In this document: positions 1-64,000 of the stretch, one piece after another
Layout of the letters: each line of letters opens with the position of its first letter
Position numbering within the stretch: the first letter of the stretch is position 1
Assembly (NCBI GenBank): GCA_010206225.2
Contig: VIQU02000009.1
Coordinates: 1-64,000, forward strand
Length of the DNA: 64,000 bases
Direction of reading: 5' to 3'
Source: Lachnospiraceae bacterium MD308
Lineage (GTDB): Bacteria; Bacillota; Clostridia; Lachnospirales; Lachnospiraceae
Translations under genes and position numbers: made by a program
Notes under the pieces: generated by a model
Told to the model about the DNA's origin: nothing
The model's database searches: none
The model's input: the letters and a program-made list of their open reading frames with translations, nothing else

Positions 1-324
1 AACCATCCCACTCCTATTCCATCGGCCTCTGTATTATTGCCCAAAATCTCCAGACTTATTCCGGAGGCCAGGTGTGGGCAGCGCCCACAAAAAGGCAATC
101 ATACAGGGTCTTAATAGTCATGCAAAAAAACAGAAAGAATTGTATATATTTTCCTGATATGGTTATACTATAAATACAAGGAACTCTTCGACAGCAAATC
201 GACAACAATAAAAATGTTAAACCGACAAGTAATTCTTTACATATCTAATTCATATCAGAAAGTCTTGCTTTCCATAGACACAGGATTTTTTACAGCCTCG
301 AATCAGCCCAATATTTTTAAGAAA
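1..324. other. Gene-free left edge, possible gene remnant
   Basis: No complete gene is visible. One plus-strand frame (3-173) is open from the window edge and contains SIGLCIIAQNLQTYSGGQVW, which loosely resembles the last glycine box of a histidine-kinase-type ATPase, but no GxG is present, so this is a weak guess about the 3' end of a gene lying mostly outside the window. The rest, 174-324, is AT-rich and holds nothing I can support. Confidence 0.2.
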
Positions 325-2340
325 CTATTCTGACAGATGCCTATTCTTCTTTTTCTTATATACCTTATCATAATATAGTATGCCCGATACAATCATAGCA
401 CCGGCAGTCATGATAAAAATTGCAACTTTAAGCAAACCCTGTCTGCTGCTGTCCTTCCGCTTTCCTTGTCGTACAGTTTCCGGAAACTGCATGTCCGCCT
501 TTTCACCTATACCCCACCGTATTTTTATTGGCTCTGTAATTTTTTCCATCAATGATTTCTTCGGAACAATCTTAAAAAAGAGACTTTTTTCAGATTCATT
601 GCCCGCTTCATCATATGCTTTTACTGTCACCTCATAGTCTTTACATTCACGCAACGCATATTCATACGGCTTTTTTTGAGAATCGATCATCTGGCTTTCT
701 CCATTGATCCGTATCTGCCGGATACAGTCGCTCTCTTTTGCAAGTCCTACACTAAACGTATGTTCTTCCTCATATTCCTTTCCATCTTCAATATTATGGA
801 AAATAATTTCCGGCGCAGTATGATCTACTATAAACTCAGCCGCCGCCTGCGCTTTATTTCCCGCAGCGTCCGTTGCATTCACAGTCATTCTGTGCTTTCC
901 TTCCGCACGAATGGTCTCCCCCATATGATAAAGCATGCCGTCTACTCTCATCTCATATGCATATGTCGTAAAATCCTGAATCATCTGATGAAGAGGATAT
1001 TCCCATTTGAATTTCTTAAGCTGCTGTCCGTCAAGTGCTTCTATATACCGGATAACCGGATTCGTCTTATCAATCATCACCTGCATATCTTTTGTCGATA
1101 CATAGCCCGACATATCTTCTGCCTGAATCTTTACATGATACATCCCATCATTTTTCAATGTCTGTGTAAGCACTTTTCCTTTACTATTATTCTTCCACTC
1201 CGGTGATGAAAGCTGCTTTTTCTTCCCCTTAACATCCGTCCATATTATCTGTGCATAAAATTCCTGCAGCATGTTTTCCTCACTGATTTCACAAGAAAGA
1301 TTCACTGTTTTTCCAGTAATCATATAATCTTTCGCCCCGGTTATGGTTACCTCAGGAGCTACTTTGTCAATAAAAACAGTCTTGACTCTTTCACTTTTAT
1401 TTCCTGCCTTATCTTCAGCGGTCACCGTTACATCAATGCCTTTTCCCAATGCCGACGGACAGGATATCACAAATTCCCACTTTTTTTTATTGGTACTTCC
1501 CAAGAGCTTGCTTCCTTCTCTGCAGGAAATCTTCACAATACCACTTTCAGAGTCTTCTCCGACAACAGATAACAAAACCTTTCCCTGATACCACGCATCA
1601 AACCCATCTGGCACGCTCATTTGGATTTGTGGCTCTTTCGTATCAATCCAAATTTCTTTTTTCAATTTATATTTATCAATCTTTTCCCCCTCCTCATTTT
1701 CCATCCAGACTTGAAGTATATTCTTCCCCTCTAAAAACATATTTCCTGTGATTACTGCCTTTTCTCCCTTGTTCTTCAACGTCTTTTCAATGAGCCTGCT
1801 GTCATCATGTCTTAAGCAGTATTTCGTCACCCCGGCTTCACTCATGTGGGAAATCGTGATTTCTGGTTTTTTTGTATAATAACCCTGCTCTCCATTTGGT
1901 TTCGGTATTTCTATCTGATATCCTTCTATTATTTTCTTTTCTTCTTCAACCGGCGGTTTCTCCTCTCCCTCTTCCGGCGGTTTCTCTTCTCCTTCCGGCG
2001 GCTTCTCCTCTCCCTCTTCCGGCGGTTTCTCTTCTCCCTCCGTTGGCGGCTTCTCCTCTCCTTCTGTCGGCGGTTTCTCTTCTCCCTCCGTCGGCGGCTT
2101 CTCCTCTCCTTCTGTCGGCGGTTTCTCCTCTCCCTCCGTCGGCGGCTTCTCCTCTCCTTCTGTCGGCGGTTTCTCTTCTCCCTCCGTCGGCGGCTTCTCC
2201 TCTTCCTCTTCCGGTTGCTTCTCTTCTTCTATGGATTGCTTCGAATAACTTTCTCCCGCGTATGTTACAGAGCTTTGTTGTATATAAATTAATCCCAACA
2301 CTGCAATCAATGCAGCCAAATATCTTATCTTTCCTGCCAT
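325..2340 (-). CDS. Secreted, membrane-anchored Ig-repeat surface protein
   Basis: A 671-residue protein with an N-terminal signal sequence (about residues 5-28), a long acidic proline-rich stalk made of GEEKPPTE-type octapeptides (about 42-135), several Ig-like/Big-type domains of the kind that carry DKAGNKSE and DAAGNKAQ turns (about 150-600), and one hydrophobic C-terminal segment (about 638-660) followed by a basic tail. This predicts an extracellular protein held by a C-terminal membrane anchor rather than by LPXTG sortase linkage, as no LPXTG is present. Its start overlaps the end of the upstream pseudokinase-like gene by 16 bases, so the two are translated from one message and probably act together at the surface. 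Ligand unknown. Adhesin and signalling co-receptor are both possible. Confidence 0.75.
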   Translation of the reverse strand: MAGKIRYLAALIAVLGLIYIQQSSVTYAGESYSKQSIEEEKQPEEEEEKPPTEGEEKPPTEGEEKPPTEGEEKPPTEGEEKPPTEGEEKPPTEGEEKPPTEGEEKPPEEGEEKPPEGEEKPPEEGEEKPPVEEEKKIIEGYQIEIPKPNGEQGYYTKKPEITISHMSEAGVTKYCLRHDDSRLIEKTLKNKGEKAVITGNMFLEGKNILQVWMENEEGEKIDKYKLKKEIWIDTKEPQIQMSVPDGFDAWYQGKVLLSVVGEDSESGIVKISCREGSKLLGSTNKKKWEFVISCPSALGKGIDVTVTAEDKAGNKSERVKTVFIDKVAPEVTITGAKDYMITGKTVNLSCEISEENMLQEFYAQIIWTDVKGKKKQLSSPEWKNNSKGKVLTQTLKNDGMYHVKIQAEDMSGYVSTKDMQVMIDKTNPVIRYIEALDGQQLKKFKWEYPLHQMIQDFTTYAYEMRVDGMLYHMGETIRAEGKHRMTVNATDAAGNKAQAAAEFIVDHTAPEIIFHNIEDGKEYEEEHTFSVGLAKESDCIRQIRINGESQMIDSQKKPYEYALRECKDYEVTVKAYDEAGNESEKSLFFKIVPKKSLMEKITEPIKIRWGIGEKADMQFPETVRQGKRKDSSRQGLLKVAIFIMTAGAMIVSGILYYDKVYKKKKNRHLSE
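1962..2206 (-). repeat. 24-bp coding tandem repeats with 48-bp higher-order period
   Basis: About ten near-identical 24-base units encode GEEKPPTE or GEEKPPEE in the stalk of the surface protein. Two synonymous versions of the unit alternate over most of the tract, which gives a 48-base super-repeat. Units differ by multiples of three bases, so copy-number change would alter stalk length without breaking the frame. Confidence 0.85.
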
Positions 2341-3902
2341 GTCTTATCTCCTTCCAGATTTATTCCATATTGTCTCATCAATTTTTTGAATTCTTCCACA
2401 TCTCCCAATTCCGGCAATTCCCTTAACTGCTCCTGAATACTTTGAATACATAATTGTCTTTCCATATCTGAGTCACCAAGCAGCGCTGCTGCATATGCAG
2501 TGCGAAGCTCCGCAGAATCATTTATTTCTCCAATACCTGTGCGAAGCATCTCCTGTGCCTGTCCGCTCTCTCCCAGACGTATGAGAATATCTGCAGCCTT
2601 TTTATAAATCTCCTCTCTCACCATCCCATCCTCTTCCTGTTTTAACTGCTCTTCATACATATGAACCGCTTCCTCCATTTCGCCCAGACCTTCACAGGCA
2701 AATGCCATATAGCCTAAAGTTTCCGCTGTTTCTTCTTTGGAACTGTCCTGCAGACATCGTTTCCCGAGTCTTAAAAGATTGCGGAAATCACCGCTCTCCC
2801 CAAGAATGGTATACCCTTTCAGTAGACAGCGATAGTAACTCTGTTTTTCACCTATCCATTCCTCATCCTGTTCTTCCAGTATTATCTCTGCTTCTGAAAG
2901 AATCTGCCTGAGCCTTCCCGCCTGAGCATGATCTCCCGCAAAACACTCCGCTATAACTGCCATATGCTCTGCCAGTGGATTGTCCTTCACGCTTCTAAAA
3001 TATTCCCCGCTTTTTTCATAATTTTTAAGTTCAAGGAAGTATACCGTCCCAAGTTCCATATTCAGGCGCTCTTCCTTTTTACCGTCTGTTATGCCGTCTG
3101 AACCGGACACATTACGTTCCTCCTGCCTATTACTTGTCTGTTTTGTCTGTTCTTTTTCTTCTTGCTTATCACCCTCTTGCTTCGCCTGTTCTGCCGCTGT
3201 ATTTATGCTTTTTACAACTACAACTCCTCCCCCGATCGCTGCGCCTGCAAGAACTGCTATCATCGTCCCTGTCATAACAGCCTGTGTTAATCTTTTCTCC
3301 CCGTTTGTTTGTTTCTTTAATTGTCTGTATTTTGGAATCATTCTTTGAATTTCTGATACATTTTGAAATATTTTTTTTGACTGCCTGTTAAGGCTTCTGG
3401 AAATGATTTTCTGAAATTTTACTTCCTCTCTCCTGCATAAAGGAGGTTCAACCTCTGTCTCCGAGAGTAAATATTGAAGCGTTCTGCCAAATCCGTAGAT
3501 GTCAAGCTCTATGCTGGCTTTTTGATAGTAAGGCTCCTCCGGTGGCAGAAAGTGCTCCCGCACTGTACGCCTTTGCATGATTCTGAGCTGGTCGTTATTC
3601 GATTCAGCATTGACATCAAGAAAACTGATCTGCCTCTCCTCCGATACTATGATACTATACGGGTTCACATAGCGATAGCATGGATTCCCCCGGCATCTGT
3701 GAATCTGTGACAACTGCTTTGCAATATCACTGATCACCCGAAACAGTTCATCCTTTTCTACGCAAGGATGATATTTAATCCATCTGGCCAAGGGATCGCC
3801 TTTTACATACTCTGAACTGATATAGCAGCTTTGATTATGCTCAATTAAACGTAATACATCATATTCTTCTTTAACTGCCAAACGCACCACCTCTCTTAAC
3901 AA
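2325..3902 (-). CDS. Membrane pseudokinase-like protein with TPR-like repeats
   Basis: A 525-residue protein. Residues 1-190 resemble the C-lobe of a Hanks-type kinase, with LSQIHRCRGNPCYRYVNPYS standing where the HRD loop should be and FLDVN where DFG should be. The ATP-binding N-lobe with its lysine is missing or very short, so catalytic activity is unlikely. A membrane segment follows (about 207-231), then a charged linker and a helical TPR-like region (about 285-510), probably outside the cell. The first codon is TTG with no clear ribosome site, and there is no good upstream alternative, so the 5' end may be eroded. It heads an operon with the Ig-repeat surface protein. The cytoplasmic pseudokinase/TM layout recalls EssB/YukC of type VII secretion, but no other ESX gene is nearby and I do not claim it. 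Confidence 0.6.
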   Translation of the reverse strand: MLREVVRLAVKEEYDVLRLIEHNQSCYISSEYVKGDPLARWIKYHPCVEKDELFRVISDIAKQLSQIHRCRGNPCYRYVNPYSIIVSEERQISFLDVNAESNNDQLRIMQRRTVREHFLPPEEPYYQKASIELDIYGFGRTLQYLLSETEVEPPLCRREEVKFQKIISRSLNRQSKKIFQNVSEIQRMIPKYRQLKKQTNGEKRLTQAVMTGTMIAVLAGAAIGGGVVVVKSINTAAEQAKQEGDKQEEKEQTKQTSNRQEERNVSGSDGITDGKKEERLNMELGTVYFLELKNYEKSGEYFRSVKDNPLAEHMAVIAECFAGDHAQAGRLRQILSEAEIILEEQDEEWIGEKQSYYRCLLKGYTILGESGDFRNLLRLGKRCLQDSSKEETAETLGYMAFACEGLGEMEEAVHMYEEQLKQEEDGMVREEIYKKAADILIRLGESGQAQEMLRTGIGEINDSAELRTAYAAALLGDSDMERQLCIQSIQEQLRELPELGDVEEFKKLMRQYGINLEGDKTWQER

Positions 3903-4077
3903 AAAATAAACTTTTGGAATCTTTTCACAGATATTTCTGAAACATAAGAATAAAACAGATTCATCAGAACAACTCGAGTGATTAATATCATAAAAGATAA
4001 ACGAAAAAAAAGCAAGAACTTTTTTGAAAAATTTCAGACATGCTAATTATATACAGCTAAAACTTAAAATAGATCTG

Positions 4078-4117
4078 AAAAGGCAGTATTTAACGGGCAG
4101 CCCCGCTAAATACTGCC
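4078..4117 (-). terminator. Rho-independent terminator of the phosphofructokinase gene
   Basis: An 11-bp perfect stem (GGCAGTATTTA paired with TAAATACTGCC) encloses a GC-rich loop and is followed by four T on the minus strand. It begins 18 bases after the pfp stop codon. Confidence 0.8.
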
Positions 4118-4134
4118 ATCTGTTCTAATTATTC

Positions 4135-5385
4135 TTAATGTCTCTCACTCAGTTCTCTCGGCGTATATAAATGTCTCGGGATACCGTCTACCATAACCGG
4201 CGACACATCTCCCTGAATCAAAGGTCTTACATAAGAAATGAACTCACTGGATACGTAAGTTCCGTCTCTGATCACCCACTCCGGCGGAACAAGCTTCTCA
4301 TCATTGGCGATCTTATGAACATCCTTAACCTCCGTTCCGCACTGATACGGATCGTCAGAAAGTCTCTGAAGAACAACCATCTTACCACTGTCTCCCTCAT
4401 CCGCCGCCTTTACAGCAGCACCGCCTACCTGATAAGCCTCTAAGATATCCACACGGGATGCTGCGTGAGATGCTGCTCTCTGCAGTGTACTGAGCTCAAT
4501 CGCACGAGTCTTGCAGCCAAGCTCCCCTGCAATATAATTTGCAAGATAAGCAGCCGTGCCGGATAACTGCTTATGTCCAAACGCATCTACAAAATCAACA
4601 CTGTTGCCAAGCTCGCATACATATCTTCCATCTTCTGTACAGATACCCTCTGAAATCGCAACTACTACAGAAGTCTTCTTCTCGAGAATCTTTTGAACCT
4701 TGTCACGGAATTTGACCAGATCAAAAGAATGCTCCGGAAGATAGATCATATCCGGTCCTTCACAATCCTCGCCCTGCGCAAGAGCTGCCGCGCCGGTAAG
4801 CCATCCCGCATTACGTCCCATAATCTCTACAATCGTAACAAGTCCGTTAGAATACTCCAGACAGAAACTGTCGCGAATAATCTCCTTCATAGAGGTTCCG
4901 ATATATTTTGCCGCGCTTCCGTATCCCGGCGTGTGGTCTGTCAGTGCAAGATCATTATCAATAGTCTTCGGACAGCCAATGAATCTTGTCGGATGTCCGG
5001 TAATGATTGCATAGTCGGACAGCTTCTTTATCGTGTCCATAGAATCGTTCCCGCCGATGTAAATAAACGCCTCAATATCAAGCTTATCCAGAATGGCAAA
5101 AATCTTATCATACACATCTCTGTCCTCATGGATCTCAGGCAGTTTGTAGCGGCAGGAGCCTAAAAAAGCAGCCGGAGTTCTCTTCAGAAGCTCTGCATCA
5201 AGCTCTGTCTTAATATGATCGGAAAGATCAATATATTTTTCTTCTAATAATCCCTGCACTCCATGCAGCATACCATAAACTTTATTCGCACCGCGGTCTT
5301 TGGCAGTGCGGTAAACGCCTGCAAGACTGGAGTTAATAGCTGCTGTCGGCCCGCCGGACTGTCCAACAATAACGTTTCTTTTCAT
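4135..5385 (-). CDS. pfp: Diphosphate-type 6-phosphofructokinase
   Basis: A 416-residue enzyme of the phosphofructokinase family, which phosphorylates fructose 6-phosphate in glycolysis. The N-terminal GQSGGPTAAINSS loop, the GGNDSM motif and PKTIDND are visible. In this family an aspartate in the GGxD motif together with the lysine of PKTIDND marks enzymes that use pyrophosphate instead of ATP, so I infer PPi dependence and reversibility. MGRNAGW, the substrate-binding stretch, is intact. Length fits the clostridial 400-420-residue subgroup. It is a single-gene unit closed by its own terminator. Confidence 0.88.
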   Translation of the reverse strand: MKRNVIVGQSGGPTAAINSSLAGVYRTAKDRGANKVYGMLHGVQGLLEEKYIDLSDHIKTELDAELLKRTPAAFLGSCRYKLPEIHEDRDVYDKIFAILDKLDIEAFIYIGGNDSMDTIKKLSDYAIITGHPTRFIGCPKTIDNDLALTDHTPGYGSAAKYIGTSMKEIIRDSFCLEYSNGLVTIVEIMGRNAGWLTGAAALAQGEDCEGPDMIYLPEHSFDLVKFRDKVQKILEKKTSVVVAISEGICTEDGRYVCELGNSVDFVDAFGHKQLSGTAAYLANYIAGELGCKTRAIELSTLQRAASHAASRVDILEAYQVGGAAVKAADEGDSGKMVVLQRLSDDPYQCGTEVKDVHKIANDEKLVPPEWVIRDGTYVSSEFISYVRPLIQGDVSPVMVDGIPRHLYTPRELSERH

Positions 5386-5440
5386 AATTCCAATACCTTC
5401 CTTCTATTAATTGCTCTCAATAGGATTATTCTATTACATT

Positions 5441-7088
<1,648 letters not shown>

Positions 7089-7188
7089 TCACCTCTTCTG
7101 ACTATTATTTCCGCTCGGAAAATGCGTTATTTACATTGTAACACACAAACAGATCATTTCGGCATAATTTTACCGCCATTACTTAAAT

Positions 7189-7839
7189 TTATCGTTTTTC
7201 ACTAAGCCATGCGTTTTCCGTCTCAGAAGCAGTCGTTCCCGGTACGTCTGACGGTATATTCTGAATTGTAATCGTAACCGCTTTATCTCCATCTAGAGCG
7301 ATCCTGATCATATCTCCACTTTGTATATCGCTTATTTTAGCTTCCTCTGTCGGGTGTTTCGGTGCCTCTTCCTTTTCACCTTGAGGCTCATTCGGCTGTT
7401 TTGGTGCTTCTTCCTTTTCACCTTGAGATTCCTCTGGCTTATTTCTTTCTTCTCCCTCCGGTTTTTCTGGCATCTTAGGCTCCTCCCCTTCTTCCTCCGG
7501 TTTCGTCCGATTCTTCGGCATTTCACCCTGCGGTCCACCTGCCATACCGCTTTCTTTATAAACTTCTGTCTCTTCTGTCACTTTAATCGTCTGTTCATCT
7601 CCGGTAAATTACATTTCTCCCGGTTCTTTACGCTGCTCAGCAATTTTAACCGTTATCTCACTCTTACTGACCGCAGATACCTGTCCATACAACATATTGT
7701 TCTCTTTGTTATCCGCTTTACTAATGCCATCCATACTTTTCTGGCTGCTTTGGGCGCTCTGACTGCTCTGACATCCGGTCACTGTTACCGTCAGCATCGC
7801 ACTCAATGCTATTGCCGTCAATATTTTCAATCTCTTCAT
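7189..7839 (-). pseudogene. Lipoprotein gene interrupted by an in-frame TAA
   Basis: The first part (7609-7839) encodes a lipoprotein signal ending in TVTGC, then SKSEITVKIAEQRKEPGEM, and stops at TAA (7609-7611). Reading on in exactly the same frame gives FTGDEQTIKVTEETEVYKES and then a low-complexity E/K/P region with GEKEEAPK repeats and a conserved-looking end (IQSGDMIRIALDGDKAVTIT), closing at 7189. The two halves are clearly one protein of about 216 codons, probably an extracellular lipoprotein modulating ion or metal interaction. Function is unknown. A single nonsense change is the simplest reading. Readthrough or a sequencing error cannot be excluded. Confidence 0.75.
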
Positions 7840-8002
7840 TGTTCTGTCTGTTCCTTTCTGATCAATGATTGCCGCATTCCGGCCCGACGGGGCTGTATAA
7901 TTTCAATTATAAATTATACCGTGATCCTTTGATAAAACTATGATGAATCTGTGACAGTTCTGTGTTTTATCATTCGATCAAATAAGAAAATTCATCGAAC
8001 GC

Positions 8003-8030
8003 AAAAAGCACCCTGTCATTCAGAGTGCTC
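8003..8030 (-). terminator. Terminator after tRNA-Arg
   Basis: On the minus strand AGCACTCTG pairs with CAGGGTGCT around a five-base loop and is followed by TTTTT. It lies about 30 bases after the 3' end of the tRNA-Arg gene. Confidence 0.8.
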
Positions 8031-8061
8031 TCGTCATCCATACATATAAGGATCAATATAA

Positions 8062-8135
8062 CGTGGGCGAGAGGATTCGAACCCCCGACCTTTTGGTCCG
8101 TAGCCAAACGCTCTATCCAGCTGAGCTACGCCCAC
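8062..8135 (-). tRNA. tRNA-Arg (anticodon ACG)
   Basis: A 74-base cloverleaf: acceptor GTGGGCG/CGCCCAC, D arm GCTCAGCTGGATAGAGC, anticodon arm TTTGG-CTACGGA-CCAAA with ACG at 34-36, and T arm containing GGTTCGAATCC. The discriminator base is G. CCA is not encoded and must be added by the CCA-adding enzyme. Confidence 0.96.
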
Positions 8136-8386
8136 ACAACTGTATATTTCTCTACAGCAAAAATAATTATATTCCATTTCCCACATTCTGTCAATAGAAA
8201 AATATTTTTTTCTACAGATTTTTTCCCAAACAGGCTGGCTTGCTCATTTTATTCGGATCTGGACTTTTTATCCTATCCACTTACATGCTAAAATAATAAC
8301 ATCATGTTCAATATCAGAAGAAAAAGCCATTGTCCCAGCAACGCAATATATAAATTTTACATATCAAAATTTAAAAAGGAGCCGCT

Positions 8387-9280
8387 ATGACAAAAAAAAT
8401 CGCAGTGATCAATGATTTATCCGGATTTGGCCGCTGTTCTCTGACTGCCGCCATCTCCGTTCTGTCAGCGATGGGAATATCCCCCTGTCCGCTTCCGACA
8501 GCCATCTTAAGCGCCCAGACCGGATATCCCAGCTATTATTGTGACGATTATACGGATAAGATGGAATATATCCGAAGGGAATGGAAAAACATGGGGGCAA
8601 AGTTCGACGGAATCTACACCGGATTCGTCGCAAGCGAAGAGCAGATCCGACAGATTTTTCAATTTCTTGACACGTTTCACCACGACGGGAGTTTCCTTCT
8701 TGTAGATCCTGTAATGGGGGATGACGGAATTCACTACGACATGTTTACAGACACACTGCTCTCGCTCATGAAGGAACTTGTCTTTCGAGCTGAGATAATC
8801 ACGCCAAACGTAACAGAACTGTGTCTTCTCACCGATACCGATTATGGGCACATCACGGGAATCAAGCAGCTCAGCCTGCTATCAGGGAAAAACGGATATA
8901 ATAAGCCTCTGCTGAAAGAGATTGCAATCCTCGCCCAATCCTTATGCAGACAACAGATAAAACACATCGTCGTGACCGGAATCCGATTTACAGATAAAGA
9001 CGGCATACAGAAGATGGGAAACCTCTATGCCACAGAAAATTCCTATGAGATGTTCTCATTTCCCTATGTAGGAGGAAGCTATTCTGGAACCGGTGATTTA
9101 TTCGCGTCTTGCCTGTGTGCCGGAATCGCCAGAGGTGATGATATTCCTTCTATCATACAGACTGCCGGAACATTCATCGAACTGGCTTTGAGCGATTCTG
9201 TAAAAGAACGAATTGACCGCAATGACGGCGTAAATTACGAAAAGTATCTTTCCCTTCTGATCCCGAAGACTTCCGACTAA
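8387..9280 (+). CDS. Pyridoxamine/pyridoxal kinase
   Basis: A 297-residue ribokinase-fold enzyme that phosphorylates vitamin B6 vitamers to feed pyridoxal phosphate supply. It shows the N-terminal NDLSGFGRCSLTAAI stretch, DPVMGDDG, ITPNVTE and the anionic-hole motif GTGDLFAS, all typical of PdxK/PdxY proteins. A good ribosome site (AAGGAG) precedes the ATG. It is monocistronic between tRNA-Arg and the gal operon. A hydroxymethylpyrimidine kinase is the alternative, but the motif set favours B6 salvage. Confidence 0.87.
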   Translation: MTKKIAVINDLSGFGRCSLTAAISVLSAMGISPCPLPTAILSAQTGYPSYYCDDYTDKMEYIRREWKNMGAKFDGIYTGFVASEEQIRQIFQFLDTFHHDGSFLLVDPVMGDDGIHYDMFTDTLLSLMKELVFRAEIITPNVTELCLLTDTDYGHITGIKQLSLLSGKNGYNKPLLKEIAILAQSLCRQQIKHIVVTGIRFTDKDGIQKMGNLYATENSYEMFSFPYVGGSYSGTGDLFASCLCAGIARGDDIPSIIQTAGTFIELALSDSVKERIDRNDGVNYEKYLSLLIPKTSD

Positions 9281-9290
9281 CGCGTAAAAG

Positions 9291-9322
9291 ACGGCGAATT
9301 TTACAATCCGCCGCCTTTCTTC
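9291..9322 (+). terminator. Probable terminator after pyridoxamine kinase
   Basis: Ten bases after the stop codon CGGCG pairs with CGCCG across a 12-base loop, followed by a mixed CCTTTCTT tail. An alternative GTAAAA/TTTTAC pairing overlaps it. The stem is short, so confidence is modest. Confidence 0.4.
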
Positions 9323-9381
9323 CTATGTCTTCCTAACTTCCTTCTGATACAGCAGCCTGTTGATATCTGCTGCTTTCTTTC

Positions 9382-10872
9382 CTACAAAGTATTGATAAAC
9401 CTCTCAAATGCCTCGCGTCCCTCAGGCGTACATTTGTAAACACCAGCGTCCTCCAGCACTTGTACGAATACATTCCCGATTTCCTTTTTCAGGATGTCAA
9501 CTACATTTTCCTTTGTGATATTTTCATATTTCGGCTTGAATTCCTCCACCCAGTCTGCATGTTTTTCAATCTTTTCATTGCTTCCGATCTCTTTTCCTTC
9601 TGTGATATACTCTGCCAGAAGCTCGATCTCTTCTTTCAGTCTGGAAGGCAGGACCGCAAGTCCCATAACCTCGATAAGACCGATATTTTCCTTCTTGATA
9701 TGATGGCGCTCTGCATGAGGGTGGTAGACGCCGAGCGGATGCTCTTCTGTAGTGATGTTATTGCGAAGCGTCAGATCAAGCTCGTACGTATCTCCCACCT
9801 TTCTTGCAATTGGCGTGATCGTGTTGTGAGGCTCTCCGTCTGTCTCCGCAAAGATAAACGCCTCCTCATCCGTATAGCCTCTCCATTTATTAAGCACATG
9901 GTCCGCCAGCTCGATCAGCCGCTTTTCATCCTTATTTCTGATACGCAGTACGGACAGCGGCCATTTTACGATGCCTGCCTCAACGTCTTCGTATCCCGGA
10001 ATCACTACCTGTTTCTCGATCGGAGCCTTCGCCATAGCAAAGGTATAATGTCCTCCCTGAAAATGATCATGGCTTAAGATGGAGCCGCCTACGATCGGAA
10101 GATCCGCATTGGAGCCGAGGAAATAGTGCGGAAACAGCTTTACAAAGTCAAACAGCTTGATAAATGCTGCCTTTTCAATCTTCATCGGCGTATGCTGTCC
10201 GTTGAACACGATACAATGTTCATTATAATATACATACGGAGAATACTGGAATCCCCACTTACTATCATTGATCGTGATTGGAATAATCCGATGATTTTCC
10301 CTTGCGGGATGATTTACACGTCCTGCATACCCTTCATTTTCCATACAGAGCAGGCACTTCGGATAACTGCTTGCCTTGGCGTTTTTAGCTGCCGCAATTG
10401 CCTTAGGATCCTTTTCCGGCTTAGAAAGATTTACCGTAATGTCAATCTCACCGTATTCGGAATCCACTTTCCACTTCATGTCTTTCTTTACACGGTAACG
10501 GCGGATATAATCACTGTCCTGGCTCAGCTTGTAAAAATATTCTGTCGCTTTTTCAGGCGTTCTTCCGTATCTGTCCCAAAATTCCTTCTGCACCTGGGCC
10601 GGTCTGGGCATTAAACAGTTCATAAGTTTTGTATCAAACAAATCCCTGTATACAATGCTGTCCTCAATAATTCCCCGCTCTACCGCCTCTTCAAGGAGAT
10701 TTTTAAGCACTTCTTCAAGATCAATGTCCGATCTGTCAACATCTGTATCCTCATAGCTGTCTTCCTTAAACATATCCAGCAGAAGATTGGTCGTATAAAT
10801 GCGCTCGCACTCTGGAACAAGCCCTGCCTGTACACCATATTCTACTAGTTTTTTAATATTTTCTGATAACAT
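9382..10872 (-). CDS. galT: UDP-glucose--hexose-1-phosphate uridylyltransferase
   Basis: A 496-residue enzyme of the Gram-positive class II GalT type (longer than the roughly 350-residue E. coli class), second step of the Leloir pathway: galactose 1-phosphate plus UDP-glucose gives UDP-galactose plus glucose 1-phosphate. The central region contains GGSILSHDHFQGGHYTF, the histidine-rich nucleotide-transfer site, and PHNTITPIARK. Strong ribosome site AAGGAGG. It starts 11 bases after galK, in the same operon, and lies opposite an AraC-type regulator. Confidence 0.95.
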   Translation of the reverse strand: MLSENIKKLVEYGVQAGLVPECERIYTTNLLLDMFKEDSYEDTDVDRSDIDLEEVLKNLLEEAVERGIIEDSIVYRDLFDTKLMNCLMPRPAQVQKEFWDRYGRTPEKATEYFYKLSQDSDYIRRYRVKKDMKWKVDSEYGEIDITVNLSKPEKDPKAIAAAKNAKASSYPKCLLCMENEGYAGRVNHPARENHRIIPITINDSKWGFQYSPYVYYNEHCIVFNGQHTPMKIEKAAFIKLFDFVKLFPHYFLGSNADLPIVGGSILSHDHFQGGHYTFAMAKAPIEKQVVIPGYEDVEAGIVKWPLSVLRIRNKDEKRLIELADHVLNKWRGYTDEEAFIFAETDGEPHNTITPIARKVGDTYELDLTLRNNITTEEHPLGVYHPHAERHHIKKENIGLIEVMGLAVLPSRLKEEIELLAEYITEGKEIGSNEKIEKHADWVEEFKPKYENITKENVVDILKKEIGNVFVQVLEDAGVYKCTPEGREAFERFINTL

Positions 10873-10883
10873 GCTGCGCCTCC

Positions 10884-12050
10884 TTAATCAAGCTTTCCTG
10901 CTCCGTCTCCGATATCCACTACATAAAACTCTGCCTCATGGCCGACTTTCTCAAGATATGCTTTTCCGATTTCTTTTACAAATGTATCAACCGTTTCATT
11001 TTCCACGATACTTACGGTACATCCGCCGAAACCGCCGCCTGTGATGCGGGAACCGATCACTCCCGGCATAGCCTGAGCAAGATCAACTAAAACATCAATT
11101 TCCTCGCAGGATACCTCATAGTCATAACGCAAAGACTCATGCGACGCATTCATAAGCTTACCAAATAATGCGATATCATTTGCCTTCAGCGCTTCTACCG
11201 CATGGATGGCACGCTGATTTTCATATACGGCATGCTTTGCACGTTTCCTCCTGATCTCATCTTCGATAACACTTTTATGCTCCTCAAACTGCTCTTCTGT
11301 CAAATCGCCCAATGTCTGAATATCCACAGCTGTCTGTAATTCCTTAAGAGCTGTCTCACACTCGTTTCTCCGGTCATTGTACGCAGAATTTACAAGGCTG
11401 TGTTTTACTTTGCTGTTGGTAATGACAATCTTCGCATCCGGAAGCTTTACAGGCGCATAGGTAAATTGCAATGTGTTGGTATCTAAGAAAATAGCATTGT
11501 CCTTCTTACCCATAGCGCTTGCAAACTGATCCATAATCCCGCAATTGCAGCCGTTAAAATTATTCTCCGCATCCTGCCCGATGAGAGCGATGTCAACCAT
11601 AGAAACATCAAATCCAAACGTATCCTTCAGGATCACACCTGTCAGCACCTCCAATGATGCCGAAGAAGAAAGACCGGAACCATTCGGGATATCGCCGTAG
11701 ATCAAAATATCCAGACCGTGTGTCAGCTTAAATCCGCGCTTCTTGAATGCCCACACAACTCCTTTCGGATAATTCGTCCAGGCTGCTTCCTTGGTCGGTA
11801 CAATGTCATCAAGACTTGTCTCTACAACGCCGACGGAGTCAATATTTACAGAGTAAAACCGGAGTGTCCTATCCTCACGGTCTCTTACGATTCCGTAAGT
11901 CCCAAGGGTAAGCGCGCATGGAAATACATGGCCTCCGTTATAATCCGTGTGCTCCCCGATCAGATTCACACGGCCCGGAGCAAAATAAGTACGGATATCG
12001 CCTCCATCTCCAAAAGTTTCATAAAATGTTTTGATCAATTTTTCTACCAT
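10884..12050 (-). CDS. galK: Galactokinase
   Basis: A 388-residue GHMP kinase that makes galactose 1-phosphate. Visible motifs are APGRVNLIGEHTDYNGGHVFP (sugar binding), GDIPNGSGLSSSAS (ATP phosphate loop) and RITGGGFGGCTV. I chose the ATG at 12050 because AAGGAG lies about ten bases before it and MVEKLIKTF matches the family start. The frame remains open 35 codons further upstream, but that extension is low-complexity and poly-Ile. galK leads the galK-galT operon. Confidence 0.95.
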   Translation of the reverse strand: MVEKLIKTFYETFGDGGDIRTYFAPGRVNLIGEHTDYNGGHVFPCALTLGTYGIVRDREDRTLRFYSVNIDSVGVVETSLDDIVPTKEAAWTNYPKGVVWAFKKRGFKLTHGLDILIYGDIPNGSGLSSSASLEVLTGVILKDTFGFDVSMVDIALIGQDAENNFNGCNCGIMDQFASAMGKKDNAIFLDTNTLQFTYAPVKLPDAKIVITNSKVKHSLVNSAYNDRRNECETALKELQTAVDIQTLGDLTEEQFEEHKSVIEDEIRRKRAKHAVYENQRAIHAVEALKANDIALFGKLMNASHESLRYDYEVSCEEIDVLVDLAQAMPGVIGSRITGGGFGGCTVSIVENETVDTFVKEIGKAYLEKVGHEAEFYVVDIGDGAGKLD

Positions 12051-12205
12051 TTTACCATTCTCCTTATTTTTTTTGCAAACCTCCCGATTTCTCTTGCAGG
12101 AAGTTCTCCCTTGCTTTATGATTATAATAATAATGAGATTAAATTTTTTTCGCAATAAGTATATTGGAGATTTTTATAAGGATATTGAGGATTTTTAAAT
12201 CACAT

Positions 12206-13120
12206 ATGGAAAAGAAAATGCAAATTATGGAAAAAACGCAGATCAATATTGAGAAAAACCAGAAAGAAATCAAAAAGCACGGCGACTATAGTTTCCCAGT
12301 GGATGTAAGTCTCGAAGCAATCGAAGCATACGAACAAGGCTCTTTTTTGTGGCACTGGCATCCGGAGATTGAACTTACCTGCATTCTGTCCGGCGCCATT
12401 GAATATCACATCAACAACCAGAGTTATATTCTGACAAAAGGCGAGGGAATGTTCGGCAACAGCAACACGCTCCACTCCGGCTACATGAAGGACGGACAGG
12501 AATGCGCTTACCTTTCCATCACTTTTCATCCCAGATTTCTCTATGGGTATGAAAACAGCATACTGCAGACGAAATATATTGACTATATCACTTCAAATGA
12601 CAGCTGGTCTTCTCTGAAATTCGAAAAACATGTGTCGTGGCATCAGGACATCCTCCATCAAATGCAGGATATTTATCACATGTCGCATAATAAACCGGCA
12701 GACTATGAGATACAGGTGCATATGATACTTATGCAGATCTTCATAAAACTGTATCATTACTTTTCTAATCTGCCCGAAAAACTCAGTCACCCCCAGAAGC
12801 ATCTGCAAAGACTGAGGGATATCATATCATTTATTCAGGAGAATTATGATCAGGATATCAGCCTTGACGATGTAGCAGCGCATGTCAATATCTGTAAGAG
12901 CGAATGCTGCAGATTCTTCAAGAAACATATGGATATGACGATCTTTGAATATCTGCTGTTTCTGCGGGTACAAAACAGCCTTACATTCCTGAAGGACGGA
13001 GAAAGTATTACGAAAACTGCGGGCCTTGTCGGGTTTTCAAGTCCGGCTTATTATGGGCAGATCTTTAAAAGGTATATGAAATGCACACCAAAGGAATACC
13101 GGGACACAGCGATGAACTAG
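12206..13120 (+). CDS. AraC-family regulator, likely of the gal genes
   Basis: A two-domain regulator: an N-terminal cupin-like sensing domain (WHWHPEIELTCILSGAIEYH) and a C-terminal pair of helix-turn-helix motifs (DISLDDVAAHVNICKSECCRFFKK, then SITKTAGLVGFSSPAYYGQIFKR ending in CTPKEYR). Divergent to galK with about 150 bases between starts, which makes galactose operon control the natural inference. The start is uncertain: a TTG at 12164 would add 14 residues, while ATG at 12206 or 12218 are also possible and neither has a perfect ribosome site. Confidence 0.85.
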   Translation: MEKKMQIMEKTQINIEKNQKEIKKHGDYSFPVDVSLEAIEAYEQGSFLWHWHPEIELTCILSGAIEYHINNQSYILTKGEGMFGNSNTLHSGYMKDGQECAYLSITFHPRFLYGYENSILQTKYIDYITSNDSWSSLKFEKHVSWHQDILHQMQDIYHMSHNKPADYEIQVHMILMQIFIKLYHYFSNLPEKLSHPQKHLQRLRDIISFIQENYDQDISLDDVAAHVNICKSECCRFFKKHMDMTIFEYLLFLRVQNSLTFLKDGESITKTAGLVGFSSPAYYGQIFKRYMKCTPKEYRDTAMN

Positions 13121-13225
13121 CGAAAAACCACAAAAGAACTGTCAGAACATTGTCAAAAAACGTGTCAAAAAATATAATTTAGGTATTCCCTTTTACCAGC
13201 AACCTATGTTATACTATGTAAGTAT

Positions 13226-13316
13226 GGAGACGTACCGAAGTGGCCGTAACGGGGCTGACTCGAAATCAGTTTACCGGTCTAACGCCGGTACGAGGGTTCG
13301 AATCCCTCCGTCTCCG
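13226..13316 (+). tRNA. tRNA-Ser (anticodon CGA)
   Basis: A 91-base class II tRNA: acceptor GGAGACG/CGTCTCC, anticodon arm GCTGA-CTCGAAA-TCAGT with CGA at 34-36, a long variable arm (ACCGGTCTAACGCCGGT) and T arm GAGGGTTCGAATCCCTC. The discriminator is G and CCA is not encoded. TATACT at 13210-13215 is a plausible -10 element. Confidence 0.96.
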
Positions 13317-13320
13317 TGTT

Positions 13321-13371
13321 ACAGGGACGATAATCTTGAATGTATATATCAAGATTGTCGTCCCTGTTTTT
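13321..13371 (+). terminator. Strong terminator after tRNA-Ser
   Basis: A 19-bp stem with one G-T pair (ACAGGGACGATAATCTTGA and its complement) closes a nine-base AT loop and runs straight into TTTTT. It starts five bases after the tRNA. Confidence 0.9.
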
Positions 13372-13465
13372 AGCTGTCTGCTTGCGCTGCCAAACTGTCC
13401 ATTCACGCAAGTCTCTTTATGACCTGTGACGCATGAACGATAATATATATGGAGGGAATATTCCT

Positions 13466-14197
13466 ATGCTAAGAATAGCTATCTGCGATAACGAAGCAAA
13501 CACCCGCTCTTATCTTTCCTCACTGATTCGAAAGCAGGACTGTTCCTGCGAAATCACAGAGTATGCTTCCGCCGGCGACTGCCTCGAAAATTCTCAGAAA
13601 ATCGATCTGTTCTTTTTAGATATCAGCTTAGATCCGAGAAGTTGCGCGCCGAATGGAATCACTCTGGCGAAGGAGCTCAGAGAACGGAAGCCGGAAACAC
13701 TGCCAGTCATTATCTTTGTGACCGGTTATGACCAATATGTATTCGATGCCTTTGATGTGAATGCGTTCCAATATTTGCTCAAACCCATAGACGAGCAAAA
13801 GTTTACCGAAGTTTTTGCCCGGGCTGTAAAATATATTGAAACGTTTATCCATTCCGAACCGGCAGTTCGGACACTGTCTCTTCAGTACGCCAATGTAAAC
13901 CGAATCATTCCTCTGGAACAGATTTACTATGTAGAAAGCAACAATCATAAAGTTGTACTCCACTTAACAAATGGAGAATTCACTTGCTATGCGAAGATCG
14001 GCGATCTGGAAGGCGAATTACAGGGACAGTTTTTCCGTATTCATAAAGGATACCTTGTTAATCTGGCCTTCATCGAGTCATACAAAAAGACTGAGGCAGT
14101 ACTGACAACCGGAGAAAAGCTATTGATTTCAAAATATAAATACCGGGATTTTGTAAAAGCTTATCTTCTTTTTCTGAAAAAGGAGAGCGGCCTATGA
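13466..14197 (+). CDS. LytTR-type response regulator
   Basis: A 243-residue response regulator: REC domain (residues 1-120, phospho-acceptor D in LFFLDISLD, then FVTGYDQY and QYLLKPI) and a LytTR DNA-binding domain (YVESNNHKVVLHLTNGEF ... FFRIHKGYLVNLAFIESY). I start it at ATG 13466 because GGAGGG precedes it by eight bases. The frame extends 11 codons further back without a ribosome site. It overlaps the sensor kinase gene by four bases (ATGA). By analogy with AgrA and VirR, it may control peptide-signalled or surface functions. Confidence 0.92.
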   Translation: MLRIAICDNEANTRSYLSSLIRKQDCSCEITEYASAGDCLENSQKIDLFFLDISLDPRSCAPNGITLAKELRERKPETLPVIIFVTGYDQYVFDAFDVNAFQYLLKPIDEQKFTEVFARAVKYIETFIHSEPAVRTLSLQYANVNRIIPLEQIYYVESNNHKVVLHLTNGEFTCYAKIGDLEGELQGQFFRIHKGYLVNLAFIESYKKTEAVLTTGEKLLISKYKYRDFVKAYLLFLKKESGL

Positions 14198-15576
14198 GTG
14201 AAAATGAATTCCTTATTTTTCACAAACTCTTTCGTATCGGCATTGCATTATTGCATACCGTCAGTTTCACCCTTTTTATGAAATCCTTTTTAACGGAACG
14301 CAAACATCTGTACAGGAAACTACTCCTTGCATTTTCACTTTATCTTGTCTCCTGGCTGCTTAGCAGCCAGATAACGGCTGTGCAAAGCGTTTTTACCCTG
14401 CTTTTCACAGTCTTGCTCCTAGCCGTCTCCAAGACACTTAAACTTAAGAATGCCTTTACCCTTTTGCTGGCAATTCTTTACTGTAGTGTTAGAGTCTCTA
14501 GCGGATTAATGACGGAAAGCTTGTATTATACTGCTAAAGAGTTATTTCCCTTCCATTCGGAAACGCCTGAGAGAATCTATCTGAACAGTGCGGCGGAGAC
14601 TTTATTATTTGGCCTGTCTCACCTCATTCTGCTGTCTGTCATGCTCTATGTACTCTGCCGGCAGCTTAAGAAAAGACAGATAAACCTTCATTGGCGGGAG
14701 CTATGCTATCTATGTCTGATCCCATCTGCAGGTATCCTGTTTGGTCAGATGGTTTCCCGTCTGCTGTTTGAGATTAGTGACGGCATACCGCTTTTGCTCT
14801 ATGAACGGCATCCGATATTTTTAATAGCCGTGCCGCTGCTGGCGCTATTATTTTATACAGGTACTTTGCTCACGATTGCATTTTGGCAGGGAACAGATAT
14901 TCTGCGCAAAGAACGCGAAGAATATTTTGTAAATCTTAAGCAGATTCAGGCAATTCAGGACAGAATTCAGGAAACGGAACTTTTTTATGCCCGCTTCCGA
15001 AAAATTCAGCATGAAATCCGCGGACATTTGAATACCATAAAGGGATTGTCCCAAAACGGGCAATACAATGAGCTTGACCAGTATGTCGCCCGCATGGATG
15101 AAAGTATGCAAAGCCTCTCGCTGATACTTCAAACAGGAAATGCCGTTACGGATGTTATCGTCAATGACAAAAAACAGCAGTGCCTTGCAAGAAACATCAA
15201 CTTTCATGCAGACTTTCATTACCCGGCCGCCGGTCAGTACGACTCTTTCGATCTTGGCATCATTCTTCAAAATCTCCTTCAGAACGCACTTGAAGCATGT
15301 GAAAGCGTGCCGGAGGAAGATCGGTATATATCTCTGGTCAGCCGTCAAAAGGGGAAATTTTTCCTGATCGAAGTAAAAAATACATTTTACGGAGAGATAA
15401 GATTTGAACAAAACGGATTACCCGAAACCACTAAAACAAAAGACAAAGTCTTACACGGCATCGGGTTATCCAATGTACGGCGGGAAGCAGAAAAATATAT
15501 GGGAGAACTGGAATTAAGAACAGAAAACCATGAATTTTACGCAACAGTTCTGTTGCAGGAAAGGAGCAATCTATGA
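14194..15576 (+). CDS. AgrC-like GHKL sensor histidine kinase
   Basis: A 460-residue membrane kinase with about six N-terminal membrane helices (residues 10-235), a coiled region, the dimerisation/phospho-acceptor helix FRKIQHEIRGHLNTIKGLSQ, an N-box DLGIILQNLLQNALEAC and a G-box HGIGLSNVRREAE, as in AgrC and related GHKL kinases that pair with LytTR regulators. It overlaps the regulator before it and the unknown gene after it by four bases each, so the three proteins are made together. No AgrD-like signal peptide gene or AgrB peptidase is adjacent, so the stimulus is unknown. Confidence 0.9.
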   Translation: MSENEFLIFHKLFRIGIALLHTVSFTLFMKSFLTERKHLYRKLLLAFSLYLVSWLLSSQITAVQSVFTLLFTVLLLAVSKTLKLKNAFTLLLAILYCSVRVSSGLMTESLYYTAKELFPFHSETPERIYLNSAAETLLFGLSHLILLSVMLYVLCRQLKKRQINLHWRELCYLCLIPSAGILFGQMVSRLLFEISDGIPLLLYERHPIFLIAVPLLALLFYTGTLLTIAFWQGTDILRKEREEYFVNLKQIQAIQDRIQETELFYARFRKIQHEIRGHLNTIKGLSQNGQYNELDQYVARMDESMQSLSLILQTGNAVTDVIVNDKKQQCLARNINFHADFHYPAAGQYDSFDLGIILQNLLQNALEACESVPEEDRYISLVSRQKGKFFLIEVKNTFYGEIRFEQNGLPETTKTKDKVLHGIGLSNVRREAEKYMGELELRTENHEFYATVLLQERSNL

Positions 15577-16340
15577 ACAACACAATTCAAAGCAGCTATT
15601 ATGCCGGTCTGTATGGTATCAACGCAAATCTCAGCATAAACTCCGGCAAAAAAAGTCACACAACTGTAACCGGAACCAATTTTTATGATATGGCAGTACA
15701 AACAACGGCACGATCCACTGACAGCATCCGAACGGAAAATGTAGATGAAATCAAAGCTCCCTCTTTGGAGAATATGCTAAAGGCTAAGTATCCCGGCCTT
15801 GCCTACCATGTGTTTGACGCAAGCACAAGTTACTGGCGCACAAGAAACGACTATCCGCATTATATGCTCTATGACCAGAACTGCGACGTATCGGTTCTTG
15901 AAAACTGGCGTCCTGTCGGCGAGAATCCATTTTACGGCTCTATAGACGGCAAGTTCATCGCTCCTAAGGAAATCCATGCTTTAGGCAGCGTACCGCCGGG
16001 AAGCAAAGCAGTCGTGATCCACCCCGACGTGCAAAAGCGCATGGAAGAAGACCCGGATTATGCCTATGAGATCATGGAAACGATAGATAACTGGTTCGCT
16101 TATGACATAGCGCGGAATGAAGCCGTCATGCCTGGACACACTGTCGGTATGTCTCAGGCCGTTGCAATCGGCAAGGACGGTACGATCGTGAATGCAGCCG
16201 CATCAAAATCCGGCGGTACGCTTACCAAGAGCAGTGATGAAATGGTGCAGGCGTATTACCGCCGCCTGAAAAAGCGCGCCGAATTCTATCACTGGCTTGA
16301 ACAGGATTATATGAGAGAACTTATATTTAAGGCGGAATAG
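15573..16340 (+). CDS. Unknown protein coupled to a LytTR two-component system
   Basis: A 255-residue protein I do not recognise. The first 60 residues are Ser/Thr/Asn-rich with no signal peptide or membrane segment. A folded-looking core follows, with YPGLAYHVFDAS, YPHYMLYDQNCD, LENWRPVGENPFYG and PPGSKAVVIHPDVQKRMEEDP, then a helical, basic C-terminus. It overlaps the kinase stop codon (ATGA) and has its own AAGGAG site. Coupling implies a role linked to that signalling system, as an output, a modulator or an accessory sensor. It seems soluble and intracellular. Confidence 0.7.
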   Translation: MNNTIQSSYYAGLYGINANLSINSGKKSHTTVTGTNFYDMAVQTTARSTDSIRTENVDEIKAPSLENMLKAKYPGLAYHVFDASTSYWRTRNDYPHYMLYDQNCDVSVLENWRPVGENPFYGSIDGKFIAPKEIHALGSVPPGSKAVVIHPDVQKRMEEDPDYAYEIMETIDNWFAYDIARNEAVMPGHTVGMSQAVAIGKDGTIVNAAASKSGGTLTKSSDEMVQAYYRRLKKRAEFYHWLEQDYMRELIFKAE

Positions 16341-16355
16341 ACATGCTATTCCGCC
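16331..16355 (+). terminator. Hairpin over the stop codon of the LytTR operon
   Basis: GGCGGAATAG and CTATTCCGCC form a 10-bp perfect stem with loop ACATG. The left arm contains the last codons and stop of the unknown gene. No T-run follows on the plus strand (TCATATAAT), so it may be a weak or processed terminator. Confidence 0.5.
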
Positions 16356-16378
16356 TCATATAATGCCCAAAAGCCTAT

Positions 16379-17344
16379 TTAATCTGTCAGGAATTTGTCT
16401 ATTCCATTGGCAATCCCTGCCGCCACCTTCTCCTGATATTCCTCCGTTGCAAGCAGTGCATCCTCCTTAGGATTGGTCATATATCCGACTTCAGCGATCG
16501 TTACCGGAACCCGGCACCAGTTAATTCCGCTCATCGTGTCAGTTTCCCACACATATTCCTTCTTACAGCCGGTAGCTGCCACCAGTTCATCTAAAACCTT
16601 CTCTGACAATGCTTTACTCTTAGGATACAGCTTCGCATTATATGGATTCTTAGAAGTCTGGCATATGGTCATCGCTCCGCTTGCGGAAGAGCTTTCCGAA
16701 CCATTGGCATGGACTCTTATGAATGCGTCCGCGCCTGCCTTATTCGCGACCTCCGCCCGCTCCGCATTGCTGATATCTACATCATTTGCCGTTCTGATCA
16801 TGAGCACTTCATATCCCCGATCCTCTAAAACCTTTTGTAGTTTTAAAGATATCTGTAAAGTCAGCTCATATTCCGCCAATCCGCTGGTCTTTCCACTTGT
16901 ACCGGAGGCCACCTTGGCTTTCATCTCGCTTGCACCGGGCCCCACCGGTTCTTTATCCGAATTGCCTTTTGCCTGATGTCCCGCATCCACTGCCACCACG
17001 TACCCGTTCCCGATCTTCTCAGCACTTCCATCAGGATCGTTATCTTCTGATACTTCCGGTATTGTCTCTCCGGCAGGCTCCTGCCCGCTTCCATCCGTTC
17101 CTTCTGCGGGCAATTGTCCGCTGTTTTCCGTCTTTTCTACAGGTGTTTGATCATCGGCAGATGTATCTTTTGTCGGAGTTTCTTCTTCCGTAGAAGATAT
17201 GTCTTCCTCCTTTTTGATCTCATCTACCTCTACGATCTTATCTTCCCTGTTCCTTTCCTTTAATAAGCCGTACCCACCTGCACAGATCAAGACTAAAACG
17301 ATACTTAATATAATGATTATCCTTTTTCTGGTCCTTCTCTTCAT
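16379..17344 (-). CDS. N-acetylmuramoyl-L-alanine amidase (Amidase_3)
   Basis: A 321-residue exported cell-wall hydrolase that cleaves the lactyl-L-Ala bond of peptidoglycan. One N-terminal membrane/signal segment (residues 8-27), an acidic low-complexity linker (35-110), then the catalytic domain: [12 protein letters not shown] gives the first zinc His, the conserved Glu lies in LAEYELTLQ, the second His in [11 protein letters not shown], and the catalytic Glu in [11 protein letters not shown]. No SPOR or SH3 wall-binding domain is present, so tethering would rely on the N-terminal segment. It lies downstream of rseP but 93 bases away. Confidence 0.92.
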
Positions 17345-17437
17345 GATCTATATCCCATATCCTTTTCCCACTGCAAAATCAAATCTGCCTCTACCTGTCC
17401 ATTTGCACACATATATCGCCAATCATTCCGATGTTCT

Positions 17438-18478
17438 CTAAAAGAATATCCTCTTTATATCATTGAACATAACAAATACCATAAGCGCCATAAGAAGCGT
17501 GATCCCTACCAGATGCACATATCCTTCCTTTTCCGGCGGTATCCTCTTTCTGCGGACTGCTTCTACCGCAAGGAATACAAGCCTCCCGCCGTCCAATGCC
17601 GGAAGCGGCAAAAGATTCATGACGCCTAAGTTCGCCGACAGAAGAACCGCTATGTTAAGGAGCTGTACGATAACCATGAACACACCATAAGATTTGCTCT
17701 GCTGATACGTGTCATCCACAACGCTCACAATACCCACCGGGCCAGAAAGCTGGTCCATGCCAATCTTACCCGTAACCAGCATCCTCAGACTGTCAAGAGT
17801 CGTACAGATCCAAAACTTCACTTCATATATCCCATACTCAATGGCAGTTAACACATTCGCCTTTGTGTAGCTTCCGCCTCCAATCCCAAATCGATAATAT
17901 TTCAACTCTTCGTCCATCTTCGGAGTGAGGGTAACGCTTCTCTCCTCACCGTCACGGCGAAATACGATCTCCGTGTCTTTCCCCTGATTAAACTGGTTAT
18001 ACGCAGTAATTTCGCGGAAAACATGAATCCTCTTCCCGTTCATCTTCACAATCGTATCTCCTGCTTCGATTCCCGCCTCGTAAGCCGGATATCCCTCTTC
18101 TACAGAGCTGATGACAGGTGCATCATATCCCACCATAGCCACGAGGATCACCGCAAACACAAACGCAAGAATAAAATTAAATACAGGCCCTGCCGCGATC
18201 ACTGAAATCCTCGCCCACACAGACTTGTTATTAAAATTCGACGGAGATTCCGTTACCTCCTCATCCTCTCCCATCATACACAATCCTCCGATGGGAAAAA
18301 GTTTGATACAGTAGCGCGTGCCCTTATATTCCTTGAAAAACAAGTTTGGTCCCATTCCAATTGCAAATTCCTCTACGTCAATTCCATTTTTCTTTGCCAG
18401 TGAAAAATGCCCCAATTCATGAAAGAATACAATAAAGCTGAAAATGATTATCGCAAATATAATACCCAAATCAATCAC
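17438..18478 (-). CDS. rseP: Site-2 intramembrane metalloprotease
   Basis: A 346-residue RseP/RasP protease that cuts membrane-embedded anti-sigma factors and signal-peptide remnants. HELGHF (HExxH, about residue 21) sits in the first membrane helix. A single PDZ domain follows (about 115-200, EGYPAYEAGIEAGDTIVKMNG), and LLPLPALDGGR supplies the third metal ligand near the C-terminus. The first codon is GTG overlapping the dxr stop (TAGTG). The ribosome site is very close to it, and a TTG three codons on would be better spaced, so the start is open by three residues. Confidence 0.93.
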   Translation of the reverse strand: MIDLGIIFAIIIFSFIVFFHELGHFSLAKKNGIDVEEFAIGMGPNLFFKEYKGTRYCIKLFPIGGLCMMGEDEEVTESPSNFNNKSVWARISVIAAGPVFNFILAFVFAVILVAMVGYDAPVISSVEEGYPAYEAGIEAGDTIVKMNGKRIHVFREITAYNQFNQGKDTEIVFRRDGEERSVTLTPKMDEELKYYRFGIGGGSYTKANVLTAIEYGIYEVKFWICTTLDSLRMLVTGKIGMDQLSGPVGIVSVVDDTYQQSKSYGVFMVIVQLLNIAVLLSANLGVMNLLPLPALDGGRLVFLAVEAVRRKRIPPEKEGYVHLVGITLLMALMVFVMFNDIKRIFF

Positions 18479-19620
18479 TACCTCCTGCTGTTAATCCGTT
18501 CATAGGTTGCCGCCTCTGTCTCAAGAATCTCCTCAAGGGACGGTTCCTTTATATTTTTATGGGCAGACATACAGTCCTCAATGATCTCGGAGATCTCAAG
18601 ATACTTCACCTCTCCCTTTAAAAACATGCTGACCGCAAGTTCATTTGCCGCATTGAATACCGTCGGGAGCGTTCCGCCCTGTCTGCCTGCGGAATATGCA
18701 AGCCTCAACCCATAAAATGTATCCATATCTGGTTTTTCAAAATCCAGTTTTCCAATGCTCCAAAAATCAAGCCGTTCCCCTGGAAGATATCTTCTCTCGG
18801 GATAATAAAGGGCATATTGGATTGGCAGCTTCATGTCCGGCGTGCCAAGTTGTGCAAGAATCGCTCCGTCTTTATATTCCACCATCGAGTGGATAATGCT
18901 CTGAGGCTGCACAACCACCTGCACATCATCCACATCCACGCCAAACAGCCATTTTGCCTCAATGACTTCAAGACCTTTATTGACCATAGTGGAAGAATCA
19001 ATGGTAATTTTAGCGCCCATCGTCCAGTTCGGGTGCTTTAATGCATCTTCCACACGGATTTCCAAAAGCTCCTCCTGCTTTCTTCCCCGGAAAGGCCCCC
19101 CGGAAGCAGTCAGCAGGATTTTTTTTACAGAACTCTTATCATTTCCCTGAAGGGACTGGAAAATAGCGCTGTGCTCACTGTCTACGGGAAGGATTCGAAC
19201 CTCCTTCCTCTCTGCCAGCGGCATGATCAGGTGCCCAGCCGTCACAAGAGTCTCCTTATTGGCAAGCGCAATATCCTTTCCCGCCTTAATCGCTTCTATA
19301 GTCGGACGTATGCCGATCATCCCTACGATCGCCGTCACGAGTATTTCCGTGTCCTCCATCACGGCAATCTCAATCAGCCCTTCCATCCCCGACACGATCT
19401 TTGTGTCTGTATCTACAGTCTTCATGCGAAGCTCTTTTGCTTTTTCCTCGGACCAGACGGCCGCCTTTTTCGGATGAAACTCACGGATCTGCTCCTCCAA
19501 AAGCGCAATATTTTCTCCGGCGGCAATCCCGAGAACCCTGATATCTCCATTTTCACGCACGACCTCCAGTGTCTGCGTGCCGATGGAACCTGTTGAGCCT
19601 AAAATGGCTATTGTCTTCAT
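18478..19620 (-). CDS. dxr: 1-deoxy-D-xylulose-5-phosphate reductoisomerase
   Basis: A 380-residue enzyme of the MEP isoprenoid pathway, producing MEP from DXP with NADPH. GSTGSIGTQTLEV is the NADPH loop. ANKETLV, LTASGGPFRG, HPNWTMGAKITIDSSTMVNK and the PVDSEHSAIFQ metal/substrate region are intact. It lies between cdsA and rseP in the conserved cell-envelope operon, with one-base overlap into rseP. Confidence 0.96.
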   Translation of the reverse strand: MKTIAILGSTGSIGTQTLEVVRENGDIRVLGIAAGENIALLEEQIREFHPKKAAVWSEEKAKELRMKTVDTDTKIVSGMEGLIEIAVMEDTEILVTAIVGMIGIRPTIEAIKAGKDIALANKETLVTAGHLIMPLAERKEVRILPVDSEHSAIFQSLQGNDKSSVKKILLTASGGPFRGRKQEELLEIRVEDALKHPNWTMGAKITIDSSTMVNKGLEVIEAKWLFGVDVDDVQVVVQPQSIIHSMVEYKDGAILAQLGTPDMKLPIQYALYYPERRYLPGERLDFWSIGKLDFEKPDMDTFYGLRLAYSAGRQGGTLPTVFNAANELAVSMFLKGEVKYLEISEIIEDCMSAHKNIKEPSLEEILETEAATYERINSRR

Positions 19621-19636
19621 ACATTCATCTCCCTGT

Positions 19637-20443
19637 TCAGATATTTCCTGCCAGCAGTATTGCCAGATAGTAGATTACAGGCGCCGTAAATATCACACTG
19701 TCAAACCGGTCAAGAATCCCTCCGTGTCCCGGAATCAGCGTACCGTAATCTTTAATATCATGATTTCTCTTCACTGCCGACGCTGCCAGATCTCCGACTT
19801 GAGAGATCATCCCCCCCGCACCGCAGATGACGGCATAATGAAGCGGATTCACATCAGCGCCGCCCCAATGGTTCATGGCTAATGCAAACAAAACTCCAAG
19901 AAGCGCTGCTCCGGCAACACCTCCGATACCGCCTTCCACAGATTTTTTCGGACTCAGTTTCGGCGCCATCTTATGTTTTCCAATCAGCACTCCCACACAG
20001 TACGCACAGGTATCACATCCCCATGAACTTAAAAATATCAGCCACACGACGATCCCTCCGTCCGGGAGATTTCTTGTCTGGTAAATATAAGACAACATGA
20101 CTGCCACATAAAATAGGCCGAAAAAGACTGTCATCACCTGCTCCGCCCTAAAATTCGGAAAGGCAAAGACGTAGACTGCCATCGTAAGTACAAGAAACAG
20201 AATGGCAAGCATCGTGACATATTCCATATGGCCGAAAAAAAGCACTGCGTAATAGGCAAGCGCTGCGATATAACCCGTAACCCCCAATACTTTATTATGC
20301 ACATCCACCACTTTATATAATTCAGACAAACCAATTAAACTGATAATTCCAAGAACCGTGAATAATACATATCCGCCCAGTCCGACCGTGGCTATCAGTA
20401 CGATGACAAGCACGATTCCGCTAAGAAGCCTTGTTTTAAACAT
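19637..20443 (-). CDS. cdsA: Phosphatidate cytidylyltransferase
   Basis: A 268-residue integral membrane enzyme with seven to eight helices that makes CDP-diacylglycerol, the branch point of phospholipid synthesis. The C-terminal signature reads GDLAASAVKRNHDIKDYG and PGHGGILDRFDS, with the conserved acidic and basic residues. Its start overlaps the uppS end by eight bases and has GGAGGG as ribosome site. Confidence 0.95.
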   Translation of the reverse strand: MFKTRLLSGIVLVIVLIATVGLGGYVLFTVLGIISLIGLSELYKVVDVHNKVLGVTGYIAALAYYAVLFFGHMEYVTMLAILFLVLTMAVYVFAFPNFRAEQVMTVFFGLFYVAVMLSYIYQTRNLPDGGIVVWLIFLSSWGCDTCAYCVGVLIGKHKMAPKLSPKKSVEGGIGGVAGAALLGVLFALAMNHWGGADVNPLHYAVICGAGGMISQVGDLAASAVKRNHDIKDYGTLIPGHGGILDRFDSVIFTAPVIYYLAILLAGNI

Positions 20444-21155
20444 CCTGCGTTCCCTCCTTCACACCGCCGTAACGCCGGTCTCTGGCATTATAATGCTCGA
20501 TTGCCTTTATAAGCTCTTCTTTTGAAAAATCAGGCCACAAGACATCCGTAAAATAAAATTCCGTATAGGCAAGCTGCCAGAGAAGATAATTGGACAGACG
20601 AAGCTCCCCGCTGGTACGTATCATCAGATCGGGATCTGGTATATCATGGGTATCAAGATAACCCTCAAATACCTGTTCGTCAATATCCTCTGCGTTTACC
20701 TTTCCCTTTGCACAGTCCGCTGCCAGTTTCCGGACCGCACGTACGATCTCGTCCCTGCTGCCATAATTGATGGCAATCTGGAAGTTTAAGCCGCCATTCT
20801 CCTTTGTCGCCTCCTCAAGTTCTGCAATTCTGCTTCTTATATCCTCATCAAGTCTTTGCAGCTCTCCGATCACGCGGATCTTCATATCATTCTTCTTTGC
20901 GGTCTTAAGACAGGTCTTCATGTAATTGCGCAGAAGCTTCATAAGCGCATCCACCTCATCCTTCGGACGATTCCAGTTCTCCGTAGAAAATGCATAGACC
21001 GTCAGGTACTTGATACCCATGCGCCACGCTTCCTCGCAGATCTTCTCCACATTCTTGCTTCCCTGCGCATGGCCGTAATTGCGGGGCATACCCTTCGACT
21101 TTGCCCAGCGTCCGTTTCCATCTAATATAATCGCAACATGCTGCGGAATCTTCAT
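20436..21155 (-). CDS. uppS: Undecaprenyl diphosphate synthase
   Basis: A 239-residue cis-prenyltransferase that supplies the lipid carrier for peptidoglycan. The start AIILDGNGRWAKSKG holds the catalytic Asp and diphosphate-binding residues, followed by GHAQGSKNV, AFSTENWNRP and the C-terminal RTSGELRLSNYLLWQ and TDVLWPDF motifs. Part of the pyrH-frr-uppS-cdsA-dxr-rseP series. Confidence 0.96.
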   Translation of the reverse strand: MKIPQHVAIILDGNGRWAKSKGMPRNYGHAQGSKNVEKICEEAWRMGIKYLTVYAFSTENWNRPKDEVDALMKLLRNYMKTCLKTAKKNDMKIRVIGELQRLDEDIRSRIAELEEATKENGGLNFQIAINYGSRDEIVRAVRKLAADCAKGKVNAEDIDEQVFEGYLDTHDIPDPDLMIRTSGELRLSNYLLWQLAYTEFYFTDVLWPDFSKEELIKAIEHYNARDRRYGGVKEGTQDV

Positions 21156-21220
21156 AGCCAGTCTCCCTCTTTAACAGAGCAGTATCCATGTGAGGACACC
21201 GCCCAACTTTCTACATAGAA

Positions 21221-21250
21221 GAACAGACCATTATCTTAAGCGGTCTGTCC
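21221..21250 (-). terminator. Hairpin between frr and uppS
   Basis: GGACAGACC and GGTCTGTTC form an imperfect nine-pair stem (ACAGACC/GGTCTGT core) in the 106-base gap between frr and uppS. The following TTCTTC is a poor T-run, so this is perhaps an attenuating or RNA-processing hairpin that separates translation genes from lipid genes. Confidence 0.35.
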
Positions 21251-21261
21251 CTACAATTATA

Positions 21262-21813
21262 CTACACTGTCATTACCTCTTTCGACTTAACCTCTACGGC
21301 CTTGTCAACTTCTTTTACAAATTTATCCGTCATTTTCTGAAGATCTTCTTCCATATCCTTGATCTCATCCTCAGAAATTTCGGTCCCTTTCAACTTCTTG
21401 AAAGAGTCATTGCCGTCACGCCGGATATTACGGATCGCAACCTTTGCAGCTTCTCCCTTTTTCTTCACGTCTTTTACAAGCTCTTTTCTGCGCTCCTCCG
21501 TAAGTTCCGGAAATACGAGACGAATCACAGAGCCGTCGTTATTCGGATTGATTCCCAGATCGGAAGTCTGGATTGCTTTGGTGATCGCCTTGATCATAGT
21601 CTTATCCCAAGGCTGAATCTGAATCATGCGCGCCTCCGGGACAGATACGTTGGCAACCTGCTGAATCGGCGTCGGAGTTCCGTAATAATCCACCATAATC
21701 CGATTCAGCACATTCGGATTCGCGCGCCCTGCACGGATTGCACCGAGCTCCCCGTCAAGATTCGCCATCGTCTTGGTCATCTTCTCTTCATAAACCTTCA
21801 ATTTCTCGTTCAT
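21262..21813 (-). CDS. frr: Ribosome recycling factor
   Basis: A 183-residue RRF that, with EF-G, splits post-termination ribosomes. Typical motifs include [31 protein letters not shown] and GVIRL-type [17 protein letters not shown]. Ribosome site AAGGAGG. It starts 13 bases after pyrH, as in most Firmicutes. Confidence 0.97.
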
Positions 21814-21826
21814 CTTTCTTTCCTCC

Positions 21827-22531
21827 TTATGATACAGTCACTTTCGTTCCCGTAAATGTCCCTGACATAGTATTTACAATACTGTTCTCTTCATTCAGCC
21901 CGAACACCAGCATTGGCATCTGATTCTCAAGACACAGAATAGACGCCGTCAAGTCTACTGCCGCGAGCTTCTTATCAATAATCTCCTGAATAGATATTTC
22001 CTCATACTTCTTAGCTTCAGGATTCACTTTCGGATCACTGTCATAAATTCCATCAATAGCCTTGGCAAGAAGCATCGCATCCGCTTCTATCTCAATAGCA
22101 TGAAGCACCGCACCGGTATCTGTAGAAAAATACGGATGTCCCGTTCCTCCCGCGAAGAAAATAACTTTTCCATCCTTAAGCGCCTGAACAGCCGCATCCT
22201 TTGAAAACAACGTTGTAAACGCGCCGCATACAAAAGGTGTAAAAACCTCTGTATCCATCCCCGCAAACCGAAAGATATCCGATACATAGATACAGTTCAT
22301 CACCGTCGCCAGCATCCCGATCTGATCTGCCTTTACCCGGTCAATGGTCTCGCTGGTCCTTCCCCGCCAGAAATTACCGCCGCCAGTGACAATCGCAACC
22401 TGAATGCCGTCATCCACAAGCTGCTTCACCTGTCTGGCCACTCCAAGACAAGTCGCCTCATCAAAACCGGTCTTCCTCTCACCCGCAAGTGCTTCCCCGC
22501 TAAGCTTTAATAGTACCCTTTTCATAAGCAT
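21827..22531 (-). CDS. pyrH: Uridylate kinase
   Basis: A 234-residue amino-acid-kinase-fold UMP kinase, an essential step of pyrimidine nucleotide synthesis and usually allosterically controlled by GTP/UTP. Motifs: [50 protein letters not shown]. The start may be ATG 22531 or the ATG two codons later. AAGGAG suits either. rpsB and tsf, which commonly precede pyrH, are not upstream here. A divergent MarR-MATE unit takes that place. Confidence 0.96.
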
Positions 22532-22621
22532 TCCCGCTCCTTACTTCTGTTATCGCAGTACATCACATACATAAGTAAAGTATAACACAGGTAAAGTAAA
22601 AATGGAATATCAAAAAAAAGC

Positions 22622-22670
22622 TTGACACAAGTCTGATTTCGGACTATAATTTCAAGTACGAAATCAGACT
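22622..22670 (+). promoter_or_regulatory. Consensus promoter with 12-bp inverted-repeat operator
   Basis: TTGACA (22622-22627), a 17-base spacer and TATAAT (22645-22650) form a perfect sigma-A promoter. AGTCTGATTTCG (22630-22641) and CGAAATCAGACT (22659-22670) are perfect inverted copies flanking the -10 box. A MarR dimer, or two dimers, bound here would shut the promoter, so I infer autorepression of the marR-MATE operon. Confidence 0.85.
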
Positions 22671-22705
22671 GCAAGTAAAATAAAAAAACAGGAGACGGCA
22701 GACAT

Positions 22706-23149
22706 ATGGACTTCCCCATCAATCAAAATTTAAAAGAATACAACCACATTTACAAAGAAAACAATAACATTTACCACGATATTGCGCTGCGCCTAAAGCT
22801 GTCAGACAGCGCTTTTGACATATTCTATGCCATCTGTGTGCTAGGCGACGGTTGCCTGCAGCGGGATATCTGCAGCCTGTCTGCCACAAGCAAGCAGACC
22901 ATCAATTCATCAATCCGTAAGTTAGAAAAAGAGGGCTATCTTACCCTTAAACCGGGAAAAGGACGGCAGATGCACATTTTTTTGACCAAGACAGGAGAAG
23001 CGCTTGCTCAGGAACGGATATACCCGGTTATTGAAATTGAGAATAGTGTTTTTGACGCTATGTCTGAAAACGAGTGCCGGGAACTTCTAAAGCTCAGCAA
23101 AAAATATATGGAAATATTGAAAGAGAATGTAAAGGAATTATTGCTATGA
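22706..23149 (+). CDS. MarR-family transcriptional regulator
   Basis: A 147-residue winged-helix protein: helical N-terminal dimer part, recognition region SLSATSKQTINSSIRKLEKEGYL and wing TLKPGKGRQMHIFLTKTGEAL, then a C-terminal helix. It is the first gene behind a strong promoter with inverted repeats and overlaps the MATE gene by four bases. Repression of the efflux pump, released by a small-molecule ligand, is the usual arrangement. Confidence 0.9.
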   Translation: MDFPINQNLKEYNHIYKENNNIYHDIALRLKLSDSAFDIFYAICVLGDGCLQRDICSLSATSKQTINSSIRKLEKEGYLTLKPGKGRQMHIFLTKTGEALAQERIYPVIEIENSVFDAMSENECRELLKLSKKYMEILKENVKELLL

Positions 23150-24477
23150 GAATAAAGTTATCAGACCATTTTACCTATAAAAAACTGATCCGGTTTGTGC
23201 TGCCTTCCATCATCATGATGATCTTTACTTCCATCTACGGTGTGGTGGACGGCTTATTTGTATCCAATTTTGTGGGAAAAACAGCATTTGCGGCTATTAA
23301 CCTGATCATGCCCTTTCTTATGGGCTTAAGCGCGCTGGGATTTATGGTCGGGACAGGCGGAAGCGCGATTGTAGCAAAGACGCTGGGCGAAAAGAAAAAT
23401 AAGAGAGCCAACGAATACTTTTCCATGCTGATCTATATAACGATCATCGGCGGTCTGGTTATATCTGTCATCGGCAGCATTTTGATCCGGCCGGTCAGCT
23501 CTTTTTTAGGCGCCTCCGGAGAGCTTTTAGAAAACTGTGTCCTGTATGGGAGAATTCTTTTTCTGTCTCTGACGCCTTATATGCTGCAGAACGTTTTCCA
23601 GAGCTTTTTCGTGACGGCAGAGAAACCAAAACTGGGACTCTATGTGATCATTGCTGCCGGACTTACGAATATGCTGCTTGATTTCCTTTTTATCGCCGTT
23701 TTTAAATGGGGGCTTGCAGGAGCCGCCCTTGCCACTGCTGCCAGCGAATATATGGGAGGTTTTCTACCTGTTTTTTATTTTTTGCGTAAGAATGGAAGTC
23801 TTCTAAGACTTGGGAAAACGCATTTTGACAAAGGGATCCTGCGAAAGACATGCACCAACGGCTCTTCCGAGCTGATGACGAATCTGTCCATGTCTGTGGT
23901 AAATTCCCTGTATAACTTCCAGCTTATCCGGTTTTCCGGAGAAGACGGCGTTGCTGCATACGGCACGATCATGTATGTTAACTTCTTCTTTGCGGCTGTA
24001 TTTTTCGGCTATTCCATCGGAAGCGCGCCTGTCATCGGATACCACTATGGTGCTGGAAACCACGATGAACTTAAAAACCTTTTTAAAAAGAGCCTTTCGC
24101 TCATCGCCGTCTGGGGAATCCTTTTAACCTTGCTGGCTCATCTCCTTGCCGCGCCTCTTGCTGCTGTTTTTGTAGGATATGACAAAGAACTGTTTGCCAT
24201 GACCTGTCATGGCTTCCGTCTCTACAGCATGTGTTTCCTCATATGCGGCTTTAACTTTTTTGCTTCCTCCTTTTTCACGGCCCTTAGTAACGGAGCAGTG
24301 TCGGCAGCAATCTCTTTCTTACGCACGCTGGTATTTCAGATTGCCGCTGTCTGCCTGCTGCCATTCCTTTTCGGGATCGACGGAATCTGGCTGGCGGTCA
24401 CTGCGGCGGAGGCGATGACATTGCTCATAACGGTTACGTTTTTTATTCGGAACCAAAAACGATACCATTATGCATAA
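23146..24477 (+). CDS. MATE-family efflux transporter
   Basis: A 443-residue protein with 12 predicted membrane helices, MATE type (GVVDGLFVSNFVGKTAFAAINLIMP near the start, GFMVGTGGSAIVAKTLGE after helix 2), likely a cation-coupled exporter of drugs or metabolites. I start it at ATG 23146, which overlaps the marR stop (ATGA) and follows AAGGA. A longer frame from 23074 lies inside marR and is not needed. Confidence 0.92.
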   Translation: MRIKLSDHFTYKKLIRFVLPSIIMMIFTSIYGVVDGLFVSNFVGKTAFAAINLIMPFLMGLSALGFMVGTGGSAIVAKTLGEKKNKRANEYFSMLIYITIIGGLVISVIGSILIRPVSSFLGASGELLENCVLYGRILFLSLTPYMLQNVFQSFFVTAEKPKLGLYVIIAAGLTNMLLDFLFIAVFKWGLAGAALATAASEYMGGFLPVFYFLRKNGSLLRLGKTHFDKGILRKTCTNGSSELMTNLSMSVVNSLYNFQLIRFSGEDGVAAYGTIMYVNFFFAAVFFGYSIGSAPVIGYHYGAGNHDELKNLFKKSLSLIAVWGILLTLLAHLLAAPLAAVFVGYDKELFAMTCHGFRLYSMCFLICGFNFFASSFFTALSNGAVSAAISFLRTLVFQIAAVCLLPFLFGIDGIWLAVTAAEAMTLLITVTFFIRNQKRYHYA

Positions 24478-24479
24478 CA

Positions 24480-24609
24480 CAGGGGAAAGTAACTGTCCTG
24501 CTACAATAAATCTCTGTTTTCCGCATTGTATATGGACAATACCTGAAAAGAATTTTTCACAGGCGCTTTCCCCATCTAATGCAGTGATGACTTCGTAATT
24601 TTCCGTCAT
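24480..24609 (-). pseudogene. Possible remnant of a serine hydrolase gene
   Basis: The 155-base gap between the MATE gene and folD contains a minus-strand frame starting MTENYEVITALDGESACEKF and continuing FSGIVHIQCGKQRFIVAG. That pattern resembles the beginning of class C beta-lactamase-like serine hydrolases (FSGVVxIxxGxxxxxxxxGYA), but the GYA and everything after it are gone, and the frame runs into antisense of the MATE gene. Weak, short evidence. Confidence 0.25.
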
Positions 24610-24631
24610 TAAAATAATGTACTGTTACTAA

Positions 24632-25480
24632 CTAATGAAGATTTTTCGCCGCCCGTATAACATGTTCCGCCAGAACAGAGGTGGTGATACTTCCTACTCC
24701 TCTCGGCACCGGACTGATATAAGAGGCCTTTTTCTTGGCTCTCTCAAAGTCCACGTCGCCGCAGAGATTTCCTTCTTCATCTACATTGATGCCCACGTCT
24801 GCAACTACTGCACCCTCTCCTACCATGTCCGCCGTTATCATCTTCGCTTTTCCGGCAGCCGCAATCAGAATATCGGCGCTCCTGCATATCTTAGGAAGAT
24901 CTACAGTCCTTGTATGGCAGATCGTAACGGTAGCGTTCTCTTTTAAAAGCATCATGGACAAAGGCTTTCCCACTACCATACTGCGTCCCACCACCGTCGT
25001 ATTCTTTCCTTTCAGATCAATACCGTAAAACTTTAACATCTTCATAACCGCTTCCGCCGTACAGGGTGCATAGCCTGTCTCATCTCCGGCAAATACCTTC
25101 GCAATATTCACGTCACTCATACAATCCATATCTTTTGCGGGATGGATCATTTTCCTTACCGGCTCCTCGTCAAGATGTTTCGGGAGAGGCCTGAACATCA
25201 GGATTCCGTGAACAGATGGGTTATCATTTACCTCCCGAAAGGCTTCTTCAAACTCCCTCTGTGTGATATCCCAAGGAAGCTCCCTCACCTGACACTTAAT
25301 TCCAACTGCCTCCATCCGTTTCTTCGCTCCCCGCTCATAAGACAGGTCCTCCTCACGGCTTCCTGCCCTGATGATAGCAAGACAGGGCATAACCCCGCCC
25401 CGCTTTAACAGTTCTGTCTCTTTTGTCAGCTCTTCTTTCATGGCATTTGCCACGTCAATGCCTTTCATTAATACACTCAT
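24632..25480 (-). CDS. folD: Methylenetetrahydrofolate dehydrogenase/cyclohydrolase
   Basis: A 282-residue bifunctional enzyme interconverting 5,10-methylene-, methenyl- and 10-formyl-tetrahydrofolate. The catalytic Tyr-x3-Lys is in YERGAKKRMEAVGI. DCMSDVN and VVGRSMVVGKPLSMMLL form the cofactor site, and PVPRGVGSITTSVLAEH closes the protein. Last gene of the one-carbon/glycine cleavage operon, ten bases after fchA. Confidence 0.94.
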   Translation of the reverse strand: MSVLMKGIDVANAMKEELTKETELLKRGGVMPCLAIIRAGSREEDLSYERGAKKRMEAVGIKCQVRELPWDITQREFEEAFREVNDNPSVHGILMFRPLPKHLDEEPVRKMIHPAKDMDCMSDVNIAKVFAGDETGYAPCTAEAVMKMLKFYGIDLKGKNTTVVGRSMVVGKPLSMMLLKENATVTICHTRTVDLPKICRSADILIAAAGKAKMITADMVGEGAVVADVGINVDEEGNLCGDVDFERAKKKASYISPVPRGVGSITTSVLAEHVIRAAKNLH

Positions 25481-25489
25481 CGCTACCTC

Positions 25490-26116
25490 CTACCGTATCT
25501 TGTCAAGCACGCCCGCATAGATCTCTTCCTGCAGCTTTCTCCCCTGCGCGATCAGATCGTCCGACTCCCTGTTGAGTTTTTCTGCCCTCTCACGATTTTT
25601 CATAAGCTTCGTATTGATATAGATATTCAATGAAGCCCCCTCGAGAGCGGCTCTTGCAAAAAGTACCGCAACACCCACATCACTGACGGCAAGCCTGCTG
25701 CCCTTTTTTTCCAGTACCTTTAAGAGCCCGAACACTTCAAAAACAGTTCTCACGATTTCAAGAGGAACCATGCTTGCCTCATAAAGCGCACTCTCCATCA
25801 CTTCTTCTTTTCTTTCGATTTCCTCCGGCGTTCCCTTCGGCATAGAATAGGCTTTCGCTAACGGTTCAAAAGCCTCTGCGTCCTTATCCGTCAGAAAAAT
25901 AAGCCTTTCTTTAAGCTCCTCCAGCTGGCTGCGGATTCCTATGATTTCTTCTTCGACGTCCGCATATTTTTTCTTTCCCACCGTCAGGTTCGTCACCATC
26001 ATTCCCAGCGCGGCCGCAAATGCGCCTACCGCTGCGGAGGCTCCGCCGCCGCCCGGCGTCGGTTCTTTTGAAGATAACACATTAAGAAAATCTGTTGCCT
26101 TTTGCTCTAACATCAT
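25490..26116 (-). CDS. fchA: Cyclodeaminase/cyclohydrolase family protein
   Basis: A 208-residue FTCD_C-type protein with the glycine-rich GGGGASAAVGAFAAALGMMV loop, KKKYADVEEE and DKDAEAFEPLAKAY. In Clostridia the stand-alone form acts as methenyltetrahydrofolate cyclohydrolase or formimino-THF cyclodeaminase. It sits between the broken fhs and folD, so a cyclohydrolase role in the same folate steps is likely. Confidence 0.85.
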   Translation of the reverse strand: MMLEQKATDFLNVLSSKEPTPGGGGASAAVGAFAAALGMMVTNLTVGKKKYADVEEEIIGIRSQLEELKERLIFLTDKDAEAFEPLAKAYSMPKGTPEEIERKEEVMESALYEASMVPLEIVRTVFEVFGLLKVLEKKGSRLAVSDVGVAVLFARAALEGASLNIYINTKLMKNRERAEKLNRESDDLIAQGRKLQEEIYAGVLDKIR

Positions 26117-26131
26117 GGTCTTTCGTTCCTC

Positions 26132-27272
26132 CTAAAATAGTCCTGATATGACACCGTTTGCATCTACATCAATCTTTTCCGCAGACGGCACCTTCGGAAG
26201 TCCTGGCATCTTCATGATGTCTCCGGTCAGAGCTACTAAAAAGCCCGCGCCTGCTGACGCTGTAACATCCCGGACCGTAATCCTGAAATCTGTCGGTCTT
26301 CCCAGTTTCTTTGCATCATCTGTCAGAGAATACTGATTTTTCGCCATGCAGATTGGAAGATTGCCAAGACCGATGGCCTCTAAGTTTTTAATCTCTTTGT
26401 TAGCTTTCGGCGTATAGTCTACCCCTGACGCTCCGTATACCTTCTCAGCAATAGCCGTGATCTTCTCTTTGACAGATTCCTCTTCATTATACACGAATTC
26501 CATCGTGCTGTCTCCCTCACAAAGCTTCAAAACTTCTTTTGCAAGCTCCTCGCCGCCTGCGCCGCCTTTCGCCCATACCTCTGACAACGCCGCCTTTACG
26601 CCATATTCCTTGCACTTTTCACGCACAAGTTTAGGCTCTCCCTCTGTATCTGTCGGAAATGCGTTGATTGCCACAACAACAGGAAGATGATATACTTCGG
26701 TAATATTTTCAATATGTTTAAGGAGATTCGGAATTGCTTCTTAACTGGCGGTCATTCATATCCACACAGCGGCGCCATGTTACTTTATTTGTATCGATAT
26801 CCAGCGCATTACCCTGATGGATATGGTTGTCAAGCATTGCCGCGATCAGATTGTTTGCAGCGCCAATCGCATGAAGATCCCCTGTAAAATGAAGGTTGAT
26901 GTCCTCCATAGGCACAACCTGAGCATAACCGCCTCCTGCCGCTCCGCCCTTTACTCCGAACACCGGTCCGAGGGAGGGCTCTCTTAATGCTACCATCGTC
27001 TTTTTACCCAGACGGTTCAGAGCGTCTGCCAAGCCAATTGTCGTAGTCGTCTTTCCCTCGCCCGCAGGCGTTGGATTGATGGCTGTCACAAGAACTACCT
27101 TTGCATCCTTCCCGCTCTCAAGCTCTTCGCTGTAGTACCGATAATCGATCTTTGCCTTGTATTTTCCGTAATTTTCCACATATCTGTCAGGAATTCCTAT
27201 CTTATCCGCAATCTCATTAATCACCTTCATCTCGGTTTCCTGTGCAATCTCTATATCACTTTTAAATCCCAT
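26132..27272 (-). pseudogene. fhs: Formate--tetrahydrofolate ligase gene with internal deletion
   Basis: The 5' part reads normally from [11 protein letters not shown] through the P-loop [18 protein letters not shown] to VDMNDRQLR. Immediately after, the sequence jumps, in another frame, to [20 protein letters not shown] and the C-terminal part MAINAFPTDTEGEPKLV to the stop at 26132. Intact enzymes are about 556 residues. Here roughly 165 codons between the DMNDRQLR and PNLLKHI motifs are missing and a frameshift sits at the junction (about 26737). The encoded fragments cannot make an active synthetase. The start is taken as the fifth codon of the longest frame. Confidence 0.9.
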
Positions 27273-27301
27273 ATCACATACCATCCTTACTTTTATATTC
27301 T

Positions 27302-28708
27302 TTATCTTTTCTTCCTCGGCATTACATGGATCGCCTCTCCTACAGCATCTTCTAATGCCTCTGACACACCTTCGTTATAGGTTGGATGTGAGCGCATACC
27401 CTTTATAAGCTGCCCGGCCGTCATCCGGTTTGCCACCGCCGTTACAAGCTCCCCAATCATATCTGTAGCTCTGGCGCACATCATCTGCGCTCCTACAACA
27501 ACTCCTGTCTCTCTTTCAACAACAACCTTTACAAATCCACGTTCTTCTTTTGTGATGATACTCTTCCCATTAGCGCTCATAATAAACTTTCCGGTCTTTA
27601 TATCCAGTCCCGCTTCCTTTGCCTCATCCTCTGTAACTCCCACTGAAGCAATCTCCGGATCTGTATAGACGCACCCTGGAACTGCCTCAAGCGATACGGA
27701 GGGCTTTTTTCCTGCGAGTACTTCTGCCACGTACATACCCTGAGCGCTTGCCAGATGAGCGAGCTGCATTCCCCTCACCAGATCGCCGATGGCATATACT
27801 CCTTCTATACTGCTTTCAAAATTCTCATCCACTACAATGCGTCCCCGCTCCATCTCTGGTTCCATTCCCTCTCCGAACAAACCGTCTGTATCCGGGCATC
27901 TCCCTACCGCACACAAAATATACTGCGCAGATACTCTGATCTCTTTCTCCTTTTCAGTAAACACGCACGTGTACAGTCCCCCATTCTGCTCCACGCTCTT
28001 CACTGACGCAGAGGTGTAAATATCAACTCCGCGCTTTTTTAAAATCATCTTTAAATTCTGGGATATCTCCTTATCCATATTAGGGACCAGCCTTGAAAGC
28101 GCCTCTACGATCGTTACCTTGCAGCCCAAATCCGCATATACGCTGGCAAATTCCACACTGATCACGCCCCCGCCTATGATAACAAGGCTCTTTGGCTCCT
28201 CTTTTAACCGAAACAGTTCGTCACTGGTAAGAACGCCCGGAAGATCAATGCCCGGTATCGGAATCACTAACGGCTTTGAACCGGATGCCAGAATGATATG
28301 CCGGGCCTCGCACACACTTTCTGACTCACCGTCGATGACTCTTACCTGCCTCCCTTGTTCCAGTATCCCTTTTCCTTTTAACATCGTTATGCCATTGGCT
28401 TTCAGAAGCTGTTCCACTCCCTGACACAGCTTATCTGTCGTTTCTTCTTTATATGCCAGAATCTTGCCGTAGTCATAACTTATCTCCGATGCCAGAACAC
28501 CGAATCTCTCTCCCTCTTTCATCTCCCTGTAAAGAGAGGAGGCATGTATCATCGCTTTTGCCGGAATACACCCCCTATTCAGACAAGTGCCTCCCACTCT
28601 TCTTTCTTCCACGATCGCTGTGCGGAGTCCCTCTTTTGCCGCTTTGACCGCTGCTACATAACCCCCTGGTCCCGCACCGATTACCACCAGATCAAATCTT
28701 TCTCCCAT
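27302..28708 (-). CDS. lpdA: Dihydrolipoyl dehydrogenase
   Basis: A 468-residue flavoprotein that reoxidises dihydrolipoyl groups with NAD+ (L-protein of glycine cleavage or E3). It shows the FAD fold [17 protein letters not shown], the redox disulfide [13 protein letters not shown], the NAD fold [20 protein letters not shown], and the C-terminal [15 protein letters not shown] with the catalytic His-Glu pair. It has no fused lipoyl domain. Position between lplA and fhs points to the glycine cleavage system. Confidence 0.94.
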
Positions 28709-28720
28709 AACTGCTCTCCT

Positions 28721-29719
28721 TTACAAATCTTCAGTTTTTATCCATTCAATAATATCCGCCATCATTCTTTCTTCTTCCTTGTCCGAAGACCAGTAAAGCC
28801 CAAGCTCCACACAGATTGCATGTTTGTCGTAACGAATATTTTTAAGATACCCTCTAAGCTGCTCTATAAATTCCGGTTTCATGGAATCCGAAAAAACATT
28901 TACATCCCTGACCTTTCCATTCTTCACCTGAAACTGCAGCGTTATCTGCCCCCACACAAAACGCTTTGACAGCTCATACTGAAAAGCCAGTGTCCTCCCA
29001 TATATCCAGTCCCACGAAGAAAACTTCTCCGTCCTCTCTCTAATCTCTTCTTTGTCAAGCTCACTGACTTCTAATATTCTGGCTTTTAATCCGTAGACCT
29101 CTTCAAAACTTGCCCGAAGCTTTTCTTTTAACTGATCAATGGTAAGTCCCGGCGCATAGCTTTTTAAGTTCACCACCCTCGACCTTACAGAATCCACGCC
29201 TTTTGCCTGAAGCTTTTCCTTAGAGACAGTCAGATATCTTGAAAGCTCGCCGAGATTCACATCCACCATCAGAGTCCCATGATGATAGCAATACTCTCCC
29301 TGCTTATAAAATGCATTGCCTGAAAATTTATGTTCATCTATCAATATATCGTTTCGGCCGGATTTCTTTGCATTTATCCCCAATTTCCTGACTGCCGTTA
29401 AGATAACCTCAAGCTGCCTGTCTACATCGTAATTTTCCTTTCTTACAAGAAAAGTAAAATTCAGATTTCCCAGATCATGATAGACAGCTCCGCCGCCCGA
29501 CTGCCTTCGCACCGGATATCCTTTCTCATCTTCCAGTTTATTTACAATACATTCCTTCCAGATATTCTGATTCCGTCCTATGACAACTGTGTTGGCATTC
29601 TGCCAGAGATACAAGATACACTCATCCTCAGCACAGTGGAGGAGCAAATACTCCTCCACTGCCAGATTGCGGTAAGGATTCGTCTCTTTACTTTCGATAT
29701 ATGATAATTTTCTGATCAT
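28721..29719 (-). CDS. lplA: Lipoate--protein ligase
   Basis: A 331-residue ligase that activates lipoate and attaches it to the H-protein lysine. RRQSGGGAVYHDLGNLNFTF, KKSGRNDILIDEHKFSGNAF and HHGTLMVDV are the family motifs, and the C-terminal accessory domain is present. I start at ATG 29719, two bases from the gcvPB stop. The eight-codon upstream extension lies inside gcvPB. Confidence 0.92.
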   Translation of the reverse strand: MIRKLSYIESKETNPYRNLAVEEYLLLHCAEDECILYLWQNANTVVIGRNQNIWKECIVNKLEDEKGYPVRRQSGGGAVYHDLGNLNFTFLVRKENYDVDRQLEVILTAVRKLGINAKKSGRNDILIDEHKFSGNAFYKQGEYCYHHGTLMVDVNLGELSRYLTVSKEKLQAKGVDSVRSRVVNLKSYAPGLTIDQLKEKLRASFEEVYGLKARILEVSELDKEEIRERTEKFSSWDWIYGRTLAFQYELSKRFVWGQITLQFQVKNGKVRDVNVFSDSMKPEFIEQLRGYLKNIRYDKHAICVELGLYWSSDKEEERMMADIIEWIKTEDL

Positions 29720-29720
29720 C

Positions 29721-31157
29721 TTACTTCTCCCTGTTAAAATCATACTTAAGAACCGGATGCCTTGCAGCTTCTACCTCGTCCAGCCTTTCAACTGGCGTTT
29801 TCACCGGCGCCGCATGGAGTTTATCTGCATCACTCTGGGCAATCTCATAAAGCTTTCTGAATACGTCAGCTGCCCCATCCAATGTCTCTTTCGACTCTGT
29901 CTCTGTCGGCTCTATCATAAGCGCCTCGTCAACGATCAGCGGGAAGTACATTGTCGGCGGATGGATACCATTGTCCAAAAGCCCCTTTGCAATATCCATT
30001 GCAGATACTCCCGTCTTTTTCTTCAGATCAGAAAGACTCATAACAAACTCATGCATGCATACTTCTTCATATGCCATTGTATAACAATCCTTTAATTTAT
30101 GCATCATATAATTCGCATTCAGTACCGCACCCTTGCTTGCCGCCGGAATTCCTTCCTTTCCTAAAGTCATCAGATAAGTAAGCGCCCTGACAACCACTAA
30201 AAAATTCCCATAAAAACTCTTAAGTTCTCCGATACTGTTTGCCGGTTTTACAAAGGAAAGCTCTTCCTCTCCTTCTACAAGGACAGAAGGAAGGAACTGC
30301 GCCAGATGCTCCTTGCAGCCAACCGGACCGCTTCCCGGACCGCCGCCGCCATGAGGAGTAGAAAATGTCTTGTGGAGATTCAGATGTATCACATCGAAGC
30401 CCATATCTCCCGGACGTACCATCCCCATCACTGCGTTTAAGTTCGCCCCGTCATAATAGCACTGCCCGCCGCACTCGTGGATGATCCTTGTAATTTCTAA
30501 AATATTTTTATCAAATAATCCCACTGTATTCGGATTCGTGAGCATAAGACCGGCGACATCATCCCCCGCCGCTTCTTTAAGTTTCACCAGATCCACGCAC
30601 CCGTCTGATCCGGAGGGGATACTTACTACCGAATATCCCGCCATAACTGCACTGGCCGGATTCGTTCCATGGGCAGAATCAGGCACGATGATCTTTGTTC
30701 TTTTCTTATCGCCCCTGCTCTCATGATAAGCCTTGATCAGGAGAAGACCTGTAAATTCTCCATGCGCTCCTGCCGCCGGCTGAAAAGTCATGCGCTCCAT
30801 ACCTGTAATCCCGCACAGATACTCTTCTGCTGTTTTTATAACCTCCATGCAGCCTTGTACCGTATGGGCCGGCTGAAGCGGGTGAATATCTGTAAATCCT
30901 TTTAACGCTGCCATATCTTCATTGATCTTCGGATTATATTTCATCGTACAGGAACCAAGGGGATAAAAACCGTCATTTACTCCGTGGCATTTCTTCGCAA
31001 GCTCTGTATAATGTCTGCTCAGCTCATTTTCAGAAAGCTCCGGCATATGAAGAGCAAGCTTTCTTTTGTCCTTCTCCTCTGGCAGCACCACCTCTACGTC
31101 GCATTCCGGAAGAAGGCTTAACCGTCTGCCTTTCCTGCTTTTTTCAAATACTAACAT
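29721..31157 (-). CDS. gcvPB: Glycine dehydrogenase (decarboxylating) subunit 2
   Basis: A 478-residue P-protein beta half. The pyridoxal-phosphate lysine lies in LNLHKTFSTPHGGGGPGSGP. MTFQPAAGAHGEFTGLL, PDSAHGTNPASA and EPTETESKETLD are conserved. Together with gcvPA it decarboxylates glycine and passes the aminomethyl group to lipoyl-GcvH. Reading frame looks intact, although its H and T partners here are not. Confidence 0.94.
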   Translation of the reverse strand: MLVFEKSRKGRRLSLLPECDVEVVLPEEKDKRKLALHMPELSENELSRHYTELAKKCHGVNDGFYPLGSCTMKYNPKINEDMAALKGFTDIHPLQPAHTVQGCMEVIKTAEEYLCGITGMERMTFQPAAGAHGEFTGLLLIKAYHESRGDKKRTKIIVPDSAHGTNPASAVMAGYSVVSIPSGSDGCVDLVKLKEAAGDDVAGLMLTNPNTVGLFDKNILEITRIIHECGGQCYYDGANLNAVMGMVRPGDMGFDVIHLNLHKTFSTPHGGGGPGSGPVGCKEHLAQFLPSVLVEGEEELSFVKPANSIGELKSFYGNFLVVVRALTYLMTLGKEGIPAASKGAVLNANYMMHKLKDCYTMAYEEVCMHEFVMSLSDLKKKTGVSAMDIAKGLLDNGIHPPTMYFPLIVDEALMIEPTETESKETLDGAADVFRKLYEIAQSDADKLHAAPVKTPVERLDEVEAARHPVLKYDFNREK

Positions 31158-31160
31158 CCG

Positions 31161-32483
31161 CTACACCTCCCTTGCCAGAGCAACCGCCCTGTCAATATCC
31201 TCTTTGCTGTTCATCTCCGTACAGCACCACAGAATCCTATGATCATCTAACGGATATCCACCGAGGATTCCTTTTGTCTCTAACACGGCAAGCACCTTCT
31301 CTGAAGGCTTTTCAGACACCGTGATGAACTCGTGAAAATATTCGCCCCCATTTTCTATCTCAAAACCTGACTTTTCAAGCTCTCCCGCCATATAATGCGC
31401 CTTTGACATGCACTGCACTGCCATGCACTTAAGACCTTCCTTTCCCATAGCGGATAGATACACCCCTACGGCCAACGCACAGAGTGCCTGATTGGAACAC
31501 ACGTTGCTCGATGCCTTTTCCCTTCGGATATGCTGTTCTCTTGCCTGAAGCGTCAGCACATACCCTCTCCTGCCGCTCCTGTCTGTCGTCTGTCCTACGA
31601 TCCGCCCCGGAAGCTTTCTTGTAAGCTTCGCATTACATGCCATAAATCCAAGGTACGGTCCGCCGAATGCCAGATCGAGTCCGAAAGGCTGACCTTCGCC
31701 GACTGCTATATCCGCCCCGTACTCTCCCGGCGTCTTAAGTACTCCTAAGGATATTGGATTTACGCCCATAATGTATCTCGCTCCTGATGCATGGACAATT
31801 TCCCCTATTTCCTGTGCCTCCTCCAGACTGCCGTAAAAATTTGGATGTTGGATATATACACATGCCGTCGTATCATCTGCCAATTCTTTTAGCGCTTCCA
31901 TATCCGTAACACCGTCCTTTTCAGGAACGATCACAAGTTCATGACCGCTTCCGAAACAATATGTCTTTATTGTTTCCAGTACATACGGATTAACCGTTTC
32001 GGATACTAATGCTTTTTTCCTCTTTCTCTCACAGCACATGGCGATACTCTCTGCCGCTGCGCTGGCTCCGTCGTATACAGACGCATTGGAAGCGTCCATT
32101 CCCGTGAGATCGCAGATCATTGTCTGGTACTCAAAGATCGTCTGCAGGATCCCCTGACTGATCTCTGCCTGATAAGGCGTATAAGCCGTCAGAAAATTCT
32201 CTTTCGATATCACACTCTTTACAATCGACGGTATAAAATGCCTGTACGCACCCGCACCCCGAAAGCACACCGGAAATACCCGGTTCTTTTCTGCGATGCC
32301 TTCTATCTTACGCCTGACTTCCAGCTCGGTCATGCCCGACGGAATCTGAAGCTCTCCGGAAAGCTTCACCTCGTCCGGAATATGGGCGAACAATTCATCC
32401 ATAGAAGAAACGCCAATCTCCTTAAGCATCTCCTCCTGCTCTTTTTCTGTTACCGGGATATACCCAAAGGTATTCTTTCCCAT
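31161..32483 (-). CDS. gcvPA: Glycine dehydrogenase (decarboxylating) subunit 1
   Basis: A 440-residue P-protein alpha half with YIPVTEKEQEEMLKEIGV at the start, FRGAGAYRHFIPSIV, TAYTPYQAEISQGILQTIFE and ASNVCSNQALCAL. I place the start at ATG 32483 (MGKNTFGYIP); the frame is open a further 11 codons, overlapping gcvH, without family similarity. It sits three bases from gcvPB. Confidence 0.93.
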   Translation of the reverse strand: MGKNTFGYIPVTEKEQEEMLKEIGVSSMDELFAHIPDEVKLSGELQIPSGMTELEVRRKIEGIAEKNRVFPVCFRGAGAYRHFIPSIVKSVISKENFLTAYTPYQAEISQGILQTIFEYQTMICDLTGMDASNASVYDGASAAAESIAMCCERKRKKALVSETVNPYVLETIKTYCFGSGHELVIVPEKDGVTDMEALKELADDTTACVYIQHPNFYGSLEEAQEIGEIVHASGARYIMGVNPISLGVLKTPGEYGADIAVGEGQPFGLDLAFGGPYLGFMACNAKLTRKLPGRIVGQTTDRSGRRGYVLTLQAREQHIRREKASSNVCSNQALCALAVGVYLSAMGKEGLKCMAVQCMSKAHYMAGELEKSGFEIENGGEYFHEFITVSEKPSEKVLAVLETKGILGGYPLDDHRILWCCTEMNSKEDIDRAVALAREV

Positions 32484-32502
32484 AAAGCGTCCACCGCCCT
32501 TC

Positions 32503-32778
32503 CTATTCTTTCTCACTCTCTACAAATGCTTTGTATTCTTCTGCTGTTAACAGCTCTTCTCTCTCCGTGATGTCTTTTACCTTTACAAACCATGCGTCAT
32601 AAGGAGCCTCATTGATCCGCTCCGGCGCGTCTAAAAGCTCTTCATTTACCTCGCTTACAGTTCCCGATACCGGCGCATACACATCCGACACTGTCTTTAC
32701 AGACTCTACGTCTGAAAATGACTCTCCAACCACAAGCTCGTCTCCCTCTTCCGGAAGAGCGCAAAGGTATAATAATTT
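32503..32778 (-). pseudogene. gcvH: 5'-truncated glycine cleavage H protein
   Basis: The homology begins abruptly at [15 protein letters not shown] and continues through [20 protein letters not shown] to a normal C-terminus ending KAFVESEKE. The lipoyl-acceptor lysine (ESVK) is kept, but about 45 N-terminal residues are missing. The frame meets a TGA at 32779-32781 and the sequence upstream is unrelated. Translation could only restart at a GTG (32733), so a functional H protein is unlikely. Confidence 0.85.
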
Positions 32779-32802
32779 TCAATAGGACGCCACATTAAAT
32801 TT

Positions 32803-33349
32803 CTACAGCAGCGAATGGATCGCCCCGTCTCTACACTGGTTCGGTGTAATTACGTAAGGGATATTTTTAGAGTCCATCATATTGTGGGCGCCGCGAAAAC
32901 CTCCCGGCTCATACGGGAACATGGCCGTATCGTACATATTTCCGAGTCCGGTAACTGATCGGTACATGAGGAGCTGTAATTCTGGGAGCGCCCTGCTGTC
33001 TTGCGATCGACAGCACCGCGATCGTTCCCAGATCATTCATGATCGCCACTTCTATGGCTGTATCATTAACTTCTGTTATGCTTCTGCCCAGCAGGCAGGG
33101 CTCTGGCTCGTGATCCGGCGTCATATCTAAATCATCGTAATCTAATGGCTCTTCTGTAATCTGAACATAACTGAAATAAAATTCCGTCTCATGTGCCGCA
33201 GCTACCGGCTCTTCCCTGATGATCAAACGCTCGGGTATCTTGATCAATCCCAGCCTGCCATGCAGATGAACCTTGACTTTTCCATCCTTGACTTCCTTCA
33301 CAAGCCCACCCATTCCGTCATAATCATAGGCAAGCTTGGCTCTTTCTTC
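32803..33349 (-). pseudogene. Fused remnant resembling proline-reductase-cluster genes
   Basis: Immediately after the DUF4179 stop and in the same frame, the minus strand reads EERAKLAYDYDGMGGLVKEV, KVHLHGRLGLIKIPERLI and, later, DTAIEVAIMNDLGTIAV. This matches my recollection of the small CBO2463/CBO2479-type proteins found in clostridial D-proline reductase clusters. In another frame it then reads VTGLGNMYDTAMFPYEPGGF and SKNIPYVITPNQCRDGAIHS, like the C-terminus of PrdD/component-B-type reductase proteins. I read it as two gene ends joined out of frame (junction about 33000) by deletion. It occupies the place where gcvT would be expected. Family names are from memory. Confidence 0.5.
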
Positions 33350-34462
33350 CTACTTCACCGCAAACTCCACCCCATTCACCGTTATCTTCGCGATATCATC
33401 CACATCCACCAGCCGGTTGAACACAGTCTTATAGTACGTTCCCGCCCCGAGCTGATAGCTGCTGTTCTCCACATTTTTCTCCTTGTTGCAGACAACATAG
33501 CTTTCCTGATTCTTATACTCCACCGCAATCGAATTCAGATAGTACGGATCCTGCGCCTCTTCCTTGGAAAGCCCTAATCCCTTTGCCATGTCAACGCTCA
33601 GCGCAATGGGTGAATACTCCAAATAGCCCTTATCGCCCATATCAATCTTTCGTACCGGAACCGGCTTTTTCGAAGTCAGCCTGATGCGCTCTGTCTCCGT
33701 CTTTGTCTCCTCTGTTAGTTCCTTTCTGGTGCATGGATACGTCACGAGCATTAGCTCCGGCACATCCTCGTCCTTCAACGGCTCGTTCCACAACATGTAG
33801 GAATAGCAGTAAAGCTTGTCATCCGTACTCTTCTTCATGTCTATATAAGTATTCTCCCCGGCGAATGCTCCGTTTTTCGTCTCGCAGCTAAAGTAAAAAT
33901 CTGAATCATCTGTAAAATAGGCGCCCTTCGTAAGGTTCGTCTCCTCATCTCCCGCAAGAGCCGTAACCCCGCCTTCCCTCTCCAGCGTGAAATACATCAT
34001 CGCTCCGTTCCTGTCATAGACAAAGCTGTTGACCGTAAGGATATGACTGCCGATCTTCTTCACGATCGGCTCCTCTGATACATAAGCGCCGATTGCCTGT
34101 TCCGCCATCTCCTCGTTCACAGGAACATACTCTCTGGAGGGCAGCGTCACCGTAACCTTGGCGTCCTTCCCCTCTTTTCCAGTATCGATCTCACGCTTTA
34201 AGATACCGTTAGACTCTCTCGATTCATTGCCGAACATGGCCTGAAAAAATTCTGTCTTTGAGGATGCGTATACCACACCCGGAACCGCCATGCAGAAGAC
34301 CGCGATAGCCGCTGCTATCCTCCGTGCACTCCCCGCCTTCCTCCGGCGGACATTCCTCTTTTCAAGCTGCTTATACGTCTCCTGAATCCTCGTCTCCACC
34401 ACATCCGAAATCTGAATATCCTGACTGAAGATATCTCTCATCTCTTTTTCTGTTTTCTTCAT
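33350..34462 (-). CDS. DUF4179 membrane protein, putative anti-sigma factor
   Basis: A 370-residue protein: cytoplasmic N-terminus with a coiled stretch (ETRIQETYKQLEKRNVRRRK), one membrane helix (about 47-66, IAAAIAVFCMAVPGVVYAS) and a large extracytoplasmic domain of the DUF4179 kind found next to ECF sigma genes. It starts 15 bases after the sigma factor gene with AAGGAGG. Sequestration of that sigma factor by the N-terminus is inferred. The gene is followed with no gap by reductase-like debris. Confidence 0.8.
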   Translation of the reverse strand: MKKTEKEMRDIFSQDIQISDVVETRIQETYKQLEKRNVRRRKAGSARRIAAAIAVFCMAVPGVVYASSKTEFFQAMFGNESRESNGILKREIDTGKEGKDAKVTVTLPSREYVPVNEEMAEQAIGAYVSEEPIVKKIGSHILTVNSFVYDRNGAMMYFTLEREGGVTALAGDEETNLTKGAYFTDDSDFYFSCETKNGAFAGENTYIDMKKSTDDKLYCYSYMLWNEPLKDEDVPELMLVTYPCTRKELTEETKTETERIRLTSKKPVPVRKIDMGDKGYLEYSPIALSVDMAKGLGLSKEEAQDPYYLNSIAVEYKNQESYVVCNKEKNVENSSYQLGAGTYYKTVFNRLVDVDDIAKITVNGVEFAVK

Positions 34463-34477
34463 AAAATAATGCCTCCT

Positions 34478-34972
34478 TTAACAGCAAAGTGCCTGTTTTA
34501 ACTTCTTTCTGCCTCTCATGAGCTTGCTTTTTACCGTATTCTCATTCATATCGAGAATCTGCGCTACTTCCTTCGTGCTAAAGCCTTCCCCGTAGTGCAG
34601 AAGGAAAATCGGCCGTACATCCTCGGAAAGCTCTGAGAGCAGCTCGTAAAACTCCCGGTCGTCAGACGGGGCACTTCCTTCCCTGCCCTCCTCCCAGCCG
34701 GTTTTCACAAAATGCCTCTGCTGCTTTAACAGATCGTTACAATGATTCATCAGAATACGGGTAATCCATGTCTTAAAGTAAGCTAATTTCTTCAGCTCTC
34801 CAATGTGTTCATAAGCTGACAGTATCGTGTCCTGCATCACATCCGCGATATCCTCCTCGCTCTTTAAGTAGCTCTTCGCCACCTTATAAAGCGCCGTCTT
34901 ATGCATCTCCATCAACTCCACAAATGCATCCGTATCGCCTTTTTGTGCTTTTTTCACCAGTAACAGCTCCAT
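34478..34972 (-). CDS. ECF-type RNA polymerase sigma factor
   Basis: A 164-residue sigma-70 family protein with region 2 (LYKVAKSYLKSEEDIADVMQDTILSAYEH) and region 4 (PIFLLHYGEGFSTKEVAQILDMNENTVKSKLMRGRKKLKQ). I choose ATG 34972, as GGGGAGG lies eight bases upstream. A GTG three codons earlier directly abuts that site. Paired with the DUF4179 protein, it probably responds to cell-envelope stress. Confidence 0.9.
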   Translation of the reverse strand: MELLLVKKAQKGDTDAFVELMEMHKTALYKVAKSYLKSEEDIADVMQDTILSAYEHIGELKKLAYFKTWITRILMNHCNDLLKQQRHFVKTGWEEGREGSAPSDDREFYELLSELSEDVRPIFLLHYGEGFSTKEVAQILDMNENTVKSKLMRGRKKLKQALCC

Positions 34973-35053
34973 GAATCTCACCTCCCCTTTTTCGTTTCGT
35001 TTTTGTTTTACACCTATTAGACTGAATTACCCCTGTGTTTGGTTGCATGTATT

Positions 35054-35094
35054 GAAAAAAAGCTATAAGACAGCAGTTGCTGCCGTCTTATAGC
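35054..35094 (-). terminator. Strong orphan terminator
   Basis: On the minus strand GCTATAAGACGGCAG pairs with the complementary arm (one mismatch) and is followed by seven T. The only minus-strand material upstream of it is the short remnant at 35205-35300, so it seems to be what is left of a mostly deleted gene. Confidence 0.8.
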
Positions 35095-35182
35095 ATTGGC
35101 TTTAATTCAAATCTTTTCGTTTCATATCATTAGTATAACCTCAAGCTTTTTTCATCATTCTTTATCACCACAAATCCTAAAT

Positions 35183-35203
35183 TTCCAGTATGCCAAACGG
35201 GAA
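35183..35203. repeat. 21-bp hairpin repeat, copy 1
   Basis: TTCCAGT, seven bases, ACGGGAA: one of three copies of a short hairpin in this window (others at 60534 and 61032). It lies just after the stop of the eroded minus-strand remnant. Confidence 0.6.
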
Positions 35204-35204
35204 T

Positions 35205-35300
35205 TTATTTTGATAATAGTTTTAAAAATCTCTTGTTATTCATCTGTTCATTTGTCAAATAATCTATATTCTCGTTTGTCACTCTAATATATTCTATAAT
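35205..35300 (-). pseudogene. Short gene remnant, possibly GNAT-like
   Basis: After a ribosome site (GGAGG at 35305-35309) the minus strand reads, from an ATA in place of a start, IEYIRVTNENIDYLTNEQM and stops 31 codons on. YIRVTNEN resembles the opening of a GNAT-type acetyltransferase family, but the rest is missing. A promoter-like leader lies before it and an orphan terminator after it, which fits an internal deletion. Confidence 0.3.
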
Positions 35301-35303
35301 GAT

Positions 35304-35388
35304 ACCTCCATAAATTTCGATTGTGATTTGATGATTTTTAAGGAAAAATTGAGGGAAGCAAAATTACATAAAACATTATAACACAAAA
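35304..35388 (-). repeat. Duplicated promoter/leader segment, copy A
   Basis: About 85 bases carrying GGAGGT, the block CAATCACAAATC-like (plus strand CGATTGTGATTTGATGATTT) and GTGTTATAATG. The same order recurs at 61356-61576 before a DUF3795 remnant, where a 136-base insert splits it. It contains a TATAAT box on the minus strand. Confidence 0.7.
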
Positions 35389-35400
35389 CATACGGGAATA

Positions 35401-35580
35401 GGGAATTTCCCATAAGGGAGTTAAAATCAAAAGACTTTGTAATCAGTCAGGATGATTGAATTGTAGGTAAATTTAATTCATACGGAGGAATTTTTCTTTG
35501 AATCTAATTGCAGTTTCTTCATTTCAGCTTCTCCTCTATAAAATCATTTTTAAACAGATTATTATACTGCCTCCTAGTTT
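35401..35580. other. AT-rich gap before the BceAB-like genes
   Basis: This is the upper part of the intergenic stretch from about 35390 to 35679. I see no gene. TTATTATACTG near 35556 could be a -10 region for the following operon. Confidence 0.3.
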
Positions 35581-35624
35581 GAATGAGTAAAACACGCAAA
35601 AATAATTGCGTGTTTTACTCATTC
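35581..35624. promoter_or_regulatory. 19-bp perfect palindrome before the transporter operon
   Basis: GAATGAGTAAAACACGCAA, six bases, then its exact inverted copy, 55 bases before the ATP-binding gene. No T-run follows on the plus strand, so an operator or a leader RNA hairpin is likelier than a simple terminator. Confidence 0.7.
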
Positions 35625-35679
35625 CATTTCAAGTTCCAGAAAGTACAATGTTGCTAACAAACGCAAAGGAGGACTTCAT

Positions 35680-36429
35680 ATGTCTGCGTTATTAGAAGCA
35701 AAAGAAGTAACAAAAATTTATGCCAAGGCACAGCGCCCAAGCCTTAACAAAGTATCATTCAGTGTGTCAAAAAGTGAATTTATTGCTATCATGGGTGCTT
35801 CAGGTTCCGGGAAGACTACATTACTTAATGTCCTTTCCACTATTGATACACCTACAGGCGGCAGTATCACAATAGACGGCGTCAACATTAAGAACCTGAC
35901 CGATTCAGGTGCAGCAGATTTCCGCAGGGATAAGCTGGGCTTTATTTTTCAGGAATACCTCCTGCTCGACAGCCTTACCATTTTTGAAAATATTGCTGTC
36001 CCTCTTACTTTACAGAAGCTCCCCCCGAAAAAAATAGAAAACATGGTCAAAAGTCTGGCGGAAGCGTTTGGCATAGATGCACAGCTTACTAAATACCCAA
36101 ACGAGCTTTCGGGCGGACAGAGACAACGTGCTTCGGCTTTGAGGGCCATTGTAAAGCGGCCAAGTATTCTGTTTGCCGACGAGCCGACAGGGGCATTGGA
36201 TTCCAATTCTGCGACAGATTTACTAAACACCTTAAAAGAGTCCAATGAAGCTCTGAATACCACTATATTGATGGTTACGCATGATGCCTATGCCGCAAGT
36301 TTCGCTAACCGTATTTTAATTTTTAAAGACGGACGCATTATACGGGAGCTGTTCAAGCAGAATGATGACCGGCATACATTCTATGAATCCATTGCACGGG
36401 AAGTAGCAAAATTAGACACGGAAAGGTAG
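35680..36429 (+). CDS. Bce-type ABC transporter ATP-binding protein
   Basis: A 249-residue ATPase: Walker A GASGSGKTT, Q-loop FQEYLLLDSLT, signature LSGGQRQR, Walker B ILFADEPTGALD and H-loop THD. The group is that of BceA/VraD ATPases, which with a large FtsX-fold permease remove peptide antibiotics from lipid II-cycle targets. Ribosome site AAAGGAGG. The permease follows after ten bases, then a two-component system on the same strand. Confidence 0.93.
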   Translation: MSALLEAKEVTKIYAKAQRPSLNKVSFSVSKSEFIAIMGASGSGKTTLLNVLSTIDTPTGGSITIDGVNIKNLTDSGAADFRRDKLGFIFQEYLLLDSLTIFENIAVPLTLQKLPPKKIENMVKSLAEAFGIDAQLTKYPNELSGGQRQRASALRAIVKRPSILFADEPTGALDSNSATDLLNTLKESNEALNTTILMVTHDAYAASFANRILIFKDGRIIRELFKQNDDRHTFYESIAREVAKLDTER

Positions 36430-36439
36430 GAGGGAATCT

Positions 36440-38446
36440 ATGCAGCATTTATCTATGGCACATAAAAATCTAAAAAATAATTTTTCGTTTTATGCCCTCT
36501 ATCTGCTATCCGTAGCATTTGTGATCATGATCTTTTTTGCATTCACTTCATTCTCGATGAATAAAGTCATGCTTGAAAAAATATCAAATGACGGGCGGGT
36601 TGAAACGATGTGTAACACGATTTCCGTATTTCTCATGGCTTTTGTAGTTTTCTATATGTCCTATTCAAACCGTTTCTTCTTGCGCCGCCGCACAAAAGAA
36701 CTCGGTATTTACGCATTATTAGGATACAGAAAATCCACAATGCTCTCCCTGCTCATGACAGAGAACCTGCTCACTTGTACCGGCGCTTTTATAGTCGGGA
36801 TACTTTTGGGCGGTTTTTTCCATAAGGGAATTGTCTTTAGCATTACAAAATTACTGGATCTGGCTGTCAATCATTCAGAAATACCTTTTTTCAATCTGAA
36901 TGCCATTATGAAAACAGCCTGCTTTATTTTCGCTGTTGTCATAGTATTAGCCCTGTCCAACAGCAGATTCCTTTTCAAAACCTCACTCATGGATTTGGTG
37001 AGATATGAAAAGAGTGCAGAAAAGAAGATGAAATCCCATGCTGTTTTGGCTGTCATCGGGTTTTTAGCTGTTATTTCTGGATACTGCCTTTCACTCGATA
37101 TATTGCGAGGCACGAAATCTTTATGGATTACAGTTGGTTTTTATCCGGTTGCCATGCTGACATTTGCACTCATCCTTTCAGGAACAGTGCTTTTTATCGC
37201 ATCCTCTCTTCCCTTTGCGGTACAGGCAGGGAAGAAAAACAAACGAAAATTCTACACGGAAACAAAGATCATCACCACGCCCGGGTTTATATACCGCATC
37301 CATTCAAACTCCAGGACACTGATCATGCTTACCTTATTGTCAGCCGCAACATTGACCGTTTCAAGCGTTATGGCTCTGACGTTATACTATCCAATCGCCG
37401 CGGTATCCCGTATGGCGCCATCGGAAATAGAATGCAGGACTGAAGAGGAAAATGAAATAACTGCAATCAAAGAGATCGTAAACACCTATTCATCAGATGC
37501 GGATGTCATATTCCTGCAGACCGATATTTATAAGGTCACCTCCACTGCGGAGCAGCTCCCTATGGAGTACAGCATCGGAACTTCCAAAGGGGATGCGGAT
37601 AACGAAAAAATTCTGCGGGAGGCAGGATTTGAATGCATCCCATATTCAGCTTATAAAACCCTTCTGGAAACGCAGGGACGGACAAAAGTACTGGAACATC
37701 TTGCCACATTAAATAAAGATGAGTGTATTTTGATCAAGTACCAGCCAGATCCTGACAATAATGAAACAAACAGTGTTTATCCACTGCTCATAGGCAATGA
37801 GGAAATACCGGTTATTGTAACTTCGGTCACGTTGGATAACCCCATTTCATTTGCAAACAGCGTCGGTACTTTAGTTATAAGTGACGATTTATATCATACG
37901 ATAGCAGGGCAATCCGTTCCTGCAGCAAAAATCCTCAGCATAAACGGAAAATCCATTGAGAATAATGAGGCTCTGTTTCAGGCTCTGTCAGACTATCTAT
38001 CGGGAAGCCCATATCTGCAGGGAAACTCGCACAGGGTACACGAAATATTTTCGCTGAATAGTTCCACCTTCCTGCTAATCGGCTTTCTTGTGGTGCTGTT
38101 CTTCATCGCTACCGGAAGCATCCTTTACTTTAATAATGTTTCAGCCGTAACTGACTCGAAATCCGATTATGAGATTCTTTGGAAAATGGGTTATACGGAT
38201 AAGAGGATCAAAAAGATCATCAAAAAGCAGACAGCAGCTTTTTTCAGCATCCCATTTTTATTCGGACTGGCAGACTGTATCTTCGGTACGCTGGTATACA
38301 AGTCCGCCCTCATGCAGAATATTCTGGGAAACAGTCCTTTACTGTATGCGCCCACAATGGCAGCCGTTACGCTGACATTCCTGATTTATCTGGGATATTA
38401 CCATATTACCGTCCATACCTGTTGTAAAGCCGTCCTGACAAAATAG
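36440..38446 (+). CDS. Bce-type ABC transporter permease (FtsX fold)
   Basis: A 668-residue permease with ten predicted helices and one large extracellular domain (about residues 310-525) between helices 7 and 8, the BceB layout. FFLRRRTKELGIYALLGYRKSTM is the typical coupling region of the first half, with a second one near SDYEILWKMGYTDKRIKKI. Likely role: sensing and detoxifying antimicrobial peptides, with signalling to a kinase. Confidence 0.9.
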   Translation: MQHLSMAHKNLKNNFSFYALYLLSVAFVIMIFFAFTSFSMNKVMLEKISNDGRVETMCNTISVFLMAFVVFYMSYSNRFFLRRRTKELGIYALLGYRKSTMLSLLMTENLLTCTGAFIVGILLGGFFHKGIVFSITKLLDLAVNHSEIPFFNLNAIMKTACFIFAVVIVLALSNSRFLFKTSLMDLVRYEKSAEKKMKSHAVLAVIGFLAVISGYCLSLDILRGTKSLWITVGFYPVAMLTFALILSGTVLFIASSLPFAVQAGKKNKRKFYTETKIITTPGFIYRIHSNSRTLIMLTLLSAATLTVSSVMALTLYYPIAAVSRMAPSEIECRTEEENEITAIKEIVNTYSSDADVIFLQTDIYKVTSTAEQLPMEYSIGTSKGDADNEKILREAGFECIPYSAYKTLLETQGRTKVLEHLATLNKDECILIKYQPDPDNNETNSVYPLLIGNEEIPVIVTSVTLDNPISFANSVGTLVISDDLYHTIAGQSVPAAKILSINGKSIENNEALFQALSDYLSGSPYLQGNSHRVHEIFSLNSSTFLLIGFLVVLFFIATGSILYFNNVSAVTDSKSDYEILWKMGYTDKRIKKIIKKQTAAFFSIPFLFGLADCIFGTLVYKSALMQNILGNSPLLYAPTMAAVTLTFLIYLGYYHITVHTCCKAVLTK

Positions 38447-38583
38447 AAGCTGTACGAAACCGCCGCACTGTCATACCCGGCGGTTTTGTACTCCTTTATA
38501 ACAAATTGGAAACCATGCAGGGACTTCTTCTTGTATGCCCACAAATAAATGGTATAATAAAGCATGAAAAAAGGAGGCCGGAT

Positions 38584-40152
38584 ATGAAAAAGCATATGAT
38601 ACTTAATCTTCTTCTTTTTGCAAATTCCATTTTGCTCATTATGTATATGGGACTGAATATAAACCGAAATATGTCATTTAACGCCACAGGGGCTGTCTCC
38701 TTGTTCCTGTCCTCTTTAATGCTCATAGACATTACTTATATAAGTTCCTGCAATGTTAGGGGAAACAAGGTCATTTCCCTGTTTTGCGGCCTGCTGGCAC
38801 TCCATAGCTGGTATATACTCCTGTCTGCGCGAGGCGCTGCCCCGGCAGGTATGGCCTTCTCTGCTTTAAGCCCTGTCATATGGTATGTCTCCATAAATTT
38901 CATACTCATGTTTTTGTTTCAGGGCGGCGGGTATCAGTTCAAAAAAGCAGTAAGCATCTGTCTGGCCGGAACCTGTATCTGCTCCCTGATTGGCCTGCTG
39001 GTGTCAGATGAGATATTCGCCCTGTTCTATGGCATACAGTTTCTAGTGGGCTGGCTCTGTTTCATTTTCATTGTTGTCTTCCATAGAAAAAGGACTGCCT
39101 TTGTCATTAAGGCAGAATGGAAATGTATCCTTTTCTCCCTTGTAACGGTAATCATTTTATTCCTTGCCTATTACTTTTCTACTATGGGAGTCAGTGGGCA
39201 TCTTTCTAATTTCGGGATATATCTTCCTGTCCTGCTATTCTCTATGAGCACACACAGCATGATACGAAAAGAGCATAGCAGTGTCCCGCTGTCAACTGTA
39301 TTCAGCAGGTGCCAGCGGGCATTGATCCTGCTTGCCGGGACAGTTATCTGCGGTCTGTCCGCTCTTGCCTCCGACACCCCTCTTCCACTGTTTTTCCTTA
39401 TGCTGGACGCCATGTTTGTCTTTGTATATGCCTGTAACGTTATATTAGATTTCAATCTAAGGCACAGGAAAAATGCGATGGGCAGAGAAAGCAAATACCT
39501 TGCTGCATTGAATCAGCTGCAGCAGGAAGAACAGCTAAATCTCGAATTTGCAAATTTCCTCCATGATGACATTCTTCAAGATCTGCTTTCCATAAAGAAC
39601 ATGATGAAAAAGGCAGACCATCCCGATATCCAGAAAATCATCACGGAAACGCTTAATAACATGAGCACTTATATCCGTGAGCGGATGCAGGATTACCGCC
39701 CTGCAATGCTCCCGGGACTCACTGTTAAAGAGAATTACCAAAGCCTGCTTGAATATATATCACAGTCCTTTCCGCACCGTAATATCCGTATTACTTTTGA
39801 ATGCACGGACTCCCTGTTTTTAGCCGCCCCTTATGATATCTTCGTGTACCGCCTCCTGAAAGAGCTTGTCACAAATGTTTACAGGCACTCATCGGGAAAA
39901 AAAGCATGGATAACCCTTACACAAGACAACGGAATCATAATGCTGCGCATAAAGGACAACGGAACTGCTGATGCGGCAGCCCTATCATCCGCCGATCTGT
40001 CAAAGCACAGAGGGCTTTCGCTGATCATTGAGCGCGTCAACAATATGGGCGGGTCTATAAAAATAACCAATAACTTCCCGTGCGGGGTCTGCATACAAAT
40101 CACCCTGTCAATGAAAGGAGATGTTTCTTATCAATATTTTATTAGTCGATGA
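38584..40152 (+). CDS. Membrane sensor histidine kinase (HisKA_3 type)
   Basis: A 522-residue kinase: a long membrane portion (about nine helices, residues 5-300), then the H-box FLHDDILQDLLSIKNMMKK and an HATPase with LLKELVTNVYRHSSGKKAW, RIKDNGTAD and HRGLSLIIERVNNMGG. This NarX/DesK-like arrangement pairs with LuxR-type regulators. I use ATG 38584, preceded by GGAGG, rather than the frame opening 26 codons earlier. Its end overlaps the regulator gene by 32 bases. Confidence 0.9.
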   Translation: MKKHMILNLLLFANSILLIMYMGLNINRNMSFNATGAVSLFLSSLMLIDITYISSCNVRGNKVISLFCGLLALHSWYILLSARGAAPAGMAFSALSPVIWYVSINFILMFLFQGGGYQFKKAVSICLAGTCICSLIGLLVSDEIFALFYGIQFLVGWLCFIFIVVFHRKRTAFVIKAEWKCILFSLVTVIILFLAYYFSTMGVSGHLSNFGIYLPVLLFSMSTHSMIRKEHSSVPLSTVFSRCQRALILLAGTVICGLSALASDTPLPLFFLMLDAMFVFVYACNVILDFNLRHRKNAMGRESKYLAALNQLQQEEQLNLEFANFLHDDILQDLLSIKNMMKKADHPDIQKIITETLNNMSTYIRERMQDYRPAMLPGLTVKENYQSLLEYISQSFPHRNIRITFECTDSLFLAAPYDIFVYRLLKELVTNVYRHSSGKKAWITLTQDNGIIMLRIKDNGTADAAALSSADLSKHRGLSLIIERVNNMGGSIKITNNFPCGVCIQITLSMKGDVSYQYFISR

Positions 40153-40735
40153 CCATGTCTTATTTTCAAAAAGCCTTGAGATTGCCTTATCGGATTATCC
40201 GGAGATCACATCATTTGAAAGCGTCAGTGATATTTCCCGATTGGACACCTTTGTTGAAACCAACAGACCGGACATCCTGCTCATGGATATCAACTTAAAA
40301 AACATAACATCCGAAGATGGCCTGGAATTAGCGAAACAGATATTAGACCAATATCCAGAGCAAAAGATAGTGATCCTGTCCGGATATGACTTGCCAATAT
40401 ACCGTAAAGAGGCAGAAAAAATCGGAACGAAGGGATTTATCAACAAAAACACAGAACCTGAAATACTGGTATCCTTCCTTTCCCAAGTATCACAGGGTGC
40501 CGTTATTTTTAACAGGGAAATTCCATTTTTAGAAGAGTTGACTGAAAGCGAAAAACAAATCCTGCAGCTTATAGCTGATGGCATGAAGCGGAAGGAGATT
40601 GCAGCTACACTTTATATCAGCGAGCGTACTCTATCAAACCATTTACAGCATATATTTGAAAAACTTAATGTCGCTTCATCCGTTGAAGCTGTAACAAAAG
40701 CGATTCAAATGGGGTATATTCCTCCCATTTGTTAA
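40121..40735 (+). CDS. NarL/LuxR-type response regulator
   Basis: A 204-residue regulator: REC domain (ILLVDDHVLFSKSLEIAL, phospho-Asp in DILLMDINL, ILSGYD, K in GFINKNTE) and a C-terminal LuxR helix-turn-helix (LTESEKQILQLIADGMKRKEIAATLYISERTLSNHLQHIFEKL). The AAAGGAG site directly abuts ATG 40121 with no spacing, so initiation may depend on translation of the overlapping kinase. Confidence 0.92.
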   Translation: MFLINILLVDDHVLFSKSLEIALSDYPEITSFESVSDISRLDTFVETNRPDILLMDINLKNITSEDGLELAKQILDQYPEQKIVILSGYDLPIYRKEAEKIGTKGFINKNTEPEILVSFLSQVSQGAVIFNREIPFLEELTESEKQILQLIADGMKRKEIAATLYISERTLSNHLQHIFEKLNVASSVEAVTKAIQMGYIPPIC

Positions 40736-40772
40736 AAAAGCGATAGGACTTTACTTTCTATCGCTTTTTCTT
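40734..40772. terminator. Bidirectional terminator between convergent genes
   Basis: AAAAAGCGATAG and CTATCGCTTTTT form a stem around an 11-base loop. Plus-strand transcripts run into TTTTTCTT and minus-strand transcripts into six T. It ends the NarL-type operon and the convergent broken response-regulator gene. Confidence 0.85.
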
Positions 40773-41255
40773 ATTATTCCATCTCCCTAAACGTGCCAGC
40801 CATTCCTCCCACAAGGCTCCACCTTTTCCCGCTGTGAAGGCAGCTGTTTGATTGTGTAAGCTCACTTCATTCCACAAAGAACAGACCCCGCCGGATAGCT
40901 GCCGGTATGCGTATTCCACCAGCATATCTTGCAGCAGCATCCCTTTCATTTTGTCCATACACAGCGTCGCGCCCCGCTGCTTGGCCTCCTGTTTGTAGTC
41001 CTCTTTATCATGGCAGGACGCCAGAATAAAAGGCAGCTCCTTGTCTGCGGCCCGCACCTCGTCCAGAAAGTCCATGCCGGAGCCGTCCGGCAGGTCGAGA
41101 TCACAGCAGATTACCAGAGGCATTTCCTCCTGAATGGCTGCCCGCGCTTCTTTCAGTGTGGAAGCCGTTTCTACCGGATAGCCTCGCCGTTGTAAATATT
41201 TTTGCAGACACTATATATAGATGTCGCTGTCGTCGATCAGCAATATCTTTTTCAT
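40758..41255 (-). pseudogene. REC-only response regulator with early stop
   Basis: From an ATG at 41255 the frame reads MKKILLIDDSDIYI, meets TAG (41211-41213), then continues in frame as CLQKYLQRRGYPVETASTLK and DLDLPDGSGMDFLDEV to the stop at 40758. Without the TAG it is a 165-residue CheY-like receiver with its acidic pair, phospho-Asp and a C-terminal helical tail, and no DNA-binding domain. An internal ATG at 41123 could only make a receiver lacking the first strand. The upstream motif at 41299 ties it to the neighbouring FtsX regulon. Confidence 0.8.
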
Positions 41256-41298
41256 GTGTCCTCCCCCACAATATTGATTTACCACAAGCATAAACTAC

Positions 41299-41317
41299 AA
41301 ATGTTACACAAATGTCC
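41299..41317 (-). promoter_or_regulatory. AAATGT direct-repeat site, reversed half-site order
   Basis: AAATGTTACAC followed directly by AAATGTCC: two AAATGT half-sites 11 bp apart, the same half-sites as in the FtsX promoters at 49417, 51964, 54476 and 56403 but in opposite order. It lies 44 bases before the broken regulator gene. Confidence 0.6.
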
Positions 41318-41426
41318 AATTTACTTTTGTGTTTTCTTCTACTTTGCATATTCATTCGCAGTGGCATTTGTTTTCCCTTTTATGGGAAGCTATAACAGTA
41401 ACACCATGATTAAATAGTATTCGTTC

Positions 41427-42053
41427 CTATTTCTCGAAAACTACAAAACCACATTCGTAAGGATGGTCGCAATACACACTTTCTTGTTTATCAGTGTGGT
41501 ATAACATACTTTTCAGTATAATTAGAAAATCTCCGCCACCTGAAATAATCATAAATTCTGCCAGAATAAATAGCAGTAATTGATTTGTCATTACAGAAAC
41601 TACTGCTGCTCCACCGCCTAAAACTAATGTAGGCATAGCAGTTCCCAGCAAATATTGCCACTTTTCCAACGGTTCGGAGCAAGTACAGTATGGAGAAAAA
41701 CTACTCCAAATAAATCCAAAATCAATCGAATGAAAATGATTCTTTGCAAAAAAACCCCAAGTGATGCCATGTATTAATTCATGTAAAATAGTTAGAGGAA
41801 GAAGAAGAAACGCCGCTACGACAAATCTCAAAGAAATCCCCCCTAAATCAAAACCATTCACATTATAGTAAAACAAAAATGTTAAAGCTATAAATGGCAG
41901 CATACTCAAAGGTCCTAAAAAATTCGCTTGTCGAATATTGATCGTCATATTCTTAATTTTATATCCTTTTTGCTGCATTTCAGAATTGAATTTTTCAAAG
42001 TTAATTTTACGTTTCAATTCTTTTTCTGTTAATTTTCTTTTATCGTTATCCAT
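41427..42053 (-). CDS. DUF3267 zincin-like membrane protein
   Basis: A 208-residue membrane protein with four to five hydrophobic segments. ILHELIHGITWGFF contains HExxH, the zinc site that gives DUF3267 its 'putative zincin peptidase' label. N-terminus is basic and cytoplasmic. Start at ATG 42053 because GGAGG lies eight bases upstream. It is closely similar to the copy at 45654-46283. Substrate unknown. Position beside the FtsX permeases suggests envelope protein quality control or peptide degradation. Confidence 0.75.
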   Translation of the reverse strand: MDNDKRKLTEKELKRKINFEKFNSEMQQKGYKIKNMTINIRQANFLGPLSMLPFIALTFLFYYNVNGFDLGGISLRFVVAAFLLLPLTILHELIHGITWGFFAKNHFHSIDFGFIWSSFSPYCTCSEPLEKWQYLLGTAMPTLVLGGGAAVVSVMTNQLLLFILAEFMIISGGGDFLIILKSMLYHTDKQESVYCDHPYECGFVVFEK

Positions 42054-42076
42054 AGATAATTCCTCCAAATTTGAAT

Positions 42077-42655
42077 TTATTGAAATGTAATTCTCAAAAG
42101 GCAGAAATCAAATCCTTGCCGTATGCTTTGCACAATTTCTACATAGACAGGTTTTTCAAGAACAATCTCAAATAATTTTTTGTTATATCCAGCAGTGCAG
42201 TGACACCATGTTAATGAATTTGAATTTTTTGCTTTTTCTAACATAGGACATTCACAAGAAAGCATTTTTGTATACAGTTGATTATCTTTAATAAACCAAC
42301 CGGCACCATTTTCGTTCAGAGCATTGACAAATCTATGCAAATCCTTATCCAAAGAGAGATAGAGTTGTTTCAAGTTATTTGCTGTATCTTCTAACCTACC
42401 ATTTTCATTACAATAGCACTCTTGGCGAATGTTTTTTACCGTTTTTTTATCAAATCTATTTTCAAGAATCGCAGATAGCTTTTCTACCCACTCGGCTCGA
42501 ATGTCTGGTGTTGAATTTATAGATAATGGAATTTCCTTTATTATGCTTTCTGCAACTTCCCTTGATACATTCTTTTCCAAACTATGTTTCAACCTCATTA
42601 ACTCATCTATTTCTAATGTCGGAGAAACTTGCTCTGGCATAGAAAAATTTTTCAT
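42077..42655 (-). CDS. Uncharacterised Cys-rich protein (DUF6144-like)
   Basis: A 192-residue soluble protein with no recognised catalytic motif. Cysteines occur as CYCNENGRLED, CECPMLEKA and WCHCTAGYNKK, with a conserved-looking end FEIVLEKPVYVEIVQSIRQG. I recall such ends in small-ligand-binding families of the DUF6144/ATC-hydrolase sort but cannot confirm. ATG 42655 has AAGGAG at the right distance. Followed after 23 bases by the DUF3267 gene. Confidence 0.6.
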   Translation of the reverse strand: MKNFSMPEQVSPTLEIDELMRLKHSLEKNVSREVAESIIKEIPLSINSTPDIRAEWVEKLSAILENRFDKKTVKNIRQECYCNENGRLEDTANNLKQLYLSLDKDLHRFVNALNENGAGWFIKDNQLYTKMLSCECPMLEKAKNSNSLTWCHCTAGYNKKLFEIVLEKPVYVEIVQSIRQGFDFCLLRITFQ

Positions 42656-42760
42656 ATTCTTTCTCCTTAAATCTCGATTTGTCGTTGCTTTATTATATAT
42701 CCGTTTTTCAAAAAATGAAAGCGATTTCTTATACTTTCTGTTCGTCAAAACGGAATTTAT

Positions 42761-43068
42761 TTATTGGGCAGATTTGTTTATCCACTTGAGTTCATCTTCT
42801 GTAACATTTGCCCAAATCATCATATCAGCAATGAGCCTTTCCATATCTACAACAGGCGAAATAAAATATGCTTTTTCAATTTGCTGATTTGATAAGGCAT
42901 TGATAGCAAAATATGCTCCAACAATGGAAATTCTTCTTTTGCTTCCCATGGAAACTGTGCAGTATAGTCAAGACCAATCACATCACAATCACTAAAGAGT
43001 GGTTTGTAATGAATAGCTTCTTCAGCATTTCCACCTTTTCCATGTATATAAATAACTGCTTTATCCAC
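42761..43068 (-). pseudogene. Alpha/beta hydrolase gene with internal deletion
   Basis: The first frame reads from a GTG VDKAVIYIHGKGGNAEEAIH to TAQFPWEAKEEF, the normal N-terminal part with the oxyanion HGKGG. The continuation, SIVGAYFAINALSNQQIEKA and FISPVVDMERLIADMM, lies in another frame using overlapping bases near 42910-42960. About 20 codons holding the nucleophile elbow are lost at the junction, and the 3' end stops early after ANVTEDELKW. Not functional. Confidence 0.75.
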
Positions 43069-43191
43069 AATAGTTGTCCTCCACAAATTTTAATTGAACA
43101 AAATCGCTGCGCGATAGCCTGCCGGGGCTGTGGCGCAAATTAAAAGTTATATCCATATCCCCCAATCTCCATAGTCAAACTTACCGCTCAA

Positions 43192-43245
43192 TTCTTTTAT
43201 CGTCAGCCATAGATAATTCCTCCAAATTTTATACGCTTATTCCAT
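43192..43245 (-). repeat. Scar: 5' end of a lost DUF3267 gene
   Basis: These 54 bases are identical to 46265-46318, which covers the end of one FtsX gene, the spacer, and the first codons of DUF3267. Here the match stops after about the first seven codons and unrelated DNA follows (43087-43191, no gene seen). A DUF3267 copy that once followed this FtsX gene has therefore been deleted. Confidence 0.75.
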
Positions 43246-45621
43246 TGCCCTGATTTGCTCAACAAGAGATTGCTTTTTCAGATTTCCAGTTGTGTAAGAT
43301 ATCAAGGTAAACTGCACAATCAGCAGGATTGCTAAATATATCAATACGATCAGCCACGGAAATGAATAATAAAAGTATGGATTCATCGTTTTCACAACTA
43401 CCTGTACGGATAGGAAACCCAATCCAGTTCCCAAAACCAATGTTACAAGCGTAGCAAAAACGGAATAAATCAACCCCTCATAACACAGCATTTTGATCAG
43501 TTGCTTTTTACTTAAACCAATCGCCTGCAACATTCCAATTTCCTGCCTGCGGGACAGAAAGTTTGTGATTGTCGTATTGACAAGGTTGATGAAAGAAAAG
43601 CACACAACAATAACAGCCACGATCAACAATACCCCGAAAGAAAGTTGTTGAAGTCCGCTATAATAAGAGATACTTTCTTTTATGGTTTCCATAACCAAAT
43701 CGCTATTTCCGCCTATCAGTTGATTTAATGCAGCTTCAACCGTATCAAATTTTTCCATATCGGTAATTACGGAAATCGTACCTGTGCAATCTATCCCGGT
43801 CGCTTCATTCATAAGCTGTTCTGGAAGCGCAAAGCACTTTGAGAAGCCGGAGTAAGAATATTCATTTATAATGCCCATGACTGTATAGGTCTTTGTGCGA
43901 ATTTGCCCGGATTTGGTTTTATAGTCCACTTCGACGGTATCACCCAGCGAAGCCTCAATATCATAGAGATCGGCACGCTCTTGAAGCAAGACAATTCCAT
44001 TGCCTGCCACCAGTTCATCATAATCAATCGTTCCCGCAATTCGCTCTTTCTCCAAATTCTGCTGCTCATCCCGGCAAAAGCCCTGAATCCATTTTCCAGA
44101 ATTGCCATTTACAAGATATTCTGCGTCTGTGTAATACCAGCGCTTGATTCCTGTAACGCCATCAATAGATTCTACTGCATTTACAAAATCGGCATTTAGA
44201 AAATTCTTTTGCTGCAATCCAGACAAAGAAATACCGGCAGTGTCCCACGATTGATTTGCGTTGAGCTGGATGTTAAATTCACCGACAGGGAACACCCTGC
44301 CTCTTGCCTCTGCAACGCCATCATAGGAAACTAACATTGTCGAAATCAATACAACCAATACTCCGCCGAGTGAAAGAGAAAGTATTGTTAAAGTGGACTT
44401 TGCCTTTTGTCTGGACAGATTCATTTTAGCAAGTGAAGCAGGCGTTATTTTACGGTGCAACACGGAACTTTCTTTCATTTTCCCCTGATAATCGGAATAT
44501 CGCAATGCTTCCAGCGGAGATACTGCCGCAGCTCTTTTTACAGGAGTATGGATAGCAATCATCACAATAATAAATGCAAAATGGCCAACCCCGGCCGTCA
44601 CACATAAAGCAGTCAGCCAGTACCAACCGGCAGGAACCAGAAAATACCCAATCACATTTCCAATAACCAGACCAATCGGGATAGCAATGGCAGCAAGTAA
44701 TTTTCCCTCGCGGTAAACCATCTTTTTGATCTGTCGTTTTGTTGTTCCGATTGTGCGAAGCTGTCCATAGTTACGGATACTGCCTGCTACTGAAATATAA
44801 AAAATCGAATAGATCACAATGCCGGAACCAATGAAAGTTATAAAACCGATCAAGAAGTAGAACAGCATATCACTTCCACGATTTTCGTCCTTTAAGTTGA
44901 AATAAGTGGAACGGACAATCACATTATCATCGGTAATTTCTAATTGCTGTGCCAGAGTATTTGCATAGTTGGCGGCTTCTTCCTCGCTCATATTTTGAGC
45001 GCCTTTCAGCCCAATGTAAAAATCAATCATGCCCTCGCCGCCATACTGCTGTCTTACTAATTCTTTCGATATAATGGCTGTATAGCGTCCAATATCGCCG
45101 GTTTTCACATTTAAGATTCCCGTCAATTTGAAATCATAGGCAGTGCCGTCAGAAAAGGGGATTTGAATTGTCTGTCCCAATTCATTTGAATAGCCCAAAC
45201 TATCCAAAAAGGATTCCTGTACTACAATTTCATCCTCCGAAGCTGGTAAATCTCCCGAATAGGGCATACTTTGGGATGTCAGCATATCTGCATTTGCATA
45301 AGTAAAATTCACGGTTGAATGGTTTACCTGTTCAGAAAATGCGTTAAAAAATTCCCCAACCCACGCAATTTCTTCCTGCTTGTATAGTTCCTGTCCCTGC
45401 CCCTCAGAAATCGCATGATACATAATCTGCGCTGTTTTTTGGTTGCGGTTCTGCGTTTCCTGCATAACCCCAAAGCCATAGAGGACAATAGCAGACAGCA
45501 ATGCGCTGGCAAGCGCAATCGTCAAAACAATAAAGATATTTCTTTTTCGATTCGCCGATATACTGCGGTTTGATATGCGCTTTACTATGCCGCTGGTATC
45601 ATTTTCAAAAGGCCATGTCAT
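43237..45621 (-). CDS. FtsX-family ABC permease 4 (MTWPFENDTS type)
   Basis: A 794-residue permease with the double MacB/FtsX layout: helix 1 near residue 30, an extracellular domain (60-235), helices 2-4 (245-365), a second helix at about 405-430, a second extracellular domain (440-650) and three C-terminal helices. Coupling motifs are YGQLRTIGTTKRQIKKMVYREG and RRQEIGMLQAIGLSKKQLIKML. It begins MTWPFENDTSGIVKRISNRS, the start shared by all four paralogues. Last intact permease of the operon led by the ATPase at 48697. Confidence 0.9.
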   Translation of the reverse strand: MTWPFENDTSGIVKRISNRSISANRKRNIFIVLTIALASALLSAIVLYGFGVMQETQNRNQKTAQIMYHAISEGQGQELYKQEEIAWVGEFFNAFSEQVNHSTVNFTYANADMLTSQSMPYSGDLPASEDEIVVQESFLDSLGYSNELGQTIQIPFSDGTAYDFKLTGILNVKTGDIGRYTAIISKELVRQQYGGEGMIDFYIGLKGAQNMSEEEAANYANTLAQQLEITDDNVIVRSTYFNLKDENRGSDMLFYFLIGFITFIGSGIVIYSIFYISVAGSIRNYGQLRTIGTTKRQIKKMVYREGKLLAAIAIPIGLVIGNVIGYFLVPAGWYWLTALCVTAGVGHFAFIIVMIAIHTPVKRAAAVSPLEALRYSDYQGKMKESSVLHRKITPASLAKMNLSRQKAKSTLTILSLSLGGVLVVLISTMLVSYDGVAEARGRVFPVGEFNIQLNANQSWDTAGISLSGLQQKNFLNADFVNAVESIDGVTGIKRWYYTDAEYLVNGNSGKWIQGFCRDEQQNLEKERIAGTIDYDELVAGNGIVLLQERADLYDIEASLGDTVEVDYKTKSGQIRTKTYTVMGIINEYSYSGFSKCFALPEQLMNEATGIDCTGTISVITDMEKFDTVEAALNQLIGGNSDLVMETIKESISYYSGLQQLSFGVLLIVAVIVVCFSFINLVNTTITNFLSRRQEIGMLQAIGLSKKQLIKMLCYEGLIYSVFATLVTLVLGTGLGFLSVQVVVKTMNPYFYYSFPWLIVLIYLAILLIVQFTLISYTTGNLKKQSLVEQIRAME

Positions 45622-45653
45622 AGCCTGCCGCCTCCTTATTCCACAATTTGTTC
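45622..45653 (-). repeat. Scar: last codons of a lost ATPase gene
   Basis: The 32 bases before this FtsX gene match those at 48683-48713, including the CCTCCTTATTCCACAAT block that encodes the final IVE and stop of the MacB-type ATPase. Here the ATPase body is absent and the sequence joins directly to the DUF3267 3' end. This shows that an ATPase-FtsX pair was duplicated and the ATPase deleted. Confidence 0.7.
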
Positions 45654-46283
45654 CTATTTCTCAAAAACAACAAAACCACATTCGTAAGGATGGTCGCAAT
45701 ACACACTTTTTTTCTTATCAGTGCGGTGTAACATGCCTTTCAGTACAATTAGAAAATCTCCACCACCTGATGCAATCATGTACTCTGCCAGCAAAAATAT
45801 TAGTAATTGATTTGTCATCACCGCAGCTACTGCACTCCCACCTCCTAAAACCAATGTAGGCATAGCAGTTCCTAACAAATACTGCCACTTTTTCAACGGT
45901 TCGGAGCAAGTGCAGTATGGAGAAAAACTACTCCAAATAATTCCGAAATCAATCGAATGAAAATGTTTTTTTGCAAAAAGCCCCCAGGTAATTCCATGTA
46001 TTAGCTCATGCAGAATGGTGAGGCATGAAATAAGCACAATCAATGCTACAACAAATCCCAACGAAAGACAATCCAAATCAAAACCATACACATGATAGTA
46101 TATCCAAAATGCTAAAGCCATAAATGGCAGCATAATTAAAAGACATAAAGGCTTTGCCTGTTGTGTATTGATAATTATATTTTTCGTTTTATATCCTTTT
46201 TGCTGCATTTCAGAATTGAATTTTTCAAAGTCACTTTTACGTTTTAATTCTTTTTCTGTTAATTTTCTTTTATCGTCAGCCAT
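45654..46283 (-). CDS. DUF3267 zincin-like membrane protein, second copy
   Basis: A 209-residue paralogue of the 41427 protein, most similar in the first 40 residues and around HELIHGITWGLF (HExxH). Same predicted membrane topology and the same C-terminus (YECGFVVFEK). The ATG at 46283 is preceded by GGAGG. It lies between two FtsX genes, 26 bases after the first, within the same operon. Confidence 0.78.
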   Translation of the reverse strand: MADDKRKLTEKELKRKSDFEKFNSEMQQKGYKTKNIIINTQQAKPLCLLIMLPFMALAFWIYYHVYGFDLDCLSLGFVVALIVLISCLTILHELIHGITWGLFAKKHFHSIDFGIIWSSFSPYCTCSEPLKKWQYLLGTAMPTLVLGGGSAVAAVMTNQLLIFLLAEYMIASGGGDFLIVLKGMLHRTDKKKSVYCDHPYECGFVVFEK

Positions 46284-46309
46284 AGATAATTCCTCCAAAT
46301 TTTATACGC

Positions 46310-48682
46310 TTATTCCATCGCCCGCATTTGTTCAATCAGGGATTGCTTTTTCTGTCTGCGGATTGTCCATACAGACAAGATCAGCTCCATTCCGAACAAC
46401 ACCAGAATGAACAGGCCCATTTCCAAAACAGGGAATTTGTAAGGCACTACCTTTCCGGCAAAAGCACCTATGCTCATTTTTCTGCAAGCAAAGATGGAAG
46501 CGGGAAGCCCAACGATCAGCGTCGCCAATGTTGCAAAGAGCGCATAGCACAATCCCTCGCAGATGTTCATTTTACACAGCTGTTTTTGTGTCAGGCCGAT
46601 GGAGCGCAGAATACTGTTTTCCCGCTTTCGGGCTATCTGGTTAGAGAGTGTCGTATTGATAAGGTTGATAACGCCAAAGAGGAACACCATCCATGAAAGT
46701 ACCTCCATACTGCCAAACGCAAGAGTATTTGACATTTTTTCATATTCAATCGCTGTATTGATTTCGTCTAAGGCAATATTACTATGGCTGGCTACAATAT
46801 TTTTCAATTCAGACTCTACATGGTCCGCTTTTTTCGGATCGCTTACAATGCTCCATGAATAATCAAACGAGGTTATTTCTGGATGCAATTCATGGAATAA
46901 TGCTTCCGGTGCATATTCAAGCGGACCATCAAGGTGGAGTGCTCCATGTCCATTGGTTGGTATGCTCTCGCTGTCAAACACTCCGGATATCGTAACAGGA
47001 AGGGTTGATTTTCCGGAGATAAGTTCAACTGTTGCGCCTGCTCCTATATTATTATTGTTACTTGTATACGAATCAATTATGATGCTGCGCGCATCCGGTG
47101 GCATAGTTCCATCTATCAATGCAGCTTCAACCGCAGAATAGTTTTGTTCAGTCAGTATATCACACATACCAACACCCTCAATTCCGTTGGCACGATAATT
47201 TACATGAAGGCTTTGCCTTTTTGCAATCACATCGGTTACACCATCAATGGACAAAATTTCCCGCTTTAGTTCTTCATTTAGTGGATTTCCTGCTGCCATA
47301 ACTTCTTGTTCCGTCAACTTAGAATCCAAATAAATTTTATAGTCACCATCCGGGAAATATTGTCTTGCAAGCGCCTCTGGGGAACGCAGCAAAACAATGG
47401 AGGATACCACAAGCAGGATAATTCCGCCTAAGCTTAATGACGCAATAATACTGATTGTCTTTTTTGGGTCACGCTTAAAATTCGCAATTCCCATTGAAAC
47501 AGGATTGAGCTTGATGTTCTTTTTCCTGCTGCGGATGTTCTTTTGTACCGAGGTGAAACGGACGGCTTCAATCGGGGAAATCCCTGCCGCAATTTTTACC
47601 GGCCTATGGATGGAAACAGATACCATAATCCAACTGCTTATGAGCGTCAAAATAACCGTTGCCACATAGGAAACAGCGTTAAATCCCTTGGAAAACAGGA
47701 GAAAACCGCCGCATACGCCCAGCACTGTGCCAATCAAAATTCCGATACTGCCGAGTTTGCGTCCCTCCCGCTTTACAATCCGCTTGATTTGTTTTGGCGT
47801 CGCGCCAATTGTCCGAAGCTGTCCGTAGCTCTGGATTTTGTCATTGATGGAGATACGGAAGATACTCTGGATCACAATGTAGCCGCCGATCAGGGCAATG
47901 GCAGTCACGCCAGCCATCAGTGCAAAATCAAAGGATTTAGAAGCATAGACAAAATACTTGCCGTTCATTTTAGGCATAGGAAGCTGATATTCCTCCGCAA
48001 TCTCCCTGCAATAAGAGGTCATCAGTTCTTCGCCCAACTGCTCGCTGTTTTTGAAATGGACATAGGCACGATACCCAGCCGGGTCAAACCCATTCCATTC
48101 TGTCAGGGCAGCTTTGGAAAGAATGATAGCGCAGGTATTCGCTTCTTTTTCATTTACGCTGTCCATAATGCCGGTAACGACATAATCACCATGAAAGCTC
48201 TCGGTGTCTAAGGTCACAGTGTCCCCGATCTTGGCATTGTTTCCATAGGTGGAAAGAAAGTATTCGCTTACAACAACTTCATTTGCTTTTTCAGGAACCC
48301 GGCCCTCTAATAACTCCATCTGTGCCTTGGTAATCTCCATCATTTGCGCGTCAGAATACACATAGGACGCATGATAGCCCTGTTCCGAAAGTTCCTCACC
48401 AAGCATATAGTAGCCGCCTACGCGCTCAAACTCCGGCAGTCCTTTCAGGGTTTCAATGTCGTTTTCCTCTACGCCCATCCAAACCGCCTCATAAGTATCG
48501 ACAACCTGATTGCGCTGCATTTGTATCAGAGAAGTAGACACAATTCCCGTAAAACAGATCAGAAACGCCGCCAGCGCAACGGCGATCACCACCATCAGAT
48601 TCCGGCGCTTCTCGCTTTGTAAACTTTTCTTTGCCAGCTTCTTTGTAATGGCGCTGGTATCATTTTCAAAAGGCCATGTCAT
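46310..48682 (-). CDS. FtsX-family ABC permease 3 (MTWPFENDTS type)
   Basis: A 790-residue paralogue starting MTWPFENDTSAITKKLAKKS, with two extracellular domains and eight or so helices as in MacB-like exporters. Coupling motifs YGQLRTIGATPKQIKRIVKREG and NSILRSIGLTQKQLCKMNICEG are visible. It lies 14 bases after the only ATPase gene of the cluster, so this pair is the likely core transporter. Confidence 0.9.
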   Translation of the reverse strand: MTWPFENDTSAITKKLAKKSLQSEKRRNLMVVIAVALAAFLICFTGIVSTSLIQMQRNQVVDTYEAVWMGVEENDIETLKGLPEFERVGGYYMLGEELSEQGYHASYVYSDAQMMEITKAQMELLEGRVPEKANEVVVSEYFLSTYGNNAKIGDTVTLDTESFHGDYVVTGIMDSVNEKEANTCAIILSKAALTEWNGFDPAGYRAYVHFKNSEQLGEELMTSYCREIAEEYQLPMPKMNGKYFVYASKSFDFALMAGVTAIALIGGYIVIQSIFRISINDKIQSYGQLRTIGATPKQIKRIVKREGRKLGSIGILIGTVLGVCGGFLLFSKGFNAVSYVATVILTLISSWIMVSVSIHRPVKIAAGISPIEAVRFTSVQKNIRSRKKNIKLNPVSMGIANFKRDPKKTISIIASLSLGGIILLVVSSIVLLRSPEALARQYFPDGDYKIYLDSKLTEQEVMAAGNPLNEELKREILSIDGVTDVIAKRQSLHVNYRANGIEGVGMCDILTEQNYSAVEAALIDGTMPPDARSIIIDSYTSNNNNIGAGATVELISGKSTLPVTISGVFDSESIPTNGHGALHLDGPLEYAPEALFHELHPEITSFDYSWSIVSDPKKADHVESELKNIVASHSNIALDEINTAIEYEKMSNTLAFGSMEVLSWMVFLFGVINLINTTLSNQIARKRENSILRSIGLTQKQLCKMNICEGLCYALFATLATLIVGLPASIFACRKMSIGAFAGKVVPYKFPVLEMGLFILVLFGMELILSVWTIRRQKKQSLIEQMRAME

Positions 48683-48696
48683 AGCCTGCCACCTCC

Positions 48697-49362
48697 TTAT
48701 TCCACAATCTTGCCATCCTCAATGCGGATAATCCGATCTGCAAGGCGGGCAATGTCATTGTTGTGGGTAATCATCACGACAGTTTGCCGGAACTCCGCGC
48801 TGGTGCGTTTGATAAGCCCCAGCACCTCGGCGCTGGTCTTGCTGTCAAGGTTGCCGGTCGGCTCGTCGGCCAGCACGATAGCCGGTTTGGTAATCAGGGC
48901 GCGGGCAATCGCCACACGCTGCTGCTGGCCGCCGGAAAGATTGTTCGGCATATTTTTCAGTTTATCTTCCAGCCCCAGCAGGTGAACGATCTCGTCCAAA
49001 AACTTCTGATCCACCGTGTCCCCGTCCAGCTCCACCGGCAGGACGATGTTCTCATACACATTCAGGATGGGAACAAGGTTATAGTTCTGGAAGATAAAGC
49101 CGATGTTGCGGCGGCGGAAGATGGTGAGCTGTTCGTCGTTCTTCTTTGCCAGTTCTTCGCCCCGGACAATCACGGTTCCGCTGGTGGGAGTGTCCAGCCC
49201 GCCCATCATGTGAAGCAGGGTAGACTTGCCGCTGCCGGAGGTTCCCACAACGGCCACAAATTCGCCCTCGTCTACGGAGAAGTTCACGCCGTCAAGGGCG
49301 CGGGTAATGTTCGGCTCTGTGCCGTAATGCTTTTTCAGGTCGATAGTCTGTAAAATGCTCAT
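48697..49362 (-). CDS. MacB/LolD-type ABC transporter ATPase
   Basis: A 221-residue ATPase: Walker A GTSGSGKST, Q-loop FQNYNLVPILNVYENI, signature LSGGQQQR, Walker B IVLADEPTGNLD. ATG 49362 has AAGGAG. The frame continues upstream through promoter DNA and should not be used. It is visibly GC-richer than the permeases around it. As the sole ATPase for four FtsX permeases in the cluster, it may energise all of them. Confidence 0.92.
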   Translation of the reverse strand: MSILQTIDLKKHYGTEPNITRALDGVNFSVDEGEFVAVVGTSGSGKSTLLHMMGGLDTPTSGTVIVRGEELAKKNDEQLTIFRRRNIGFIFQNYNLVPILNVYENIVLPVELDGDTVDQKFLDEIVHLLGLEDKLKNMPNNLSGGQQQRVAIARALITKPAIVLADEPTGNLDSKTSAEVLGLIKRTSAEFRQTVVMITHNNDIARLADRIIRIEDGKIVE

Positions 49363-49416
49363 ATTCAAAACTCCTTTCAAGGCTTTCTGCCTGTTGATAA
49401 GGGTATTGTAAAACCC

Positions 49417-49494
49417 AAATGTCCGCGAAATGTTACAGCGGCCCAAAAAATTCATTGAAAATCGGGGTGAAATGTTACAACGCTCGGACATTTC
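49417..49494 (-). promoter_or_regulatory. Regulon promoter motif before the ATPase operon
   Basis: AAATGTCCGCG then AAATGTTACAG (49417-49438) gives AAATGT half-sites exactly 11 bp apart. A second element, GAAATGTTACAACGCTCGGA continuing to ACATTTC (49469-49494), carries inverted half-sites. Tandem 11-bp spacing is typical of OmpR/PhoB-class regulators. The hairpin-rich stretch that follows (49500-49545) recurs at 54560-54600. Confidence 0.75.
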
Positions 49495-49545
49495 AGCCGA
49501 AAACCTGCCACTGGCAGCTTTATCGGCACACTACTGCGAAAATTT

Positions 49546-51921
49546 TTATGACAATTCCCGTATTTGATCTACCAGAGATTGTTTTTTTATCTGCCGGATT
49601 GCCAAATACGAGAAAAGCATTTGGACAGCAAGCATCAGTATAAAATAACTGAACATTTCAACTGTCGGAAAATGATAGCTTACTTTTCCAAAAATACTCA
49701 TTGCACGAAAGACGGTGCAGAGAAGATATCCGATAAGAGTTCCGCATGATATGGAAAGAAGCAGCACCCCTAATGTATAGAACAAGCCCTCTGTCAATAA
49801 CATTTTTGAAAGCTGCTTACTGCTCAAACCAACCGCTTGCAAAACACCCAGTTCTCGCTTCCGTGTCAAGATGTTTGTTATCAGTGTGTTTAGCAGATTG
49901 ATAATGCCAAAAACCCCGATAAACATAACAAAAATGTAAACTGGCATACGATAATTCAATAGTTTTTCGTTGTATGCCTCTGCCCAATCATTCAAGGTAC
50001 TGACATAGAGGCTGGAAGTCGGTGGAATTATCTTTTGGATTTCATCTTTTGCAGCTGCCCATTTACTGTCATCTGTATCTACAATAAATTGATAATTGAG
50101 GTTTTCAATAGGAACGATCTTTGACAGCATTTCTAAAGGAATAAATAGCGTATCATATCCGCCATACGGGATATTAGCGTCCACAATTCCCATTACTTTT
50201 ACTTCCAATGTTTGTCCGCCAACTTCAATCAGAAGTTCGTCCCCAATCGCTGCATCCCACCCAAAAGTTTCTTTCCACTGTGGGCCATTTTCAATAATAA
50301 TGCCATTATTATTAAGTAGTTCCTGCAAATCTGCTGTACCATCAATCAAATATTCTTCGAGCAATTTTTGAGAGCTTGGCATATATGCGTCTGAAACAAT
50401 CGGTTCAATATCTCCCGTTGGCATACGGACATTCAAAACGGTGCCTTGGTATTCTTTTATTTCTTCCACACCATCTATGTCCAAAATGGATTCTCTAAAA
50501 TCTTCTGTGAGCAGATTCGATTTTTGGAGTTCTGAATATTGTTCGCTGTTATGTGCCTGCGGCCCGTAATCGCCTAATTCAAGGCGAATTTCTCCGTAAG
50601 GAAAACTCCTGCGCGCCATCGCTAAAGGATCAATGGAATTAAAATATGCAGAGCTTGCCATCAGCAAAATTCCACATACCCCTAACGACAGGATCGTTAA
50701 AGCGGTTTTCTTTCTGTTCCTTGCAAAATTAAGGAAAGCTAAATTTTTCGCGGATAGAGAACGATGTAGCACTTTTGTACTGTTGGACATTACATCATTA
50801 TTGCCCGCCATATAACGGACTGCTTCAACAGGCGTAACATGAGCAGCAATTTTGGCTGGTTTCATTACAGCAATCATAACGCATAGATACACAAACAGAG
50901 CTGTGACAGCGGCAATTACAAATACCATTAAAGTGTTCCAGCCTTGCGGGACAAGGACATATCCCGCTATTGCACCGGCTAATATTCCAATCGGAATACC
51001 AATTCTGGAAAGATGGAATCCCTCTCTAAAAACGATTTTTTTCATCTGTTTTCCAGTTGCCCCTATTGTCCGCAGTTTCCCATATTCTTTTGTTTTTCTG
51101 GCTATGGACACATAGAACAGACTGTAAATAACAAGGGTACAAGACAAAGCGATAATAATACTGATAAATGCTATTACAGCGATATATTGACTGCTTCTCT
51201 GTTCAATGAGAGAAAAATAATATGTTGAAAACTGCATTTGCTCCAGCTGTATTTCCAATTCTCTGCACAATGTTGATAATTCAGCTTGTATAGCGGCCTT
51301 AGACCAACCATCAGATTCATTCAAACGGATATAAGCGGAGTATGCCGGTTCGCTGATCTTGTTTTCAATATAGGACTGCGGCACGAATACGGAATAATTT
51401 GAATTTTCGACAGGCAAAATACCACATAAGGTATAATCTTTTTCTCCATCTCCCAGATTTAACGATATCGTATCGCCTATGGATTTGGACAATCCAGCTC
51501 TATCAAGAAACGCCTTTGTGATAGCAATTTCATTTGTAGATTTGGGCAATTCTCCCTCTAAATCAGGATATTTTGCTAATTTCATCAACGTTTCGTCCAT
51601 TGAACGAACGGTTAATTTGTAGTCCCCATAAGATACTAAACCCAACAAATGACTTACACCCACTTGAACCCTATCGTCATTTACTAATTTCGTAATGGTA
51701 TCATTATCGACTTCATTGATGATTGCTTGATAACGCCCAGCCGCATCATTTAATGATTTTCGCTGCGAAGCAAAAAAATACAAGGTCGTTGTCATTATCA
51801 AACAGGTAGCTAAGGCAATCGTAATGATAATGAGGATGTTTCTGCTTTTATCTGCTTTTAAGTTTCGTTTTGTCAACTTTTTTGTAATGGCGCTTGTATC
51901 GTTTTCAAAAGGCCATGTCAT
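49546..51921 (-). CDS. FtsX-family ABC permease 2 (MTWPFENDTS type)
   Basis: A 791-residue paralogue beginning MTWPFENDTSAITKKLTKRN at ATG 51921, which has GGAGG 12 bases upstream. Frames extending further upstream run through promoter repeats. It has two extracellular domains and coupling motifs YGKLRTIGATGKQMKKIVFREG and KRELGVLQAVGLSSKQLSKM. It carries its own copy of the regulon promoter and no ATPase of its own. Confidence 0.9.
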   Translation of the reverse strand: MTWPFENDTSAITKKLTKRNLKADKSRNILIIITIALATCLIMTTTLYFFASQRKSLNDAAGRYQAIINEVDNDTITKLVNDDRVQVGVSHLLGLVSYGDYKLTVRSMDETLMKLAKYPDLEGELPKSTNEIAITKAFLDRAGLSKSIGDTISLNLGDGEKDYTLCGILPVENSNYSVFVPQSYIENKISEPAYSAYIRLNESDGWSKAAIQAELSTLCRELEIQLEQMQFSTYYFSLIEQRSSQYIAVIAFISIIIALSCTLVIYSLFYVSIARKTKEYGKLRTIGATGKQMKKIVFREGFHLSRIGIPIGILAGAIAGYVLVPQGWNTLMVFVIAAVTALFVYLCVMIAVMKPAKIAAHVTPVEAVRYMAGNNDVMSNSTKVLHRSLSAKNLAFLNFARNRKKTALTILSLGVCGILLMASSAYFNSIDPLAMARRSFPYGEIRLELGDYGPQAHNSEQYSELQKSNLLTEDFRESILDIDGVEEIKEYQGTVLNVRMPTGDIEPIVSDAYMPSSQKLLEEYLIDGTADLQELLNNNGIIIENGPQWKETFGWDAAIGDELLIEVGGQTLEVKVMGIVDANIPYGGYDTLFIPLEMLSKIVPIENLNYQFIVDTDDSKWAAAKDEIQKIIPPTSSLYVSTLNDWAEAYNEKLLNYRMPVYIFVMFIGVFGIINLLNTLITNILTRKRELGVLQAVGLSSKQLSKMLLTEGLFYTLGVLLLSISCGTLIGYLLCTVFRAMSIFGKVSYHFPTVEMFSYFILMLAVQMLFSYLAIRQIKKQSLVDQIRELS

Positions 51922-51963
51922 AGTTGTATCACCTCCATATTTGATAAGGGTATTGTAAAACCC

Positions 51964-52041
51964 AAATGTCCGCGAAATGTTACAGCGGCCAAAAAACTTT
52001 ATTGAAAACCGGGGTGAAATGTTACAACGCTCGGACATTTC
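51964..52041 (-). promoter_or_regulatory. Regulon promoter motif before FtsX permease 2
   Basis: Same two-part element as at 49417: direct AAATGT repeats 11 bp apart (51964-51985) and the inverted element (52016-52041). Downstream of it the hairpin segment present in the other two copies is missing. Confidence 0.75.
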
Positions 52042-52045
52042 AAAA

Positions 52046-54433
52046 TCAGTCTGCCATTTTGATCCGTTCTACCAATGAATTTCTGCATTGAATTTTTAGA
52101 CAGATAGCAGAAATTATAATAGATGTTATTTTTAAGCAGACACCGTAAATCAGTAATGGAATAAAGGGAAAAGTATATTGAAAATAAGTTAATCCATTCG
52201 CAGACAATATCCGTACTAACAAATAGCCCATTAAGGTTCCTGCCACAAGCGTAATAATCAAGCATGGAATAATCAGTAAGACGCTTTCATGTAGCAACAT
52301 TTTCTTTATCTGCTTTTTTGTCATGCCGATAGACTCCAATATTCCAAATGCTTTTCTCCTTGTGCTGATACGACTAATCAAGGTGTTTGTCAGATTAAAA
52401 ATGCTAAACATAATGACAAAGGCAGATACCCCATAAACTTGTACGCTGGTATTATGAATCGTATTTGCTGAAGATGCTTTTACCTCTTGTAAGGTTTCCA
52501 TTACCAAATCAGGGTGTTGGGACAGTATTTCATTTAACTTGCTTTCTACTGATTTACCCACTTTTTCATATTCGGGTACGGACAAAGTTAAGGAAGCTGT
52601 TAAATCCATATCTCCCCACAACTTTTCTATGGTTTCTTTTGGAAGATAAAACCCCTCCTTCATACTTTTTTCGGAAGTACCGGCAATCAAAACATCTATG
52701 CTGTGTTCAGTTCCATCGAACCATCGTAATGTCACTTTTTCTCCTATTGACGGGCAAGTATGATAGACTTCGTTCTGTACGCTTGCCCCTAATATAACCA
52801 TAGCGTCTTGTTTCACCAATGTTTCGTATGTCCAATGGACAGGAAGCGTTTTCAAAATTTCCTCCTGATTATCAGGCGTAATCGGAATAATGGGAATTTC
52901 TAATTGTTCATCGTGATACTCAATAATGGCTGCGGTTCTCTCCGTAGTATAAATCTCTTTGACTTCCGGGATTTGTTGCAATTCTTCCATGAGTTCCTGT
53001 GAAAAAGGCGTATCAACTTGATACTCCGAAATACCATACGGTTTGGGGTTGACTAATGTATTGTGGTTAATCGTAATATAATATTCTCCATCTTCCAAAT
53101 TCCCCATTCTCGCAAAGGAATCTGGATTCCATGATGATATAAAAGTGGCTCCAACCATAAATAAAATCCCGCCGATTGCAAGCGAGGCAATCGTCAGATT
53201 GTGTTTTTTTCGATCCTGCTTTTCGCTCAATACGGCTAAAGAATACGGTGAAAGGCGAATATGATTTTTCCTGTTCCGTACTTTATTTTCTTTTAGTTCT
53301 GGAGCGTTTCCAACATATTTTGTTGCTTCAATAGGAGAAATATTTGAAGCTATTTGCGCGGGCTTGTATACGGAAATTTGTACGATGATAATGCCTAATA
53401 TTATTGCGAAAATACTTGTGGCTATGGCATTGATAATCGTTATTCCATTCGGCTCTAACAAATATGCAAATATGATACCTGCTGTAATACCGACAGGTAT
53501 TCCGAACAGGCAGAAACGATACCCCTCTTTACGAATCATCCGCTTAATTTGTTTTTCTGTCATGCCAATAGTTTTGAGCTGTCCAATTTGCGACACTTGA
53601 TTTGATACCGAAAGGTAGAACACACTGTATATGACAATTCCGCTTGAAAAAACAATAAAAAGAGTGGCTAAAAGAACATCTCCCATTCCTGATCCACTAA
53701 TAAGTGAGGAGCAGAACTTGCTATTAAAATAAAGTTGATTCCTACTTATGTCTTGGTATGAAGCCAGACGATATACTGTATTCTCAAAATCAACAAGTCC
53801 CATTTCCGTGGCGCCATTTACACGAATCAAGGCACTATATGGAATATCAGATAATAACACGCCCTGTTCTGCATACGCTGGGGAAACATAAAAGTAAAAT
53901 GTTCCTGTTTCCACATTATCAGTAAAACCAGTAATGATGAAATCCTCTGTTTTACTCCCCGCCGTTGGTAAAGTGATAGTATCTCCTATATTTAGCTGAT
54001 ACCCCAGCTCTAACTGAACATTTTTATCAATTACAATTTCATTGTACTGTTCTGGACAGGTTCCACTGACTAATTCATAGGATTTTATAATTCCAAAACC
54101 AGCCGGCATATAAACCGCTTCAAATTTGATCCCATCCATCAGAAAACTATCACTATGCTTATAGGGTACAATATCTTCAAGATCAGGTTCTTTTTTCAGA
54201 ACTTCTATCTGTTCTGCTGTAAGCCCCCCGATGGTAGCTTGCTGCATTTGATTCAAAATCTTTTGTTCACTAATTTTGCTGCCTTGTTGGAATAAGGAGA
54301 TTCCCACAATCAAACTAATTGCCAGTGCAATCGTCAAAACATTAAAAAGGCAAAAAATACGATTTGAACATACATTGCGTTTTGCTAATTTCTTTACAAT
54401 GGCGCTTGTATCGTTCTCAAAAGGCCATGTCAT
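52046..54433 (-). CDS. FtsX-family ABC permease 1 (MTWPFENDTS type)
   Basis: A 795-residue paralogue beginning MTWPFENDTSAIVKKLAKRN. Two extracellular domains flanked by helices; coupling motifs IGQLKTIGMTEKQIKRMIRKEG and RKAFGILESIGMTKKQIKKMLLHE. AT-rich like the other permeases. It has its own regulon promoter. The 5' end uses ATG 54433 behind GGAGG. Confidence 0.9.
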   Translation of the reverse strand: MTWPFENDTSAIVKKLAKRNVCSNRIFCLFNVLTIALAISLIVGISLFQQGSKISEQKILNQMQQATIGGLTAEQIEVLKKEPDLEDIVPYKHSDSFLMDGIKFEAVYMPAGFGIIKSYELVSGTCPEQYNEIVIDKNVQLELGYQLNIGDTITLPTAGSKTEDFIITGFTDNVETGTFYFYVSPAYAEQGVLLSDIPYSALIRVNGATEMGLVDFENTVYRLASYQDISRNQLYFNSKFCSSLISGSGMGDVLLATLFIVFSSGIVIYSVFYLSVSNQVSQIGQLKTIGMTEKQIKRMIRKEGYRFCLFGIPVGITAGIIFAYLLEPNGITIINAIATSIFAIILGIIIVQISVYKPAQIASNISPIEATKYVGNAPELKENKVRNRKNHIRLSPYSLAVLSEKQDRKKHNLTIASLAIGGILFMVGATFISSWNPDSFARMGNLEDGEYYITINHNTLVNPKPYGISEYQVDTPFSQELMEELQQIPEVKEIYTTERTAAIIEYHDEQLEIPIIPITPDNQEEILKTLPVHWTYETLVKQDAMVILGASVQNEVYHTCPSIGEKVTLRWFDGTEHSIDVLIAGTSEKSMKEGFYLPKETIEKLWGDMDLTASLTLSVPEYEKVGKSVESKLNEILSQHPDLVMETLQEVKASSANTIHNTSVQVYGVSAFVIMFSIFNLTNTLISRISTRRKAFGILESIGMTKKQIKKMLLHESVLLIIPCLIITLVAGTLMGYLLVRILSANGLTYFQYTFPFIPLLIYGVCLKITSIIISAICLKIQCRNSLVERIKMAD

Positions 54434-54475
54434 AGTTGTATCACCTCCATATTTGATAAGGCTATTGTAAAACCC

Positions 54476-54553
54476 AAATGTCCGCGAAATGTTACAGCAG
54501 CCAAAAAATTTCATTGAAAATCGGGGTGAAATGTTACAGCGCTCGGACATTTC
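54476..54553 (-). promoter_or_regulatory. Regulon promoter motif before FtsX permease 1
   Basis: Third copy of the double element (direct repeats 54476-54497, inverted element 54528-54553), followed on the plus side by the CTGCCACTGGCAG hairpin block also found at 49500-49545. Confidence 0.75.
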
Positions 54554-54641
54554 AGCCGAAAACCTGCCACTGGCAGCTTTATCGGCACACTACTGCGAAA
54601 AAATTTGCGGCGGGCAGCCGGAAATGGCCGTCCGCCGCGTT

Positions 54642-55673
54642 CTATTTTGTCGGCAGCATAATGGAAAATTCCGAACCCCTGCCCGGCTCCGAAACCACTC
54701 TGATATAGCCGCCCTGCCGCGTTATGATCTCGCGGGCCAGATACAAGCCAATGCCAACGCCCTGCTGTTCGTGTACTTCTTCCTCACGATAGAAGCGCCG
54801 GAAGATGGCGGCCTGATTGCTTTCAGAAATGCCCTTGCCGGTGTCTGCTACTTTGATCTCCACATACATTTCCCACTGTACCACTGACACAGCGATTTTC
54901 CCGCCTGCCGGGGTGTACTTCACCGCATTGTCCAGCAGGTTAAAAAGGGCTTCGGATGTCCACTTACTGTCATGGGAAACGGTCAAATCCTCCGGGCAGT
55001 CCACGGACACGGTGATTTCCTTTTTCTCCGCTGCATACACAATCCCACTCATAGCCTGCGCCACGGTATCAAAAAGGCGGCCTGGTTTCTTATCCAACTG
55101 GATCACGCCCGTTTCCAGCCGGGAGGTTTTCACAAGGGCCTGAAAGAGAAAATCCAGCTTATCCGTCTGGCTGCGGATTCCCCGGATAAAGTCAGTACGC
55201 TCCGCCTCGGTCATAGGCTTTTCCAGCAGGGTGTCCGTCGCCATTTTCAGGTTGCTTACCGGCGTTTTCACTTGATGGGAAATATCCGATACAAGGGCCT
55301 GTAACTCCTGCCGTTCCTCGTCCACAAGACGGCGGTTCTCCTGCATGATCTGATAAAGCCTTGCCAGCCGGTGTCCGATTCTGGCAAGCTGGGTTTCGCT
55401 GTCCTCCGGACGTTTTGGCGCTTCGTTCCCGGCGATCATGTGGTCTAAAGTCTGGCACAGGTCAGCGGTAAACTGTGACAGCCGCTTTCCAAACGCCTGT
55501 GTCAGTACAAAAATCCCCACAAGGGCGCACAGTAGCAGCGCCCCGCCAGTCAGCAGCGCCGCCGTTTGTTTTGTCACAAAAAACAGGGCTATGGTAATCC
55601 CGGACATAGAGAGGACAAGTCCCATTGCTACCCGGCCAAACACCCGCTTTACCGAGAGGTTTTGAAACTTCAT
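54642..55673 (-). CDS. Sensor histidine kinase (HisKA, EnvZ/OmpR class)
   Basis: A 343-residue kinase with two close N-terminal helices and almost no extracellular loop (residues 12-65), HAMP-like linker, H-box LVSDISHQVKTPVSNLKMAT, N-box EALFNLLDNAVKYTP, G1 VADTGKGI and G2 GVGIGLYLAREII. Intramembrane-sensing kinases of this form usually take their signal from a partner ABC permease, which fits the adjacent FtsX array. Start overlaps the regulator stop by four bases. High GC. Confidence 0.9.
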   Translation of the reverse strand: MKFQNLSVKRVFGRVAMGLVLSMSGITIALFFVTKQTAALLTGGALLLCALVGIFVLTQAFGKRLSQFTADLCQTLDHMIAGNEAPKRPEDSETQLARIGHRLARLYQIMQENRRLVDEERQELQALVSDISHQVKTPVSNLKMATDTLLEKPMTEAERTDFIRGIRSQTDKLDFLFQALVKTSRLETGVIQLDKKPGRLFDTVAQAMSGIVYAAEKKEITVSVDCPEDLTVSHDSKWTSEALFNLLDNAVKYTPAGGKIAVSVVQWEMYVEIKVADTGKGISESNQAAIFRRFYREEEVHEQQGVGIGLYLAREIITRQGGYIRVVSEPGRGSEFSIMLPTK

Positions 55674-56362
55674 TTCGCCTCGCCTCCCGTCCACTGATAG
55701 CCCATGCCGTAAACGGTCTTGATGTAGGGCGTGCCACCGTCGGATTCAATCTTGCTGCGAATCCGGCTGATGGAGGTTGTCAGGGTGTGTTCATCCACAA
55801 ACTTCTCGTCTATATCCCACAGCTTTTCCAAAAGCTGCCCACGGGTCAGCACTTGCCGGGGATTTTTGCGGAACAGGTTCAGCATTTTGCACTCCATCGG
55901 GGATAGGGTCAGGGGCTTGCCGTTTAAGGAAGCCGTCTGCTCCGAGAAGTCCAGAAACAGCCGCCCGTCGTCGTAAATATCCTTGGCCGGTTTGTGATGT
56001 TCCAGCATGGCGAACATGGCTTTGATTTTCCGCTGCAAGGCCCCGATCACAAAGGGCTTTGTGATGTAGTCCACCGCGCCTGCCTCATAGCCACGTATCT
56101 GGTCGCTCTCCTGATCGTTGGCGGTCAGGAAAATTACGATGGTGTCCGGGTGCTGGGGCTTTATCAGCTTGCACAGTTCAAAACCGTTCCCATCCGGCAG
56201 GTTGATGTCCAGCAGCACCAGGTCAAATTCCCGCTGGCGCAGGACATCGTCTGCGGTTCTGGCATTTAGGGCAGAAGTCACGCCGTATCCGTCTGCGGTC
56301 AGGTTATAGGCTAACATCTTATTCAAAAAACTGTCGTCCTCGACAATTAAAATCTGCTTCAT
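55670..56362 (-). CDS. OmpR-family response regulator
   Basis: A 230-residue regulator: REC (ILIVEDDSFLNKMLAYNL, phospho-Asp in DLVLLDINLPDG, FLTAND, YITKPF) and winged helix (TLSPMECKMLNLFRKNPRQV to YIKTVYGMGYQW). ATG 56362 follows GGAAG. The frame continues 14 codons upstream into promoter DNA. It is preceded by its own AAATGT direct repeat (56403-56424), so autoregulation and control of the FtsX promoters are inferred. Confidence 0.92.
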   Translation of the reverse strand: MKQILIVEDDSFLNKMLAYNLTADGYGVTSALNARTADDVLRQREFDLVLLDINLPDGNGFELCKLIKPQHPDTIVIFLTANDQESDQIRGYEAGAVDYITKPFVIGALQRKIKAMFAMLEHHKPAKDIYDDGRLFLDFSEQTASLNGKPLTLSPMECKMLNLFRKNPRQVLTRGQLLEKLWDIDEKFVDEHTLTTSISRIRSKIESDGGTPYIKTVYGMGYQWTGGEAK

Positions 56363-56402
56363 ATCCGCACTTCCTTTGCTTTTTGCAGATAGTATAACAG
56401 GC

Positions 56403-56424
56403 AAATGTCCGCGAAATGTTACAG
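56403..56424 (-). promoter_or_regulatory. AAATGT direct-repeat site before the regulator gene
   Basis: AAATGTCCGCG plus AAATGTTACAG, identical over 22 bases to the elements before the ATPase and permeases 1 and 2. The second, inverted element is absent here. Confidence 0.75.
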
Positions 56425-56441
56425 CGGACGGATTTTTTCAA

Positions 56442-57152
56442 AAAAATATCCACCTCTATTATAATTTCATTCTGGGGTTCCTCCCCGTATCCCATCAGCC
56501 GGTCCACATTGGCTTTTGCGGTCAGCAAATCCCGCATTTCCTCGCGGGAGCGCCAGTACTCGGCATAGTCTTTTTTCTTTCCTGTCGCCCAGCAAACTAA
56601 AGTTCCTTGACCATTCCTGTTAATGCCGATGGGCAGGTTGTCATCATGGTCGTTGACTTCCGCCGCATAGTAGTTGAGGTACATATTCAGATGTCCGGCA
56701 GCCTCCGGCGTCAGCTTTTTTGTTTTCAGTTCAATCAGCACATAGGCTCACAGAATTTTGTTATAATAAACCATATCCACATAGTAGTGGGTATTATTTA
56801 AGGTGATCCGCTGCTGGGTTCCTACAAACATGAATCCCCGGCCAAGTTCCAGCAGGAATTTTTCAATCTTCTGCAAGACTTCAAACTTCAAGGCCGCAAG
56901 CTCCCCATTGGTAAGGATAACTGTCTGACCGCATGTCGTGACGGGGTATTCTTCATAGGGTGCTTCAAAATATTCGTCTGTTGTGCCTAAAGGGTAAAAT
57001 TTTTCTTCTGTGAGGTATTCAAGGGATCTTTCTTTTTGCCGTCGCCTGCTCCTGTCACGCCATGCGTTGATAGCCGCAAATCGTATGACGGTCTTGCAAT
57101 AGCCGGTGAAAGTATACATGATGTGTTCTCTGTATGCTTCTGTGCAAGGCAT
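56442..57152 (-). pseudogene. Chimeric remnant: conjugative-element sigma factor and DUF1016 nuclease
   Basis: Three pieces joined in one frame. 57152-56892 reads MPCTEAYREHIMYTFTGYCK and LEYLTEEKFYPLGTTDEYFE to ILTNGELAALK, the front of the sigma-like protein carried by Tn916-type elements. 56891-56622 reads KIEKFLLELGRGFMFVG to IELKTKKLTPEAAGHLNMYL, the PD-(D/E)xK C-terminus of DUF1016/YhcG proteins, broken by TGA at 56748-56750 where family members have lysine. 56621-56442 is a third, unrecognised end (YAEYWRSREEMRDLLTAKAN). Debris of an integrative element. Confidence 0.75.
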
Positions 57153-57289
57153 AGATGATTCCCCCTTTCTCCCACATGGGGCTGTGCATGGTTTACGGTT
57201 GCATTTATAATTCAAAGGGCGGCGGCTCTTTAGACTGTTGCTCTTTGATTATCTATTGCTGTCGGCTGGTTTAATTACTTTGGCGGCTC

Positions 57290-58612
57290 TTAATCAGAGG
57301 GATATATATAACGTTTGCTCATAGCACTTACAATCCCGAAATAGCAAATATAAAAAACTACAATACACGCCCCAAAATCACCAGTTAATTTGAGCAGAAT
57401 ATTATTCAAAGACACTGGCAGCATTAAGTTCATTTTTCCATTCAGTATTGGTACGCAGAATAAAATAATCAGAAAAGCCATTATCATTGGAGAGGATAAT
57501 TTAATTGCTATCTGCTGGTTCACAAGTCTTGCTATCTGCTTATCGCTTTTTCCCATACAGCGCATTATCTGATTGCTTTTTGAATTTTGCCTAATCTCTA
57601 TAATCTGCTGCAAAGATAGTATCGAAAAATAAATAACCAGAAAAACAATACAGATACTTATTTGTGAAGTTCCCATCCACTGGCGCATAGCCGTATCAAA
57701 AAGCTGAAATTCCGGCTGCAATATCAGTATTCCAGTTACAAAAGAAGCCCCGGAAAACAAAAAGCATATGCAAAAAACAGTATTAACCATAGCAGCCGTT
57801 TTGAAATTTGATGTAACATTTGCCGTAATATATAGCCTGTCTTTTTGATATATCTTAACGGATTTCATTCGCCTGTACACATATAAATAGCCAAACACCC
57901 ATTTGTAAAAAGCAAAAACAGATATTAGCAAAGGAATTGCTGTAACAGATACGGGATAAACAATATAAACTTCCGGCAAAAAGACGATGCTCCAAACGCA
58001 ACCAATGAAACACACAAAACACAAAAAGAAAATAATGCCCCATTTTTTATAGTTCCCTATATTTTTTACGCCTTGATTGCGGTTTCTTTCATACATCAGC
58101 TCCCTTATTTGCAGCTTGTCTAAGCGTTGCTTCAATCGAAAAGAACACACTGTTTCAATAAGGGAAAAAAACAGAAACGTATATAACATACTTTTACCAT
58201 AAAGGAATCCGCAATGTTTCATTTCATGCAATGGCTCACGGAAATACCAAAATCCATATATGGAAAAACCTATTGTTGTTCCTGCTATATAGCAGCAAAA
58301 TCCAATCAACAAGACTTCGCATAGGAACAGCCGGGTTAATCTCCTTTTTTCCATACCCAATAATAAATAGCTTGCAAATTCTTTTGCCCGCTGCTTTAGC
58401 AGAAATAAGTCTATATATCCGACTAAAACTATCTGAATAACTGCTATTAGCAATGGCAGAGAAATCACTTGAAAACCGGCTGATTCTCCTATAATGGTTA
58501 TACAATTAGATACCTCTATAATCGCCAAAAGGACGGTCATGGCAACAACATATAAAAGGTAATTTATAAAAGTCCGCTTGGCATTACGGATTGACAGCTT
58601 CAAGTATATCAT
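57290..58612 (-). CDS. FtsX-fold ABC permease without large extracellular domain
   Basis: A 440-residue membrane protein with eight helices. The front half resembles BceB-type permeases (LLKQRAKEFASYLLLGMEKRRLTRLFLCE), but the long extracellular loop is reduced to a short segment near residue 310, and a second coupling region SKSNQIMRCMGKSDKQIARL follows. About two thirds of usual BceB length. It overlaps the XRE-ATPase gene by 29 bases, so the two form one transporter. Confidence 0.8.
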   Translation of the reverse strand: MIYLKLSIRNAKRTFINYLLYVVAMTVLLAIIEVSNCITIIGESAGFQVISLPLLIAVIQIVLVGYIDLFLLKQRAKEFASYLLLGMEKRRLTRLFLCEVLLIGFCCYIAGTTIGFSIYGFWYFREPLHEMKHCGFLYGKSMLYTFLFFSLIETVCSFRLKQRLDKLQIRELMYERNRNQGVKNIGNYKKWGIIFFLCFVCFIGCVWSIVFLPEVYIVYPVSVTAIPLLISVFAFYKWVFGYLYVYRRMKSVKIYQKDRLYITANVTSNFKTAAMVNTVFCICFLFSGASFVTGILILQPEFQLFDTAMRQWMGTSQISICIVFLVIYFSILSLQQIIEIRQNSKSNQIMRCMGKSDKQIARLVNQQIAIKLSSPMIMAFLIILFCVPILNGKMNLMLPVSLNNILLKLTGDFGACIVVFYICYFGIVSAMSKRYIYPSD

Positions 58613-59681
58613 GGCTTTCTCCCTCTATCCATTCTATTTTCTTCAAAACATCTGCGAAAAAGGTCTGTTTGTTTTCCTGTTCCCGGTTTAATGATGTCTT
58701 TATTTTGCCGTCTTTCATAAACAAAATCCTGTCACAATAGCTGGCTGCCATGACATCATGTGTGACCATCAATATGGTTGCGCCGTACTCTCTGCAAAGC
58801 ATAGCAAGGGTGTCTAAAAGCTGTCTGGCAGCGCGGGAATCTAATGCCCCGGTAGGCTCGTCCGCAAGTATAATGTCAGGATTTACCACGATAGCACGGG
58901 CGCAGGCGCAGCGTTGCCGTTGCCCTCCCGATACCTCATATGGAAATTTATCTAATATCGCTGATATATCCAGCTTTTCAGATAAACTTTGAATTGTTGG
59001 GCGAATGCTTTCTTTGGAAACCTCTTTAATTGTCAAAGCAAGCGCAATATTTTCATAGATAGTCAAAGTTTCAAGTAAATTGTATTCTTGGAAAACAAAG
59101 CCTAAATGTCTGCGGCGAAATTCTGCGGTAGCTTCGTCTGGTATATCCACTATATTCTGTCCGCTTATTCGTATCGTCCCATTTGTTGGCTTGTCTATTG
59201 TGGCTATTAAATTAAGCAATGTTGTTTTCCCAGAACCGGAAGCCCCCATAATTCCAACAAAGCTGCCGTGCGGTATCTGAAAACTTACATCATTTACAGC
59301 TAATACTGAATTATTTTCTGTTTCATAGAGTTTGGAAACATTTTCAACTTCCAAAACATTTTCGGTGGTTGTATCACTTTCTTTTGATCCCCATTTATCG
59401 TGTCCTAACCAATTTGTAATCACGTCCATAAGTACCTCATCTGCTTTTTCTTTCAAATTTTCTTCTGTAATGCACTCGCCCGCAAATAGTTCATTCAAAG
59501 TAACGTCTAAAAGAGTGCATAAAGGCATAAACAAAGACAAATCCGGCATAGACCGTCCTGTTTCCCATTTTGAAATAGCTTTATCGGTAATTTCCAGTTT
59601 TTCTGCCAACTGGCTTTGCGTCCAGCCTTTTGCTCTCCGGCGTTCGGAAATAAAAGTTCCAATCTTAATTTGATTCATCAT
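58584..59681 (-). CDS. XRE DNA-binding domain fused to Bce-type ABC ATPase
   Basis: A 365-residue fusion. Residues 5-65 are a helix-turn-helix of the XRE/Cro type (RRRAKGWTQSQLAEKLEITD, AISKWETGRSMPDLSLFMPL). Residues 112-340 are a complete ATPase: Walker A GASGSGKTT, Q-loop FQEYNLLETLT, signature VSGGQRQR, Walker B IILADEPTGALD, H-loop THD. The fusion would let the transporter's own ATPase bind DNA, probably the inverted repeats about 55-105 bases upstream. Two adjacent ATG codons follow GGAGG. Confidence 0.88.
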   Translation of the reverse strand: MMNQIKIGTFISERRRAKGWTQSQLAEKLEITDKAISKWETGRSMPDLSLFMPLCTLLDVTLNELFAGECITEENLKEKADEVLMDVITNWLGHDKWGSKESDTTTENVLEVENVSKLYETENNSVLAVNDVSFQIPHGSFVGIMGASGSGKTTLLNLIATIDKPTNGTIRISGQNIVDIPDEATAEFRRRHLGFVFQEYNLLETLTIYENIALALTIKEVSKESIRPTIQSLSEKLDISAILDKFPYEVSGGQRQRCACARAIVVNPDIILADEPTGALDSRAARQLLDTLAMLCREYGATILMVTHDVMAASYCDRILFMKDGKIKTSLNREQENKQTFFADVLKKIEWIEGESHDILEAVNP

Positions 59682-59733
59682 TCAGTCCTCCTGCTTGCGG
59701 TAGATTATATAAATCCGGCATAAAAATGAACAC

Positions 59734-59788
59734 CTACTAATGGTAGAGTTGGATAAAACGGGGATTTTTAACTCTACTGATAGTATAG
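59734..59788 (-). promoter_or_regulatory. Paired operator-like repeats before the XRE-ATPase gene
   Basis: CTACTAATGGTAG (59734-59746) and CTACTGATAGTATAG (59774-59788) are two related imperfect palindromes 40 bp apart, and AGAGTT/AACTCT extend them as an inverted pair. ATTATA at 59704 reads TATAAT on the minus strand, so the repeats would sit at and above the promoter. Confidence 0.55.
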
Positions 59789-59945
59789 TTCTGAACGAAA
59801 TTTGACGAAATATGAGGAAATATGTACATTCAGATTATATCATTCCGCTATCTCTAAATCTATCTTGTTTGTGATATTCAAAAAAAGATATTCTTGTTTT
59901 CGGTCGCTTACTTCTTTACGCGAATCTGACATTTAGACAGGTACT

Positions 59946-60362
59946 ATGAAAAGAAAGCTTGCTCTTGTGGTAAAGCCTTTTTCTCTAATTGAACTTACAG
60001 CAAGAATTAAGGCCAACATTCGCCGGGCAAGAACTTATCAAGCCATGCCAAGCGATATGGGTGTCAAAATCAAGGATTTAGAGATTGACCCAATAACTCA
60101 TACTGTTATCCGCCAAGGAACTTTGATTGATTTAACCCCCATCGAATTTGAGATTTTGTATTTGTTGGCAACCCATCTAGGACAAGCTTTCTCAAAAGAG
60201 CGATTGTATGAACTCGTTTGGAAAGAGCCGTATTTTGAAAATGGGAATGTACTGAATACACATATCAATCGCCTGCGTATGAAGTTAAAGAACAATGCGG
60301 AAGATGCTACAACCTATATAAAAACTTTATGGGGTATTGGCTACAAGATGGAGGACAAATAG
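59946..60362 (+). pseudogene. OmpR-type response regulator lacking its receiver domain
   Basis: The frame opens just before VVKPFSLIELTARIKANIRR, the last strand of a REC domain, and continues through a complete winged helix (DLTPIEFEILYLLATHLGQA to YIKTLWGIGYKMEDK). About 95 N-terminal residues, including the phospho-Asp, are missing. The 59789-59945 DNA before it shows no REC sequence. Confidence 0.8.
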
Positions 60363-60509
60363 ATGTAGATTCTGTTTGCGATTCTTTCATATGTTCTGTT
60401 GCTTATCAGTTACAACTCTATCATATCATATTTGGGGATATTCATCGTCAAAAAATTGTCGCACCTATTTATCTGGAAACAGTTGATTTTGTTATTACAT
60501 TTAGTTTAG
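60363..60509 (+). pseudogene. Remnant of a histidine kinase N-terminus
   Basis: Directly after the broken regulator: ATG, TAG, then in frame ILFAILSYVLLLISYNSIIS and YLGIFIVKKLSHLF, a hydrophobic start like those of kinases partnered with OmpR regulators, then a stop. The second codon is a stop and the catalytic part is gone. Confidence 0.5.
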
Positions 60510-60533
60510 CACATTTATAGAACATCTACAATT

Positions 60534-60554
60534 TTCCAGTATGTCAAACTGGAA
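60534..60554. repeat. 21-bp hairpin repeat, copy 2
   Basis: TTCCAGT, seven bases, ACTGGAA: a perfect 7-bp stem, immediately downstream of the GNAT gene. Same repeat as at 35183 and 61032. Confidence 0.65.
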
Positions 60555-60555
60555 C

Positions 60556-61005
60556 TTATAGATATCTTACATATACTCTTGAATCTTCTCCATGCATATC
60601 TTTCATCATTTCAAAAAACTCATACCCATATTTCTCATATAGCCCATTATGATTTGTTGAAATATAAATACAATTAATTCCATCCGTTTTTGCCAATGTT
60701 TCAGCATATCTTAACAACCTTCCAACATAACGATGTCCTCTATAATGCGGAAAGGTATATACCCACCCAATCCATGGTGTTAATTCTGTTGGTTGAATAT
60801 CGTCCTTTTCAGCAAATGTGCAAAAAGAAATCAAATCTCCTCCGTCTACCAACATAAGCACCTTTGTATTTTCACCGACATATTCCTTCAACTTTTGATT
60901 TTTTAATAGTTCATATAAAAACTGACCTGCCCCCCAATCACTTTCTTTAATCTTTGAAAGCCAATATTCTTTGTCATCTGTACTGAAATATTCGATTATG
61001 TTCAC
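60556..61005 (-). CDS. GNAT-family N-acetyltransferase
   Basis: A 149-residue acetyltransferase: central strand WIGWVYTFPHYRGHRYVGRLLRYAE contains the acetyl-CoA pyrophosphate loop (RGHRYVG), followed by CIYISTNHNGLYEKYGYEFF, the usual GNAT end motif. Substrate unknown. It is a single gene framed by hairpin-repeat copies 2 and 3, a possible sign of cassette-like mobility. Confidence 0.88.
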   Translation of the reverse strand: MNIIEYFSTDDKEYWLSKIKESDWGAGQFLYELLKNQKLKEYVGENTKVLMLVDGGDLISFCTFAEKDDIQPTELTPWIGWVYTFPHYRGHRYVGRLLRYAETLAKTDGINCIYISTNHNGLYEKYGYEFFEMMKDMHGEDSRVYVRYL

Positions 61006-61031
61006 TGCGTACCTTCCTCCTAACTCCGATT

Positions 61032-61052
61032 TTCCAATATGTCAAACTGAGA
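61032..61052. repeat. 21-bp hairpin repeat, copy 3
   Basis: TTCCAATATGTCAAACTGAG region: a diverged copy of the hairpin at 60534, upstream of the GNAT gene, with the stem partly lost. Confidence 0.45.
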
Positions 61053-61122
61053 TTCTGAAGTTAAAACTCAGATCTGGTTCCTTGCGACAATAACAATCCA
61101 CCCATTAATTTCACACATAAAA

Positions 61123-61350
61123 TTATAGTGTTTTCATCATCAAAATCATCGTAATCTTGCTCAATAACCCTTTCATGCAATTTTCTTCACACTTATAACA
61201 ATGTGTCAGTTCTTTTGCAATCGAACATTTTTTATTCTCACAAAAATCATTATCTGGACAGCCGTTTGAGCCACATCCATTACAATCAATATTTTCTGTG
61301 CATAATCAACACGCAAGACCACATCTGGCAATTCCTAATTCTCGTTTCAT
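61123..61350 (-). pseudogene. DUF3795-like Cys-rich gene with in-frame TGA, truncated
   Basis: A GGAGGTG site precedes ATG 61350. The frame reads MKRELGIARCGLAC, TGA (61306-61308), then LCTENIDCNGCGSNGC, NKKCSIAKELTHCYKCEENC and MKGLLSK before the similarity ends and a stop follows. Relatives have a cysteine at the TGA position and continue for 40-60 more residues, so the gene carries a nonsense change plus a 3' loss. Confidence 0.65.
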
Positions 61351-61355
61351 GGAAC

Positions 61356-61576
61356 ACCTCCATAACTTCCGATTGTGATTTGATGATTTTCAAGGGAAAT
61401 ATTAGCTGTTATATTTTGTTATTAAAAAGCCCGCTAACCCTTAAAAATACTAATTTTATTGCAGGTGAGCTTTCCCTCAAAGTTTCCCTTGTGTTATATC
61501 TTCCCACAGGGCATTACGAACCCTGATAAGGAAAAAAATGAGAGAAACAAATCACATAAAACATTATAACACAAAA
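61356..61576 (-). repeat. Duplicated promoter/leader segment, copy B, split by an insert
   Basis: Matches copy A (35304-35388) in two blocks, 61356-61395 and 61532-61576, in the same order: ribosome site, CGATTGTGATTTGATGATTT and CATAAAACATTATAACACAA. Between them are 136 extra bases. Confidence 0.7.
61396..61531. mobile_element. 136-bp insert flanked by AAGG
   Basis: Relative to copy A, 136 bases are inserted here, with AAGG immediately before the insert (61392-61395) and at its end (61528-61531), as a short target duplication would give. It has no coding capacity and no clear terminal inverted repeats. A MITE-like insertion or a scar of element excision are both possible. Confidence 0.35.
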
Positions 61577-61767
61577 TGAACAGGTACGGTGAACTGATTG
61601 AACTGCTTAGGGCGGTATGCAGCTATAGGCAAATGCGAAAGATTCCTTGGAATTGTATTAAATCTCCATACAAAAAATGCCGGGGACTGGAATCATTTTA
61701 TTTGCACAAGTTCTATTCCTCTCTCTTTTCCGAGATTCCGTGAGTATAGCTTTTGTTCGGAATTATT
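61577..61767. other. Gap with no supported gene
   Basis: A 55-codon plus-strand frame starts at ATG 61576 (MNRYGELIELLRAVCSYRQM) without a ribosome site and resembles nothing I know. The minus strand has only short frames. Together with the adjacent remnants this looks like eroded DNA. Confidence 0.3.
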
Positions 61768-61910
61768 TCAATGCTCATGCACGCCGAGATTGGTAATAGT
61801 ATGACCGTTGCCGCCTGTGTAAGTTGTTCCTGACGGTGCATTTCCCACAAGTCCCCCTTCGTTCAGATAATTTTCGTTGGTAGCGTTTTTACAACAGTCT
61901 TTCGATTCAT
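61768..61910 (-). pseudogene. Unidentified gene remnant after the DUF4405 gene
   Basis: An AGGA site and ATG (61910) begin MNRKTVVKTLPTKII and stop. The overlapping frame reads NENYLNEGGLVGNAPSGTTY and TGGNGHTITNLGVHEH to a stop, and this has the look of a real protein end. Probably two pieces of one gene out of frame, downstream member of the redox cluster. Family not recognised. Confidence 0.35.
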
Positions 61911-61924
61911 AATGACCGTCCTTT

Positions 61925-62611
61925 CTACTCTTCTTGTTTTTTCGTTCCTTTGCATTCTCTGGTTATGCCGGATGTATAATGTCCTATTACAACGAACAGT
62001 CCCATTATCGCCATGTAATCCAAAAGAAACCGTATTATTGGTTCTGCAAAATCAAAAAATGCAAATTGATTTTGGAATAGTAAATAGCTACCGATGTCCC
62101 GTTTTATAAATGCATACACACCGTATCCCGCAATTATCAGGGCAATGATACGAAACACCCATGCCCACATAGCAGACGAATTTTTTGTCAGCCGTTTTAC
62201 CATTCCCATCATCATATTCCAATGAAATCCAAGGTGAAGGCTCATAAAAACAAATCCCCAATAAGCTGAGAGCATATGCAGATTTCTCGCAAATGACAGT
62301 CCATTACCAAACGGCAGGAACGAAAATATATGGCGGGATAACATTACACCGCTGAATATAGAGCCTGCCACCCAAAACAAAACCAACACAACAAGTACGG
62401 TTTGCAGAGTTCGCAGGGCAGTATATTTGCCCTTAATCAAATTTTTCGTCCATCTGCTATTTAAAATGTGGTGCAGAATAAAAAGCACAAACATAATGAT
62501 ACCAAGCAGTTCATGGAACACTTGCCCAATCAGCTCATATGTCATCAAAAACAAGAGTACCGCTGTCATTGCAATGTCTACCACTATTCTTACACTCTGT
62601 TTTCTTTTCAT
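61925..62611 (-). CDS. DUF4405 membrane protein (cytochrome b-like)
   Basis: A 228-residue integral membrane protein with five helices. Histidines in LFILHHILN, ARNLHMLSAYW and FMSLHLGFHWN are spaced like haem ligands of cytochrome b-type four-helix bundles. ATG 62611 has AGGTGG eight bases upstream. In an operon with a flavodoxin lipoprotein and an iron alcohol dehydrogenase remnant, it may pass electrons across the membrane. That role is inferred. Confidence 0.8.
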   Translation of the reverse strand: MKRKQSVRIVVDIAMTAVLLFLMTYELIGQVFHELLGIIMFVLFILHHILNSRWTKNLIKGKYTALRTLQTVLVVLVLFWVAGSIFSGVMLSRHIFSFLPFGNGLSFARNLHMLSAYWGFVFMSLHLGFHWNMMMGMVKRLTKNSSAMWAWVFRIIALIIAGYGVYAFIKRDIGSYLLFQNQFAFFDFAEPIIRFLLDYMAIMGLFVVIGHYTSGITRECKGTKKQEE

Positions 62612-62639
62612 CTTTCTCACCACCTTTTACAGAAAACGA

Positions 62640-63398
62640 TTATTTATTTAAGCTGTTAATCCATTCTTCAACATCCTCAAAAGTCACATCGCTCACTTTT
62701 GAATGTGTTACCTTATATCCTTCTGACAGCACTGTTGCATCTGATTGTATGCTCTGAATTTCCGATATGGTATCTGAAAAACCACTTCCACCACTGGTAA
62801 CAAACGGAATAATTATTTTCCCTGAAAAATCATATTCTTCCAAGAAAGAATATACTGCCATTGGCATTCCGTAGTACCAGTTTGGGAAACCAAGATACAC
62901 GGTATCGTACTCATCCATATTCTCTATATGAGAAACAAGTTTCGGGCGGGCGTTTTCTTTGCTTTCTTTAGCGCCTTGCTGGTCGGTAGCATCATAAGCA
63001 GCCGGATACTTTTCCTCGGTTTCAATCAAAAACAGATCTCCGCCTGTGGCTCTCTGAATCAACGTAGCAATGTACTGTGTGTTTCCGTACAACTCGCCGT
63101 CCTTCACAATCAGACTTGCAGAAGCAACAGCATCTACTCCGGCAGGAAAATCTGTGTTTCCTACACGAGAAAAGTATGCAATTAAAGTTTTGGAATCTTC
63201 CTCCTGCTTGGAATCCGCCGCACTCTGATCCACATCGTCCTGACCTGAATTATTTTGTTCAGTCCCATTTTGATTTTGGGTACTTTGAGCAGAATTATCA
63301 TGGAATGAAAAATCACCGTTTTTTTGCGTATTGCTGTTGCATCCTGCAAATGCAAGCAAAACGAATGCACATAATAGTACCGTTGCTACTTTTTTCAT
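62640..63398 (-). CDS. Flavodoxin-domain lipoprotein
   Basis: A 252-residue lipoprotein: signal VLLCAFVLLAFAGC with the lipid-anchored Cys at about residue 19, a polar Gln/Asn/Ser/Asp linker (20-70), and a flavodoxin domain opening KTLIAYFSRVGNTDF with LGFPNWYYGMPMAVYSFLEE and FVTSGGSGFSDT as FMN-binding loops. It should sit on the outer face of the membrane, an uncommon place for a flavodoxin, next to the DUF4405 protein as likely redox partner. Confidence 0.9.
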   Translation of the reverse strand: MKKVATVLLCAFVLLAFAGCNSNTQKNGDFSFHDNSAQSTQNQNGTEQNNSGQDDVDQSAADSKQEEDSKTLIAYFSRVGNTDFPAGVDAVASASLIVKDGELYGNTQYIATLIQRATGGDLFLIETEEKYPAAYDATDQQGAKESKENARPKLVSHIENMDEYDTVYLGFPNWYYGMPMAVYSFLEEYDFSGKIIIPFVTSGGSGFSDTISEIQSIQSDATVLSEGYKVTHSKVSDVTFEDVEEWINSLNK

Positions 63399-63430
63399 TT
63401 TTTTGTCTCCGTTTCATCCTCAAACTTCTC

Positions 63431-64000
63431 TTAAAAGCTCGCCTGTAATACAGTTCGGATATCGTCTGCATCCATCACTTTATAGCCACCGTCCATAATC
63501 AGCGTGCTTTTTACCATTCCGTCCAGCATAGCTTTTGCAGCGCCCAGCTCGGTAATATTCATAACAAGCCCGATTTTCTTCATCCACGCTTCCATAGCGT
63601 CAAGTCCTTCGTTTGCAACTTGAATTTCCGTCTTACCTTCAGGATTTACATTCCATACGTTCTCGGCATAGCGGGCAAACTTTGCCGTTCCGTAAGGAAG
63701 GATATAGCGGTAATACGGCATAGAAACAGCCGCAAGCGTCATGCCGTGTGTGGCGTCCGTATGGGCAGCTACTCCCTGTCCCAGCATATGTACCATCCAA
63801 TCGGTAGTTTTTCCTTTGGCTACAAGGGTATTGAGCGCCCATGTCGCTATCCACATGCCCTCGTTTAATTTTTCCACAGTGGGGTTAGGCATTACGCCTG
63901 CGTCTTCGTAGACCTCTTTTCCGTTTGCCTTTAGAATCTCAACGACCTTATCATAAATACCGTTCTTTTTAATTGAGCCGCCACCGTATACAAGCAACAC
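63431..64000 (-). pseudogene. Iron-containing alcohol dehydrogenase with internal deletion (runs off the edge)
   Basis: The frame enters from the right edge at VLLVYGGGSIKKNGIYDKVV and reads as a butanol dehydrogenase-type enzyme to MPNPTVEKLNEG. It then joins in frame to MWIATWALNTLVAKGKTTDW and continues normally to the C-terminus. The roughly 175 residues that usually lie between these points, with the GGGSxxD nucleotide site and the first metal-binding Asp and His, are missing. No frameshift, so a stable but inactive protein could be made. Confidence 0.75.

Follow-up and report, generated by a model that had tools for sequence, protein, structure and literature searches.

The glycine-cleavage operon and its broken fhs gene

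The window analysed here is a 64-kb stretch of DNA from the genome G000; coordinates without a locus label refer to it, and the remaining G and L codes denote other genomes and loci. An operon of glycine-cleavage and one-carbon genes lies on its minus strand. An earlier note on this DNA had described the genes flanking fhs (formate-THF ligase) as intact, and this holds for six of them, which are open and full length: folD (24632-25480), fchA (25490-26116), lpd (27302-28708), lplA (28721-29743), gcvPB (29721-31157) and gcvPA (31161-32516). The products of lpd, lplA, gcvPB and gcvPA scored over the cut-offs of TIGR01350, TIGR00545, NF003346 and NF001696, respectively. fchA was assigned by Pfam FTCD_C, with 190.8 bits against a cut-off of 275 for NF045657, and folD by Pfam, with scores below the equivalog cut-offs of the NCBIfam models listed.

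gcvH, which lies upstream of gcvPA, is truncated, and gcvT was not found. The gcvH remnant (32506-32772, minus strand) is without approximately its first 41 residues and retains the lipoyl region (PF01597 positions 34-121 of 122). Its tblastn alignment with GcvH of L036 begins at residue 38 and is good from residue 43, leaving residues ~42-126, and its scores fall under the NCBIfam cut-offs (93.4 bits against 117, and 88.0 against 115.85). The sole other GCV_H match in G000, on contig C135, reached 21.6 bits, below the Pfam cut-off of 22.2. No match to gcvT was obtained in G000 or its five genus mates (none of six), using a search that was positive in 11 of 14 control genomes; with an assembly that is 97.14% complete, the gene could in principle lie in a gap of G000. 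A glycine riboswitch was likewise not found in the 64-kb window. P protein (gcvPA, gcvPB) and L protein (lpd) are thus represented, but with gcvH truncated and no gcvT found, full-length H and T proteins are not, and the glycine-cleavage system is incomplete. Judged from the sequence, it is disrupted at two of its four components, and this does not depend on fhs. The presence of gcvP, lpd and lplA in this genome does not therefore mean that it has working glycine cleavage.

The fhs gene itself (26132-27272, minus strand) retains ~178 N-terminal and ~200 C-terminal codons, and its middle is absent. The N-terminal remnant (26745-27272) comprises 176 codons and matches positions 1-173 of the 556 positions of Pfam FTHFS (E 1.6e-86); the C-terminal remnant (26132-26734), of ~200 codons with the stop codon kept, matches positions 358-556 (E 2.4e-77). 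In the whole-genome profile search the coverage was 1-176 and 354-556. DNA alignment with 14 intact fhs genes placed the deletion join at about 26733-26742 and showed the gap to be flanked by the peptides DMNDRQLR and [10 protein letters not shown], confirming the position and the boundary peptides given for the gene in the earlier note. The broken gene measures 1141 bp against 1680 bp in the intact L117 ortholog (8646-10325, 559 aa), which makes it 539 bp short, and since 539 is not a multiple of three, its two parts are separated by a frameshift. This bears out the note's proposal that the middle third is lost and the frame changed. Homology to FTHFS extends over both remaining parts, the full domain of ~556 positions is not present in one frame, and by comparison with intact orthologs in the same locus the gene carries a disabling lesion.

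No additional stop or frameshift was detected inside either part. Against eight intact orthologs, the N-terminal remnant showed 88.6-93.2% and the C-terminal remnant 78.4-86.4% amino acid identity. At columns invariant in eight relatives, the two remnants departed at 4 of 147 and 9 of 143 positions, and the intact operon genes gcvPB, fchA and folD at 9 of 328, 10 of 115 and 13 of 154, so that the remnants show no clear excess of substitutions by this count. In most genes tested, intact ones among them, the window sequence shows more such departures than the majority of relatives do, although one relative, L119, departs equally or more in several genes. Sequence decay consequently gives no independent proof of the lesion, and the pattern would fit either a young lesion or an artefact.

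The operon in relatives and in the sister genome

Searching GTDB genomes with the window's lpd recovered 46 loci, 11 of which have fchA downstream of lpd. Six of these 11 (L034, L035, L036, L041, L042 and L067) carry an intact fhs in the order lpd-fhs-fchA-folD. A serine hydroxymethyltransferase gene (Pfam SHMT, 560 bits) fills the slot in one, a Dorea MAG (L037 7278-8525). The slot is empty, at 35-163 bp, in the other four (L039 9402-9564, L040 9405-9439, and L043 and L044, both 9405-9468), where it may have been emptied or never filled. As it can hold fhs, SHMT or nothing, the content of the slot varies among lineages.

In the six fhs-bearing relatives the operon reads glycine riboswitch-gcvT-gcvH-gcvPA-gcvPB-lplA-lpd-fhs-fchA-folD. 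The riboswitch precedes it in 7/7 relatives scanned, and gcvT with a full-length gcvH precedes gcvPA in all nine loci with the operon that were tested; the gcvT and gcvH query genes, from L036, had been identified by Pfam. The gene order from gcvPA to folD is the same in the window as in Faecalicatena contorta ET51/ET55, Dorea sp. D27, Extibacter muris, the Dorea MAG SUG81 and Lachnospiraceae bacterium CE91-St61, and the GcvPB of the window has 87% amino acid identity to that of L034-L036. However, these relatives retain the riboswitch, gcvT, a full gcvH and a full fhs, and the window does not. A DNA search of 299 family genomes revealed more sites, among them G127, G010, G040, G286 and G190, at which both fhs halves lie ~540 bp apart, as in an intact gene (G166, probably the same strain as L034, was not counted as independent of it). 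The closest intact copies in this search were only ~73-81% identical to the broken fhs at the DNA level.

Outside this group, the accessible part of one report describes, as in the window, an fhs adjoining gcvP and the glycine-cleavage genes in Peptoclostridium acidaminophilum, and states that in this species such enzymes pass glycine-derived methylene-THF via formyl-THF to formate (PMC12674515). Unlike the window, the gcv region described there contains no lpd or lplA, and decay is not mentioned in that part of the report (PMC12674515).

Within the genus, G003 is the genome closest to G000 (98% amino acid identity in pyrH). Between the same neighbours (L145 2389-5494) it holds only a 103-bp piece of gcvPB followed by lplA, fchA and folD, the last three intact; lpd and fhs (window 26135-28715), gcvPA and gcvH are gone. 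The gcvPB relic is interrupted by an in-frame stop, and its junction with lplA lies at the 7-bp repeat AAGTATG. This repeat is present at both corresponding places in the window, which indicates that the loss in G003 was a deletion between short direct repeats. G001, G002 and G005 have no operon sequence in the corresponding place (3/3), and in G004 the neighbours that flank the operon are on different contigs. The earlier view of an isolated lesion in an otherwise intact cluster is therefore not tenable, as G000 has also lost the riboswitch, gcvT and the beginning of gcvH, and most of the operon is gone from the sister genome.

dN/dS between G000 and G003 was 0.119 for lplA and 0.103 for both fchA and folD. 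Five neighbouring genes gave 0.039-0.128, and values within or near this range indicate that the three survivors are under constraint. Elsewhere in G000, a lipoate-dependent 2-oxoacid dehydrogenase cluster with E1 alpha and beta, a lipoyl-bearing E2 and E3 was located on contig C68 (5159-10822; L159 1159-6823), which may offer lplA a use outside glycine cleavage.

A second fhs and a D-proline reductase relic

The genome-wide search for another fhs that the earlier note had called for recovered a full-length copy on contig C62 of G000, with 556 codons, no internal stop and 932.8 bits across all 556 Pfam positions. Of the two outcomes the note had offered, a second fhs or a cell that no longer makes formyl-THF from formate, the former is what we found. 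Given a full-length, diverged fhs on another contig, loss of formyl-THF synthesis is not predicted, and we ruled out this explanation. At 68% and 66% DNA identity to the two remnants, the C62 gene is a paralog rather than the product of a recent duplication. The fhs match lies 44 bp downstream of an ftsK-like gene in four of six genus genomes (G000, G001, G002 and G005), and in G004 the two are on separate contigs. We also considered that G003 might be without any fhs. No match was obtained there, but its contig C71 stops 74 bp past the ftsK-like gene and the assembly is 89% complete, so that, on the evidence at hand, a gap in the assembly accounts for the missing match, and we rejected the idea.

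Directly upstream of the gcvH remnant, and adjoining it, lies the putative relic of a D-proline reductase cluster (32806-33349, minus strand), consisting of a CBO2463 domain (NF041553, 96.1 bits, cut-off 50), a PrdB fragment (TIGR04483 positions 153-195 of 238) and then, in another frame, the C-terminus of PrdD (TIGR04482 positions 190-245 of 246). The last two fell far below cut-off, and their probable identity as PrdB and PrdD rests on gene order and on comparison with the intact prd clusters of the genus. These have the order of the relic with wider spacing, positions 108-612 of a 921-bp query corresponding to 6857-8827 (~1.97 kb) in L142. Fragments only, and no full-length PrdA, PrdB or PrdD, are present at 32806-33349; a full PrdA, together with a PrdD-like match, is on contig C69 of G000. 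We rejected the relic as a misassembled piece of the C69 cluster, as blastn gave no match at E 0.01 and tblastx identities were only 34-46%. blastn against all five prd loci (C69 and four others) gave no DNA-level match at E 0.01, from which it follows that the relic derives from a different, second prd cluster. Nothing resembling window 32700-33420 was found in the plasmid collection.

Origin of the fhs deletion and further features of the window

We consider it probable, with good confidence, that the broken gene is a dispensable fhs paralog inside a dying glycine-cleavage operon. The gene set suggests that the ancestral unit was driven by the riboswitch and oxidised glycine to methylene-THF, which would have passed via formyl-THF to formate with a gain of ATP; the formate-ward direction of the operon fhs is inferred from this. 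Without the riboswitch and promoter end, gcvT and the first part of gcvH, the glycine pathway would no longer be able to run. The operon fhs, redundant with the C62 paralog and deprived of substrate flow, would then have been free to go, and may have been lost through the 539-bp frame-shifting deletion in that order of events. Deletion between short repeats is a plausible route, since such a repeat is seen in G003. Their retention and low dN/dS suggest that folD and fchA are kept for ordinary one-carbon supply and, together with the C68 cluster, that lplA is kept for a lipoate-dependent 2-oxoacid dehydrogenase elsewhere. gcvPA, gcvPB and lpd might be expected to go next, as in the sister genome. 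Seen this way, the broken fhs would be no metabolic puzzle, as an intact paralog covers for it and the break belongs to a wider loss of the operon.

The most serious competitor is an error of assembly or strain mixture, in which a false join has produced the 539-bp gap in a gene that is really intact. This is a draft assembly of 156 contigs, and the remnants are otherwise clean, as such a join would leave them. However, the broken fhs and the C62 copy share no exact stretch longer than 17 bp, which is short for a repeat-driven collapse at assembler word sizes. All eight neighbouring genes compared are equal in length in G003 and free of frameshifts (taking folD of G003 from its second Met), and the same operon has a further lesion in G000 and has undergone large deletions in G003, all of which makes a false join unlikely, though it deserves some weight. 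That the gene yields a shortened but functional Fhs, or two mutually complementing polypeptides, is scarcely credible. Both remnants have open frames and good conservation, but the gene contains no coding sequence for the ~180 middle residues, and its second part is in a different frame from the first. Moreover, the eight distinct solved Fhs sequences that matched are all 543-568 residues long and align across the missing region, and an intact fhs is present elsewhere in the genome.

Two further readings give selection a larger part. The operon might be expressed with a partial new function, such as a lipoate/one-carbon unit of lplA, fchA and folD, the rest having been shed by selection and not by drift. 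These three genes are indeed intact in both G000 and G003, but the ordinary use of each explains its survival, and we hold this to be very unlikely. It is also conceivable, though we think it rather improbable, that across the genus selection and not drift alone dismantles the glycine-to-formate route, the riboswitch-driven half including the operon fhs going first and lplA-fchA-folD being retained as a reduced unit in the service of the housekeeping fhs, which would run the other way and use formate. If this were true, G000 and G003 would represent two stages in the directed removal of glycine oxidation, next to what was once a second D-proline reductase cluster.

Returning to the decay of a dispensable paralog and its operon, deletion pseudogenes and operon decay are already known kinds of event. 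The accessible parts of two reports describe bacterial pseudogenes removed by deletion, with a likewise stepwise inactivation and deletion of redundant genes (PMC2916853, PMC5447742). The window differs from the cases described in those parts in that it concerns a metabolic operon, non-reduced genomes and two stages in sister genomes. A search of the published literature, made without full texts, returned no report of this lesion. The value of the G000/G003 pair would lie in showing a single amino-acid fermentation operon at two stages of decay in genomes that are not reduced (2.7-4.5 Mb in the genus), with the surviving genes hinting at which of them have uses beyond the glycine pathway.

Two repeated features were observed elsewhere in the window. 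A 180-nt repeat is present in three copies (49316-49495, 51863-52042 and 54375-54554) of 64-100% identity, with a 51-nt core also at 56390-56440; the copies sit at the 5' ends of ABC-transporter-like genes and are possibly a shared regulatory or recombination sequence. In addition, two similar genes of ~213 aa (41419-42072 and 45646-46302), with 83-87% DNA identity over two stretches, point to a local duplication.
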